Shown here: piece by piece, positions 1-64,000 of the stretch
Layout: each line of letters opens with the position of its first letter
Position numbering within the stretch: the first letter of the stretch is position 1
DNA from: Fusarium oxysporum f. sp. lycopersici 4287
Lineage: Eukaryota; Ascomycota; Sordariomycetes; Hypocreales; Nectriaceae
Reading direction: 5' to 3'
NCBI RefSeq assembly: GCF_000149955.1
Contig: NC_030998.1
Coordinates: forward strand, 310,001 to 374,000
Length of the DNA: 64,000 nt
Notes under the pieces: generated by a model
Database searches by the model: none
What the model was told of the DNA's origin: nothing
The model's input: only the letters and a program-made list of their open reading frames with translations
Position numbers and translations under genes: made by a program

Positions 1-668
1 CGGGATATTTCTTTGCTTGCCGGTTGCTGTCGAACCATACTGTTGGAAGCACTGAGGATATCATGGGTAAGTAAGGTGCCTCGGAACTTACAATCAAATT
101 TGCTGATGACAGATAGACCGTGAGACTCTAAAGAGTTTCTTCGCTGTTCACGAGAAGGACGGAAAGCTTGTGTATAAGCGAGGCTGGGAAAGAATTCCCG
201 AGAACTGGTACCGCAGGTCAATCGACTATGGTCTCATCAGTCTTAACTTGGATCTTCTCAACCTGATTACCAAGTACCCTGAGCTCGGAAGGTTAGTCTT
301 CAATACCGAAGCTGGAACCATGTGCTAACCAGTACAGCATCGGAGGCAACATGGGAAAAGTCAACAGCTACGCTGGCGTCGACGTAAGCAACGTCACTGG
401 CGGAGTTCTCAATCTCACCAAGCTTCTCGAGGGCAACAACCTGCTTTGCTTCGTCTTTGAGATTGTCAAGACGGTTGCGCCAAATTCTCTTTCGACCATC
501 TTTTCTATCATCGCAACTCCTCTAGAACTCATCACCGATGCTCTTGGATCTACACTCTTGAACCTCGCTTGCCCGGCCTTCAAGGACTTGACTGTTGGTG
601 GACAAAACTTTGAGGATGGAATCAAGGATAAGTTCCCTGGTGCCAGCCTGGGTTCCTCTGTTATCTAA
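1..668 (+). CDS. Heme-thiolate peroxidase (chloroperoxidase/peroxygenase-like), 3' part
   Basis: C-terminal part of a peroxidase family 2 (heme-thiolate, chloroperoxidase-like) protein; the gene begins upstream of the window. Three exons can be joined in frame: from the window edge to 66, 117-291 and 338-668, with introns 67-116 and 292-337. The reading includes CRLLSNHTVGSTEDIM, then DRETLKSFFAVHEKDGKLVY, then WERIPENWYR, and later a GVDVSNVTGG-type segment, all typical of the C-terminal half of fungal members. The family uses a Cys-ligated heme for peroxidation or oxygen insertion and is often secreted; the proximal Cys motif lies outside the window, so activity cannot be judged. It ends 57 bp from the convergent regulator gene. 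Family assignment is fairly sure; substrate is unknown. Confidence 0.8.
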
Positions 669-724
669 TCTCTAATCATCAGACACCTCGCCCATTGAGC
701 ACTATATACTTTCGCAGATACCTC

Positions 725-3231
725 TTACATAATACTATTAAAAAGGTTCATCACATCTACACCATACAATGGATCATTTCCACTGTCCCATAGGCTTTCT
801 ATCGGTGCATATATAGGATCCATCAGCGACGTAGAGTTTAGTACGGTAGCCTGGGCCATCTCAAACTGCAACCGTTAGATCCAGAAGGAGGGTGTTGAGA
901 TATTGACTTACCTCTTGCTCGAGACTGTGGCTCGCTCCAGAAGTATAAGATTCACCCACTGAGGTATCATGGTTTACAGAGGGAATCATGTTTTGGGCCT
1001 CCTTTAGTGAGTCCTGGTTGTCGCACTGATTGATGTATTCGCGCGCGATATATGTAAACTCGCTGATAAGCGAGCCAGGCAACGTTCCTCCACTCGCAAA
1101 CTCAATGCGACTGAAATGTCCCCCGGCGATATTGGGTAGGGCGAGGTTGCTTCTTGTGTCTGGGGACTTGGGGTTGCTGATGACGTGGTCAAAAAGAACA
1201 AAGAGGGCGCACAATGGGATAGCTGCAATGATCCTGAAAATTGGTTAGTATCTAGGGTGGTTATGCATGTCAGTAGACTGACCAGAGTGGTGTTGAGGGC
1301 TCGACGTCAACATATGTAACAATCTCAAGTACGGATCGAGAAACTTCGATGAGCTGATCACTATGACTTATCTTGCCTAATGCGTTGCCTTGGTAGCTGT
1401 CAATCTGCAGCCTGCTCCGGAGCAAGATCAGTTTAAGGCTGTAGTAGAGATAGTTGATCCAAATCCCAACTGTACCGTGCATAGGCCTACGGAGCAAATT
1501 GAACTGCGACGGATATCCCGGGCGAAATTCTTCTGCTATAGATGCTCTCCACTGTTCAAGATCTTCAAGAAGTTGATCAATCGTCACCAGAAAGTACTGC
1601 GATCCTCTATGGCAGAGCCCGGGACAGAACAGGGTATTCATCGCTCGTGACAAAAGACGGCTCTGCTGGGCGAGTATGTGCGCCCAGTTTAGGGCTCCGA
1701 GATGAGACTCGGGTATGTAAGGCATATGCACAATGATATTGGCGTCGATGATAGCCTGTGAAAGTGAGTTGGAGGACCAGGAGCATCATGAGATAACCTA
1801 CCGAAGGGCGGCCAAAGTGGAAGCTCATTATCTTCTCTATCACGTAAACGACCCAGAATACCCTGTAGAACGCCTTTGAGTAGGGGCTTTTACAAAGGGA
1901 AGGTGCTAGATCTTGAGCCATACGAGCCATCTCCGTCATGATCCTATGCTCGATGGATATACACGTTACTCCTAAACAATAGACAGCAACTGTTGTTATT
2001 GCCTGAAGAGCAACCAGTGAGTTCTTGGCCTTGGGGAGATCGGGCACCTTGGCTAATGCGACGGAGAGTAATTCCCATGCTTTTCCTTTCCCAGGCTCAA
2101 AACTTCCACCGCCATCATGCAGACTACCGAGAGCGAGCACGGAATGATATAGAGCAGAGAAAGCTGTGTCGTTGACGAGGATTGTGCTGAAGTTAGGGCT
2201 TGCAATAGTGGAGTCGAAAGTCTCCCGATCTAGGTGAGGAAAGAGAGGATGGACTTGTTCATAGTATACTGCAGTAAATTAGGTCAACTTGATTCACCTG
2301 ATATCAGTGTAGATGACCTACTAGCTATGTATTTTGCAGCAGATGAATAATCCAAAGATGAAAGGCCTAGCTCAGGTAGATGCTCAGGCGAGGTACTGGT
2401 GGTTATTTTAGCCCTGCTGTTGATGACCGAGGACATTCGCCGAATAAGGTCGTTGACTTTGTTATTCTGAAGCTTGGCAGAAAGCGTCTCGAGTCTACTG
2501 TCGGAGAAGAATGTGACGCTATGAGTACCACCTGTAGATGGTGAGCGAAAGCCGCGTGCTGGGGGGGCTGAAAGACGTACTCAGAAGGCCAATCCCCTGT
2601 TGAAAGGTTAGTCTTGGACGTCGCCTTCATAAATGTTGCGCACTTTTAGGGAGAATCGTTCATCAGCATTTGGAACGTCCGTTGATGATGATCCGAACAA
2701 GATCCGATCTATTAAGAGGTCATTCTGAATAGGAGGAAAGGCGATATCTTGTTTCGGATTTGCATAAGTCTAGTCGGATAAGCACCCAGTTGGAAGAGAA
2801 TCCAGTGAGACATACCGCGAGGTTCGGCCCGGAAGGGCTGACGTCTTTGGCTTTGATGCTTGAAGATGCATCGCCGGTTGTAATCAATATATCTCGGTTC
2901 ACTAGCATGTATCAGACATGATGAGAAGACAGAATGGATGAGATCACGTACCATTCTTCCTAAGTGGTATTTTGCGCGTCCCAAACCGACAAGTCGCGCC
3001 TCGAATCTATGCATGTCATAATCAGTACCATCCTACAGCGGCTGATATCCACTCACGGTACAACTCTGGCACGGCGGAGGGTAACCTGCACAATCAGCCT
3101 CAAACTCTACTCCAAGCCCAAGTCATCACTCACCGGAACAGCGGATCTTTTCTAGCCTTGCAAGAATCGCACGCTTTGGAGGTAAGGGTACTCCGGAGTC
3201 GACGTTCGGAAAGAGGCGGAGTCGGCGGCAT
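725..3231 (-). pseudogene. Zn2Cys6 transcription factor with Fungal_trans domain, two apparent +1 frameshifts
   Basis: Multi-exon regulator starting at 3231 and ending in a TAA at 725-727. The N-terminus holds a Zn2Cys6 cluster (KACDSCKARK, later PPPCQSCT and IRGATCRFGTRK). The middle holds a fungal-specific transcription factor domain (VTFFSDSRLETL, YYEQVHPLFPHLDRETFDS, FGRPSAIIDANIIV). All splice junctions read through except two. In the zinc cluster an A4 run (plus strand T4, 3148-3151) shifts the frame between the second and third cysteines. In the fourth exon a C7 run (G7, 2561-2567) shifts it again. One base fewer at each run restores a continuous protein of the expected layout. Either the gene is newly dead or both runs are sequencing errors. 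It is divergent from the ABC transporter at 3690 and could be its regulator; that is inference from position. Confidence 0.7.
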
Positions 3232-3689
3232 TTTGGGAGAGTCCGTTACAGAGTCGAGATAAAGAAGAGGTAATGACGGAGAAGAGACACGGCGTTGAGA
3301 AGGTTTAAGGGATCAGAATGAGGTTCAAGTTTCGGCGCCGACATTCCTTGTTGGGTTTAGATTGAGAGAGAAGTGGAGTAGATGGTGTCTGGTCTGTGCT
3401 AGTGCCGGGATTGAAACGGAGTTGCATGTGAAGACTTGATGGGAGACCGGGATAGAGATATCTTGAACGGCGTTGAGATATCGTTACGCATATGACGCAT
3501 TAAATATGCCTTGGAATGAATGTAGTCGTGTTTCGGAAATTAGAAAGAAGTGGGTTCCTATGACGCTGCTTACAGCTAACTCTGTAGACTTCCATATATG
3601 AATCATGATTGCATCTTCGTTTTTCGTTGAGTGCAAAGAAAAGCACAATCCATTCGTTTAATCCAAAATTCGCTTGTTACTACTTCAGG
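3232..3689. promoter_or_regulatory. Divergent promoter between Zn2Cys6 regulator and ABC transporter
   Basis: This 458-bp intergenic region separates two divergent start codons. It holds a 12-bp direct repeat, ACGGCGTTGAGA, at 3289-3300 and 3468-3479, and a perfect 10-bp palindrome TCGGCGCCGA at 3332-3341 made of inverted CGG triplets two bases apart. Zn2Cys6 proteins usually bind paired CGG triplets, so these are plausible binding sites for the neighbouring or another regulator. That use is inference. Confidence 0.45.
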
Positions 3690-6600
3690 ATGTATGCAAT
3701 TGCGCCCCCCTCTACGCCCCAGGACACAGAGGCTGAGACAGCCGTCGAAGACACCGCCGAACCAGTGCTGCAACTCGCCCGAACATTCTCTCTGACTCGT
3801 ACATTCTCCGCGCTCTCGACCAACATCAACCCATTCCTCGCCCAAGACTCCCACCTTGACCCTAAATCCCCAGACTTCGAGCCTGAATCATGGGTCAAGG
3901 CCTTGCTTCATACTTTCTCCAAAGACCCAAGCAAGCATCCGCGGTATACAGCTGGTGTATCCTGGCGAAATCTCAGTGTGCATGGGTTCAGCGATCCAAC
4001 CGAGTTCCAGAAAGATGTGTTTAATGTTATCTGGAGAAGTCCCCTTTCTGCGTTGAATTGGTTTGCGAAGAGGAAGCAGAAGGTCAAGATTATCTCTGAT
4101 TTTGATGGCTTGGTCAAGAGCGGAGAGTTGCTTCTTGTGCTAGGTCGTCCGGGGAGGTATGTCATCAACGATTGTAACCACTAATGTGATTCTAACATAA
4201 AATTACAGTGGTGTTTCTACACTTCTCAAAACGATCGCTGGGCATACTCACGGCTTACACCTTGACGACTCATCCGAGTTCAACTACCAAGGTACCCTCC
4301 CCCCAAATCATGCTGTCTCACGTCGTCTAATCTTCTAGGCATCCCCTGGGATCTAATGCATCGCAACTTCCGTGGAGAAGTAATCTATCAAGCCGAAACA
4401 GACATCCATTTCCCCCAACTAACCGTCGGTGACACCCTGCTCTTCGCCGCCCTCGCCCGCACGCCCCAACACATCATCGCCAACATATCCCGTCACGTCT
4501 ACGCCGAACACATGAGAGACGCCGTAATGGCCATGTTTGGTATCTCCAACACGCTCAACACCAAGGTTGGCGATGACTTTGTCAGAGGCGTTAGTGGCGG
4601 TGAGAGAAAGCGGGTTAGTATTGCAGAAGCGATTCTGAATCAGAGCGCCATTCAATGTTGGGATAATAGCACGAGGGGGTTGGATAGTGCCACGGCGTTG
4701 GAGTTTGTGAGGAAGTTGAGGCTTGGGACGAAGCTTGGCGGTGCTAGTGCGGTTGTTGCGATGTATCAGGCTAGCCAGGCAGCGTACGATGCAAGTATCC
4801 CCTCAACCCTAGCACCTAACAGAAGTCTAACTATCATCCACAGGAGTTTGACAAGGTCCTCCTCCTCTACGAAGGCCGCCAGATCTTCTTCGGCCCAACA
4901 AGCGAAGCGACACAATACTTTACCGCCATGGGTTTCGAATGTCCTCCCCGCCAAACGACTGCCGACTTCCTGACATCCCTCACAAACCCCGACGAACGCA
5001 TCGTGAGACCTGGTTTTGAGAACAAGGTCCCCCGCAGTCCCGATGAATTCGCCGATGAGTGGAGAATGAGCCAACACAGGTCATCACTTCTCAGTGACAT
5101 CGCTGCGTTTGAGATCCAGTATCCTCTCGACGGGAAACAAGTTGAGACGCTGAAGGGTATCAGAAGAGCTCAGAAGGCTAAGTTCACGTCCGTCACCTTC
5201 TATCACTGAGATGTTGAAATACTGACCTATTTTGTAGATCTGACAAGAGCCCTTTTACAATCTCGATCCCAATGCAGATCCATTTATGTATTGGTCGAGG
5301 TGTTAAGAGACTTCTCGGTGACAAGACCTTTTTCGTTGTTACTATTGCAGTCAACTTTGTCATGTCACTTGTTCTTGGTAGTGTTTATTTCGACTTACCC
5401 AGCACTGCTGAGGCTATGAACCGACGAGCCTCGGTGATTTTCTTCGCTATTCTGTTCAACGGCCTTAGCAGTGCTCTGGAAGTATGTTAACTACTTCACC
5501 ATGGACTTGTTCTTACTGACTGTTGGATAGATCCTGGCTCTCTATGTCCAGCGACCGATTGTCGAGAAACATGCAAGATATGCCCTATATCGACCTCTTT
5601 CCGAGTCTGTCTCTTCCATCATCTGCGATTTACCGTCCAAGATAATCTCAACTCTCGCTTTCAACATTCCGCTCTACTTTATGGTGCACCTCCGTCGCGA
5701 TGCCTCGGCTTTCTTTATTTTTCTCCTTTTCGGTTTTACCACTACGATGACTATGTCAATGATCCTTCGCACCATCGCCCAGTCCTCCAAGACGGTCCAT
5801 CAAGCCCTCGTCCCCGCTGCCATCTTTATAATAGGCTTGGTCATCTATGCTGGATTCGTCTTACCTATTCGTAGTATGAAGGGCTGGCTCAGGTGGATCA
5901 ACTATGTCAACCCCATCGCTTACGCTTACGAATCTTTGGTCGCCAACGAGTTCTCCGGTAGGTCTTTTGGATGTCAGACAATGATACCGTCTGGTCCGGG
6001 GTACGAAGATATTGAGCCGATGCAGAGAACGTGTTCTGTTGCTGGTGCTCTGCCAGGCCGGGATTTCATAGACGGTGATTTCTTTATGGGGACTGTTTAT
6101 AAGTACCACTACTCGCATCTATGGAGGTACGTCATAACACGTTTCTTCTAGACTTAGCTAACCTGTTAGGAACTATGGCATCCTCATCGCTTTCATCATC
6201 TTCTTTACCTTTACGTATCTCTTTGCGGCGGAGTACTTCTCGTCCGAAGCATCCAAGGGTGAGGTTCTCGTATTTCGCAAAGTCAAGAAATCTCGGCATC
6301 CAGAGACCTCCGACGAAGAAGCCGTCAAGTCCGAATTCCAGCCTGCGCAAGTAGTGAATGATGGCACGAATCACGTTCCGACTGAGAAGCCACCGAGCTC
6401 CTCTACATTCTGCTGGAGAAATGTGTGCTATGATGTTAAAGTGAAGGGCGAAACACGCCGCATTCTCTCAGACGTTAATGGCTGGGTTCAGCCCGGAAAG
6501 CTGACGGCTTTGATGGTAAGTCACCTTTGCCTTTTTAATTACGTGCTCTAACAATGACAGGGTGCCACCGGAGCCGGAAAGACCACGCTTCTCGACGTTT

Positions 6601-8526
6601 TAGCCGATCGCGTTACTATGGGTGTCATCACGGGCGACATACTTGTCAATGGACTACCGCGTGGCAAGTCATTCCAGAGAACCACCGGATACGTACAGCA
6701 GCAGGACATTCACCTCGAGACATCTACTGTGAGAGAGGCGCTTCGATTCAGCGCAGCTCTCCGGCAACCGTCTTCTGTTTGCATGCAAGACAAGATAGAC
6801 TACGTTGAAGAGGTGATCAGCCTGTTGGAGATGGGTCCATATGCAGATGCTGTCATAGGAGTTTCGGGTAAAGGTATGTCACTCTGCCAATCTATAGCTG
6901 TTGCAGACGACTAAAAAATCAGGTCTAAACGTAGAGCAAAGGAAGCGCCTTTCCATCGGTGTCGAACTAGTCGCCAAACCCGAAGCCCTTATCTTTCTTG
7001 ACGAACCAACCTCTGGGCTCGACAGTCAAACAGCATGGGCAATCGTGTCTCTCCTCAAGAAGCTCGCAAACCACGGTCTGGCTATCCTGTGTACCATTCA
7101 CCAGCCATCCGGCATCATCTTTCAGCAATTTGACCGACTTTTACTTCTGGCGAAAGGTGGCAGGACTGTTTACTTTGGCGATATTGGTGAGAATGCCACT
7201 GCCTTGACGGGATACTTTGAGAGACATGATGCTGTTCAGTGCCGACCGGAAGAAAATCCTGCTGAGTGGATGCTCCACGTTATCGGTGCTGCACCGGGTG
7301 CTCATACGGATCGTGACTGGGTCGAGACCTGGAAGGCGAGTTCTGAGTTCCACGGTGTTCAGAAGGAGCTTGACAGCCTGGCCCAGTCGAGACACGTCAC
7401 TAGCGAAGCAGACACACAGGATACCTCTTACGCTGCTTCGGTTTCACAGCAGTTCCTGGCTTGCACTCAGCGCGTTGCCCAGCAATACTGGCGAACGCCA
7501 ACCTACATCTACTCCAAGCTCTCCCTTTGTTTCATCACGGTAAGGCAGCCACTGACCCTTCACAAACATTTACTAACATATCTCAGAGTCTCTTCATCGG
7601 CCTCTCTTTCCAAAACTCCCCGCTGTCCCTCCAGGGTCTCCAGAACCAACTCTTCTCGATCTTCATGCTCCTCGTGATCTTTGCATTCCTAATCTACCAA
7701 ACAATGCCAGGCTTCGTCACCCAACGAACACTCTACGAAGGTCGCGAAAGATCTTCAAAGACATATGCTTGGTACAATCTCATTCTCGCCAACACAGTCA
7801 TCGAAATGGCTTGGAACTCTGTGGCATCTTTGGCGATCTACTTCCCGTTCTACTTCCTCGTTGGTATGTATGATAATGGTCGCATCACGGATACGCAGCA
7901 TGAGCGAGGGGCATTCATGTTTCTCTTGACGTGGGCTTTTATGGTGTATGAGGGGACGTTTGCGCATATGTGTGTTGCTGGGGCGCCGACTGCTGAGGTT
8001 GGAGCGACGCTTGGGTTGTTCCTGTTCATGATGGCTCTTGTCTTCTGCGGGTAAATCACTTGTTTCCATGATCTTTTCGGTCTTCTAACATTTTCACAGT
8101 GTCCTTGTACCATACTCGAGCCTCCCTGGATTCTGGACCTTCATGTATCGCGTCTCTCCCTTGACATACCTCATCGGTGCCATGATCTCAAATGGCGTTG
8201 GCAAGCAAGAGTTGACATGCTCAGAGATCGAGTTTCTACAATTCCAGACGCCAGCAAATCTCACTTGCGGCGAGTATGTTGGCCAATTTGTGCAAGCGGT
8301 CGGAGGCGCTCTGTCCAACCCAGGGTCGAACCAGACGTGCCTTTACTGTCCGATTGCTTCGACTGATACATACCTTACAACTATGAGTATTCGCTACAGT
8401 GAGAGATGGAGAAACTTTGGTCTGCTGTGGGCCTTTATTGTGTTCGATGTCATTGCAGCGTTAGCAGCATATTGGTTGATCAGGGTCCCCAAGAAGGGAA
8501 CACGATTATTGTTTTGGAAGAAGTAG
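3690..8526 (+). CDS. PDR-type ABC transporter (full-size ABCG, CDR/PDR5-like)
   Basis: Plasma-membrane drug or xenobiotic exporter with the reverse layout NBD1-TMD1-NBD2-TMD2. NBD1 has [12 protein letters not shown] (spliced across an intron), [13 protein letters not shown] and [15 protein letters not shown]2 has [32 protein letters not shown] and [14 protein letters not shown]. As in other fungal PDR proteins the NBD1 Walker A lysine is missing; here the position is Val, where Cys is usual. The last exon ends in [14 protein letters not shown]. About ten exons all join in frame; one intron (4791-4843) uses a GC donor. The ATG at 3690 is the first methionine in frame; a longer reading starting at 3609 needs a TTG start. 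It shares a divergent promoter with the regulator at 725-3231. Length, about 1,400 residues, is normal and the gene looks functional. Substrates are unknown. Confidence 0.93.
4791..4843 (+). other. GC-AG intron in ABC transporter
   Basis: The exon ends QAAYD and the next begins [11 protein letters not shown], the conserved continuation of NBD1. The only junction that gives this uses GCAAGT as donor and CAG as acceptor, so this is a GC-AG intron of 53 nt. Confidence 0.75.
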
Positions 8527-8646
8527 ACTTTTGTAGGCCACTTAGTACTTTGGTACCCCACATCAAGAGACTTTCTATTCATATAGTTGCTTCCTAGTTC
8601 TTGGAACCTTCCTAATACATCTCTTGTATCCAAGTCCGCCTCAGAT

Positions 8647-8974
8647 TTAGAGAACAGAAGCAAAGCAGTTGGGAACAAGGACTCTGTCGCCAGAGTCAGC
8701 GTTGCAATCCGCCTCAGTGAAAGCAGCAGCATCCGGGAGTAATTCGCAAGTACGTGACTCGATATCAGGTTTTCCTCCGAGTTCCTCGCAACGACCAATG
8801 AGCCTGAACGTGCGCTGGGGCAGCCGACCAGCGGCAACGTCGTCGTCAGTGGTGACGCAGAAGCAGTCGATAGCCATGACGGTGCTGTATTCGGCATATG
8901 TCAGTGGAGAATGGAGAGGGAAGACGAGGGATTTACCTAACGGAAGAGAGAAGGGCGATAGTGAAGAACTTCAT
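8647..8974 (-). CDS. Small secreted cysteine-rich protein (91 aa)
   Basis: Two exons, 8937-8974 and 8647-8884, joined over a 52-nt intron, encode 91 residues. The first exon begins MKFFTIALLSSV, a signal peptide that continues into the second exon and ends around the VMA before DCFC. The mature part has six cysteines (DCFC, GRCEEL, RTCELL, ADCNAD, PNCFA), enough for three disulfides, and is acidic. No family is recognised. Size, secretion signal and Cys content are those of fungal small secreted proteins, including effector candidates; effector function is inference only. It sits 120 bp downstream of, and convergent with, the ABC transporter. Confidence 0.7.
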
Positions 8975-10632
8975 TTTGATGGTTTTGCTAAGACCTGCTT
9001 AACTTTTGTGAAATAGACTGGTTCTGTGTTAGACTTTATCAGATGAGTCTAGTGTATTAAGTGTTTACCTTAAGTTGCGATTATCGAAACCTAGGGAGGG
9101 GAAAGGCTAATCTGATCAGGAAGTAGATGAAGAAATATTGATGTTGCTGCTATTTAGATGTTCTAGTCGCCGAATGAAGCACTTCTTATAGTCAGCATAA
9201 GTCGATGATCTAGTTAATCGTCTGTATTACCTAGTAGTCCAGATATAGTAGAAATGGGGTTTCGGTTCAACAAAGGAGTCTTTGCGTGTCTGAAACCAGT
9301 CGAGGCGAGTCATTCAAAGCTTATCTTCTCAACCGTTCCATGTCGTCGCGAGGTTGATTCAAGCCATCTCAATACTATCATCGCATGATTCCACACAGAA
9401 GATGGCTTGTGATATTATCAAATTCCTAAAAGAGAATCCAATTCGGAGACGATAATGAGGCTAAATTGTTCTGAAACTCCTACTATGCTATAGGCTCGGA
9501 AGGCATAAAAGACGAGACGGTGTCACGTTTGCCTCAAAAAAAAAACTCTATTTGCTGCCAAGGGCAGGCCAATTTAGAGTTGAAGCCAGGACGATACATC
9601 CAAGGCTTCTTAATTGAATAGACGTAGAGGGATATGAGCATATGCAGGTCTATTTGAATGCATATTTATTTCTACGAGAAGTTCAATGCTTCTGTCGGTC
9701 GCTTTCTTCCGATGACTCCTAGATCTCAATCGTTCATCTCATACATCAAGGCAATTCCCTGCTTCGTCATGAAGATAACAGGTTGAGCATCATAAGCTGA
9801 TAATTATCTTTACTGTTGTATAATAAGATCTCAATAGAAAAACGCCGTTGACGAATGAACATTTGAGATGCCCTCATGACACATCGCCAACTTGATGGGG
9901 TAGATTGCCAAGATCCCCGAAACCAGTCTTGGCAATTATGAAGGAATAAAAGTCTTGTGACTAAACCAGATTTCCCAATCTGATATTTAAAGTTTATATG
10001 AGACCGCAGTGCCGTTCGTTTCACATCGATGCATAATTGTAAGCTTAACCTGTGTCAGCCCAATTAGGTTAATAAAACCGCTGTCAAAAGTTCATACACG
10101 ATTGAATTACTGCATTTGCTCGATGTAGTCCACAGATCTGTTAGAGAATATGAATAGTCTGATTTTGTAGGAAACCTTGATTTGAAAACGGACCATCTTT
10201 TAGAGGGTTGATACTGGTGAAGGAGGATCCAGGCCTCAGAATGTTCGAGATCTTATCAGAAGGGCCTTCAAGGCAGCGCGATATTGGAGCATCCCATGAC
10301 TCGCCAGTCTGACTCCTGGATGATTTGGGAATAGTCATTTTTCTTGGTTTTCATGTGCCATAGATAGAGTTCTTACAAGCTTGTCCAATGATTATCTGTC
10401 GATGGCTCTGGCAACTGCTTTCTGTATAAAGAGCATTGCTATTGCTGTCACTAACCCATCATCTTTCTCAACATCGCAACATCAACAACCCTTCCTCCTC
10501 ACTTCATATTCTATTCTCTTCAGAACAAGCTGGTCTTGAACTTTTCTAAATCAAGTATTTCTTTACCCCCACCGAGCCACAAAGATCTTATCCGTTCTTA
10601 GCTCATGACTAATCTTCCTCCAGCATTTCATT
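8975..10632. other. Intergenic region without supported gene
   Basis: About 1.66 kb with no convincing coding region; the short open frames at 9767-10024 and 10141-10338 have no recognisable domain or splice continuation. A TATA-like TATAAAG near 10424 and pyrimidine-rich sequence after it look like the core promoter of the gene at 10633. Confidence 0.5.
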
Positions 10633-11013
10633 ATGAAGGCATCAATCATCATCACCACCATCCTCACCACCTCCGCCTGGGCCGGCACCCTCCCCACCAA
10701 GCGCCAAAGCGCCGCCAATGAGGCTGCCCTCCAGCAAGCCCGCGAAGACTCCGCCAAAGCTATCGAGGGCGGACAGGGCCGTGGACGACTTGTTCTCGAT
10801 GAGGGAAACTGCAGCGAGGCTTGTAAGCGGTGTCGTCTTTCTGCTACTACCACTGCTGTGGCTGAGGTCTTTGCCTGCGGTACGGCTGCTGTTGCTGTGG
10901 ATGTTCTGACCGCTGGTGCTGCGGTGTTCCTTGAAGCTGCTGGTTTTGTGTTTTGTGAGGCTTCGGTTATTACTAATTTGAATGAGAAGGAGGGAACTTG
11001 TCTTAAGGAGTAA
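10633..11013 (+). CDS. Small secreted protein, 126 aa, six cysteines
   Basis: Single-exon gene. The first 17 residues (MKASIIITTILTTSAWA) form a signal peptide, followed by TLPTKRQ, where KR is a likely Kex2-type cleavage site. The mature region has an NCSEACKRC cluster, then an Ala/Val-rich hydrophobic middle with three more cysteines, the last four residues from the C-terminus. Six cysteines in total suggest disulfides, but the hydrophobic stretch (AVDVLTAGAAVFLEAAGF) could also insert in or coat a surface. No named family is recognised. A TATA box about 210 bp upstream supports expression. It is transcribed toward the regulator at 11218-12995. Confidence 0.65.
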   Translation: MKASIIITTILTTSAWAGTLPTKRQSAANEAALQQAREDSAKAIEGGQGRGRLVLDEGNCSEACKRCRLSATTTAVAEVFACGTAAVAVDVLTAGAAVFLEAAGFVFCEASVITNLNEKEGTCLKE

Positions 11014-11217
11014 ATGACCAGGAAGATGGGATTTCTTGGTCGGCGTTGGGCTTGCACGGAAAAATGTTATCTTAGAGGTATAGCCATCTACTGTTCAGCT
11101 GCTGTTGACCATGCGTTCGATCTCGACAACAAGTCCCAACATTCAACCGTTATTCTATAACCCTACCTCGCTAATATTCCCATGAATATTGATGAAATCC
11201 TCCCAGAATTCCCGTGA

Positions 11218-12995
11218 TCATGCTGCCCCTTCCCCAACCGAAAAGATTATCTCCAACGGCTCCTCCCGTCCAATCCACCACTCATGATCAATCTCACAAA
11301 GCTCAGGGTCTACCCAAGGAATGCCCCTTGGAATCTGCCCTTTTCTATCTCGCATAAACGCTTCTACATCCCGACATCTATAAATCATGGTTCTCGTATA
11401 TCTCTTTCTCGTAGTATACGTGCACTCCCCATTTTCGCTTTCAGGATCACTTGCCCAGACGTGGCTGAATCTTTTCTCCTCTGGTATGCAAGCGGGACTT
11501 TGATCCAGTGTATGTCCCAAACGAAGCGATTCCTTGTCGAAAGTCCCTTCTTCAGCGTTGATGAGGGCTGCTATCAAGGACCCTTCCGTCTCAGCGCACC
11601 ATGGACCTTCCTTTCCACTTTTCAGTATGAGGCTCAATGCCTTTCGACGCCAGAACGGGCTTCTGTATTTCTTTGCTGTGAAATACAATGGGTGAATTAT
11701 GCCCATTTCAGGCACGAAAGACGGTAGCCAGTCCGAGTTCTTGAGTCTTGGCGCACCTTGGAGGCTTTTGCTCAATAACAATGCCCCAATTGATGTGATG
11801 ATTTCTTCAAATTCCGGGCCGTAACAATCGTAGACTGTCTCACGTGGCTCAAGAATAGTGGCGGTGTTGACCAGAGCAGCGAGACATTGAGAGCGTAGAA
11901 CGATGAGCGATTCGTGTGATTCGGTATTAGAAGTAGCTGGGATCTCGTTGAGTGATAGCCACTGCTTCAAATTGGCAAGCTGTCGGCCCTGTTCTATAAG
12001 AAGTTCGGGTGGAATCGTGCGGCGACTGGTGTACTTGTACCGGAAGGCTTTGGCGGTGAAATGGTAGCTTGAGTGTAGAATCTTGAACAGTGACCCATCT
12101 GGTGGATAGGACTGTAGTACTTCGCCCATGACAAATGGTTTCATGGGAAGATTTGGGGGATGGGATACGGCGTATGTAGCGACATGGAGGTCAAGCTTCT
12201 TCAAGAGCAACACAAGACTATCGGTATCAACCTCTGCAAGAAGTTGTTTATCAGTCAGTGACATCATGAGGGAGAAAGTACCCTGGAGATGCACAAGGGC
12301 CTTGTTGAGTCTCTGCTGCAAAGCCTCCACAAACCCAAGGAACAGACAGGCAACGACACATGGAATGGGACCATTCGGCAAGGTGACAAGGTCTTGCTGC
12401 ACTAACCTCAGGGCCTGTGAGTAACGCTTTGTGGTTTCAAAGCCTGGCCGTGGAGATGTGCCTCTGAGGACATATTCGCTGTAGGATGTGCCGAATGCCT
12501 CGATGGCGGCGCGTACTGAGGGGATAGATTGGGCTAATTGGGGGACGGTACAGGACCAGAATGTTTGCTCAACGTTGTTCCTTGCACGACGGGGACTTTG
12601 GACCAAGACTTTACAGCCGAGGTCGACGAACGGACTCGAGAGGGTATAGGGATTAAAGGCGAGGGATCTCAAGGTCGAGATGATTGTTGCTGAGGGTGAT
12701 TGCGACGAGGAGGAGTCTGAGGGCGAAGAAGAGGCGGATACAAGCGATAATGTCGTCGGTGCAGTGTTATCCGAGTCTGGATATGCACCTCGGGGATACC
12801 CTTGGCATTCTCGCTTCGAAATCAAACACCGTTGACAAGCCGGCTTGCCTTCATCGCACTTGATTCGCCGGGCCCTGAACGAGTCAGCATTGCAGTAACA
12901 AGGAGAGAACACGTGTCATACTTGCACGTGAAACAGCCAAATTTGGACTGCTTAACATTGGTCCTCGTTCTCTTGTGTTTAGTCGCATCTACCAT
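11218..12995 (-). CDS. Zn2Cys6 transcription factor (576 aa)
   Basis: Two exons, 12922-12995 and 11218-12874, with a 47-nt intron inside the zinc cluster, encode 576 residues. Splicing gives KFGCFTCKARRIKCDEG then ACQRCLISKRECQGYPRG, a complete CX2CX6CX6CX2CX6C cluster near the N-terminus, followed by a Ser-rich linker and an alpha-helical regulatory region of the short type found in many uncharacterised Fusarium-like regulators. The start is the ATG at 12993-12995, 18 codons ahead of the first cysteine. It is divergent from the RTA1-like gene; the shared promoter carries five copies of AAGACCGA(G/A), one only 13 bp from its own start, suggesting autoregulation (inference). Confidence 0.85.
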
Positions 12996-13609
12996 CTTGG
13001 CTTACTGAAGACCGAGGAGACAGAAAATGCAAAGACCGAAGGCGTTATTAAAACCGTCAGCAAATCAGCCCCCGTCCCCACGAGGCTGACAGGGAGTCAT
13101 GATCGCCAAAACGATGCTAGTGCAAACTGAAAGACCGAGCGATTAATGGGGCAGAGCCGAGTGTAGGCCAATTAGAATTATCCCGGCTTACGATGCTGAA
13201 AGAGGCTGACAAAGACCGAGGTGAAGGATTCTCTTCAATTTGGTGCCTGAGAAGATTGGCCAATTGGAACAAGCATTGATAAGATTGGACCTGACGAGGG
13301 GGACGTAATCTTTTATCGTATGCTTAATTTTGGTGACGCGTTTCAGATCCTCAGACCATGATGAGATTGCTGTTTTCTTCGACGCTCGGTCTTTTGACCA
13401 ATCAGAGATGATGGCTATAGTTAGATAATTCGTATCAAACACCGAAATGTGATGAATTTTCGCAAAGGGCGTAGAAGAACGAGGAAACGGGTTGATATAT
13501 AAGCAAGCGCTGAAATCTCAATCGAAAGAATGTTCAATTCCAATTCAACACAACATTTTGCGTCGCCTCCTTCTATCGTATCTCGTCAACAACGATATCA
13601 CTTCTCACG
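12996..13609. promoter_or_regulatory. Divergent promoter with five AAGACCGA(G/A) motifs
   Basis: Shared promoter of the Zn2Cys6 gene and the RTA1-like gene. AAGACCGAG/A occurs at 13008-13016, 13032-13040, 13131-13139, 13212-13220 and inverted at 13385-13393. CCG/CGG triplets are the usual core of Zn2Cys6 sites, so the array is a good candidate operator for the adjacent regulator. Two of the copies sit in a longer imperfect direct repeat beginning CGATGCT (13112 and 13191). Confidence 0.6.
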
Positions 13610-14663
13610 ATGTCCTCAGACCCACTCATTTGCACTCACATCTCCAAAGAGTGCCCTATCGAGCTCACAACTTATGGCTATCGTCCTAATCTCGGCGGCA
13701 ACATTTTCTTAGCTGTGCTTTTCGGCATCGCATTCGTTGCTAATATCGTCCTCGGCATTCGCTTCCGCATCCGCGCCTATGCGATTGTTCTCAGTCTGGG
13801 CTGCTTAGCCCAAGTCTTGGGCTATGTCGGACGCGTGGGGATGTACTTTCAACCATTCAACGCGATACCCTTCCAAGCGCAGATCTGCTGTCTGATTATT
13901 GGCCCTGCATTCAACAGCGCGGCTGTGTATCTCATGCTAAAACATATCGTTGCGCTCTTTGGAGCCAAGTGGTCTGTGCTGAAACCAAAATGGTATACTA
14001 TCATCTTCATCACTGCGGATGTTGTATCGTTGGTTTTGCAAGCTGTTGGCGGTGGTATCACAGCGACCTCTGACTTCAGAACGGACAAAGATAGGATCGA
14101 AATGGGCAATAATATTATGATGGCGGGTATAGCTTTTCAGGTCGTGACGCTATCAATCTTTGCGATACTTGCAACTTTATTCTGCGTCAGAAGAATGAGA
14201 GCCCTTACTACGAATCCTCTTGAGGGCAATTCCCTCCAGGCTTGGCGAACTCTTCGCTTTAGATTGTTCTTGGGTGGTCTTACGACTGCGTTTATGGCGA
14301 TTTATATCCGCTGCGTGTATCGCATTGCGGAGATGCGAGGCGGTTGGGGCAATAAGCTCATGAGAGAGCAAATCCCTTTCATTATCTTTGAGTCAGTGTG
14401 AGTACTGCCTTAAACTCTAGACTATGGCCAAACGAACTGCTAATAACATGGGTGAAGCATGATTCTCATTGCGACTTTGTCGCAGACCATTCTACATCCT
14501 GGATATTTCTTCCCGTGGTTTGTCGATCAGACCCCTAAGCTTGGTAAGATATGTCAAAAGACAAAGTGACCTCCGAAACTAACAACTTCTAGATGCTGAA
14601 AGCTCATTTACGGAACTGTCCGTTGTCTCTGAATCACGAGTGGGATTTAAGGGGTCGAAATAA
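13610..14663 (+). CDS. RTA1-like multispanning membrane protein (lipid-translocating exporter family)
   Basis: Three exons (13610-14397, 14458-14543, 14593-14663) encode 314 residues with about seven hydrophobic segments. The reading YGYRPNLGGNIFLAVLFG, later GYVGRVGM, FNSAAVYLMLKHIV, VLQAVGGG and YRIAEMRGGWG, follows the RTA1/RSB1 family closely. Members lie in the plasma or vacuolar membrane and are linked to sphingoid-base export and resistance to toxic amphiphiles such as 7-aminocholesterol; the transported compound here is unknown. It is divergent from a Zn2Cys6 regulator whose likely sites fill the shared promoter, so regulator plus exporter may form one resistance unit. Ends in FKGSK. 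Frame and splice sites are clean. Confidence 0.9.
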
Positions 14664-15252
14664 TTGGCTGGAGAAGCACGAGTGATGGATATTTAAGGAA
14701 TTGGAGGGATTCATTCAGTTGCATATATAACGAGTTGCAAAAGCGCGATTGGTTATAATAGGGCGTGATAAATCATTGCAGAGTATTGCCACTTGATAGA
14801 AAATTTATATTTCCTTTGTAATACATATTCACTTACCTTGCGATGAATAATGCATCCTCTGCGCACTTAACAATATGCTACTGGCAAAATGTATCCCAAT
14901 CATGAGACTCGATCTTTTCGGGTAGCTAGTGTTGAAAGGTGTAGGTCTATAGGATCAACTTACCCGCAATGCCTCTTCACTTTAGTCTTGCGGTGATCTC
15001 AACAACTATGAGGGGAGACAAGCTTTGCAAACAGGAGACAACAAGATTCGGGGAGCATTAGCGGTCTACGGGGATCTCGGAAGGCCAATGCAGCTTTGAT
15101 TGGTCACCGTTGATGGCTGGGATTACCTGAGTTGTGATCTGATGCGCCAAGCTGCAAGGATCAGTACTGCTCTCTGCCGCTGATGGCAATCATCTACTAT
15201 CAGATGAAGTCCATTCCGACTGCAATGCTGAGCCTTACCTATCCAAGTCAAA
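14664..15252. other. Intergenic region
   Basis: No coding region, repeat or RNA gene seen. Confidence 0.5.
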
Positions 15253-16081
15253 ATGTCCTTTTGGAGCTCTTCAAATGGTCCTGAAAATATCATTTGGCAT
15301 GCTCGCGAGCTCTATCACGTCCAAGTCGATGAGGGGAACCGCAGTCAGACAATCTCACCAATGACGCTTACAAGAAATAACAGTTCTTACCAGTGCACGT
15401 TTCTGTTAGTCCCGCCACTCCCGAACCATCTCAGAGCTTATTATAACACCATTCTGCGATGGCAAGCGCAATAGCCAACCAAACGCCCAATGTAATACAT
15501 CTCACTGCAGGAAGCATGCCACTGTGAAGCACAAAGTCCTATGGGGAAAATGCAATGCTACGTCGCTTGGGATGAAGCCTACCAACCTCTTAGTCACAAA
15601 TTGCCGTCATATCATCTTATCGATACACAATCCAATATTATGCATTGATATCGCTGCCTATGGACAACGAATATGCTGGTTGGCATCTGACTATGGATCC
15701 TCTTCTATCCATCGCCGAATCATCACTTGCAAGTTCCATTGATGCAAGAATTAGCGTTATCTCGCAAGATTGACAAAACGTCATTTTGAAGAGTTCTTAT
15801 CAACAGCTGAAAATAAATGTCCAGTTTTAAAAGAAGGCTGCAGGCTGCCAAGGCAGCCACTAGGTGAACACATCAGTTCATTTCAATCTTATGCAGCCGA
15901 AAACGCCTCTGTTGATCACAAACTTGGCTATACCAATGAATTGCTTCACTGGGTTTCCACTGCGAGCCAATTGATATCTCAATCACATTTATCACACAAC
16001 GTCAAGGCTATTGATGCAGCCGACGCCTTTATTGCCAGCAAGGCTGCCCAAAGTAAGCCCAGCAATATCTCACGCAGATAG
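15253..16081 (+). pseudogene. Possible hypothetical gene or degraded gene remnant
   Basis: Two overlapping readings compete and neither is convincing alone. From the ATG at 15253, splicing at a GTTAGT donor near 15404 to a CAG acceptor near 15511 gives an open frame to 15742. A second reading starts at an ATG near 15695 (MDPLLSIAESSLASSIDARI), meets a TGA near 15767 and continues in another frame as TKRHFEEFLSTAENKCPVL to 16081. The second looks like one helical protein broken by a one-base deletion. No family is recognised, so this is offered only as a probable remnant. Confidence 0.3.
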
Positions 16082-17559
16082 TAACATCACGACACAAGGA
16101 TAGAAATCATTTCTCACGACATCACTCTTCTCATGCATTGTTGCCTCAAAGCAGAAGGTTATATCCGGCACCTTCTATGATTCATCACTGACATAGTCAA
16201 ATGTATAGCTGCAACCACCACTAACAAAACGTTGTTGTCGCTACGTTTTAGCGTCATCGACTTTTCTCTGATCGCCCTGATCGGTCATCAGTAGGCTCAG
16301 GTACCTTGTCTCCACGGGCCAATCACTACACCCCTGCGATTGCGCAATCTGACAACTCCCCTCTATCCCCATATAACAGGTTGTCAGCAGTCACAGTCTA
16401 TTGGCGTGAGTTTTCTTGGAACGCGGGGCTTGACCTGAAGCTTGCAGATGCAGAGTAAGCCCAACAGGACCGGTCAACGTGTTACAAGGCCTGTATCACT
16501 GTGACTGCGCAGGCCTATTGGTTTGTTTCTGACACTCACGTAAGGCTGGGATGGAGGTGAGCTTGCAACCTTCAAGGTAACGCTGTCAAAACAAGATTTT
16601 GGGAATGTCATCAAAGCGGAAAACTCTACAGATGTGTCTCGGAAAATAACGTGCCAAGATATGGACTTGAGGAGTGTGTGGGTCATGGGTCGTGAATTCA
16701 GCTGGCCCGGTAAACGGCTGTTGTTATTCTTGGCACCTAGAGTGTAACGTGGTGTAGCCACCACCTCCGCGTTAAAGGCCCGGTACCTGTAAATCCCCCG
16801 CAAACCGGTAAAAACGGTAGTCACTGGGCATATTGGCATTTAGACTACAGTTTCAGCATTGTGAATACGATGTCAAAGCGTCCCGTGTAGATAAGCGTAT
16901 CGATCACGCAATCGGGTGTGCAGTTCACGTCAGTTCAAGCCTGCGATAGTGCAAACTGTTTGAAATAGTACAGAGCTTGATTCTTTCACTCGTCGAATGA
17001 GACGCTCTGATAAGATAGCCTGATATGCGAAGCAACCCTGCAAACACAACGGTCAACCGGTAAGCTGACTTATAACAAAATCGCCACAACAGATGAGCTT
17101 AACCATATTCCCGTCCCGCTTGCTTCAATAAAGGGTGTCGACCTGCATTAATACTTGTTCATGGCTGCATAAACACGAGCTGACCGGCAGATACGAGCTT
17201 ATGGCTGAAGATGATTGTTATGATTGGCAGGTGAAGGTGAAAATATTGAACAACTCAACAAGAGCTTTCAATATTCGGCCGAGCGGGATTGAGGTTGGGT
17301 GTTGGTGAGAAGATGAGACCAACTTGGGTGATGATACGATTGAGCATGTGCATCTCGCAATATGTAGTAATTGAGCAACTCATCGAGGGACGTTGGACAG
17401 CAGAAGTGGACGGCCTATTATGGAGACAACTTGTATAAAGAGGACTTGTGATCTCCTCATTCCAAGACTCGCTCAGGCTCAACCACTGGCTCAACTCTCC
17501 TCACCACTCTTTCAAGAGCATCACTAAATCTCCATCTTACCTTCGCTCCATCCGCCAAC
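16082..17559. other. Intergenic region, promoter of repeat protein at its end
   Basis: About 1.5 kb without a supported gene; a 121-codon open frame on the minus strand (16474-16839) has no recognisable features. A TATAAAG at about 17435, 125 bp before the next start codon, is a likely core promoter. Confidence 0.45.
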
Positions 17560-18123
17560 ATGAAGTTCTCAACCTTCATCGCTCCTCTCATCTCAATCCC
17601 TCTGGTCTTCGCCAGTCCCAACCCCAACAACGACCACTACCCACCTCCCCCCAAGACCAAGACCGTGACCGCAACAGTTACCCACACCGTCACCAAGCCC
17701 ATCTACAAGCCCCCGATCACCAAGACCGAGACTGTCACCAAGAAGTACCCCGTCACCAAGTACGAGACCGAGACCGTCACAAAGTACAAGTGGAAGCCTC
17801 CCGTCACCAAGACCAAGTATGTCACAAAGTGGAAGCCCCCCGTGACAAAGTACGTCACCAAGACCGAGACCGACACCGTTACCAAGTGGAAGCCTCCCGT
17901 CACCAAGTATGTCACCAAGACTCAGACCGACACTATCACAAAGTGGAAGCCTCCCATCACAAAGACAAAGACAGAAACCGACACGGTTACCAAGTACAAG
18001 TGGAAGCCTGCCATCACCAAGTACAAGACCGAGACTGTTACCAAGACTGTCACCAAGCAGCCTTATCCCACTTACCACAAGCCCGGTGGTGGCCACAAGG
18101 AAGGCAAGGACTACAAGGCTTAA
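17560..18123 (+). CDS. Secreted Lys/Thr/Pro repeat protein (187 aa)
   Basis: Single exon. A signal peptide (MKFSTFIAPLISIPLVFASP) is followed by a short Pro-rich segment and then almost entirely by degenerate repeats built from KWKPPVTK, YVTKTETDTVTK and YKWKP units. The protein has no cysteine, is strongly basic and ends in a Gly/His/Lys-rich tail. The composition suggests an extended, possibly O-glycosylated wall-associated or matrix protein, since Thr-rich repeats are common mannosylation targets; function is unknown. Because codons are biased to Lys, Thr and Val with C in the third position, another plus frame and a minus frame also stay open over the same stretch; the signal peptide and regular repeat units mark this frame as real. 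Confidence 0.75.
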   Translation: MKFSTFIAPLISIPLVFASPNPNNDHYPPPPKTKTVTATVTHTVTKPIYKPPITKTETVTKKYPVTKYETETVTKYKWKPPVTKTKYVTKWKPPVTKYVTKTETDTVTKWKPPVTKYVTKTQTDTITKWKPPITKTKTETDTVTKYKWKPAITKYKTETVTKTVTKQPYPTYHKPGGGHKEGKDYKA

Positions 18124-18757
18124 GAGATCTATACCTCTCATTCGACAGCCTCAGAGGTTCATGTACTTACCTCTGACCTGGTCACTTCTGGCAGTAGTCC
18201 ACAGTGACAGGTGTTGCCTCCGGCAAATCTATGATGGATCATGACGCTACACGACACTCCTTAATTATTTAATGTCTTCATTTGTCACTGCATACGCGCT
18301 ATCGCCACTGCACGTTGAGCTAGTGGGGAGGGAGCTGCCACTTGGTGGCTCTTCTTTGGCGGTTCGGATAAAATTTCTTCTTCGAGACATTCGTTATATA
18401 GTCGACATAGCCGCGGTATAACAGCGACTACACTTATCTATAGATCTTACATAGCTTGAATGATATTACCGTTTACTCTACCATTGAGACCATTAATGCA
18501 ATGAGGGTGATCGTGACTGCCTAGATCATATGACTCATTTCGACGAAGGAGGTTAAGGTTGTAGGACCCCAAGCACCACGTAGCGAAAGGTACCAAGTAT
18601 AGAACGACTCTAAATATGCTTTTCTAATCTACAGCCCGTTATTTTAAGCACTGTCTTTTCTCCGCTGGCCCTTAAAGTTTAAAAGCAAATACAAAAACGG
18701 TCGACTCTTCTGCGCTGGTATTCCTGACTCAGGAATTTCTTCCGCTGATAGTATATC
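18124..18757. other. Intergenic region downstream of repeat protein
   Basis: No supported gene. Moderately AT-rich toward the RasGEF remnant. Confidence 0.4.
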
Positions 18758-20470
18758 TCATCCAGGCAGCCCTTGGTTCTTATACCAAGACCTCAAGGCC
18801 TTTTTTTCTAACCAGCTTTGGAGCTCGATATCAGGAGTAACGTCAGATGGTCTTTGGCTTTCTATCAGCGCCTTTATGATTGATGCTATACGGGCATACT
18901 TCTCCCAATTTATAAGCTTCTCATCAAGATTCCGAGACGTTTCGCCTTTTTTGAAGGGTATATTCTTTATACCTCTCCTCTGTGAAGACGAGCTCGCTCA
19001 GATATGACCCGTGGAAATGGAGGCGAGGAGCTCAAGATTGATGCGCGAAGCGCCTTGCGATTCTCAGACAGGTCAACGATTCGTTCCTGGGAGCGGAGTG
19101 ACTCCTTTGCTTGCAACGACAGAGCATCACAAGGCTGACCAAGCCTGGATACAGACGTATTATCCAGACCCGAGGTCAGGGCCACCAGTCCATCAAGCAT
19201 TCCAGCTGGAAAAGATGTTGCATGATCAGAACTCCACCTTCTATGACAAAGCCACGCGTCTTAGGTTCAGTTTCTACAAGGACGCTCTCCTTGACCCAGT
19301 TGGTTATTCCGTTGGTGAGCCGCGACAGGTCGCCACGGTAGGGTGTCTGCCGATTCCCGAACCAGTTACCTACCACCAAGAGGTTCCTTTGGTTGAATAG
19401 CACAGAACACTTGCATCTGCTTGGACGTGATCTGACACGCGAGGTATTTGTATCACATGTGCAAATTGGCTAGCTACTCCCCGCGGGCTGTGAAGCAACT
19501 ATTTGACATTTCCAAAGTTATTACTTCCGTGCCGACACGGATGGTTCCCTTAACTACAGGGAGGTGAAAGAGAGTTGAACATATCATAATGCGGCGCAGT
19601 ACACAGGCACCTGACGTTATGGGGCAGAAATGCAGACAACATGGGTAAAGTCTCACATACCTCACATCCCAGAAAGGAGTTCAACGGTAGTAGGGAGCGT
19701 TGATCTAGGCTCGGACTTTGCGACTCTAGCCAAACCCTGAGAGTTCTGTGATAAGGTTAAGAGGTTGAAAGAGGCTTTAGCCCTAATATAAAGGTAATAA
19801 AAACAATGAATATATATCGGTAATATATTTCTTACCTTTATTAATACCTAAATAAATGACTTCTAATTAAAAGGCTAAATATTTTAATACTTATTTTTAA
19901 TAACATATAAAATATAAGATATTTATTATACGTTTCCTAAAATAACTTAGCTTAAAAGATACAGAAAATATATAAAGAAAATATAAAATAATAAACCTAT
20001 AAGAAAGGATAAATTATTCTTATATAGGATAAGTTATTAAATAAGATAGTTATACTATTTAAAGAGTTATAAGAATAAAAAGGTTAAATAGGGTAATAGC
20101 ATTTAGTAGTAAAGTTAATTAAAGACTTGATAATAATTAGGGCTAGGCTTTTAGTTCAATGAAAGCTTTAAATAAGTTATGAATGGTTTAAACATAAAGC
20201 CCTAATAGCTCAACAACCCTGAATCTGTATCAGTCGTCTCCTAGATGCTTCAGAGTACTAAGCAGCTTCGAACCTCTTAATCGAGGCAGATAGTAGTTCC
20301 TTTACTGTACAGAGGAGTTCCCATGTTCGGAAGAATGCCGAGACGAATTGTTCACGAATGGTTGTGAGCTCACACTCTGCAAGGTTACTTACGAGAGCCT
20401 GTAGGGAACACTGGGTAACTTGCGCTCCGCTGATTAACGATGGATCTGTGACAGAGGCACGGCCTTGCAA
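18758..20470 (-). pseudogene. Degraded RasGEF (Ras guanine nucleotide exchange factor) gene, split by AT-rich block
   Basis: On the minus strand, 20470-20258 reads as a RasGEF N-terminal (REM) motif: CSLQALVSNLAECELTTIRE followed by FVSAFFRTWELLCTVKELLS and IKRFE. About 0.8 kb further on, from about 19440, comes QITSKQMQVFCAIQPKEPLG, then RLTNGITNWVKESVL, then LTSGLDNTSVSRLGQPCDAL, VDLSENRKALRASILSSSPP, and finally LDEKLINWEKYARIASIIKA, ending at a TGA at 18758-18760. This order matches the CDC25-type catalytic domain. The pieces lie in different frames with stops between them, and an AT-rich block of about 430 bp separates REM from catalytic domain, so no functional protein can be made. The 5' part beyond 20470 could not be followed. 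A living copy may exist elsewhere in the genome. Confidence 0.6.
19783..20215. repeat. AT-rich block inside RasGEF remnant
   Basis: Almost pure A/T sequence with a few G/C, sharply bounded by normal sequence on both sides. The edges carry similar TTAGGGCT/AGCCCTAA stretches in opposite orientation (AGCCCTAA at the left edge near 19775; AGCCCTAATAGCTCAACAACCCT at the right near 20199), which may be decayed terminal repeats of an inserted element. Composition fits RIP. Confidence 0.45.
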
Positions 20471-22120
20471 GGCCTGGAGCTACATCTCATCACCTTAGTG
20501 CACCAGTTCTCGCTCCGGTTGCACACCAGACCTGGATATTATCCCGGGTTCCGATGGTTCTCTTGTGTCTTTTTTGGTCGGGGTCGACGTTCTGCGTTCC
20601 GGTCAAGCTTGAAGTGGGTAGCAGCGTGTTGGGCAACATGTTAACATCTGTTAGAATTTGTCGTCGAGAGACTGCCAGGTTCTTTTTCCGACATATCAGC
20701 AGCTATGATGGAGGAGAAGGATCATATTTCGCTTTCATTCTCGAGAGGATCGGGAACTCGATGCTGGTAGGATTGCGACAGGCCTGGCTCTTTTGTAGCC
20801 TTCGAACGGCTGGCAAGAAAGCATCAACCTTGATTAAGATGCCGAAGGCGACCGAGACGTGTTCAGTCCTGTGTATATGATCGTTCTGCTCTCGGTGGGA
20901 GGTAGGATTTTGAATCGTTCCGACGTACTTCTGGAGGCAAGATAAATGGTTTTGAATGCAGATGCGTATGTAGTGCAGCAACTTCCGTACTCGAATTTAG
21001 GAAGAGTCAATGTCAAGGGGGGTCATCCTAGATTCTTCACCCGCTCTATGAGTACAGGAGGCAATCTCACCATTGGGCGTTGCTCACGGTCATGTCTGAT
21101 ATCCACTGATCATACCCTCAATGTCCCTTTCTGCATAGTTAATCATTTATATGCCTGAGTCCAAGATTAGGGCTTCTGTGAAGTTAGCAATCGCTTTGAG
21201 AAGTGGCTTCGTTGGCTCCAGGCCGTAGCCAGGCACAATAGCTCAATAATCCATTTTGTGGAGTTCAGTGCTCAGACCTCCATCCACACCAATGACTATA
21301 CGCGCGACGCTATGGCGTGGCGCTGCTCTTCAGACAGCACATCTCGTATTCTAATTTGGCTTAGGGGGCCCAGGGCGTCAAAGAACGCCTGACGTGAAAG
21401 TATGGTGCTAGCGGGTCTTCGTGTCAGAAGTATTCTATTCTCCGGAGACGTCGCTCCCAGCCTTCGCGTACAAAATGATCCAACGTTCGATTATCGACAT
21501 AAGAGATGACATGGTTTTGAATACCGGGCCAATACAGAAACATGCTCTGCTTGATCGACCATCCTGCTTGAGGGGTGTCTTGGATGTAAAGATACGTATG
21601 ACGCGGGAATTAACATCCACCCTACAATATCTGATCCTCACGTCAGACGCTCTTTGACACCACCTAGACGTGGTATCTGTCATAGGTGCGCTTCACAGTA
21701 AACTCTAAATCTCCATGTCTAAACTCAGAATACAGTAAACGATAATCATCCCGCTCGTGGGTGTTGGAGGATTCGACCTTGTAAGCAAAGATTGCATAAT
21801 CGTGGACTGCGCGGCCTCTCTAGAGCCCAGCATTCTTCGAGCGCTGAGAAACCGTCCTTAAAGTCTCAAGTCATGCTCCTAATATCAGGAGAGCATCGGT
21901 TACGTTTCTGATCCAGCTAGCCAGCCATGTGCTATAGGTTCGATTTTCATCTCTACCTAATGGTACTAAGGAGATTAGCTGCATTTCAGCCTAGGGAGGA
22001 AGTTATCCGCAACTCTTGAACCTCTTAGCGCAGCCTATTTTGCAAAGCGTAAAAGTAGCAGCGGTAGCTTACAGCTAAAAATTACATGTAACAAAGTGAT
22101 TTATAATTCAATAAGGCCAC
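20471..22120. other. Gene-poor region, possibly 5' remains of RasGEF gene
   Basis: Only short broken frames on both strands; none longer than 108 codons and none with a recognisable domain. It may contain the decayed N-terminal coding part of the RasGEF gene. Confidence 0.3.
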
Positions 22121-22420
22121 TTATTTCTTAGTCTCTTGTTCCTTTCCATCACTCGAATTCTTGATCTGTTCCTTCAGCCGTTGTATCTCCTTTTCCAGAA
22201 ACTCATTTCGTTCAGTCAGCTCCGAAATCAACTGATCCCGCTCCTCTTCGTATTTAAGTCTCTGGACTTCAGCCTCTAAGTAGCTTAGATACTCTTTAGC
22301 CTCCTCATTAGCCTTAATACTCATATCTTCTGTATCTTCTAATAGTTCTCAGTAACAGTGTAAGTGTATCAATTAGGGCAGGCTTTTCAGACCTTTCGGG
22401 TTCTCGGTGTTGTCGGACAT
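22121..22420 (-). CDS. Small coiled-coil protein (about 81 aa)
   Basis: Exons 22393-22420 and 22121-22338 joined over a 54-nt intron give a protein beginning MSDNTENPKEDTED, then a continuous heptad-patterned helix (YLSYLEAEVQRLK, RDQLISELTERNEFLEKEI, QRLKEQIKN) and a charged tail ending KEQETKK. It has no basic DNA-binding region, so it is not a bZIP. Function is unknown; a dimerising adaptor is possible. The donor is weak (GTCTGA), so the first exon is less sure than the second, where an internal ATG at 22322-22324 could also serve as start. Confidence 0.45.
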
Positions 22421-22783
22421 CTTGCCGGACTGATATAGGCGCAAGGGATAAGGGTCGAAAAACAAAGTCCCGGTGTTGACTTTTTAGTGACGTTGTTCTA
22501 TCATTTTTCTCCCGCTTATTTGCAATGTTGTGTTTTGCTAGAAGCAAACATGAAATCGTAAACTATGATATGAGACTGACCAGAAGCATGTCGCTTCCAC
22601 CTTCATGTGACCAATCCTAAACTCTACGCTCCTACACCCTTTCAGCGGTATTACTCCCCCTGTCAACCGTGCGCCAGGCGGTCGCAGAGATTCATCTCCC
22701 TAGCGTTAGTGCCTGAATCATACTGTCCCTGTCAAGTCAAAAATTAAACTCTGACGTGACCGCAACCCTGCGCTGTTCCCCAC

Positions 22784-23077
22784 TCACGAGTCTCGTTTTT
22801 TCAGCCTGGGAGCGGCAGACGCGTATTCGAGGTGACCGGAGTGATAAAGGCCATGAAGTTGCATGCGATGTTTGTAACTTTTCATGGGAGTGCATTGGTT
22901 TGCAAGGGCAATACTGACGCTGGGAACCTGGGTGCTACCGGTAGTTGGAGCCACGATCGCAACACTATTGTTAATGACCCGCATTAGATTAGGCACCATG
23001 GCTGCATGATGAGGATCTCGATAGCTGTGACAAAAGTATCCCATGTCATTGTTGGGTGCTGAGGCAAATTGAGGCAT
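22784..23077 (-). CDS. Hypothetical ORF, 97 codons
   Basis: Open frame from MPQFASAPNNDMGYF to KKRDS. No family recognised, no signal peptide, no clear splice partners. It could be a small gene or chance; the surrounding 22.4-23.9 kb holds nothing else convincing. Confidence 0.25.
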   Translation of the reverse strand: MPQFASAPNNDMGYFCHSYRDPHHAAMVPNLMRVINNSVAIVAPTTGSTQVPSVSIALANQCTPMKSYKHRMQLHGLYHSGHLEYASAAPRLKKRDS

Positions 23078-23971
23078 TTATTGATTGTTCTATTGATTTG
23101 TTTCATCAGTATATTCACGAACCATAGAGATAATTAGATCACTTCAGACTGTAAAAACTACCCAACTTTGGGATGATGGTATTGTTGATCGATGACTTCG
23201 TGCAACGTGGCCACTTATCTCTCATCGAGACACCTAGACTTCTTCGGAATACGGAAAGTGGGCGTTCCCGTCGTGCTGCAGCCCCTATCCACGATCAACG
23301 GAATCCCATCTAGTTATCTCGCCAGGATTGTGACCAAGCTTTGAAACCTGCAGTAGCTTCGTGTGGGCTTGTTGCCTCTGCAGGTGACAGCTCATCCTTT
23401 TCATCTGTCGAGGCTCTTGGCCCTTAAGAACTAATGCAGGCGGCTTTCTGGCCGCGGTTCGCCTCGTATTTAGTTCGCGGGGGGGGCTTACCAGGGCTTT
23501 CGTCACTCTTAATCGCATTGTTCAAGTTATCCGGCCTTCAAACGTGGCCGAGGTTCCACTTTGCCTTTGCTAACTATCTGAGAGGGAATCGGGGCCATCC
23601 CATCTTGGCACTGACTCAGGGCTGCTGAGTCGCTAGGCCTTTCGCTTATCTCTAACGACTCTTTACTCGGTCCATTGTCATATTTGAGATGTACGCGGAT
23701 AACTACTGGCGAGTGGGCAGCGCATTAATTGCAGGGCAGCGGATGACTAAAAGGCAGCTCAATACGGTTTATCCCATTGCTATTTCCAACTTTACTGCAG
23801 GTCATCTAAATATATTTCCACTTCCAGGTTGGGATGCGAGCTTCCACGAATATCGATAGCGGGTTTGCGCCACTGCGCAACATCCCAGCCTAGATAGGTC
23901 TCGCCAGAAGCCCGGAGCTGAATGACCCCCTTTTGAGCCATTCGTATCTGCCAGGATACCAGTTTCCGGAT
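23078..23971. other. Intergenic region
   Basis: No supported feature; contains a G7 run near 23481 but no gene. Confidence 0.4.
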
Positions 23972-24987
23972 TTAAAGCCACTGTTTATTTCCGTAGTGCG
24001 AGACGAAAGAACCTCCGTTACCCGCCTCAATACTGGCCTTGTTGATGACAGAAAGGACTGCTGTGGCAGATTCTTCGGGAGAAATGGCACCCTCCCAATC
24101 AGGCGCGTAGCCTTTGAAAGCAGCAACCATGTCACGAACTCCCTGAAGCTGCTCTTCCGTGTCTGTTTCTCATCAGCATTTGAAGTAAAGGAGTCATTGA
24201 TACCATAGACATACAGTTGGACGTGTCCTGGGTGGCAACAAGACCAGGAGAGACAGCCATGAACAAGATACCCTCCTTCCTATACTGGGCATCGAACTTG
24301 GCAACGGCGATATTAAGTGCGCCCTTGCTAATGGTGTAAGGGGCCCCGTCAGTGATGGAGAAATTTGTAATAAACTCGGGATCGGCCATGCCCGACGAGA
24401 TGGCGATGATTTTCTTAGCTTGGCCCTTGCGGATGAGTGGGAGGGCTAGGTTGAACAGGTGGATGTTTCCAAGAGTGTTGATCTTGAAGGACTCGAGCAT
24501 GTCTTCTTCAAGTCTCTCAGGTTCCTCGCCCCTGAACTGTAAGCAACTGAGATGTACAGAGCATGGGAGTGAACTTACAGAACGCCGATGGGGTTATGGG
24601 CAGACCACTCGGATTGAAGGGCAGCGTTGGCGATGATATAGTCAAGGCTGCCGCCAGTGATCTTGGCTACCTCTTTGACCAAGTTCTACTCCTGTGGTCA
24701 GCGTGAATTTTGGTGAAGAGGCAAATTGGTTGCATACCTTTACCGACTCAAGGTTTTGGATCTCGCCTTGGATGGTATGAATGTTGGATCGTCCAGATAA
24801 TTCACGCTGAATCTTCTCTTCAGTTGCCTTTTTGTTGCGGACGAAACCAATGACGGTGTTGTTTGAGTCAGCAGACAATTGACGAACGAACTCGAACTAA
24901 AGAATTGTTAATGTTGTAGTCGGGAAGTTGAATCAGTGAGACTTACACCGAGGCCTCGGGATGTTCCGGTGATAAGATAAGATGGCA
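23972..24987 (-). CDS. Short-chain dehydrogenase/reductase (SDR)
   Basis: Five exons read cleanly from MPSYLITGTSRGLG at 24987 to a TAA at 23972-23974. TGTSRGLG is the Rossmann dinucleotide-binding motif, IIANAAL corresponds to the NNAG motif, ISSGMAD carries the catalytic Ser region and YTISK the catalytic Tyr-x3-Lys. The C-terminus ends SHYGNKQWL. The family carries out NAD(P)-dependent oxidation or reduction of alcohols and carbonyls in the cytosol. Proteins of this type are common in fungal secondary-metabolism and detoxification clusters. It is the first enzyme at the left edge of the 24-42 kb gene set, next to a Zn2Cys6 regulator with the same orientation; membership in that set is inference. 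Confidence 0.85.
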
Positions 24988-25560
24988 TTGTGATGTTTGT
25001 TTGAGTGAAGGTGGATTGAAGTGATGTAATGGTCAAGGAAACTTATTTGTCTCTAACATGAAATCTTACGGCGAACACTAAAGCCATATATATATTGTTC
25101 TTGAGTTACAGTGTCACTCATGAAATGCTATTGGTGCTTGGTAATTCGGATTGACCCTGCCCGCGATGCGCCTCTTGGTCAGCGAGTTGGTGGAGGTTAT
25201 AGTGGGGCTCTCGCAAAAAGTTGCCCTGCACCAAAGGCCTATCATAAGCCACATACGCCAAAGTCGCATTTATCGTGGGCTCCACAGCCGTAATCAGCAT
25301 TTGAAGAGGAAATGCAACCAAAAACTCATTATAAATCTTGTCCCAAGTCTTTCCAGCTCCGTTATGACTCTGCAACTCTTTGCGAGCTTGGGAAGATTTC
25401 TGACCCAAGTCCGCTTACAACATTGCCAACAATAGCGCCCCAAACCTCAGCTGCTGCTGGCATTTATGCAAATAATAATACACATATCAACTCACTGAGT
25501 TCTGTGGGTAAACTGCTGCTGGAGGGTATAGTTTAGATTTCTGGATTTAATATCTTTGTT
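24988..25560. other. Intergenic, SDR promoter region
   Basis: Holds a TATATATA stretch near 25087, about 100 bp upstream of the SDR start; no gene seen. Confidence 0.4.
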
Positions 25561-27310
25561 TTATATGAACGCTGGTACCGACTTATGAGTCGAGCTCAGA
25601 ATAACACCCAACTTCCGAACATAATTCAGATCTTCCGTATACAAGTCCTTTTGCACCCAGACCGTCTCGATAACTCTTTTAACAGTCGCAATATTTCGAT
25701 ACTGCATGTTCTCAATCGTCCTGTCCATGACTTCCAGAACGATCATCCTTTGCCTATCGCTTTCTGCCGCACAGCCAAAGATGAGTAAAGGAAATGGCCA
25801 TTGGCAGGCAGGTAGTTGTTCAAGCAATTCAAATGCTTGTCCGACCCATGTTGTGAACTTTTGGTCTAGTGGAAGGATTCCTGCGGAAGCTCGCCTGAGA
25901 TAGATCAGAGTAGATAAACGGTACAGCTCGACCACCAGATCAAATGCTGGATGCTTTGTATCAGCAGAAGCGTTGTTGTCCGGCACTTTCTTCTCAAGGT
26001 TGCGCAGCTTCCAATCTAGTACTTGAAGATGGCTTCTATGAGCCTTCGTTTCATAACGTGGGTCGGAAGGCACCGTCACGGCGTTAAAAGCTTCTGACAG
26101 AAGGTATAATATCTCATGCGGCGCTCCTGTAAGACTTTCGGGCTTCAAGAAATATCCTGTTAGCTAGCTCCGCTCGGTAGCGGAGGGTGCATACCTGTCC
26201 GTTACCGCATACCACTGGATGAAACGAATCAGCAGCTCCGTCAGCATCCAGAGTGACATGTGGCTGCCAGTGGCGCAAACTGAACCTAGAGAGCGTATTA
26301 TAATAGTGTACCCAGCCCACAAGAGCAGCGGTGTCATGGTCCAAGTTATCTACATCTAGCCCAGCTGTCTTGACGATCTTGGCAGCGCCACAAGCATACC
26401 ATAGCCAATGACTTGACTTCATGGAGTTCTGCTGGATCTAATGCAGGAGTCAGTGTGTCGCTTCTACGATAGGTTGCGGCCCGTACCTCTAGTGTACTTA
26501 AAATCATGCCTGCTGCGATATGGCAGGCTGAATCGGTAACACTGATGCGGCCTTGTGTTGACTCTGCTAGTTTTCGCAGGGCGGCTACTTTATACTGGGC
26601 CGTTGCTTGAAGTGGGTTGCCGCGATGGAAGGATGCGAGTGCTAGAGCAGATTTGAGAACTGCTGTTGATGAAGGCGACAAGTCCGACAGGGCTATCTGG
26701 ATCAGCAGTTCCCGGACTCTTGGAGCATCATGACCAAACGACGTGATGGAGTATGAGGCTGTCTGCATGACTGGCTAGGGTAAGTGGAAGCGATTCGCAA
26801 GCAACATGCAGGTGATCAGCTAGGCGATTAGACTTACAGTACTGAAAGGAACTCTGATCGGCTGGATTGAGTCGAGCTATGGGTCCCACTGCCGGCCCGT
26901 TGATCAATGAGAGTGGCCCTGATGCCTCAAGAGGGCTAGCATCAGGGGAACCAAAGGGAACCTCAGGCAGCCCCAGCATGTGTACTCCATAAGTCTTATC
27001 CGACGTAGATACTACATCGTGCAGCTTTATATCTGTAAAGGTAGTATTCACCAATCGATGCTCAGACTGTCTACCCTTAAGGCGCGGTCTAGGACCAACC
27101 ATAGCCCGTCGTGTATCATTCCGACGTGGCCAAGACAACTGCATGCCGTAGCCTTTACAGTGGCGTCCTGCTTTGATGCATCGATTGCATTTTGGATAAG
27201 CTTGGTCACAGCGCACCTTACGAGCTATCCATAATGTTAGTAGCCTGAAAGCTATTTGCAAGGGTCAGACAAGGCAAACCTCGACAGGTTCCGCAACCTA
27301 GAGATGGCAT
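25561..27310 (-). CDS. Zn2Cys6 transcription factor (Fungal_trans_2 type)
   Basis: Begins at 27310 with MPSLGCGTC; after a first intron the cluster continues ARKVRCDQAYPKCNRCIKAG RHCKGYGMQLSWP, a complete Zn2Cys6 domain at the extreme N-terminus, the usual position for Fungal_trans_2 (UPC2-like) regulators. Helical segments follow across four more exons (SYSITSFGHDAPRVRELLIQ, LSDLSPSSTAVLKSALALAS, ACGAAKIVKTAGLDVDNLDH, PHEILYLLSEAFNAV), ending SVPAFI at 25561. All junctions stay in frame. Such proteins control nearby metabolic genes or sterol and stress responses. It lies 0.57 kb upstream of the SDR in the same direction. Confidence 0.85.
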
Positions 27311-28000
27311 TTCGATAGGGCAGAGATACGACACAATGTTGCTCGCAAAAACTTTCCACTGTGAATCCCTCGTGGATATCTACGTGGCATGAGGGAAATA
27401 ATATGAGAATCTCCGCCAAGAATGATGCGTTCCCCGATTACCAACATCAAGTAAGCAGCCACAGACAGGATAAAGTCGGTAATATGCCGGCTATACTCAG
27501 TCCTTGATTCAAGCAACTTTTTGCGAGGCGATTACTAAATATTGTGGGGAAGTCGAAACTAAGCTATTATCTGACTAGTGCATGTCTATCTTTAGAACAA
27601 TACTTCGTCGTCACTTTGTAGGGTAAGTATGCAATCAGGACTATTTGGTAATTTATTCTGTGTTTATTACTATCTAGCCTCTAGGACATGTAACCTAATA
27701 TTACCTTTAGAGTAGCTCGATGGACTGTTGTTTATTAAGGGCCTTTTATCTACCTAGAGAAACAGTTAGATACACAGAACAAATTACGTCCATCATGGTC
27801 ACAATCTTCAAAAATCAGTATCTTAAGACATGAACTCTCTTATGCAGTCACAAGCTGATGTGAATTAGCCCCATGCCCCAGTTAACTTATTCCATCGTTA
27901 ACCGGGTTTATGACTTAGCTAAAAGACTTATTCGAAAGCCCAAGACATGACGTTACGCTCTCAAATTACTCCTCATAATTTCATGTAGGAAAAAGCCCCG

Positions 28001-28031
28001 AGATAAGATAACAGATAACAGATAAGATAAG
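28001..28031 (+). promoter_or_regulatory. Array of five AGATAA (GATA-factor) sites
   Basis: AGATAA occurs at 28001, 28006, 28013, 28020 and 28025. HGATAR is the recognition site of fungal GATA regulators (AreA/Nit2-type nitrogen control, also siderophore and light regulators). Located about 0.8 kb upstream of the regulator at 28829. Confidence 0.6.
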
Positions 28032-28047
28032 TACATAACCCCTGCCA

Positions 28048-28063
28048 CGGCGTCTTGGTGGAG
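28048..28063 (+). promoter_or_regulatory. Shared 16-bp element, copy 1
   Basis: CGGCGTCTTGGTGGAG, identical over 16 bp to 35387-35402. Lies 766 bp upstream of the Zn2Cys6 gene at 28829. Confidence 0.55.
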
Positions 28064-28828
28064 TGACCGAAGTTAAGACACCGGTCGGCTAAGTCCAATC
28101 AACCAATAAATCTTGCTGGCGCGCACTAGCAATATTATGTATGATTGGCAGATCACCCTTGTCAAATGTGTCAAGAGAAAGGCTGGAATGATTATCAATG
28201 AGGAATGCTTCTGTATCAAAAAGAGTGCATCTGCACGGCAAAGCGATCCTCTCCTCATTTATCATTTTATACCCTTCATCTCGATGCAATTTGCTTGCCA
28301 CGGTGGTTGATTACTGATGCCTCGATGATTCCTCACCTTCCAAGGCAGCATTGACAGTGACTCGACTGCCAAGACCTAGCGACTCGGACGATAAAATTAC
28401 ATATAACATGGCCGCGGCACGATGTAATAAGTTGCCCGAGCGCGCCTCCATTGGTGGTGTTGCGAATGCATCTGCCTTGACCACTGACAAATACAATACC
28501 TACGATCGCGATCCCCTCAGTCTCGAAATCATGGCAGGCGTACATAATGACGTCGCAAGGAATAATCACAAAATCACTCCGCTGAAGGGAAAACGGCCAA
28601 ATTGCATAACTTCGAGCGGTTTTTGTTCACTAATCAGCTGGAAATGCCGCTTAGCTGAGCGTGGCAGGGCTTAGCGCGACGTGCAATCGCCGCAATGCCC
28701 GCAACTTACGCCGCAAATAACTGTGTTACGCAAGATGCTCGGATCCCTTTAAATCGACTTGTCAGCAAAAACGCAAATACGAAAATTCGTTTTGAGAATA
28801 TGAGATTTTTTGGAAATCCTTTTTGGCT

Positions 28829-31173
28829 ATGGCTGACCATGGTGCGCTGCAAACGCAACGACGGTAAGTGATACTTGAAGGGGATGAAACAGGAGAGCTG
28901 ACGGGTATAGACCTCACGGAGTCGCTTGTACGTCATGTCGACGGTCAAAAATGAAGTGTGTGACTTCGGATCCGGCAGCTGTTGTATGTGATCGGTGTCA
29001 GAGACTGAGGAGACAGTGTGTATTTGAGTCACACCGCAGGGGTCTGTGGAGGAGAGATGTCTCGGGGAGAAGGTAAGCGAAACTATGCGTTCAAGTGATG
29101 TAATTGACAATTGCCATAGAGAAGACCGAGCACGTCCTATAGAAGAGCCAATGGAGGATGGATTGGCTTCTGGGTCCTCAGGGTCACAGCGCTTCTCAGA
29201 TACCCAAGTATTCCAGGCCCTTGATCTACCAAACCGGAGGAATTCATATCAGAATCGAGCTCCTGAGTCAGTCTCCGCGTCTTCCAGATCTGATCAGTCG
29301 CCATTTACACCGGCATCCTTTGTTGCAAATTACCAGGATACGCGAGGGTTGTCACTAGGTGCGGCTCTGAATTCAGACCGATCGGTTGAAGGAGAGGCCG
29401 GAGGCTCCATGGATATGCTCCTCCAGCATAATTTACCCGAAGCAGTGAATCCACCGAGGAAGCATGATCCTGTTGATATGGGACTCATTAGTCGACCCTC
29501 TGCGCAGAATTTGTATGAGGGGTATGTATTTCACTCCGTGCCTTGTGATATCAACTGATCTTTGCAGGTTCTTCAAGCACTTCAATTGCCTCGTTGGACT
29601 ACTCGATCCCATTCTCTACACTTTTTCATACACAAGGAACAAGTCTAGTCTCCTGTTAACCATGATACTTACAATCTCATCACGAATCTTCCAACCAGAG
29701 TCTCATAAGCCTATACGAGACCATGCTGAAGTTCTCCTTGGCCAAGCTTTACTTGCATGTGACTCAGCAATCGAGAACATCTGGGCTATAATCTGCATGT
29801 ATCACTGGAAAGATGCGAATGACACCAGGGGATATACCCTGATTGGGTTTGCACTCCGGATGGCGGCTTCAGCGGAATGGAATATGACACGACGAAGTAT
29901 CTCTTATGATATACAAGGACTCCAGGACTTGGGACAGCTACAAGTGCGGCAAAGGAGAGACAAAGATCGCGTATGGCTGGCACTGGGGAACATCGATAGA
30001 ACGTAGGTCCATGACAAAAACTGAGGGTCATACAAAGCATGGGCTTACAATTGGCAGATCGAGCTATTTTACCGACCGACCACTGTCAACCACCGTCGTT
30101 CTTGAGCATGTAGCCTCAAGACAGTGGATGACCATGACAGAATGGACATATCCACTGGGAGATGGCAAGGCAGTTGGTGGCCATGAGTTGACAGGCATTG
30201 CCAGCAAGGTTTATGAGAGCATGATGAGAACTCGTGTCGACTCTCGTGTTTCTCCGTCATCACTCGATTTCGAGACGTTTCAGATAGATATGGATGACTT
30301 TAATAACAGGATTGCTGCATGGGGAGACTACTGGCAGGCTACATTCGCTACGTGTAAGATAGTAAGCACCTCAGGAGTCTAGAGAACCATGCCTAACATT
30401 ATCCAGTTCCCAACCCGGAGCCTTTCCAAACACCTCTGATCTACCTCTTTAGAGATTACATGCGTCTTTACTTCAACTCGGTATTTCTACATCGAATGCT
30501 CGTCTCAGAAAACAGATCTACGCCACATGATCTCATCACTCATACAGCTCGAATTTGTTACTGTAGCGCATTGAGCGTACTGCGACAGGCTATCGAAATG
30601 GGAGAGTTGGACATCATCTACTACCTTTGGGATACAGCTCACCTGATGATCGCCTATTCAGCCATGATGATCCCAAAGCTATTAAGACAAGATATTGACG
30701 AGTCATCAATCTCGAAGAACGAAGCTATTAATACGATTACTCAAGTTACGTCTGCATACGTCATTGCAGCCAAGTCAATGGGCCACTCTGATCCACAGAA
30801 CAACGGTGTCTTAGCTCAATCTCGTCTCCTCTCCGCCATTCTAGCGCGACTGAAAGCCGAACTGACGCAAACAAATCCCGACATGATATCTTCGGCCATG
30901 CCAGACAATATCTCTATCTCGGGCCTCTCCTGGATCGAAGACCAGCTGAACAGATCCACGTTATTCTCCGATGGAAGAATGGAACCGTCGTTGTCGGAGT
31001 ACGTTGATATGGATACCCAGACCGTGGGGCAGCCCGAAGACATGAGCTCGTTCATCCCGCAAATGGACGAGGAGCTTGATCACATGTTAGATGACGATTT
31101 CATGAGCTCGAGATATTTTGAGGTTGGGTTGCTGTCATGGAGTGAGCCGGGCATATTCATACAGCCTCATTAG
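28829..31173 (+). CDS. Zn2Cys6 transcription factor with Fungal_trans domain
   Basis: Start at 28829 (MADHGALQTQR). After a first intron the second exon carries VACTSCRRSKMKCVTSD, VVCDRCQRLRRQCVF, a Zn2Cys6 cluster with a long middle loop, followed by GLWRRDVSGRR. The next exon is a Ser/Gln-rich linker. The regulatory domain follows (FFKHFNCLVGLLDPIL, CMYHWKDANDTRGYTLIGF, LRMAASAEWNMTRR), with a conserved-looking C-terminal half (LIYLFRDYMRLYFNSVFLHR). Six exons join in frame to a TAG at 31171-31173. This architecture resembles regulators of amino-acid and secondary-metabolite genes. It faces the NmrA gene tail to tail and has GATA sites and a cluster-shared element upstream, so it is a good candidate for the pathway-specific activator of the following enzymes (inference). 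Confidence 0.85.
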
Positions 31174-31579
31174 CCTCACGAGACCTGATTTTGTAAAGCA
31201 GTAGTATGTAGCAACATGTATTTCTGTCCTGGTACTGTATCTCCAGTCGTCAACTATGCTCCAACGTCTGCATCTTACAATCGGAACCAAAAGTCCTGAT
31301 TCTGGCGATCGGTCAAGCAAAGCCACCTTTGTCGACATATTCGACTTTTACGATAAGGAGCTACAGTGTTGAACTTACCGCCTACATCACTAATTTTCAC
31401 ACCAAGGATAGAATGTGATCTAGCCTACCCGGTTATAGATAATATTTCTAACAATGGCAGTATTTAACTGTCATTTCACTAAACGGAAAAGAAGATGTCT
31501 CACATAAGCTGGTATACCCCAGTATTAACTCCCATACCCGAATCCAGGATCTTTGATACATGAAGTTATACGCATTAAA
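31174..31579. other. Convergent intergenic region
   Basis: 3' regions of the regulator and the NmrA-like gene; no further feature seen. Confidence 0.4.
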
Positions 31580-32497
31580 TCATGACTCTTCGACGGCCTT
31601 CAAAGCGGCACGAACAACCTCCTCAAAGTCCTGCTTCGGCAGACCCAATAAATCATTCATGATTTCCCCCTCCTTCTCAAGATGTCCCCCAAACCGCCCC
31701 GTAACAAAACCCGTCTCAATCAGATGATAAACCGCATAAGGATTTCCAGCTGCCACCGCAGCCTGATTCTCTTTGATGACCTTCTCACTATCAACCTTCT
31801 CAACAGTGAACTTCTCCCCACTGACTCGCTCAATGGTCTCAAGGAGCATATTTTGGGTGATAGCAAAGTCACTCAGCCAAACAATTCTGTTCTTTGTCTC
31901 TTCCCATTTCTTGGTAAGGGCGTTGACCATAGCAAGAGCCGTGTTGGCTTCAGTGGTACAGCTGAACCAGCCCTCTCCATCATCCCAGATGACAAACCTC
32001 TTGTCCTTGATGTGCATTCCTAGGAAATCGTGTACGGCACTCCACTTGAGCCACATGCCGCAAGCAATGGCCATCCACTCTAGGCCAATGGATTCCTTGA
32101 AGCGAAGATAATCCTGCACTTGGCCCTTCTCTTGAAAGACGGAGTTCAATGCTCTTGCGTCAGGGTTGTTGTTATTGAGACCATACTCGGAAGCAATGTA
32201 GCGTTTCACTTTGGCAGCGACTGCAGCGTCGACGAAGCGGAGTTGATCAGCGACGGCTAAGGAAGTCATGCAGTTAACAATGGCGTCTTGGCCCGTGAAA
32301 GCAGAGATGAGTGCTTCTGTCGGGTATGAATCATCGATTTTGATGACCTGCACGTTTGAGGGGAGTTTGCCTTTTGAAGACGAGCGTTGAAGGGCGGAGA
32401 CGGTGAAGGAAGGTTCTTTGACTAAGGCGTCTAGCATGATGGAGCCGATTGAGCCAGTGGCCCCGACAATGAGAATGTTTTTGAAAGGCGAAGACAT
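31580..32497 (-). CDS. NmrA-like/isoflavone reductase-like NAD(P)-binding protein (305 aa)
   Basis: Intronless, 305 residues. The N-terminal NILIVGATGSIGSIMLDAL is the dinucleotide-binding loop; VKRYIASEYGLNN is the conserved segment of the isoflavone reductase-like NmrA branch; FVIWDDGEGWFSCTTE and AITQNMLLETIERVSGEKFT follow in the typical order. Members reduce phenolic or quinoid substrates or act as redox sensors without catalysis. It is divergent from the zinc alcohol dehydrogenase at 33319, 0.8 kb away, which suggests joint control. Reductase of a pathway intermediate is the likeliest role. Confidence 0.88.
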   Translation of the reverse strand: MSSPFKNILIVGATGSIGSIMLDALVKEPSFTVSALQRSSSKGKLPSNVQVIKIDDSYPTEALISAFTGQDAIVNCMTSLAVADQLRFVDAAVAAKVKRYIASEYGLNNNNPDARALNSVFQEKGQVQDYLRFKESIGLEWMAIACGMWLKWSAVHDFLGMHIKDKRFVIWDDGEGWFSCTTEANTALAMVNALTKKWEETKNRIVWLSDFAITQNMLLETIERVSGEKFTVEKVDSEKVIKENQAAVAAGNPYAVYHLIETGFVTGRFGGHLEKEGEIMNDLLGLPKQDFEEVVRAALKAVEES

Positions 32498-33318
32498 TTT
32501 TAAGAGTTCAGAATGTGAATGGCTTAGTTTTGTCGACGTTGAGTGGAATTGAAACTTGACTTCTAATATAGATCTATAGCGTGCGAATCATCTATTTTAA
32601 TATTCTGTTATTGCTTACTGCCTCTCATGATACCCTCACTGTCCCATTGCATTCTGCGCGCTGCTTAGTGATCACACCCTTGTCTGTATTACCTCACCTT
32701 TCCTGACCTAATCAAGACGCCGACATCTGCACCCCACCGAGCGCGACAGTTTACGACGCTAGTCGGGATCCTTAGAAGAACGTTCCGGTTTCCCTTCGTA
32801 GGTCAGTCGATTCCATCTGACATGTTTTACCACCATATCTTTTGGAATAGCACCATCGAATAGAGTCAAGCTTTCCTAATTATTTGGCTTGCTGCCATAG
32901 TCGTCAGATCCTCGCGTAGACAGCAAATGTCGCTGCTGCTCCCAGTCGTTTATTTTCTAACCGTGAGTAATACAGCCGTCCTGGTGTTCTAATTGGCTGG
33001 CACATCTTGTACAGGCCGGGAACGATTAGTAACCACTGCCGATGACAGAAATGCCCGGCAACAAAAAGGCAAGAGATGTCAATCAAATAATGTTTAGATA
33101 GTAATCATCTAGAATAACTGCATAGCATTCTGAGTTAATGTTCGGAAGCCTCGGTCTGATGGAAAGTTTTGCTATTATAAATCAGAATGGTTATCTTGAT
33201 CCTATGCTGGACTATATCTTCCAATATCATTCTCACTTGCAAGCTATCATTCATATCAGCTTCCAAAGCATTCACTATAAAGTCGTAACACTCAATCTCT
33301 CGCCTTTTCAATATCAAG
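32498..33318. promoter_or_regulatory. Divergent promoter of NmrA-like and alcohol dehydrogenase genes
   Basis: Contains the inverted copy of the cluster core motif, CAAGACGCCG, at 32713-32722 (reverse complement of CGGCGTCTTG), 216 bp upstream of the NmrA-like start. A further weak relative, GCCGTCCTGGTG, lies near 32975. Confidence 0.5.
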
Positions 33319-34442
33319 ATGGCTCCTACAGAACATACCATCTACCGCGCAGGCGATGGCAACGGCGGCTTCTCTCCCTCCTCCGTCAAGCTGCCTGACC
33401 TTGGTCCTCATGACATTCTCGTTCGTTTGACTCACAGTGGTGTGTGCCATTCAGATATCGTGTTCTGCCAATTAGGAGCCCCTGTAGCTCTTGGCCACGA
33501 GGGAATTGGTATTGTCGAGTCAGTTGGCTCGCTGGTGACACAATTCAAGATCGGTGATCGGGCAGGTGGTGGATTCCACCGCGATGCCTGCGGTCATTGC
33601 AAGTATTGCTTGTCAGGACGGGACATCTACTGCTATGAGCGTGTTATCTTCGGCGAAGGTGACTTTGACAATGGTACTTTTGGAACTTACTATATCGGCA
33701 AGGAGACATATCTTCACAAGATTCCTGATAGTCTTTCTAGTGAACATGCTGCACCGCTTCAGTGCGCGGGCGCTACTGTCTACGCTGCTATCAAGGCTAC
33801 AGTGACAGCCGAGAAGCGCGTCGGCATTCTCGGCATCGGTGGCCTTGGCCATCTCGCCATTCAGTATGCGGATAAGATGGGTGCCGATGTTGTTGTCTAC
33901 AGCACAAGCGCTAGCAAGGAGGCTGAGGCACGACAGCTAGGCGCCAAGGAGTTCCATATCATTGAGAACATGTTTGATACGGCTACGGCGCCGATTGACG
34001 TTCTTGTCATATGTGGAACCAAGTATCCTGACTGGGATAAGTAAGTAATTCAGTACGACTGAAAAATGCTTCGGTCGGCTAACGATAATTCTACAGGGTC
34101 ATGACCAAGGAGTTCCTCGCTAGAGATGGAACTATCGTTCCTCTTGCAGCCCCGGTTCACGGGCCTCTCAGCTTGCCGTAAGTTCAACCATCCACATATA
34201 CTTACCGATACTGACTATCTTGTAGTGCGGGAGCAATGTTCTTCCAGGGCTACCATGTCTTTTCAAGCCTCGTTGGATCGCGCAATATCCACGACGAGAT
34301 GCTTGAGTTCTCTGGACGTCATGGTGTTAAGCCCATGGTTCAGATCTTCAAGCACGAGGGTGCGTCGACTATCAAGGAGGTCTTTGAGTTGGTCGAGCAG
34401 AACAAGATGAGATATAGGGCTGTTCTAGAGATGCCCAACTAG
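33319..34442 (+). CDS. Zinc-dependent alcohol dehydrogenase (MDR family, 339 aa)
   Basis: Three exons (33319-34040, 34097-34177, 34226-34442). Catalytic zinc ligands are in SGVCHSDI and GHEGIGIVESVG; four structural zinc cysteines lie in RDACGHCKYCLSGRDIYCYE; GIGGLGHLAIQYADKMGADV is the cofactor-binding turn. The protein resembles microbial zinc ADHs of the AdhP/CAD-like group and interconverts alcohols and aldehydes with NAD(P)(H), probably in the cytosol. Length and key residues are complete. It is divergent from the NmrA-like gene and faces the bZIP gene; it may oxidise or reduce a side chain in the same route. Confidence 0.9.
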
Positions 34443-35640
34443 AATTGTCTTTTCTCCAATAGTCAGTTTCGCTTTTCACTCCTCCAATAAGCTTAAAGTT
34501 GTTCCCTCGAAAACCGATCCACTCTTTCGAAATAATTCCTCCTTGTTCTTTAATAGCCCCATTGCTTTAAGCATTTTATGCCTTCACTTGCCAGTAACTA
34601 AATTCAGCCGTGCTCCAGGGAGGTGACAGGATGGCGATATGAACGTTATTTAGCCTATTAATGCCCAAAACAGTTGAAAGAACGCAGCGTTGGGGGCTGA
34701 GAACTGCTATTACCATGTTATAATCGGGTAGCGGACCCATCAGTATTCGGGCTCCAGTGTTTTGTCCCCAGTCGCTAATGCACGCTGAAATGTATCAGCA
34801 AGATCATTGCCAGCAGCTCTCCAATAGGGACCTAGGGCTGTATCTTAGGGCTGATACACCCCACCAGGACTGTCCAGCGTTTTCAGGGTATCGATACGAA
34901 AACCCCGACAGGCAATACCAAGCGACGAAGACTATCCAACAGATACCAATTCTTATAGCAATTAGACTCCAGGCTAGACTGTGAGAGAAGCTTGATAACG
35001 AGTATGGCCTTATTCTGGTAGGAGGGTGCTGGGGAGAGTACAACCTTGTGTAACAACGCCCGCGGCGCTATCGTAGAGCCAAAGCGAGACGCCGGCGTCT
35101 TGAACACGGGAAGCCACGTTTGACCGGAATGTCGCCATACCATATCTTACCCCAAAATCTGACGTGAGATTCTGGCGGTCTAAATAGAATTCTCTTCTTA
35201 CCCGGGAAATGCAATTAAACTCCGGATATACTGCGATACTGGGATTTGACAAGAGATTTGAATAGAGCATCCATCCAGACTGCAACGTCAGAGGAGTTTA
35301 GTGAATAAGAAGCCCGTCCTCAATATGGTTATCGGAATCTGCATCGCCCCTAGCTGCAAGGCAATGCCGGCGTCCATGCTGCATGCCGGCGTCTTGGTGG
35401 AGATGCGGATCAATTAGTCCGATCTGTAATCACTTAGTCAGTGCCACTTCACTAAATGATTGGTTTACCTCTCAGCTGAAAGCAGCGTTTGGTGCTTTGG
35501 ACTCTCGACGGGCCGTAACGCCGCAGAGACAAGTTTCCCATCTCGATGTCTGGGCGAAATATATCTCCCGCCGATCAGCTTCTCCAATGTGCCATGAAAC
35601 CTTGCGTCATATCATCTTGTCAGAATATTCTTATTAAGCC
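34443..35640. promoter_or_regulatory. bZIP upstream region with GACGCCGGCGTC motifs
   Basis: No gene supported, although three overlapping minus-strand frames at 34804-35285 suggest an old remnant. A 14-bp palindrome AGACGCCGGCGTCT lies at 35087-35100 and overlaps CGGCGTCTTG (35093-35102). The 16-bp element CGGCGTCTTGGTGGAG lies at 35387-35402, preceded by another ATGCCGGCGTC copy at about 35364-35374. Confidence 0.55.
35387..35402 (+). promoter_or_regulatory. Shared 16-bp element, copy 2
   Basis: Identical over 16 bp to 28048-28063; 239 bp upstream of the bZIP start codon. Confidence 0.6.
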
Positions 35641-37335
35641 ATGAGTTCTTCTATCTCTGGAATGGATGGTATTTCTGTACTGCCACTTGATGCGGGAGAC
35701 ACGGGGTCGGGGCCCAAAAGGGGACGAAGACCACTTGAGGTACCGGAGGGTGGAACTGTGACCAACGTGAGTATGCCGTGACTTGACATCTCGGCATGAT
35801 TAGTGATACAACTTTCGAGTATCGAGCGGCCCTCTAACTGGTCTTATTAGCGCCGAAGGATACAGAATCGCATGGCACAGCGCGCATATCGACAGCGTAA
35901 GGAGTCTGCCATTGATATCCTGAAGCAGAAGGTTGAAGCGCTGGAGCGGTCGAAGGAACATATGGGGAGGGAGTTTATCAACTTCACTTCTGTTATTCTT
36001 GAGCAAGATCCTGTCAAGAATAATCCACAGATCATTGAGCATATCAAGCAGTCTACTATAAACTTGCTCTCCAGCGCTCGAGATGTAGATTTTCAAGATG
36101 GGGAGCAGAATGACCTTCCCAACGATCCTCCAGTCGACGTCTCACCTGATCTCACGCCTCCAATCCCACAAGCTCAGGCCTTCGACTTTCCAATGATGGA
36201 TGGTACCGGACAGATGGACTACACCACCAACCCGATCGACCCCATGCTCTCCCAGCAAAGGCCCAATTCCGATTCGACACCCCATTCCTTCGATGCAACA
36301 TCCTACTTCCAGCCACCCACCACCCAAACACCCTTCTACGACATGACTTACCAGCTCCCCGGATCAACATGGGACTCTACACTGCCCAACCCTCGGTCAT
36401 ACGCAAGCCACGAACTAAACTTTGGCCGACGGTACCACAGAGCCTCTCAGGAAGCGGCGTTTCTTCTAGCGTCGATGAGACATGCGCCTCCTGCATGGTA
36501 TCGTAAGGTCTTTGGCTTCTGCATGCATTTTGAGACGAGGGAGGAGATCAGTAGTCGGCTGGGTGAAGCGCTGCGGAAGTCGAAGGAGACGACGCTTAAT
36601 AATTGGCGGTTTCCGTTTACTAATATTGGCGGTGCCGGGACATTCTTTCCTGACCAGGGCTATGGTAGTGGTGATCTACCTATTGGGAACAGGTCTTTGG
36701 AACACGAAGCGTACAGACCACCCGAGATGTCAGGCTTCTCAATGGGACCCTTCGGACCCTCCATTGAACAGATTAGAGATTTACGCTTGAATCCCCAGTT
36801 ACGCATTATCGATCCGGAATATGACGGAGACTTCTTCGATTCAGATGAGATCGAGATTTGTCTCCGCGGCTACGGCGTTACTATTCCATCGGGTAAAGAC
36901 TTTGTTACAGCTTATATCGACATGAGTATGTTTGAGCGAACATCAGATTCAGAAACGAGCTCTGGACCTACTACACCTCCTGATATGCCAGGTAACGGGA
37001 ACTTCGTGGAGGAGGATTTAGATAGCGATGAGCCTCCCTCGTTTTCATGTCCCGCTGGTTTGATGGGCATGGCGACGGGAGCGATGCCGCCGCCACCGAA
37101 GGGCAAAGGACCTGGGGAGCAATGGAAGACGCCTAGTAGACGGGAGACAAAGGTCAAGATTGATGTTGAGAGACTTATTATGTGTAAGAGAAAGGGTACG
37201 CATTTACTCAGGTCTGAAAGCTAACTGTTTCTGATAGGTCTTGTCAACTCAACTGTGTGTCTCGGAAGAACACCCGCCGTGCGTCCTATGGACATCCGTA
37301 AGTCATTGAAGATGTCCATCCTCCTGGAAGACTAG
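35641..37335 (+). CDS. bZIP transcription factor with DUF3425-like C-terminal region (518 aa)
   Basis: Three exons (35641-35766, 35851-37183, 37238-37335), 518 residues. The basic region RRRIQNRMAQRAYRQRKE, formed across the first splice, carries the N-x7-R signature (NRMAQRAYR) of Yap-like fungal bZIPs, followed by a short leucine zipper. The middle is Pro/Gln-rich; QEAAFLLASMRHAPPAWYRK, VFGFCMHFETREEISSRL and NWRFPFTNIGGAGTFF form the conserved domain of fungal bZIPs related to MeaB-type and cluster regulators; the last exon ends with VNSTVCLGRTPAVRPMD. It regulates transcription in the nucleus. With two Zn2Cys6 genes nearby, the gene set holds three potential regulators. The two cluster-shared elements upstream suggest cross- or autoregulation. 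Confidence 0.88.
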
Positions 37336-37510
37336 CATTGGGATACGTCACTGTATTGGTCGCGGTATAAATAGAGATAAGCAACACCAGAATGAGATCT
37401 GAAAAGTGAAGGGGAATGACAGCGGTAGCTCAATAAATGTCTCTATATGTCCAATTGGTCTCCCGTGTATCCTATTCAGCTCGGAGGAGTAGAGCAATAC
37501 CGCCCGTTTA

Positions 37511-38476
37511 CTAGCCCTCAAGGAATGTCTCGACATGTTTGACGAAGGTCGGAGCGTACTGGAAGAGAAAGCCGTGGCCGCTGTTGGGATAAAGAATGAG
37601 CTGACCATTAGGAACCTTTTGGTAGATAAGATAGCTGTTGGGCGTGGGGATCATATAGTCGTTCTGTCAAAGGATATCTGTTAGTATTTGGCCTCGATTG
37701 AAATAGCAGGTAAGGTCACTCACGCTTCCATTTGCGACCAAGACCGGTATCTTGAGATCGGACAACCGCTCATAAGCGCCATCTTCTCCCTTGCTCTTCT
37801 CTGGACTCTCTGTAAAGTCGTGACCTTGTGTGACCTGGCCCATAAGTCCCTTACCACCATCTTTATAGCCACTACTTAGCCAAAGGGAAGCCTCTTCACC
37901 ACTCGTCGCTGCACTCCGCTCATGAACCCTCGACCACCAAGCCTCAGCAGCAGCATCTCCCTCAGCATTCTTAGGGAAGAAAAGTGTCTTGAAGACATTG
38001 ATGTCAACATCCTTGACACCCGCAACAGAACCAACATCTTTGTTTTGAGAATAAACAAGATCAGGTCCGTAGCTTGTCCCGGTACCTGCAAGGATCAACT
38101 TGCGGACCTTGACTTTGCTGGGATCCGCGTTGAGAGCTATCATCTGAGCGACGTAGCCTCCAATGCTGAAGCCAAGAAGATCAATCTCTGTTTCGCAGAT
38201 CAGTTCGATAAAGTGTGTTATATCGGCCGCGGACTGTCGGATAGAAGTGGCGACTTCGCCGGTGCTGAGACCAACACCAGCATAATCAACTGTAATGATG
38301 CGCCGGTGCTTTGCGAGGTTGTTGACAATGAGAGGATCCCACTTATCCATGGTGCCACGGAAGTGCGTTAGTAGCACGAGGGGGATGCCAGGCGCATTGC
38401 CGATCTGACGGTATGCGAAGGTGACACCGTTGGGCGAATCGACATATTGTGTCTTGGCGGTTTGCTGAGTGGCCAT
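37511..38476 (-). CDS. Alpha/beta hydrolase (301 aa)
   Basis: Two exons (37724-38476, 37511-37663). The nucleophile elbow GFSIGG, an Asp in NDYMIPT and the His in NSGHGFLF give a complete Ser-Asp-His triad, and THFRGTMDKWDP is the oxyanion region (usual HG replaced by HF). The VLLTHFRGTMDKWDP and DYAGVGLSTG segments resemble fungal and bacterial hydrolases of the haloperoxidase/arylesterase type. Cytosolic, since no signal peptide is seen. It could open an ester or lactone or cleave a C-C bond in the pathway. Convergent with the bZIP gene. Confidence 0.88.
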
Positions 38477-39203
38477 TTTGATGGAGTTTGATAAGGTTGG
38501 AGATTAAGTTTCTGGGGAAGGTGGCGCTTGGTAAATCCTTGCAACTGATATCTGATGCGTTTATGTACTCGTTTGCCGGGTGTTGCTTGTGATGTCACCA
38601 AGAGTCGGAGTGCTTACTCACAAAATTAATCATCCCGCCTGGAGAGTCACACTACGTACGCCAGCAAATTAGTGTTCTTACACTGCTAGAATCATGTGCA
38701 TAATCAACTAGCGAGCGTGGAACGCACAATACCTGATACATTCAGTCACAATTTATTTGCCGCTGTTATTGTAACTCAGATTCGTTATCTGATGCAACGT
38801 GAAGAATATGTTACCTGAGACTTGGAAAACACCAAGCTATGCCTCACACCTGAAGGCAAGAGGCTTTCAGCAACTATCATTATTTATTAAAGTCCGGCAT
38901 GTAGCTGCCAGAAGAGTACGAGGTCGACAGGCTTCTAAGGCCTAGCTATGAAACGGGGCATAACTATTGCACGCGGAGCCGAAACAATGCCATATCAAAA
39001 GATTTACACATTAAAGTCAGACGAGGTAGAAAAAAACCCAATTTTTATTATAAGTCTGAAAAGACATGTGAAGATCTATCATTTGTCCATAAACATATAC
39101 TGTATGCTACTCATTAAGCCGTAGCTGTCTCTATATTGTACACTGGGTAGCTAAACGGAATGGATCAGTTATGGGTTCAAAGGTACATAAATAATGGGCT
39201 GGC
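38477..39203. other. Intergenic region
   Basis: Promoter side of the hydrolase and 3' side of the OYE gene; no gene seen. Confidence 0.4.
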
Positions 39204-40562
<1,359 letters not shown>

Positions 40563-41526
40563 TGTGTTTTAGCGTAAACTTTTTAAGTACGGTTGATTAT
40601 GTTCTTCAGAGCCTAAACGAAAAGTGAGAATGCGTTGTAATTTTAATCTTCTTGCAGTGTTTGTTTGAATGGTCTGATCTTGTTCATCTGCACTTTCTAC
40701 ATATATATATACACTGGCCCTGAGTCTCTTTATGCTTCCATTAACAACCGATGAATTACTAACACACCTTGACTTGAACAGGCCATATCTGCTTTTGAAT
40801 CGCAATATCTCGCGAAGACCGACGGAATGTTCCAATCATACATCAGTTGCCTTTTAGTTATGGGAATAGAGGGTATTTGGTTTACGTGTAAAACCGATAA
40901 GACGGGATGGCTCCACATGGTTTCTCGGAGCTGATTACTGATATGCTCACAAGCATTCAATGTAACATGAACACGGCCATGTTTAGTCACTTTTGATGAC
41001 TAAAATGAGATTAGACGTTAGATATTCGCTCGTTTCGCAGTTTCATCACTTCGCAATTGCTAATGTTTTGTTGTTTGTTGTCTCGTTTACTGGCTCCCAT
41101 TGTGAACCACCAGCTGTGATGCAGCCATCGACATAATTGGCTGCTCAACAGCTCTCCATAGATCGATAAGATAGCTTATCTTATCTTATCGGTGATATTA
41201 ATGTCCGATTGACATGAAGGCTTAAGGTCACTTGGGCGAGCGATAGAATGAAAGATGATGCAATCTCATTTTATGAATACTGTTTGTAAATTAGTAAGAC
41301 TTCGTATGCTGTTTTCTGATGACACGCAGGTGATTAGTGACCAAACCGTCTCCTGCTTGTGTCCAAATCACTGTTCATTGGTCAGATGTAGCCAAGTGGG
41401 GATGGCTAAGGATGGCTAACCCCCATGCTCCGTCCACAATGAGACGAGTACAAGGTCATTACTAAGTTGTCCGCTCGTACAGACTGGGAGGAACAGATCC
41501 GTCTAATGAGACGAATCCATTAAGCA
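40563..41526. promoter_or_regulatory. Divergent promoter of OYE and DUF3237 genes
   Basis: Contains TATATATATATA about 130 bp upstream of the OYE start (near 40700) and the GATA inverted array at 41165-41190. Confidence 0.5.
41165..41190. promoter_or_regulatory. Inverted GATA-factor site array
   Basis: GATAAGATA followed by three tandem TTATC units (41176, 41181, 41186) makes a near-palindromic cluster of GATA sites in the promoter shared by the OYE and DUF3237 genes. Confidence 0.6.
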
Positions 41527-42207
41527 ATGACGACTCCGACATGGAGTCAACACCGCCGAGTCAATAGTTTCTATAAGAATGCAACACACAGCCCAGATAC
41601 AACATTTGGCGTGACAATAGATCAAACCCGGATCCTACCATCACAAGTCGCTATCATGACCCCTTCACTCGAACACGTTTTCACAATGAGGATGTATACA
41701 TCCCCAGACAAAGCCCTTGTCATCCCAGAAGCCAAGGGCAACAACCACCGCATTATCGCCTTCTTGACGCATGGTCACATCAAAGGTAGTGGTCTCGAGG
41801 CAGAGCTTCTCCCTGGTGGCGCCGATTGGATCTTGGTATGTCCCTTCTCCATATACCAAAGACAAATGCTGACCATTGATCAGCGTGATCCCGACACAAA
41901 CACCGGGCATCTCGACATCCGAGTTCAATTCCGATCAAAAGAAGGCCACGGTATTTACATCCACTTCAAGGGCGTTCTACAGATTGATGAAAAATGGATG
42001 GAAGTTTTTACTGGGGGCCCGAAGGCTCGAACTCTCGAGTTTGGAGAGAACGAATGGCTGGGATCTCCCATCATTGAAACCAGCCATCCTGAGCTAAAAT
42101 GGGTAGAGCGCTCCGCCTTTGTCAGTGAGCTGCGTTGGTTCATTGATGACGATGGCTCTGTCGCTGTTGAGAATGCTGTTTACAAGGTCAAGCCGAGCAG
42201 AGTATGA
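41527..42207 (+). CDS. DUF3237 protein (210 aa)
   Basis: Small cytosolic beta-barrel protein of the DUF3237 family: LEHVFTMRMYTSPD, HRIIAFLTHGHIKGSGLEAE, LLPGGADWIL then DIRVQFRSKEGHGIYIHFKG follow the family pattern. An intron of 48 nt (41836-41883, GTATGT..CAG) interrupts GGADWIL|RDPDTNTG; because 48 is a multiple of three the unspliced frame is also open, but only splicing restores the family sequence. No catalytic mechanism is established for the family; members occur in fungal biotransformation clusters and may be isomerases or ligand binders. Divergent from OYE and the right-hand end of the gene set. Confidence 0.85.
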   Translation: MTTPTWSQHRRVNSFYKNATHSPDTTFGVTIDQTRILPSQVAIMTPSLEHVFTMRMYTSPDKALVIPEAKGNNHRIIAFLTHGHIKGSGLEAELLPGGADWILVCPFSIYQRQMLTIDQRDPDTNTGHLDIRVQFRSKEGHGIYIHFKGVLQIDEKWMEVFTGGPKARTLEFGENEWLGSPIIETSHPELKWVERSAFVSELRWFIDDDGSVAVENAVYKVKPSRV

Positions 42208-44613
42208 TACTTCAGCAAGCTGAACCAGTTAGCTATGGCGTTCTATGTAGAAGTAATTGAAGAAGTTGTATTATGAGATTGATATACTGCAGATAAACTG
42301 TCATATGCACTGTTGAAGCTTGGCTTGGGTCCTTCACATACCAGAATCCAGCAGCTTTGCACGGAGATCCCGATCACGTAAGCCCATGACAGGGATATTC
42401 ACGCGGTATCTCACGGAAAGTCCGATTCTGTAAGCCCTTATACATATTTCAGGGCGAATCTTCATAGCTTGTCAAAGCTTCACAGGGAGAGTTAGTAACG
42501 CCATCCTGTTATTAGTGGTCCAGAAACGGGATGCCCCTTTTCTTATGCATGCAATGTTGCGGCGAGGACAGTCAAAGAGCGGCTGATCACCCAACTACCG
42601 ATGCATTTCGGCCAGCAGCATTGAGTCCCAGACTCTCTGGAGCTCTCCACGACTCATGCGATATGTCTGAGAGTAAAGATCAAGGCTTAACGCCCCTGTG
42701 ATGTACCGATTGTATTACAAGAGAGTACAGCTTGCCAAGCTTCTGGAGCCAGGGAACTACCCTTATGTGTTCAGGAAAGAATCCGTTTGTTGCGAGATGG
42801 TAATAGAATAAGAAGTCTTCGTCACACAATTTTGGCATCTTCACAAAGACGACGCCGTACAGACATTCACGATCTTCGATCCTGCACTCGAACAGCAAAC
42901 TGGGGGTCAAACCTTCAACGAGGGACCCTCCCCACGCCCATGTAAGCACTATCGAGATGCTCAGTTGGATCCACCAAGATCCTGGAAACACCATCTCCCA
43001 ACCTCAACACACTATTGCTGTACCCGATGCACACCGGCAAGATTCTGCCGAAAAGAAACCTGGCACTGCACTGCTATATGTGACAAGACCTTCGACGCCG
43101 ATCCGAATTTGATGCAGAGAAGATTATGTACCACAATGGGATGGATGGGTTAACGGCCGATTATGGACAGATAGACGGGGCTTCAACCTGCGATGTAACG
43201 CCAGTAGCAATAGTAAGGAGTAATGCGTGTACTATTACTGGTGAGTTTGATCCAACAGATGGCACTCGAATGTGCCGTCCCCAATGGTTGGATGTATCAT
43301 ATCAAGGGTATGCTTCCCGACTGCCAAGTAGATGTGTCTGCCCAAAGAGGAGGAATCTCTTGCTGTAGCCCACTATTTTGATCTGCCAAATTTGAAGGAC
43401 TTGCATACTCGACTTAGCAAACCATCATATGATGGATGCTGCGATGATAGTTGCAGTTTCGATCAGAATGTCGCTTCTAGGTATGAGTATTGGGTATATA
43501 GAAGCTTAAAAGTCAAATTGTAAGCATGCGTCAAGGTTGGTCTTGATGGCGAGAAAGATTCAGGAACCCATAGTACTGTATCAATCATCATGTTCATCCA
43601 GTGTTAAAGCTCAAGGGTCCTACGGCAGGTACAACAGGTCTATATACAGTAGTTTTCGTGCACATTCGGATTCCAGACCACCTGCAGGTCCCTTTGCCCC
43701 AGCCTTTCAGCTGCTTATACAACTTCAATGCTACAATTGCCAATTCTTTATCTTGCTTCTCAAGCAACAGCTATTCCAGTTCACCAACCATGGGTTCAGC
43801 TTTGTCACGTTTAGCTAAAGTGCCATCTCGCTGCAACATTGATCCTCTTCCCAGAACGACCGCCAAGTACGCTAGTTCTTACGGGTTTTTAGCCCCATCC
43901 AAATGCGATAGCTTTCGTCACAGAAGTAAATATAGGATGCCCACCAAGATTCGCCCCCCTCACCTCATTTCAAGACCCAGCATCAGAGCATGTAAGCGTC
44001 CGAGAGCCTTAAAAAGCAATAGAGGCACTACATTAGTATCTGAGCGTGCTTAAAGAGGGGGGATGTGACTGATAAGCAACTTCACGTACCAAGTAAGCGC
44101 TCCTCACAGCTTGAGGCAAGTCAGTGAGATAAATGATAATGATGATCTTCTCCGCGTAGGGCGGGCCTAGAACGCAGGGCTGACCAAGACAACGAGATTG
44201 CGCGTATGTGAGAGTTCCCGCTTCGACCCAGTCTGTTTTCAGAATTCTCGGTGCGACCCCAATCGGACGACATTCCCATCCCGTCCCGGCCGCCTCCCCG
44301 GTGTTTACTAACCAGAGCCAATCACCCGTAGTCATCGATATAGCGGCGGAACACTTATAACTGATACACTAACGAACTTAATATAGTCCACGGAAGCACA
44401 TTTTTAAACAAGGTAGGGGAATCTGTTGGCTCTAAAATCCTACTTCAAGCCACGACCCCTCAGATCATCCCGTGTCGCGAGTAATGTCCGGTTATAGGTG
44501 TGGGCACACATTGGAAATAAAGCAACCACGAGTCTTTTCACAAGAATTTTCGCATTCTAGTTGTTTTCTTTCACGTCGCTCATTGTTGTTTTTCGACAAC
44601 GAGACCTCACGCA
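42208..44613. other. Gene-poor 2.4 kb with small uncertain frames
   Basis: Two frames deserve mention. On the minus strand 42680-42994 codes 104 residues with a hydrophobic signal-like N-terminus (MVFPGSWWIQLSISIVLTWA) and three cysteines; it could be a small secreted protein. On the plus strand 43790-44053 codes a basic 87-residue frame after a good ATG context. Neither has a recognised family. A possible decayed coding stretch lies at 43000-43500. Confidence 0.3.
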
Positions 44614-45949
44614 ATGTACAAAGAAGCTGGGGTCGGAGGCAAAGGCGGTCTGCTAATTGGAGTGTTCTGGGCCCAAATCGCAATCAGCATTGCTCTGATT
44701 GGCCTCCGGATTTATACACGTTCATTTATTCGAGGGTCTGTTGGGTGGGACGATGTTTGTCTCATTTCGACACTGGTAGGTGCAGTTCGCTTGATGCAAG
44801 GGACAGAACTCTAATGTGTAATAGGTCCTCAACACTGGGTTCACCGTCTTTACCACCGTTTCGGCAGTTCATGGCATGGGATAGCATTATGAAGATCTCG
44901 AAGTACCGCAGTTCGCGCATGCGATGCTGTGTATTCTCATCGGACAGGTCTTTGTTGCTCTCGCTACGGGGATGGGTAAGGTGTCTGTCACCATGTTTTT
45001 GCTTCGCATTGTTATGAAGCCTTGGTTAGTCCAAATGGGCCAAGTCTACATTGTGAATGCTGACGAAATATGTTATAGGCATTGATGGTTTCTCTGGTTT
45101 TGCACTGTGTCGATGGTGATCATGAGTATTTTCCTTGCCGTCACCGTCTTCGCCCAGTGTACCCCAGCCGAGTCTATCTGGAACCCCGAGCTAGCCGATC
45201 AGAGGGTCTGCCATCTTAGCCTGACTGCCGTTGCCATCACGTACTGCTGTTAGTCCAACCTCGTGTACCTGTTGCTGCGTTCTGACCTTATCTAAAGCCT
45301 ATGCCGCTGCGATGGACTTTATCCTAGCTGGCTTCCCATGGATTGCCCTCCACGGTCTCAACATGAAGCCCAAAGAACGTCATACCATCTGCTTATCGCT
45401 CAGTCTTGGCGTCTTATGAGTTCATACAACTATCACACTAATTAGATGAGAGCTGACAAAGGATAACGCTGGTATTTGTGGAATCTTCAGAACAACTTGA
45501 TTAACATCTCTGAGCAACTCACAAGATTATCTCTATAAGTGGGATCATCGCGACAAAGGAAACTTAGGAGCTAACTGATGCGACAATAGACGCTATTTCT
45601 GACTCGGCCATCTGGACCGCCAGCGAAGTCACAGTCACCATCTTCTGTCTCACCCTCCCAGCCCTGCGCCCGCTCTACAAGACGATCCGAAACTAGGAAT
45701 CGAGTTCCGCAGGCTATCAACAACTCCGCCTATCCTCTTGGTTCTCTTAGAGGCAACATGACTGACGACGGGAAGGGGAGCAACCTGACAAAGATCGAAG
45801 CAAGCATACTGGCTGGTAAAAACGATAGCGACGAAGCGATTATTCTCCAGGGCTCTACAAAAGGGAATATCGTGAGGACCCAAGAGGTTAGTATCTCTTA
45901 TAGAGAGACGGGATTGGAAGCGAAAGCTACCTATCGAGAAGGCGTCTAA
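44614..45949 (+). pseudogene. Degraded PTH11/rhodopsin-domain (integral membrane) protein gene
   Basis: Recognisable fungal rhodopsin-domain protein: GLRIYTRSFIRGSVGWDDVC, VHGMG, VPQFAHAMLCILIGQVFVAL, GKVSVTMFLLRIV, VFAQCTPAESIWNPE, YAAAMDFILAGFPWIAL and SDSAIWTASEVTVTIFCLTL occur in the right order with intron signals between. Stops interrupt it: TAG at 44882-44884 after HGMG (a Gln or Lys is usual), TGA at 45083-45085 after PWH, and TGA at 45498-45500 after FRTT. At the end of the exon after LSLGV the expected GTGAGT donor reads ATGAGT. The changes fit C-to-T or G-to-A transitions such as RIP makes. The living family acts as GPCR-like surface sensors; this copy is dead. Confidence 0.75.
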
Positions 45950-46408
45950 ATTACTTTCTGTGTGAGAGTGCTATGGTAAAATTCGGAACCTGGTATAATG
46001 GTGAAACTCTGAGCAAGCGAGTGGCATTTTCATGGATAGATCAACATTTAATACAACCTAAGCAACAAATGTAAGATATGACACCCATGACTGAGTGTTG
46101 TCCCGACTATAATACACTTTGTCTGATTCAACCAATGATTCAATGAGTGAAGAGTCGTATTGCATGACGCGAAAGACATTGAGCCGCGTTTCCCAATCCC
46201 ATGGTCTAGGTTAGCTTCCCGCGAGTCAGTGTCTCCGCTACCAAAAACTCTAATTATTTCCGTAAAGTTTCTGATTGGGCTCATCTGGGCAGCTGAGTAA
46301 TCATCTCAAAAGACCGGGTTAGTGCTGACGCGCCACCTTGTCTCCGTCACCAACGCCCTGTCAGGCTGACTCAATTATCATCCTTATCTCTTTAATAAAT
46401 CCCAAGAA
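45950..46408. other. Intergenic region
   Basis: Promoter side of the Zn2Cys6 gene; no further feature seen. Confidence 0.4.
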
Positions 46409-48374
46409 ATGTCTTCAAGTTCGGAGAAAGAGAAATCAACGACGCCAGAAACGGACTCTAGAGTACGGCAATTCCACACTCGCAGTCGAACAGGCTGTTC
46501 CAATTGCCGGACCCGCCGGAAACGATGTGACGAGCAGCGACCGCAATGGTATGGTGATCCCGAATCCTTGGCCCCCACTGTAAGCTGGGATCCGTTACTA
46601 ATATGGGGACATCATAGTTACAATTGTGTCAGGGGTCAAAGGACCTGTGTTTATGCGCCCCCGAAGATTCCGCTTAGGGAGCGAAGGGCGCAGCAGAAGG
46701 AGGCTCGTCCGTGGGATCAAATGCCTTGGGAGCTCGAGCAGACTCCAAAGGAGATAGCTTGCTTGAAGAAGACGAATATTCCTCCTCGGTTAAGTCGTCT
46801 GAATCATGATACAGGGTTTAATAAGTTGGCTGTTGCCATGCCGCTCAAATCTCATGAGTTGTTTCAATACTGTCAGTTGCCATGAACAGCTGTATACTTG
46901 TGGACCTGCTGACTCCATTTAGTGTTTGAATCGAGCCGGACACTAAAGACGACACCAAAAACACCTGGTACAGAATAGTTAGTATACCTGTCAATCTCGA
47001 CATCTGTCGCTCACCAAAGCAGTCTCGCGCGTATGATAGATAACCCATGCGCACTGCGAAGTGCCATCCTCATGGCCGGAATGCATTTCTCCTTCCAATT
47101 TGGCGGCCTCGCTACATTCGAGTCCACCTTCTTATATCATAAAATTGAGGTCATGCGTGTCATCAATCGTTGGATCGCATCAGGAGACTATAAACTTGAA
47201 GCTGCCATTATTAGAGAAATGGCCACCTTGGCTTTCACAGAGGTGAGCTACCCTACTATACACTCCTCTCCAGAATCATGTTACTTACTGAGTCTAAGGC
47301 ATGTCATGGAGAGCTCGTTGCTGCCGAGACTCACATCAGTGGCATTCTGGCGCTGATTGAAACTGCCCGACCTGATAAAAGTGATCCGACACGTTCTGAT
47401 TGCTGTTCCACCGACCGAGAACTAGCTAACCGTTATTTCGTCATGTGAGGCGCCATGAAACCATCCATCTCGACGCATCGCCCCTCTTTCTAACGTCTTA
47501 TCATAGGTCTTATGTCTACATTACGGGCCTCAAGAGTTTACTCAGCGGCATTTGTCGAACTGGCGGCCACGGAAGCAGTCTATATGCTGTACCGGGTCGA
47601 AGTCTTCTCAAGCTATCACATACATGGCACATGAGCGAAGCCATGGAGAACCTCGGTCTCAAACTCCAAGCCATTCGTCTATTCCCATTCTTCTTCAGCC
47701 CACTGCCGCAGGGAGCACGGCTCAATAACGCAGACGGACAAGTTATCATCAACTCTATACGGGATTTTACGGCTGCGCAGGATCATATGTTCAGAGAAAC
47801 AGGTATAGAAACAGCAGACGGAAAGTTTGAAGGTTTCTGGCGCAGAGGTCCCGCATCTAGGGTACTGGGAGAATATGTCACAGCACATATCGAATCTATT
47901 TCCGTACCTGGAAAGAAAGAGGAGAATCCTGATATGACTCCATCATCATTCGTCGGGCCATGGTGCGGATTGACTATCGCCTCTGTCTTCTACATGCAAG
48001 ATGTTCTCGGGGCGCTGGAGTACGTCGACAAACGCATTCACAAATACGCCGTTACATTACTGGAACACGATGTCGCCAAGGTCCTTACCTCGAAGGACAC
48101 ACCAAAGAACGAGGCGTTTATGCTGTGGCAGGCATTGGTCGGGCTTATAGCCTCCTTGCGCGCCCTCAAAGACAATGAGCAAGACAGAGGATTGCTATCT
48201 GCCAGACAGTTCTTTGAGAAGGCTTTGAAGCAGCAATCAACAACTTTGGGTATCGTGACTTGGTCACAAGCAAAGGGGACGCTACGGAGAGTAGCATGGC
48301 CAATGGGGACTGCTAGTAGGGAATTCATAGAGGAGCTATGGGAAAAGACTATTGTTGGGTTACCTAGAGTTTAA
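46409..48374 (+). CDS. Zn2Cys6 transcription factor (Fungal_trans_2 type)
   Basis: Six exons read in frame from 46409 to 48374. The cluster RTGCSNCRTRRKRCDEQRPQ is completed after a first intron by CYNCVRGQRTCVYAP, a full Zn2Cys6 domain. Then comes a short linker and the regulatory part: ARMIDNPCALRSAILMAGMH, FQFGGLATFESTFLYHKIEV, VINRWIASGDYKLEAAIIRE, and a helical C-terminal half ending EELWEKTIVGLPRV. Such regulators with a DDPCALRSA-like helix are abundant in Fusarium-type genomes; targets are unknown. It lies between a dead membrane-protein gene and the intact kinase, separated from the latter by an AT-rich block. Confidence 0.83.
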
Positions 48375-48560
48375 TAAGAAAGGGATTAATATATATAAAT
48401 TAAATATAAAATTATAAAGAATTAAAATATTATATTTTTATATAAAATCATAAATATAATATTTATAATTAATAAACTATAGTAACCTTGAATATTAACT
48501 TTTTATTAATTATTATAATTCTTTTCTTGTCAAAACTATAAGCAACTCCCTTTAATTAAG
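48375..48560. repeat. AT-rich block
   Basis: Nearly pure A/T sequence beginning just after the stop codon of the Zn2Cys6 gene; RIP-like composition. No terminal repeats seen. Confidence 0.5.
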
Positions 48561-48906
48561 AGAGTAGGGCTGTTATGCACTAATCGGAATAGAGAGGCTG
48601 AGCTGAGCTGTAAGGCTCTAGTTTCATGCCTTTCTCAGTCTGCCTGTCTGGCATCTTTCACCTTTCCATACCTAACCAAGCCGCGACCGGGGATATTCTT
48701 TAAGCCTGCGACATAGCATTATACTTTCCCTCCACCTGGGCTCGCTTCCGTCCATCGCGAAACTATCAAGGCTACTGGAATTCTCCTCCCTGTTCATAAC
48801 GTGCTTATTCCCCGCATTTCCGTCTAGCAACCGCGTTAACTAACATCCAAGGAATGATAGCATTCGACTGCACTATACAGGGAAATAAATTATACATGCT
48901 GGAGTA

Positions 48907-51900
48907 ATGGAGTTTTACCACCTTTCTACACTCGCCCAAAGCAAGGCTGGGTGCAACAGCCGACTTCACATTCAACACATCCTGGATGCTACCTACCCGC
49001 GCGTTGATGAAGCTGGCGATAATTTCTTCGCTGAATATGAGCGACGGGAGAGAGAGGGGGGGATGTTTTTCTCTGTACACGCCCTGATGTCTCATTTTAG
49101 TCAACCCGCGACTCTCGATCAACTCCTCAGCTGCATATGTAAAGATTGCAGCAACGCTCGCAATGTTACCAACTATAAACTGCCGGTGGCGGATTTCACG
49201 AATAATCTTCGCCAAGAGCCATTATTTCTGGCCCTTATGGTGTATCTCGGAAAGTTGCACTATATATACTTCTGGATAAAGTGGGGAGTATCCCGGACCT
49301 CTCTACCTTGCCTCTACGGATGCCCAAACAATAATCAACCTCGCCTCCGCGAATGCCCCAAAAACAATCAGCACTGCCTTCGTCAATGCCCAAACGATAA
49401 CCAACTCGAAAGGTTATTGCGACCCGGTCGAGACGTTTCAATATTCCGCACCATCTATAACCGTGCTCTTGAGATGTTCTCCCCCGTGGTCATTGAAATT
49501 CCGGAAAGCGAGGTCTGTCCGTACCTAGAATGTCACGAGCTCAAGAGGTTTCCATACCTGGAGGAGAAGTCATGCATCAGAGAGGGTTCGTTCGGCGCCA
49601 TGAAAAAGCTCGAGATTATGAGTGATTATTTGCATCCTACAATGCGGAAACGCATGAAACCCTATTCCACCAACGAAAAGGTACACCCATGTCAACTTCA
49701 CCTTTGCATTGAATGTTTTGCTGATGCTCCAAATAGCTACTCTTTGCGCTGAAATCAGTTAAGATAATTCCCGATGCTCCACTGATGAACATGGAGCGTG
49801 ATGTGCTCAGCATGGTATCACGAATTAATGACGCTGTATCTGAGAATATCATTACCCTTATGGCATGCTACAAATGGAAAGAGTCCATGCACTTTTTGTT
49901 TCCCTTTGTCGACGCAGACCTGAGCGATCTACTCCGCAATAACAACAGCCGATGTCCTCCTCATTTACGAGAAAAGCTTAAAGCAGGTGAAGCCCTTCTC
50001 GACCACTGGCTGTGGCAGCAGATGGAGGGAGTTAGTCGAGCTCTCAGTGCCTTTCATACTCAGATGGAGAACCCCTTCAAGGACGTGAAAGGAAAGGTCA
50101 TTGCGCTACATTTCGACTTGAAACCTGCAAACATCCTTGTCACGAGTGGACCAGATGGCGTGACTCTGAAAATAACAGACTTTGGACAGTCCATCATTCA
50201 AATCATAGATGATGATATGGATATAAGCTTACCTCACAACACCGGACATCCTCGATACGGCCCCCCGGAGTCTCGACCCTCTTCACAGCATCTGACCCAA
50301 GGTTCCGGAGATGATTTGAAGGTTTTACTTAACTATGATGTTTGGTCATTAGGATGTATTATGGTCGAAGTTCTTATTCATCTGCTAGATGAAGATCTCA
50401 ATGATTTTGACAGCAAGCTGCAAGGACCTTTCTACATCAAAGAGCCAAACGGCCTGAAAAAGTGCGTTACAGACTCATTCAGGCGGTTTGAACAGGCGTT
50501 TCAACATGACAGCGATCAGACTGAGTATATGAAAGACATCGTAGCCTTGCTGCAAAATATGCTCAACCACGATAAAAACAATAGAGCATACTCGTCAACT
50601 GTTACACAGAAGCTAGACGAGGCTAGAGGAAACCTCGAAGCTCTACGTGACGGCAGGAATCAACTTGTTGTCGCAGTCGAGAAGCAAGGATTTAAAGATT
50701 GGAAAGGGTTTCGAAAGCTCGGATGGCATAACGGAACCTCGATCGTGTCATTTTCCGAAAAGTGAGTCATAACGTGCTGTCAAAGCTGGCCTCATCACTG
50801 ACTCCAATTTACTTCCAGGGAGGGAATCACGCTGCACTTGATACGGCAAAGAACGGGAGAGCCAGTTTACAAAAGTACAACCAGTATACCCTGTCGGATT
50901 AGCCTATGGGCAAGGACCATAAGAACAGAACAGACCCAAACTGGAATCGAGATTGGCCTTGTATGGGCAGTAGAAAAAGGAGTTCCTCCCGAAGTGGGAC
51001 GAAAGAATTGTAATTCTACTCCTTGACACTTCTGACAAACGTCTGACACTAACACTTCTTCCCTTGACGGTAGTTGACCCGAGGAAATGGTGTTTTGCAC
51101 CCACCTATGTCTTCCCTGACCCGGAGAGTAGTACCAATAGGTTCGATTGTATCCTGTTTCCTGAAATCGGAACAACGACACCTGGAGATGACGACTTTGT
51201 ATTCACACTTGGATTCCCGTCTCTCGAAGGTAAGCTCATTAACATACACACAGATTCGAGATGTATCGCAATGATTACTGATTGAATGACTATAGACGTT
51301 CTCATATTCCAGGGCGCTCTCTTTCTGAGGAGTATTCTACCTCCGATCAGGTAAATAATAACGCTGCTCGTTCCAAATGTCTTCAAGTATGCCAACACAA
51401 TTATAGCATTTCAATCTCGACTCTGAAACCGAAATGTGAGGCAGAGGCCCCAAAGATTAATCAGCAAGATTCATACCTACAAATTTGGGCACCTAATAAG
51501 CCAAAATATGTTGGGCCACTGTCTCCTGACGGGAAGAGCGACAGGACGAAGCCGAGAGGCTCCATTGGTTCATCATCAACTGGCCTGAGTGAGTATAATA
51601 GAAGAGCGTTAGAAAAGCCATTCGAAACCATGGTTATACTCTTCAAACACCATCGTCCTTTGGTATTTACCTGTAAGTTGTCCACCATTAATTAGTTTTT
51701 ATCCTAGATTACTGACAGTCGAACAGTAAAGAAAGGTCTCATAAAGCTAAGCCGTTGCGGTTCGACAACCTTACAGATTGACAATCGAGTTGACAACTCT
51801 ATACACGTAAGACATCCACCGATATATCAAGTCTGGGAATCCGAAGACCCCCGTGCGGCTCCTAGACAGCCATGCCTGCCGGTAGAACCCGAAATTGAGA

Positions 51901-52095
51901 AACTGTCCGAATGTATTCTCAAGACTCTTACAATCAGAATAACTCTCGCAAAGGAACAAGGTAAGCAATGATATCATCATGACAGATTCTCACTGACTTG
52001 ATCTGAGATTTCGAATTATTTCAGAAGGTACCGCAAAATCTATGGAAGAAGTAAAGATATACGCCGTGATGGAGTCCGATTTGGGACTCATTTAG
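48907..52095 (+). CDS. Protein kinase with long N- and C-terminal regions (936 aa)
   Basis: Seven exons (48907-49680, 49737-50761, 50819-51009, 51074-51229, 51313-51672, 51727-51960, 52025-52095), 936 residues with no break. The kinase domain lies around residues 235-530: glycine loop IREGSFGAMKKL, Lys in LLFALKSVKII, catalytic loop HFDLKPANILV (HFD instead of HRD, so non-RD), Mg-binding ITDFGQS, PPE for APE, and YDVWSLGCIMVEVL. The first 230 residues contain three tandem 11-residue Cys/Asn/Gln repeats (CPNNNQ, CPKNNQ, CPNDNQ). The last 400 residues carry no recognised domain. Fungal kinases of this type are accessory-genome genes sometimes tied to non-self recognition. It abuts the CorA-like gene stop to stop. 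Confidence 0.85.
49318..49413 (+). repeat. 33-bp tandem repeat, three copies, in kinase N-terminal region
   Basis: Three in-frame units start at 49318, 49351 and 49384 (last one partial), each coding xCPxxNQxxxR with Asn/Asp variation. Copy number could vary between strains. Confidence 0.6.
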
Positions 52096-54468
52096 CTAGA
52101 CAACAAATTGACCATTGGCTTTCTCTTCCTTCTCCCGCACTCTCTGTACGAACTCTACAAGCATGTAAATTAGCATCGTAATGGTGATCAATGGGATAGC
52201 TAAAATAGCGTAGATCTTCAGGTCAGGGTCTGCTGACCACTTCATGGGGGATTCCTGGGTTATTGTTACGAACCCCATCTGGATGAAGTCCTAGTGAGTG
52301 TCAGAGGCTCTCATGAGTTCGAACCTAAACAGAGACATACGGCTGTAAAGGCAGCTGGTACAAACACCATTGCCAGTACTGTCAGGGTCTTGACCACGCG
52401 GGCTTCTCTGCTTGACTTATCTGACAAGTGTACAATAGCAGAAGTATTGCGACTAGTCATTGCTGTGCTTGTCTTGTTAAACTCCCCGTTCCTCATCGAA
52501 ACAGTGTCCCTGAGCTGCCACTGGTCAGAACATGGATGGATAATAGACTAAAATCTTAGGCAGAGATGACTTGCCTGGTCCGAGATAGCCTTTGCACGTT
52601 CCAAGACTGTAGAAGCACTCAGTAAACTAAATTCATGTTCGCTTTGGATATTACACAGGTGTTTCAACAGTCTGGCGAAAGAAGAAACTTGAGAAGCGGT
52701 TTGAAAGGGGAGTGTTTCCAGGTCTCGAATTTGCTTCTGGAAACACTCCAAGGTCAAAATGTTAAGCTGAATAACATTTATTACTCTTCGAAGCTGATCG
52801 GAGAGATATTGAAGCGATTTAAAGTCGCTGGTTGTGCTGCTAAGAGTGTCAAACTCGTTGAGCTTGTCAGGCTCCACGCCAGCCATAATGACACGCTTGA
52901 ACTAGGAAGTATTAGCTACAACGCCTTATATCAGAGTCGTTCCACCAAACTACCTACCAGCTTATCGACCTCTTCATCTAGATAGTTGATGAATTGGTGC
53001 AGATTATGATCTACGCTGCTAAAGCATGTAATATGAAGATTAGTCCAGTCTTCGACAAAATTAGAGCTTTCACCGCTTCTGTTCAGCACGCTTGAGCCAA
53101 GTAACTTCTTGACTGCAAGCGGAAGTCTGATGAGAATATGGGACAGTTCGCTCTCCTCATGCGAGACTTTCTGGTAAATGAGTGCGTGTCGTATCGACCA
53201 GGGATTCGATCCTGGTCTGGCGTCGTCCCTTTTCTCAATGTACTTGAGAAGGTAGCTGCACTCTGAATCGCGACATTAGGTTTTGAACATTTACTCCCAA
53301 TTGGATAAGCTTACCAAACGACGACAGACTCCCAGTACTGCCAACCCTGGTTTCTGAGTCAAAACCAGCAAATCCCTCGTCTCGTGGAAATCTCTTCTCG
53401 CCAAATGCCGCCTTGTGACGATATATCTGAGGAAAGACTCGCAGGGCGGAGAATAGCTTCGTGGCTCCACTGTGCGTGATTGGGAGATGACTCCAACCAT
53501 ATACTGGCTCTAATAAACTGAGGCTGGTTAGAGAGCTGCTGAAATGAGATATCACGCAACAGTCAAATGATAGAAATATTTACAAGAAAGAGGCTTGAAA
53601 GGCTTTTTTTGCTTCATCTTGACCCTCTTCGAAGTTTGAGGTTGGTGGAAAACTATGATGCTTTGAGACATGTTCTTCAAGCTGGCTTTCGCTCGCTAAA
53701 TAGATACAATCAGGGGACAAAAGTGTGACAACAGAGCCCAGTGCATAATAGATTTACCCCTATTTTCTACCTTTTTAAAATAAGATATATTAATAAATTT
53801 GTACATAATAAATATCTAAAAAGAAATCTGTATTATTATTTAATTAATATATAATCTTATATAACTTAAATAAAAATTCTAGCTTTTCTTTTTATTATTT
53901 AAAATAGATTTAAAATCTAAGAGTTATAATATACAGTATAAAAATACACCATAACTTAAGATACTAACTGTATTATATCCTATAAGCCTCCTATATTTAA
54001 AAGTAAAAGTACTTTTTTAAAGACTATTATTTATATATTTTATATTACAATTAAAGAAAATTCTAATTCTATATAATAAGTTTTATTATATTTTAAAAAG
54101 GCTAAAATACTATATAATATTTTTACTTTTATTATTTATATTTTCTAAGTATTTTATAATAAGCTTTAAAGTTAAGGGTAAATTTAGTATGCTAAAGTGG
54201 GCATACTGTGTGGTGTTGTCAGACTTTTGTCCTATAATTTTATCTTGGGTCCCTACACCATTCTTATGTCAGCCATATATCACTACGAGTCTAATCAAAT
54301 AGTGGTTTGAGTCCTACCTTGAGAAGTGACCTCTGCGACTTCAACCTCAAACAATCCATCTGAGGGTGAAAAAAGCTGCTCACTACTGGTGGTGAAGATT
54401 TGCGCGATGTCTTTGCTCCGCACGTCATCTTGAGTGCAGCGCGGTGACCAGGCTTTCTTGGCAGACAT
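52096..54468 (-). CDS. CorA-like membrane protein (495 aa)
   Basis: Seven exons (54318-54468, 53584-53695, 53315-53538, 52958-53262, 52575-52901, 52341-52514, 52096-52290) total 1,488 nt, 495 residues, in frame throughout. Landmarks are PGSNPWSIRHALIYQKV, a segment common to fungal CorA-like proteins, long helices (QYLSDQLRRVINVIQLNILT), then the membrane end: VVKTLTVLAMVFVPAAFTAD FIQMGFV and IYAILAIPLITITMLIYMLV. The two C-terminal membrane spans after a large cytosolic helical funnel is the CorA plan, but the loop lacks the GMN ion-selectivity motif (QMGF instead), so Mg2+ transport is doubtful. One intron (52515-52574) is GC-AG. The first intron, 622 nt, contains an AT-rich TIR element. 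Its stop codon directly abuts that of the kinase. Confidence 0.82.
52515..52574 (-). other. GC-AG intron in CorA-like gene
   Basis: Donor GCAAGT after the SDQ codons and acceptor GGCAG before LRDTVSMRNG keep the frame; no GT donor nearby does so. Confidence 0.65.
53715..54232. mobile_element. AT-rich MITE-like element with 19-bp terminal inverted repeats, inside an intron
   Basis: Left end GGACAAAAGTGTGACAACA (53715-53733) and the reverse complement of the right end (54214-54232) match at 18 of 19 bases. A second shared block, TTTACCC, lies further inside both ends (near 53752 and 54178). The interior (about 53757-54190) is almost pure A/T with no coding capacity, as expected of a RIP-mutated non-autonomous element. 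No target-site duplication is visible. It occupies the first intron of the CorA-like gene, which without it would be about 100 nt. Confidence 0.65.
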
Positions 54469-55000
54469 TTAAACTGGTAGAGACGTGTTAAAAATGTTAA
54501 GCTGAGATATATGTCTGTCGGTGATAGCTCTAGTCTGAGCTTTGGGGGCCGTGGTGAAGTTAAAGTCTAATTAATGGTAGAACCTGATATAGAATGCCTT
54601 GCTTGTGAGTTACATTTGTGAATTAATTTCTGTCAGCCAAGTTGTTGTTATGCTGAAGTATGCAGACCCATCTAAGCCTAATATGGCTACTTCCAAGGGT
54701 TTAAATTCAACCAGAGCCCTTTAGTGCCTTGCTAAGCTATATATTAATTATTTTTATACTTTATTTATTACTCTTATAACGGTCTCTTTATAAGCTTTAT
54801 AATGGCTAAATATATTATTTATTAAATGATAAAATTATTTCAATTGAAGAGAATAATTCTTATTATTAGAATACTAATATATAAAAGAGGTAAGGAAAAT
54901 AGGTAACGTCATGTATTATAACCTGATACCTAAGCACTAATGCAAGCCTTTCTCTACCGCCTCCGTACAATCTTCGTCACTTGGCTTGCTGTCTTGACTG
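54469..55000. repeat. Intergenic, with AT-rich block 54735-54925
   Basis: 5' side of the CorA-like gene. A second AT-rich block lies at 54735-54925. No gene. Confidence 0.4.
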
Positions 55001-55420
55001 TCATTTGTCCTGATAGTGATAAATACTCAAGTTCCAAAGGTGCGCACACGCGCAGGGCGCGACTTGAGTTCCAACTAAGTCTATTCGCCCTGCATATTGA
55101 GTCAGCCATGAATTAACACTCCCTCCGCTCCGTTGGAGGTAACTGGACTGCCAAGGCTGGGCGATGCTTACGGCGGTGATCTCCCTTGTTGCCGTGACCT
55201 GCCAGTAGCCATTCTCACCGTGCGCAATTTCCTAAGAAGATGTGATCAGCCATGAACATCCATCAAACGTGAATGTCGGTTTTGTAATGCGATGGGGGAA
55301 AGGATCTTGACCCACCTCGCAGGACCAGGAACCTGTTTCAGCACCCCCAAACGTGAGGGCCAACCATTCCTTCAGGATACTCTCTCGTACGTAGTGGCTC
55401 AGCGCAGTGGTGCAAGGCAT
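55001..55420 (-). CDS. Hypothetical protein (111 aa)
   Basis: Exons 55316-55420 and 55001-55231 with a clean GTGGGT..TTAG intron of 84 nt give 111 residues starting MPCTTALSHYVRESILKEWL and containing FGGAETGSWSCE, then GENGYWQVTATREITAVSIA. No signal peptide, no known family. Regular splicing and continuous frame suggest a real gene or a recent remnant; a longer gene extending upstream toward 55740 is possible. Confidence 0.35.
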
Positions 55421-56137
55421 TTTGTAGCTGATGACGAATTGATTGACAAGAGAATAAGTGGACGTTTCTGATACCTATAGGAAAGGTTCTACTGTCGCAA
55501 GATATGAGTCTCAGTCCACGTATCCCCATTGCAAAACTTGTGATAAGCCTCCGTATTGCTGCCTGGAACGCCTCAAGAGTCTGAAGTGATCTCGAACTGT
55601 GGCTGAGGGTTGAGAATACCACCTGGAGTCCAATATTCACAGACGTTTCATGTCTCATTGGGCGCCTCCAAGCCACAGCGGTTAGCCGAGTGTTGATGTA
55701 GGCTTGGCCTGTATGCCTTGCTGTAGGAGACCAAAAACATCAGTTAGATCAGTGTGCCAAGTGGCCCTAGCCAGCCACAGCTTTCAATCCAGGATTTAGT
55801 CGGGCGAGAGCTGACAGCCTGGTTTCAGAGTGGCATGGCAAGCTATACAAACTCTGCAGTCTGATAAGTATCGAGGGTTGAAAATGGCATAAGCCACAGT
55901 TGCACAATTAACAAATGTGGTTTCTTGTCTCGCCGTATCTCAGAACGCGATGTACCGAGGTAGCTTGAGAACGAAGGGTCTAACGTGATTCCCCATCATG
56001 CATCCAGTTCATCCCCTCCTCCACTCATCGCTCGTCTATTGAACCCGTTTCTCACCACCAGGAGCCTCAAATCCTATGTATTCCTCAGTCGCGCATCCTA
56101 GGTCTATTTCTTGAAAGGCGGCATAAGAGACTCCGAG
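55421..56137. other. Intergenic region
   Basis: No convincing feature; a minus-strand open frame to about 55676 may be the 5' part of the hypothetical gene. Confidence 0.3.
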
Positions 56138-58119
56138 ATGGCTGAAGAAGACCCAAAACCTTCTTTTCCTCCACAGCACCAGGACTCGATCCAGCCGTAC
56201 GATGCCGGGCCCTTTGTGCCACGTGCTCCCCGAGATGACGAAACGTTTGACGCTTCGGAGCAAGGTCTGGGATTCTTTGATGTCTTTTCTCTCATCGTCA
56301 ATAAGATGATAGGAACTGGCATCTACACATCCCCAACTGCAGTCTTCCTTCTGACAGGAAACAAGAGTCTTACGCTAGGATTGTTCGCTGTTGGCTTCTT
56401 ATACTGATTCTGACGTCAATCAAGACCTTATGCGTTTCATCGGAGTCACGATTCTATCCGTCATCTGTCTCGCACAGTTCTTCAGCCCTAGCTGGGGTCG
56501 CAAGTTGAACAAGTTCCTTGCTGTGGTTAAGATATGCTTCCTTATCGGCGTGATAATTGTAGCCTTGACTGCACTGTCAAACAACATTGAAGATATTGAA
56601 GGAAATGATGTTCCCCGGGCTCAAGATTGGCTCACGTGGCATGGGTCTCCTTCCAAGGTCCAATTTGCTAAGGCATTACTTGCTGTTCTGTTCAGCTTCG
56701 AGGGCTGGGAGAATGCCACTTTTGTGAGTTTGTTTCCTTTGGTCGCGTTTCAATAATATTCCAGGGTCACATACTGCAGTTGATGCTAACTAACGTGTTA
56801 CCCCGATAGGTCGCTGGAGGGATTCCTCGAAGGAAACACAGAGTCTTACGTGTGGGATTCATCTCCGCTGTTTGCACCGTTGGAGTCCTTTATTTGATAG
56901 TTGTGGCTGTAGTAGTCAGTCGCTTCTGCTGCTTGACTAATTCTCAAGAGATTGGCTGACTTCACGTAGCTCCATTCGATTCACTACGACGATTTTCCTG
57001 AAGGTCATAACCGCAACTACCCCCCTATCGTACGTGATTCAATCTTTCAACTGCTCATCATACTGCTAACATTTGCCCAGTCAAGCAGGTCATTGGCCAG
57101 GCTGAAGTTTTACCATGGTCTCGATATCTGAAACAAGATGACTGCATAAAACGGACCGAAAGAACAAGGGAAGATGACTTTCATTACAGGTCTCCTCAGG
57201 GTGGCTTGATAGCTCATTGACTATTCACTGTCCTCATGATTGCTATCTCAGCTTCAATCAAAAGTACTCTCGAATCTGTTGGGCTTCCGGGCTATATACA
57301 GACTTATACCCATTGCTTCATCCTTAGTAGGTGGATAGGATTCTTTTCATCGTACATGCCATGTTAACCTTTTGCGTAGTGGTTCTGGGACTTGGAAGTC
57401 TCAATCTCAGATCTCGGCAGAGAGCTCTTAGTGTTTCCGGAGTATCTGCAGAATCCTCCACTGGGATGGGCAGCTTCTTCGGTGCTGTAGTACTTGTGAG
57501 TGTCCCAATATATATAATGCTGAATGTCACCATCCTGGTTGTCGTCGCGATCCCTCCATACAGAAGCTCTAATCTCAGTGGAGACGCGTTCCCAGGATGG
57601 GGGTTCCCTTTTATTGTCGCAAGCGTATTAGTAGTTGGCACTATTTATTACTTGTTGTTCTTTGGAGCTGCTTGTCGCTCCTACGAGCCTCTAGCAACGA
57701 ATAACGACAGCGAGGAAGTAGGTTCAGGGTCTCGTGTTTTTAGCGGCATACTGTCACCCAAAAGCCGATGGAATCTTATGCAGTACGGCGGTGTCAAATG
57801 CCTGATCATGAAGGACTATTCTTACAAGGACTTTGAGAGAGTCCATCGATTCGGTCGACGGTGGGAAATCGTATATGCTATCAAAGGGGTTGATCGCGAG
57901 GTAAGTTTCTTATCTGTTTGCCTAACAAAGCAATATCAAACTCCCTCACAAGGTTACTGACACTTATGTCTACAAAAGAATCCTGGCGAGGCTCCACCAC
58001 GAGATGGCACAACTTTTACAATGCTCCTTTACTGGGTATTTGGCGGTACTCGACTAAAGAACGATAGAACCCCATGGGCTAGATTTAAACAACGGCTTGA
58101 TAAGGCTTTTCCTTGGTAG
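56138..58119 (+). pseudogene. Degraded amino-acid permease (MUP1/LAT-like APC family)
   Basis: Begins MAEEDPKPSFPPQH and reads SLIVNKMIGTGIYTSPTAVF, the first membrane helix of APC-type methionine/high-affinity permeases. At about 56402 the text jumps from LFAVGFLY straight to TDSDVNQDLMRF in another frame, so roughly two membrane spans are deleted. It then continues VKICFLIGVIIVALTALSNN, FSFEGWENATFVAGGIPRRK, QAEVLPWSRYL, meets TGA at 57218-57220 after GGLIAH (Trp expected), and resumes through VPIYIMLNVTILVVVAIPPY to a final exon ending LDKAFPW at 58119. The internal deletion and stop make it non-functional. A full-length transporter would import amino acids across the plasma membrane. Confidence 0.75.
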
Positions 58120-59249
58120 TAATTACATAGGAGCGGTATTATCCATATGTATACGCTCAACTGAGAGATCCGCATACCGCAATATCATGGTAACTGATCG
58201 TGCTGGGGGGGAGGGGTCATGAAAAAGCATTACCCTTACTCTGAGCAACAGAACAGACCACAAGCGAAAGGAATGAGTTTGTTATAAATGTTGCCGAGAA
58301 AGAAGCCTATAGCTCAATATTTTAGATGCATTAATAAGCGAGGGATTTCATATGCTGCGTCGAACGTTTAGACCTCAGCTGTAGCCTATAGCTGACCTTA
58401 TGCCATGAAAACTCCCTATCCGCTCTAATATTACATAGCAGAGATTTCTAAAAGAAATTAGCTATTTATTTTCGAGATATGAGAAGGTTTATTTTCTTGT
58501 GTAGACTTTCCATATCTATTATAGATCTTGTGATAACACTTAGAAGGGTTGCTATTCAAAGCGCCGCAGAGAAGGACTGTCGTAAGCTCACTACGTCAGG
58601 TATTAACCTAATGCCGAAGGATCCTCTTGCCTCCCGATGATGCTGAGTATTTGATTGGGGAAATGCAAGGAACCAAAACCAGCATAGCGACTTTACCAGT
58701 CCTGGGTGATGGCCAAGTTGGCATCTGCAGGCGCTGCCCTTTCGCTCTTAGCGCGCTGCACGTTCCGATTCAGCTGTTAACATGCCTATTGATAGCCTAA
58801 ACCATTTCCTAGTTGGGGCCTGGTTGTCTTGGAACCCCGCTTTGATATCCCGCTTTTATGATCGACAGGTGGTAGATCTCTACGCAAAACGCGATCTCAG
58901 CGGAAGCAAGAGGTCAAAGCTCTAGGATGAGGCAATAAGAGAGAGTTGATATCAGCCCGTCGTTGAGAACGTGCCGTGCTGTTGATTGACATAGTATTGA
59001 CATAATATTGACATTTTGGACTAAACGAGACTAGCATATCTCAACTATTGACTACTTGGCACATGATATCTTACTGCATAATCTGATAAGAGCCGAAGAG
59101 GCATGGAGTCGAGGGAGTAGAAACCTGCTTGTTGGTGTGATTCCTCCGCCTTCTTCTCTAATCACAATGCATGAAAGTCGCTGGATTAACTAATTGGTTT
59201 ATTCTCGTGATATTGAAATTTCCTCTACATGCACTCCTCAATCGTGGAG
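58120..59249. other. Intergenic region
   Basis: 1.1 kb without supported genes. Confidence 0.4.
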
Positions 59250-59672
59250 CTAAATCTCTTCAATGTCAAGTGCGGGTAACCCCTTGTTGTCATCGTCAAG
59301 GATATCCACAATGCTCTTCAGATCACTCTGATCCCTGATCTGCAGCATGGACCCATCAATGGCATTGAAGAAGAAGAATTGGCCACTTCCAACTTCGAAA
59401 AGATAGAGTGCTTCTCCTGTGTAGGGTGCCATTCCATAGTGAGGCCTGACATCTCCGTCAATGCCACGTCCCCGTACCTCATCTTCCATTTGACCACCTT
59501 GGCCCCAAAGCATGTCCCCTCCCATATCCTCGTAGGAATTGACCCAGTTCGCTGGGGGCGGGATCTAGAATTTTGCCGGTTAGTCACACTGGGCTGCAAG
59601 AAGGGGAAGGTCATGATGTACCCCATTGTCGGTCACCACTACGCCGTCGGAAATTGTGGTGTATTGACTCAT
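59250..59672 (-). CDS. Small acidic hypothetical protein (about 128 aa)
   Basis: From MSQYTTISDGVVVTDNGVHH, spliced over a very short intron of about 36 nt (GTGACTAAC..CCCAG) to SNWVNSYEDMGGDMLWGQ, then MAPYTGEALYLFEVGSGQFF and an acidic C-terminus ending LPALDIEEI at 59250. No signal peptide. The LYLFEVGSGQFFFFNAIDG beta-strand pattern is faintly like SMI1/KNR4 (SUKH) proteins, but too weak to name. The intron is near the lower size limit, so a frameshift is an alternative. Confidence 0.4.
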
Positions 59673-60199
59673 GTTGGGCAGCAGGTGTGTGTAAGTTATA
59701 TGATTGCGGGGAAGTAGAGTGTGATCGTTGAATTGTTGAAGTAGAGATTGTGATGGGGGAGGTGATGATCGAGGTACATTTATATACACGGCTCGGGCTG
59801 GTGATGTCAGATGTGAATGACTAAGCTTAAAACGGTAGGGCCAGACTGGTACCTAAGGTCAATATTAGTGCACATTGGTGAGAGAATAGATGTTAGTGCT
59901 TATATTATCAAGGTGGTCTATCGCACTGTTGTTGTTTCACTTTCTATGGCACTTCCCGCCAATAGGAAGCGGACTTCTGATCCCTACCACCGATCACCAG
60001 CAAGATGACCAGTGCCTTAGATCCGAAATACCTCAGGTTCTGTGAGGAGAGCTTGATTTATATGTACAATTGAGAAAAGGAAAAGGTCTGAATCTCAAAA
60101 TAGCACACTTTGAAATCCCACTGACATGTTGAGCTAGATATTCGGCTTTTTGTATAACGTCTGTACGACGCACCCAAACGAAACCACTAAGCAAACATT
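59673..60199. other. Intergenic region
   Basis: No supported feature. Confidence 0.35.
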
Positions 60200-61375
60200 A
60201 ATCTCTGTCGACAAGCAATTTCTTTCTCTCTGGTCAGTACCCATCCTCCGAAGAAATAAGACGGTACGCTGATGAGAGTTTGAAATGTAGCCCTTTAGAC
60301 AGGAAGGTTCCAACAGGTTGGTATGTAGAACATAACTTCAAGCCTCTCAAGCCAAAGACCAAAAAGCCTGACAAGGTGTATGATTCCGCACAGCATATCT
60401 ACCGCACGCTAACGGGTGAACCACTTGACACATCCTCCAAAATTCAACGTTAACTTTATCAGCACCTGGAAACACACCACTCCAAATCCTGCGAGGATTA
60501 CAAGCCTTACGTCTAAGGATGGAGTATCTTACTGGAATCAATATGACATTCTTGGTTTCATTCTATCCCTTTTGAAAAATTACCTCGGTGGTGCTACTAA
60601 AGACAACTTCTTCCTTCCTCTGACAGCAGTATATGGACGTTGGTGTGCTAAGATTGGAGGGGACAGGAAGACACCAAGGCCCCTGAATCCCCCTAAGGAT
60701 CCAGGTATCACTGCAATGGCAGATGAACAAAAGGGCGTTGGTACTGTACCTACCGTCTTGCAATGCACGTGGGTCGCAGACAAGGGCGGTGTCTACTTCG
60801 CTCTAGGATCCTCTATCGCTGGATATGATTGGGGCAATAAAACTTAGTTAGGGAAGTGGCAGGAGAGACTCCAAAGAACCCAGTTCGATCTTCTGCATGG
60901 CTGGAATGGCATCCAGACACAGCTGATAGAGGGCAAAGTGTGGGATGTCGACAACTCACCAAACCGAACCAAAAAAGGCAAGGCAGGAACGTACTTTGGG
61001 AACTGTGGAGAAACATCTCCTTTTCTCCATATATTGTAAGTGTAAAATAGAGTATTCCCTGAAGACCTGCACTTACAACCCTTCTCACAACTCAGTCGCT
61101 TCTGGACTATTGCAATGCGGGGAAATGTTAATGGCTTGGCTCTGAAGAGCTTTTTCTTGGAGGATACGGTGTTGACAGACAAATACTCACCGAAGGAGAT
61201 GCACAAGGAAACCCCCAAAGGCTTGGCAAAGCCCTGTACATCATTCCTCCATGCGACAATTGTGAATCCCTTGTCCAAGTGGCAAAGGGAACGTAGGACA
61301 ACTTTATTTATCCTCCTATACCGAGCACACAGTAAGAAAGGATTTCCTGAGGGCGAAGCATAGATTTCTACCATG
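60200..61375 (+). pseudogene. Degraded deaminase-fold domain gene, copy 1
   Basis: A broken reading frame resembling copy 2 downstream: VYDSAQHIYRTLTGEPLDTS, then in another frame FNVNFISTWKH, YWNQYDILGFILSLL and NFFLPLTAVYGRWCAKIGG, TAG at 60845-60847, then WQERLQRTQFDLLHGWNGIQ, YFGNCGE (61004-61012) and, after an intron and a frameshift near 61235, IIPPCDNCESLV (61249-61263). The C-G-E and P-C-x-x-C pair is the zinc-binding signature of the cytidine-deaminase fold, which fungi carry in expanded families of unknown or toxin-like role. Start and exact ends are uncertain. Dead by nonsense and frameshift; function of the living family is inferred only from the motif pair. Confidence 0.55.
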
Positions 61376-61741
61376 CTTCACGTTCAATGCGACTTCATAC
61401 TTCCGTCTTCATATTTCACTCTTTTTAGGATGACGAAGTAGCGTCGCAAAATAACCCAGAAACCACAGTACTGTTGGAGAGATTAAGTCGCCAGGTTGAT
61501 GATATGATTGATCCACCCGACAACGCTGGCTTGCCTTTATCAGCATCGCTCTTTTCTGTACACCCTATTTCATGACATGTACAAACCGGTACATCTGGAC
61601 AACTCCGCCTTCCCTTTTGGGACTCGTAACAGTCTGATCATGTGCTTCTATGCATGCATGTGCCTCCTTTCAAACATATAAAGTGGAGTATTTCATGTCT
61701 GTTTTTACATTGAATATAATATTCCCTTACGCAAAGTGACC

Positions 61742-63180
61742 ATGGCACGTCCTGTGAACTTTGTCGACAAAGAGTTGGTCAAACTTCATACGTATGACCT
61801 TGAAACAGTGAGAATAGTAACAAAAGAGGACCTGGAATATGCTCTGGCATGTGCGGCCTCAATATCTAGATCTATCTATTCCTAAGGGATGTTTCTCAAA
61901 TCCAGAGTCGTTCGGCATAGACAACGCCGTGGCGAAGAAAGACAAACTGCAAACAATCTATAAGCTATGGTGAGAGTTCCCTCTTTGGTCACGACACATT
62001 TATAGTGACGACTTATCTGATGGTATTTTTATAAATATAGCCCTCTCGATAAGAACCAGTTCGAAGTGGTGAAGGCCGACGTTGAAAAAGAAAACTTTGA
62101 ACCCAGAAACGGAAACAAAGCTGATACAAACTTTGAACCAAGATAGCATATATACCTCAAACCGACAGGACATACGAAACGAGAACCAGACTCAATAAGG
62201 GACCCAGACGAGGACCCAGACAAGCCGTGGTCTAAATTTGAAGTTAACCTCGACGCCGCCTGGAGCCACAATTATCCTCTTGGCACAGATAATGAGATGC
62301 TCCCTTATTGGTGTCATTATGATCTCCTCGGTCTCTTCCTCCCTCTTATGGGACCAACTCTGCCCAACTCCGCCAGGTTCAACTTCTTTCTCCCCCTCAC
62401 CGCCGTTTATGCCCGCTGGTGCTTCACTATTGGAGGATCCAGAGACATAAACAAGTTGCACGATGCACAAGCCATGGCCTTCATAGGAAAAACAGGTCAT
62501 GGACCCCCACCGGCAATCTTCCAATGCACATGGGGTCCGGGTCAGAAGAGTAAGGTCGACTTCTCCCTCGGTGCTTCGATGGGTGGTCAGAACTTCGCGC
62601 CGAAGCAACTCAGTGACTGGAAAACACGGTTTCAGAGGAGTCAATTCGGCCTACTCATGAATTAAAACGGCATCAAGAATTCAGTCTAGACTGACCAAGA
62701 CAACCAAGATCATAAATTCGACTTCGATGCATCGCCAAGGCAAAATTCGAAAACTGCGGCGAAATCTACCCATTCATACATAAGCTGTAAGTAAGCACTG
62801 CAATTGTATCACCGCTCCATTCACTAACATGTTTTACAGTGGCGCAAACCGCAAGGAGGGTCGGGATAAGGTGCAAGGTCTTGCACTTAACCCATCATTT
62901 TCGGCCAACGAGGACTTGTGGGAGGGGTATTCACTCAAGCAGATATACATAGAAAGTGAAACGAAGCGAGACCCGGACGATGACAACGGCTATAAGCACA
63001 TGTGATCGCCATGCCAGAATTGCAAGCACGTTATCACCCACGTCGATATTGGATTGTTGAACAACTTTCACCCCGACAAAACCCCCTCCAACGGATGCAG
63101 ACTTGGACGAGGGCGACGGCTCCGAAGGAAGGTCAGAGCTGAAGGGGAACGGCTATTTAAAGATGCTAGCTTAGTTAACA
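61742..63180 (+). pseudogene. Degraded deaminase-fold domain gene, copy 2
   Basis: Starts MARPVNFVDKELVKLHTYDL at 61742. Then, with frame changes, NPESFGIDNAVAKKDKLQTI, FEVNLDAAWSHNYPLGTDNE, YWCHYDLLGLFLPLM, NFFLPLTAVYARWCFTIGGS, QLSDWKTRFQRSQFG, NCGEIYPFIHKL (Glu of CGE at 62761-62763), GRDKVQGLAL and SPCQNCKHVI (63009-63023). In-frame stops occur at 62144-62146 (TAG), 62663-62665 (TAA), 62687-62689 (TAG) and 63003-63005 (TGA). Where copy 1 reads HGWNG, copy 2 reads a stop, as expected of G-to-A change in TGG. Order and spacing match copy 1, so the two are tandem paralogues that share damage of the RIP type. Confidence 0.6.
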
Positions 63181-63303
63181 GTTTCTGGTTCCGAGAGCAG
63201 AGTTTGATTAAGGCCTTGTATTTAAGAGAATGACAATTTGCTATTTTCCTTATGAAATACTCAAAGAACGATGTGCTATAGTAGTGACTGAATGAGATCA
63301 TGA

Positions 63304-64000
63304 CTAGGCAGCTTTCTTAAGTGAGACCCCAAAATAAGCGGTGATGGGGTCATGCTTGTGATCAAACTTGTAGTAAGCAAACGTGTAGAATGAAAACCTC
63401 CTATTCCCACCAAAAGTATTCAGCTGAGCGAGCGTCAGCATGAAGCTCATCTCATGAACGTCCTGCATTCTGATCCATCCCTTGTGACTTGGCAGAATAA
63501 GCCGCAACAACAAACCCTTTCTCTCCGTAACAGGCATGGTAGTAAAAGACACGAGAACATTGAAGCGAAGGTTGCTCAGCATCCGAGCACCAGGACCTGC
63601 GTAGGTTTCCATGATGCAGTTATTGTCAGCTGACATGCTGAGCTCAATGGCTATGTCGAACTCTGTGAGCTGATAACTACTATATTTGTTATGTGACACG
63701 AGAACGGAGAAAACAATGTCCTGGAGCAGGCAGTCTTTGTCTTGGATGATGACGTCTCGCTAGAGAGATTATGCGTTGCACGTGTAAACAGGTGGACCAG
63801 CTAGGCGCGAAGATCGTGATCCAGCTCTCGCTGTTCTGATGAACATGCTGGTTTGAGGAGCCCCAAGGCTTCTTGTAGCAGCTAGTCTCGCGATAGGAAC
63901 ACCATGGGGCACACTGGATCCTATAGCATCATGGAGATGCTCTGTGATGGGTGCTCGATGGTGCGGAGGGAGATGGTGTCTCAGAGCACGGGACCTCACC
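63304..64000 (-). CDS. Hypothetical protein, 3' end (partial)
   Basis: The last exon, preceded by a plausible TCTCTCTAG acceptor near 63761, reads RDVIIQDKDCLLQDIVFSVL, VSHNKYSSYQLTEFDIAIEL, MLSNLRFNVLVSFTTMPVTE, then FSFYTFAYYKFDHKHDP and ends SLKKAA at 63304. Upstream exons up to the window edge could not be assigned. Beta-rich, no signal or membrane segment in the visible part; family not recognised. Converges on the second deaminase-fold remnant. Confidence 0.4.

Follow-up and report, generated by a model that had tools for sequence, protein, structure and literature searches.

A candidate reductive and hydrolytic biotransformation gene cluster with a rare shared promoter element in Fusarium oxysporum f. 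sp. lycopersici 4287

The window (the whole stretch of DNA that was analysed, 64,000 nucleotides) corresponds to bases 310001-374000 of contig C13 (1.75 Mb) in the Fusarium oxysporum f. sp. lycopersici 4287 genome (61.24 Mb, 71 contigs). Enzyme and regulator genes lie contiguously at positions 23972-42207 (18.2 kb): nine intact, spliced genes were modelled by hand splicing with script-checked frames, and all nine have an ATG-to-stop frame without internal stops and GT-AG introns. Nine intact genes had been claimed for this interval in an earlier note; all were present, spliced and open, and the outer coordinates were exact. Families were assigned with Pfam, using reading frames for some genes and spliced products for four.

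The first gene (23972-24988, minus strand) encodes a short-chain dehydrogenase/reductase (SDR) of 271 aa in 5 exons, with PF00106 (E 1.9e-24) and the YxxxK motif; protein searches found relatives in many Fusarium. It is followed by a Zn2Cys6 transcription factor with a Fungal_trans_2 domain (25561-27310, minus strand; about 508 aa; PF00172 and PF11951), the least certain model, with internal splice sites chosen by hand, and by a second Zn2Cys6 transcription factor (28829-31173, plus strand; 698 aa, 6 exons; PF00172 E 1e-4), whose score of 22.8 bits is barely above the PF00172 cut-off of 21. Next come an intronless gene for an NmrA/isoflavone-reductase-like NAD(P)-dependent reductase (31580-32497, minus strand; 305 aa; PF05368 E 1.2e-23), a zinc-dependent alcohol dehydrogenase gene (ADH; 33319-34442, plus strand; 339 aa; PF08240) and a gene for a bZIP transcription factor (35641-37335, plus strand; 518 aa; PF00170) with relatives in Fusarium. 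The block is completed by an alpha/beta hydrolase (37511-38476, minus strand; 301 aa; PF00561; nucleophile, acid and histidine assigned by visual inspection), an old yellow enzyme (OYE, OPR-like; 39204-40562, minus strand; 362 aa, 6 exons; PF00724 E 2e-92) and a DUF3237 protein (41527-42207, plus strand; PF11578), whose length is 210 aa with the ATG at 41527 as start codon, or 167 aa with that at 41656. Three of the nine genes encode regulators (two Zn2Cys6 factors and one bZIP), and three divergent pairs are formed: the NmrA/ADH and OYE/DUF3237 pairs proposed earlier are confirmed, with the Zn2Cys6 genes as the third. By Pfam, none of the nine encodes an oxygenase, a P450, a methyltransferase or a transporter.

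The nearest solved relatives of the enzymes were sought by sequence. For the NmrA protein these were isoflavone reductase 2gas (E 3e-10) and eugenol synthase; it has an NAD(P)-binding motif and, in the alignment, a lysine matching that in FEEKAS of 2gas, which presumably has a catalytic role. The closest solved match of the ADH was bacterial ADH 1rjw, with cinnamyl alcohol dehydrogenase 5vkt ranked third; that of the OYE was 12-oxophytodienoate reductase 1, with artemisinic aldehyde reductase also near by sequence. The OYE carries a full-length Oxidored_FMN domain including the HGANGY stretch, whose residues we take to have the functional role known for old yellow enzymes. The hydrolase best matched 4pw0 (an alpha/beta hydrolase fold protein), and the SDR was nearest to short-chain dehydrogenases and a carbonyl reductase. 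NCBIfam, tried with five proteins, gave none at the curated cut-off among the matches listed (for the SDR, 25 of 150). A duplicate of the whole cluster was sought elsewhere in the genome and not found, the bZIP and DUF3237 genes having only weak matches there. At C4:150.6-153.2 kb (L010, 5600-8246), about 1.4 kb separates an OYE-like stretch (33% identity) from a hydrolase homologue (36% identity to the cluster hydrolase); the two may be a second OYE-hydrolase pair.

The DUF3237 gene contains a 48-bp GT-AG intron (41836-41883), through which the earlier note had read an uninterrupted frame; the frame of the retained form is open by chance. Among ten homologues (P0002-P0011), the 16 residues encoded by the intron were absent in nine and replaced by other letters in P0004, and in most of the ten the start codon is the ATG corresponding to 41656. 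An eleventh record, P0001 (226 aa), is 100% identical to the unspliced frame and keeps the 16 residues. The unspliced frame shares 91% and 88% identity with two F. oxysporum records, and the spliced product is 96% identical to one of these, P0003, for which a barrel structure is predicted. The model has a fold match in 6jjs, a Penicillium herquei enzyme which we take to belong to DUF3237; other solved fungal proteins of this fold are 9m2y/9m2z (Aspergillus), whose entries name them DUF3237.

A recent transfer of DUF3237 from bacteria was considered and is unsupported: prokaryotic relatives (38 loci from 85 matches to a pattern that needs two short stretches kept) are 24-40% identical, the higher values being over short spans, and plasmid relatives (20 records) are 23-31% identical to the fungal protein. 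Six of the 20 plasmid records were fetched, and catabolic-type oxidoreductases adjoin the DUF3237 gene in four of the five that were annotated. On pRHL2 of Rhodococcus jostii RHA1 (L029, 6123-14290), a DUF3237 gene stands in a run with an NADP-dependent oxidoreductase, an NTF2-family protein, a cupin, an alpha/beta hydrolase and a mycofactocin-coupled SDR, a mix of families that resembles the fungal block.

The six intergenic regions of the cluster (5.8 kb in total) were scanned for all 10-mers, and a single one, CGGCGTCTTG, was found in three of them. Its four copies in the window are confined to the region between both Zn2Cys6 genes (28048-28057, plus strand), the NmrA/ADH divergent promoter (32713-32722, minus strand) and the region upstream of bZIP (35093-35102 and 35387-35396, both plus strand); the third copy overlaps the palindrome GACGCCGGCGTC, and the fourth has CGGCGTCTTGGTGGAG in common with the first. 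By exact search, no copy lies upstream of the SDR, upstream of the hydrolase or in the OYE/DUF3237 region. In the genome (61 Mb), CGGCGTCTTG occurs 182 times (95 forward, 87 reverse), or once per 336 kb, and a reversed control pattern 95 times. At a uniform rate, four copies within 7.35 kb would be expected about 0.0003 times per genome, a rough estimate, given the non-uniform composition and the post hoc choice of the motif; no three copies fall within 10 kb of one another among the places listed, which are 100 of the 182 and run from C1 to part of C7. Shuffling the window 100 times gave a mean of 0.11 copies and a maximum of 1. When the six regions were shuffled with dinucleotides preserved (n=400), 14% of shuffles had some 10-mer in three regions, and none had one in at least three regions with at least four copies. 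Allowing one mismatch makes the excess unremarkable: the window then has 6 matches, and 7 of 100 shuffles reach that number.

A second motif, GATAAGATA, has two sites between both Zn2Cys6 genes (28002-28029, plus strand) and three in the OYE/DUF3237 divergent promoter (41165-41190, both strands), i.e. five in 5.8 kb against four in 68 kb of non-coding DNA from elsewhere in this genome, and CGGCGTC occurs six times in the cluster regions against five in the same 68 kb. The control DNA was delimited by the absence of long ORFs, which is less refined than the gene ends used for the cluster regions. Like CGGCGTCTTG, GATAAGATA is missing from the SDR upstream region. HGATAR and CreA-type sites exceed shuffles (observed counts reached in 2 and 0 of 100, respectively) and are barely above other non-coding DNA (reached in 9% and 4% of samples); TGACGT and CGG-N-CCG sites show no enrichment in the cluster regions over shuffles. 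Sites of the bZIP type, Zn2Cys6 CGG-N-CCG type and plain HGATAR type were accordingly dropped as shared elements, their enrichment not being convincing. The shared cis motifs claimed earlier are thus supported for part of the genes, CGGCGTCTTG reaching three and GATAAGATA two of the six regions.

Synteny in other ascomycetes, which the earlier note proposed as a check, was assessed within Fusarium from the gene numbers that protein matches carry in their names; these are labels and not genome sequence. In F. sarcochroum, the bZIP (FSARC_847, 59% identical to the window bZIP) and DUF3237 (FSARC_850) genes are three apart, spaced as in the window; in an F. lateritium isolate they are four numbers apart (ACHAPQ_006627 / ACHAPQ_006631); and one DUF3237 match and one bZIP match stand on a contig of the same size (144,544), a hint of linkage. 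The numbers of the SDR and bZIP genes differ by four in F. longipes (FLONG3_6476/6480), by six in Fusarium sp. DS 682 (IL306_004857/004863) and by 17 in F. austroafricanum, and in F. sarcochroum the number of the SDR homologue (66%) exceeds that of DUF3237 by 10. The DS 682 DUF3237 match is on a separate 6-kb contig with a distant number, and further species with a single match each were uninformative. Judged by these numbers, some other Fusarium species seem to retain the bZIP-DUF3237 and SDR-bZIP linkages, possibly by general microsynteny. The SDR is the weakest member, because its upstream region carries neither motif and its distance to bZIP differs among species.

We read the block, with about even confidence, as a regulated Fusarium gene cluster for reductive/hydrolytic biotransformation (catabolic or detoxifying), plausibly of a small plant-type compound, with a core of NmrA reductase, ADH, bZIP, hydrolase, OYE and DUF3237 plus the divergent Zn2Cys6 pair. 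Joint control is plausible, and is supported in part by the presence of CGGCGTCTTG in three of six regions and by the linkage hints. A cluster regulator, probably a Zn2Cys6 factor, would act via CGGCGTCTTG on its own promoter and on those of NmrA/ADH and bZIP, and an AreA-type GATA factor might add nitrogen control at the Zn2Cys6 pair and OYE/DUF3237. In the proposed scheme, the OYE would reduce an activated C=C bond, the ADH and perhaps the SDR would interconvert carbonyl and alcohol, the NmrA/isoflavone-reductase-like protein would reduce a second position, the hydrolase would cleave an ester or lactone, and the DUF3237 barrel could perform the last step, e.g. a decarboxylation or a quinone-methide-type reaction. 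The pairing of factors with sites, the order of reactions and the substrate are what we infer, beyond the gene integrity, families, promoter motifs and linkage hints observed above. The earlier note's interpretation as a catabolic/biotransformation cluster is partly supported overall, and the breakdown of a defence compound with stepwise enone reduction, which it had proposed, may be a function of these candidate enzymes.

The main rival to the cluster reading is that the genes are conserved but unrelated: ordinary neighbours ordered by general Fusarium microsynteny, with no nine-gene pathway, among which the Zn2Cys6 pair, NmrA/ADH and bZIP may share a regulator. We consider this possible, if somewhat doubtful. 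It fits the restriction of CGGCGTCTTG to three of six regions, the differing position of the SDR and the large NmrA, OYE and ADH families, which make chance neighbours of such kinds likely (28, 37 and 79 match rows, respectively, in the whole genome, counted exon by exon and not as gene numbers). It accounts less well for the concentration of the rare CGGCGTCTTG at the cluster, for three divergent pairs and three regulators in nine genes, and for the bZIP-DUF3237 spacing retained in F. sarcochroum at 59% bZIP identity.

Enzymes of the OYE, SDR, hydrolase and DUF3237 families can act as tailoring enzymes, and the block could be the tailoring part of a secondary-metabolite pathway with its backbone elsewhere. 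A six-frame motif scan of the window, which can miss genes, detected no KS, adenylation, terpene-synthase, HHxxxDG or P450 motif and bears out for the window the earlier statement that no backbone synthase (PKS, NRPS, terpene) is present. The flanks were scanned over 120 kb (60 kb per side, about 1.6 kb of it N), and contig C13 was found to carry an NRPS-like frame in which the adenylation motif TSGSTGTPKG occurs twice (L017, C13:250001-256000), HHxxxDG motifs near 276 and 306 kb and P450-like motifs near 258, 408 and 425 kb. The NRPS-like and HHxxxDG motifs favour a tailoring role, as does the fold match of the DUF3237 model to the P. herquei enzyme; the role is nevertheless improbable, since the window is free of backbone motifs, P450, methyltransferase and transporter are absent from the nine genes, and some 78 kb separate the SDR from the visible start of the NRPS-like frame upstream of it, a long distance for a fungal cluster.

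Clusters of the type proposed here are already familiar in fungi. FDB1/FDB2 are Fusarium benzoxazolinone detoxification clusters and resemble the locus as xenobiotic clusters that include a transcription factor gene; the FDB1 table opens with the NmrA-like FVEG_08287 and includes a dienelactone hydrolase (PMC4726666). The FDB signature of metallo-beta-lactamase, amidase, NAT1 and transporters, as given there, is absent from the nine genes; metallo-beta-lactamase and NAT1 were not found in the 10 flank ORFs searched either, and the words bZIP, old yellow and DUF are missing from the main text of the FDB paper (PMC4726666). The nicotinate catabolic regulon hxn of Aspergillus nidulans resembles the locus as read here: it includes an OYE gene (HxnT), has bidirectional promoters and is controlled by a pathway-specific factor and by the GATA factor AreA (PMC8478523). 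A xanthine-dehydrogenase-type HxnS was found neither in the nine genes nor in the 10 flank ORFs. No published description of the locus was recognised among the open-licence papers listed, judged mostly by title and abstract start. The present work adds a rare promoter element shared between cluster regions, a corrected gene model for DUF3237 and the link of that family to phenolic decarboxylases. If real, the cluster would be a reductive, backbone-less Fusarium addition to the few characterised ones (FDB, hxn) and would place fungal DUF3237 in a testable metabolic context, catabolic functions having recently been reported in bacteria; the 10-base CGGCGTCTTG offers a concrete, cheap handle on joint control.

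In bacteria, lignan-type compounds are broken down with DUF3237 proteins as decarboxylases (PMC12607616). PinZ/PinX and PhcF/PhcG belong to pinoresinol and DCA catabolism, and the reductase PinZ precedes the DUF3237 decarboxylase PinX (PMC12607616, PMC12997858); a DUF3237 protein is what the fungal locus has in common with them. This kinship hints at phenolic chemistry. By analogy, the block might do in a fungus what the lignan/neolignan pathways do in bacteria, controlled by a cluster regulator and by nitrogen: the isoflavone-reductase-family enzyme would open a benzylic ether, the ADH would oxidise a side-chain alcohol, the DUF3237 barrel would remove a carboxyl via a quinone-methide-type step, and OYE and hydrolase would clear unsaturated or esterified products. 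An old observation, present as a reference title in PMC12607616, is that Fusarium solani degrades syringaresinol, for which this reading, if true, would supply the genes. We regard it as very unlikely: Pfam found no GMC oxidase or lignostilbene dioxygenase among the nine genes. Bacterial co-occurrence of an NmrA relative was also considered and rejected: no close relative was found, with matches in none of 2 genomes and then in 17 of 385 (Alphaproteobacteria, as inferred), weak throughout (best E 2.3e-7, 23%).

The candidate cluster is bordered by stretches with few long ORFs (about 18.2-23.9 kb) or with only ORFs below 200 aa (42.3-46.3 kb). Ten of the 89 listed flank ORFs of at least 100 aa were searched for families: ABC transporter, Zn2Cys6, Fungal_trans, RTA1, protein kinase and amino-acid permease were represented, and four had no family. 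At 3609-14401 of the window, ABC transporter frames, a Zn2Cys6 gene and an RTA1-family protein stand in a row, possibly a separate export-related neighbourhood. A repeat-rich protein without a Pfam match (17452-18123) has VTKTxTxTVTKWKPP-type repeats that overlie a 57-bp tandem array at 17822-17964.
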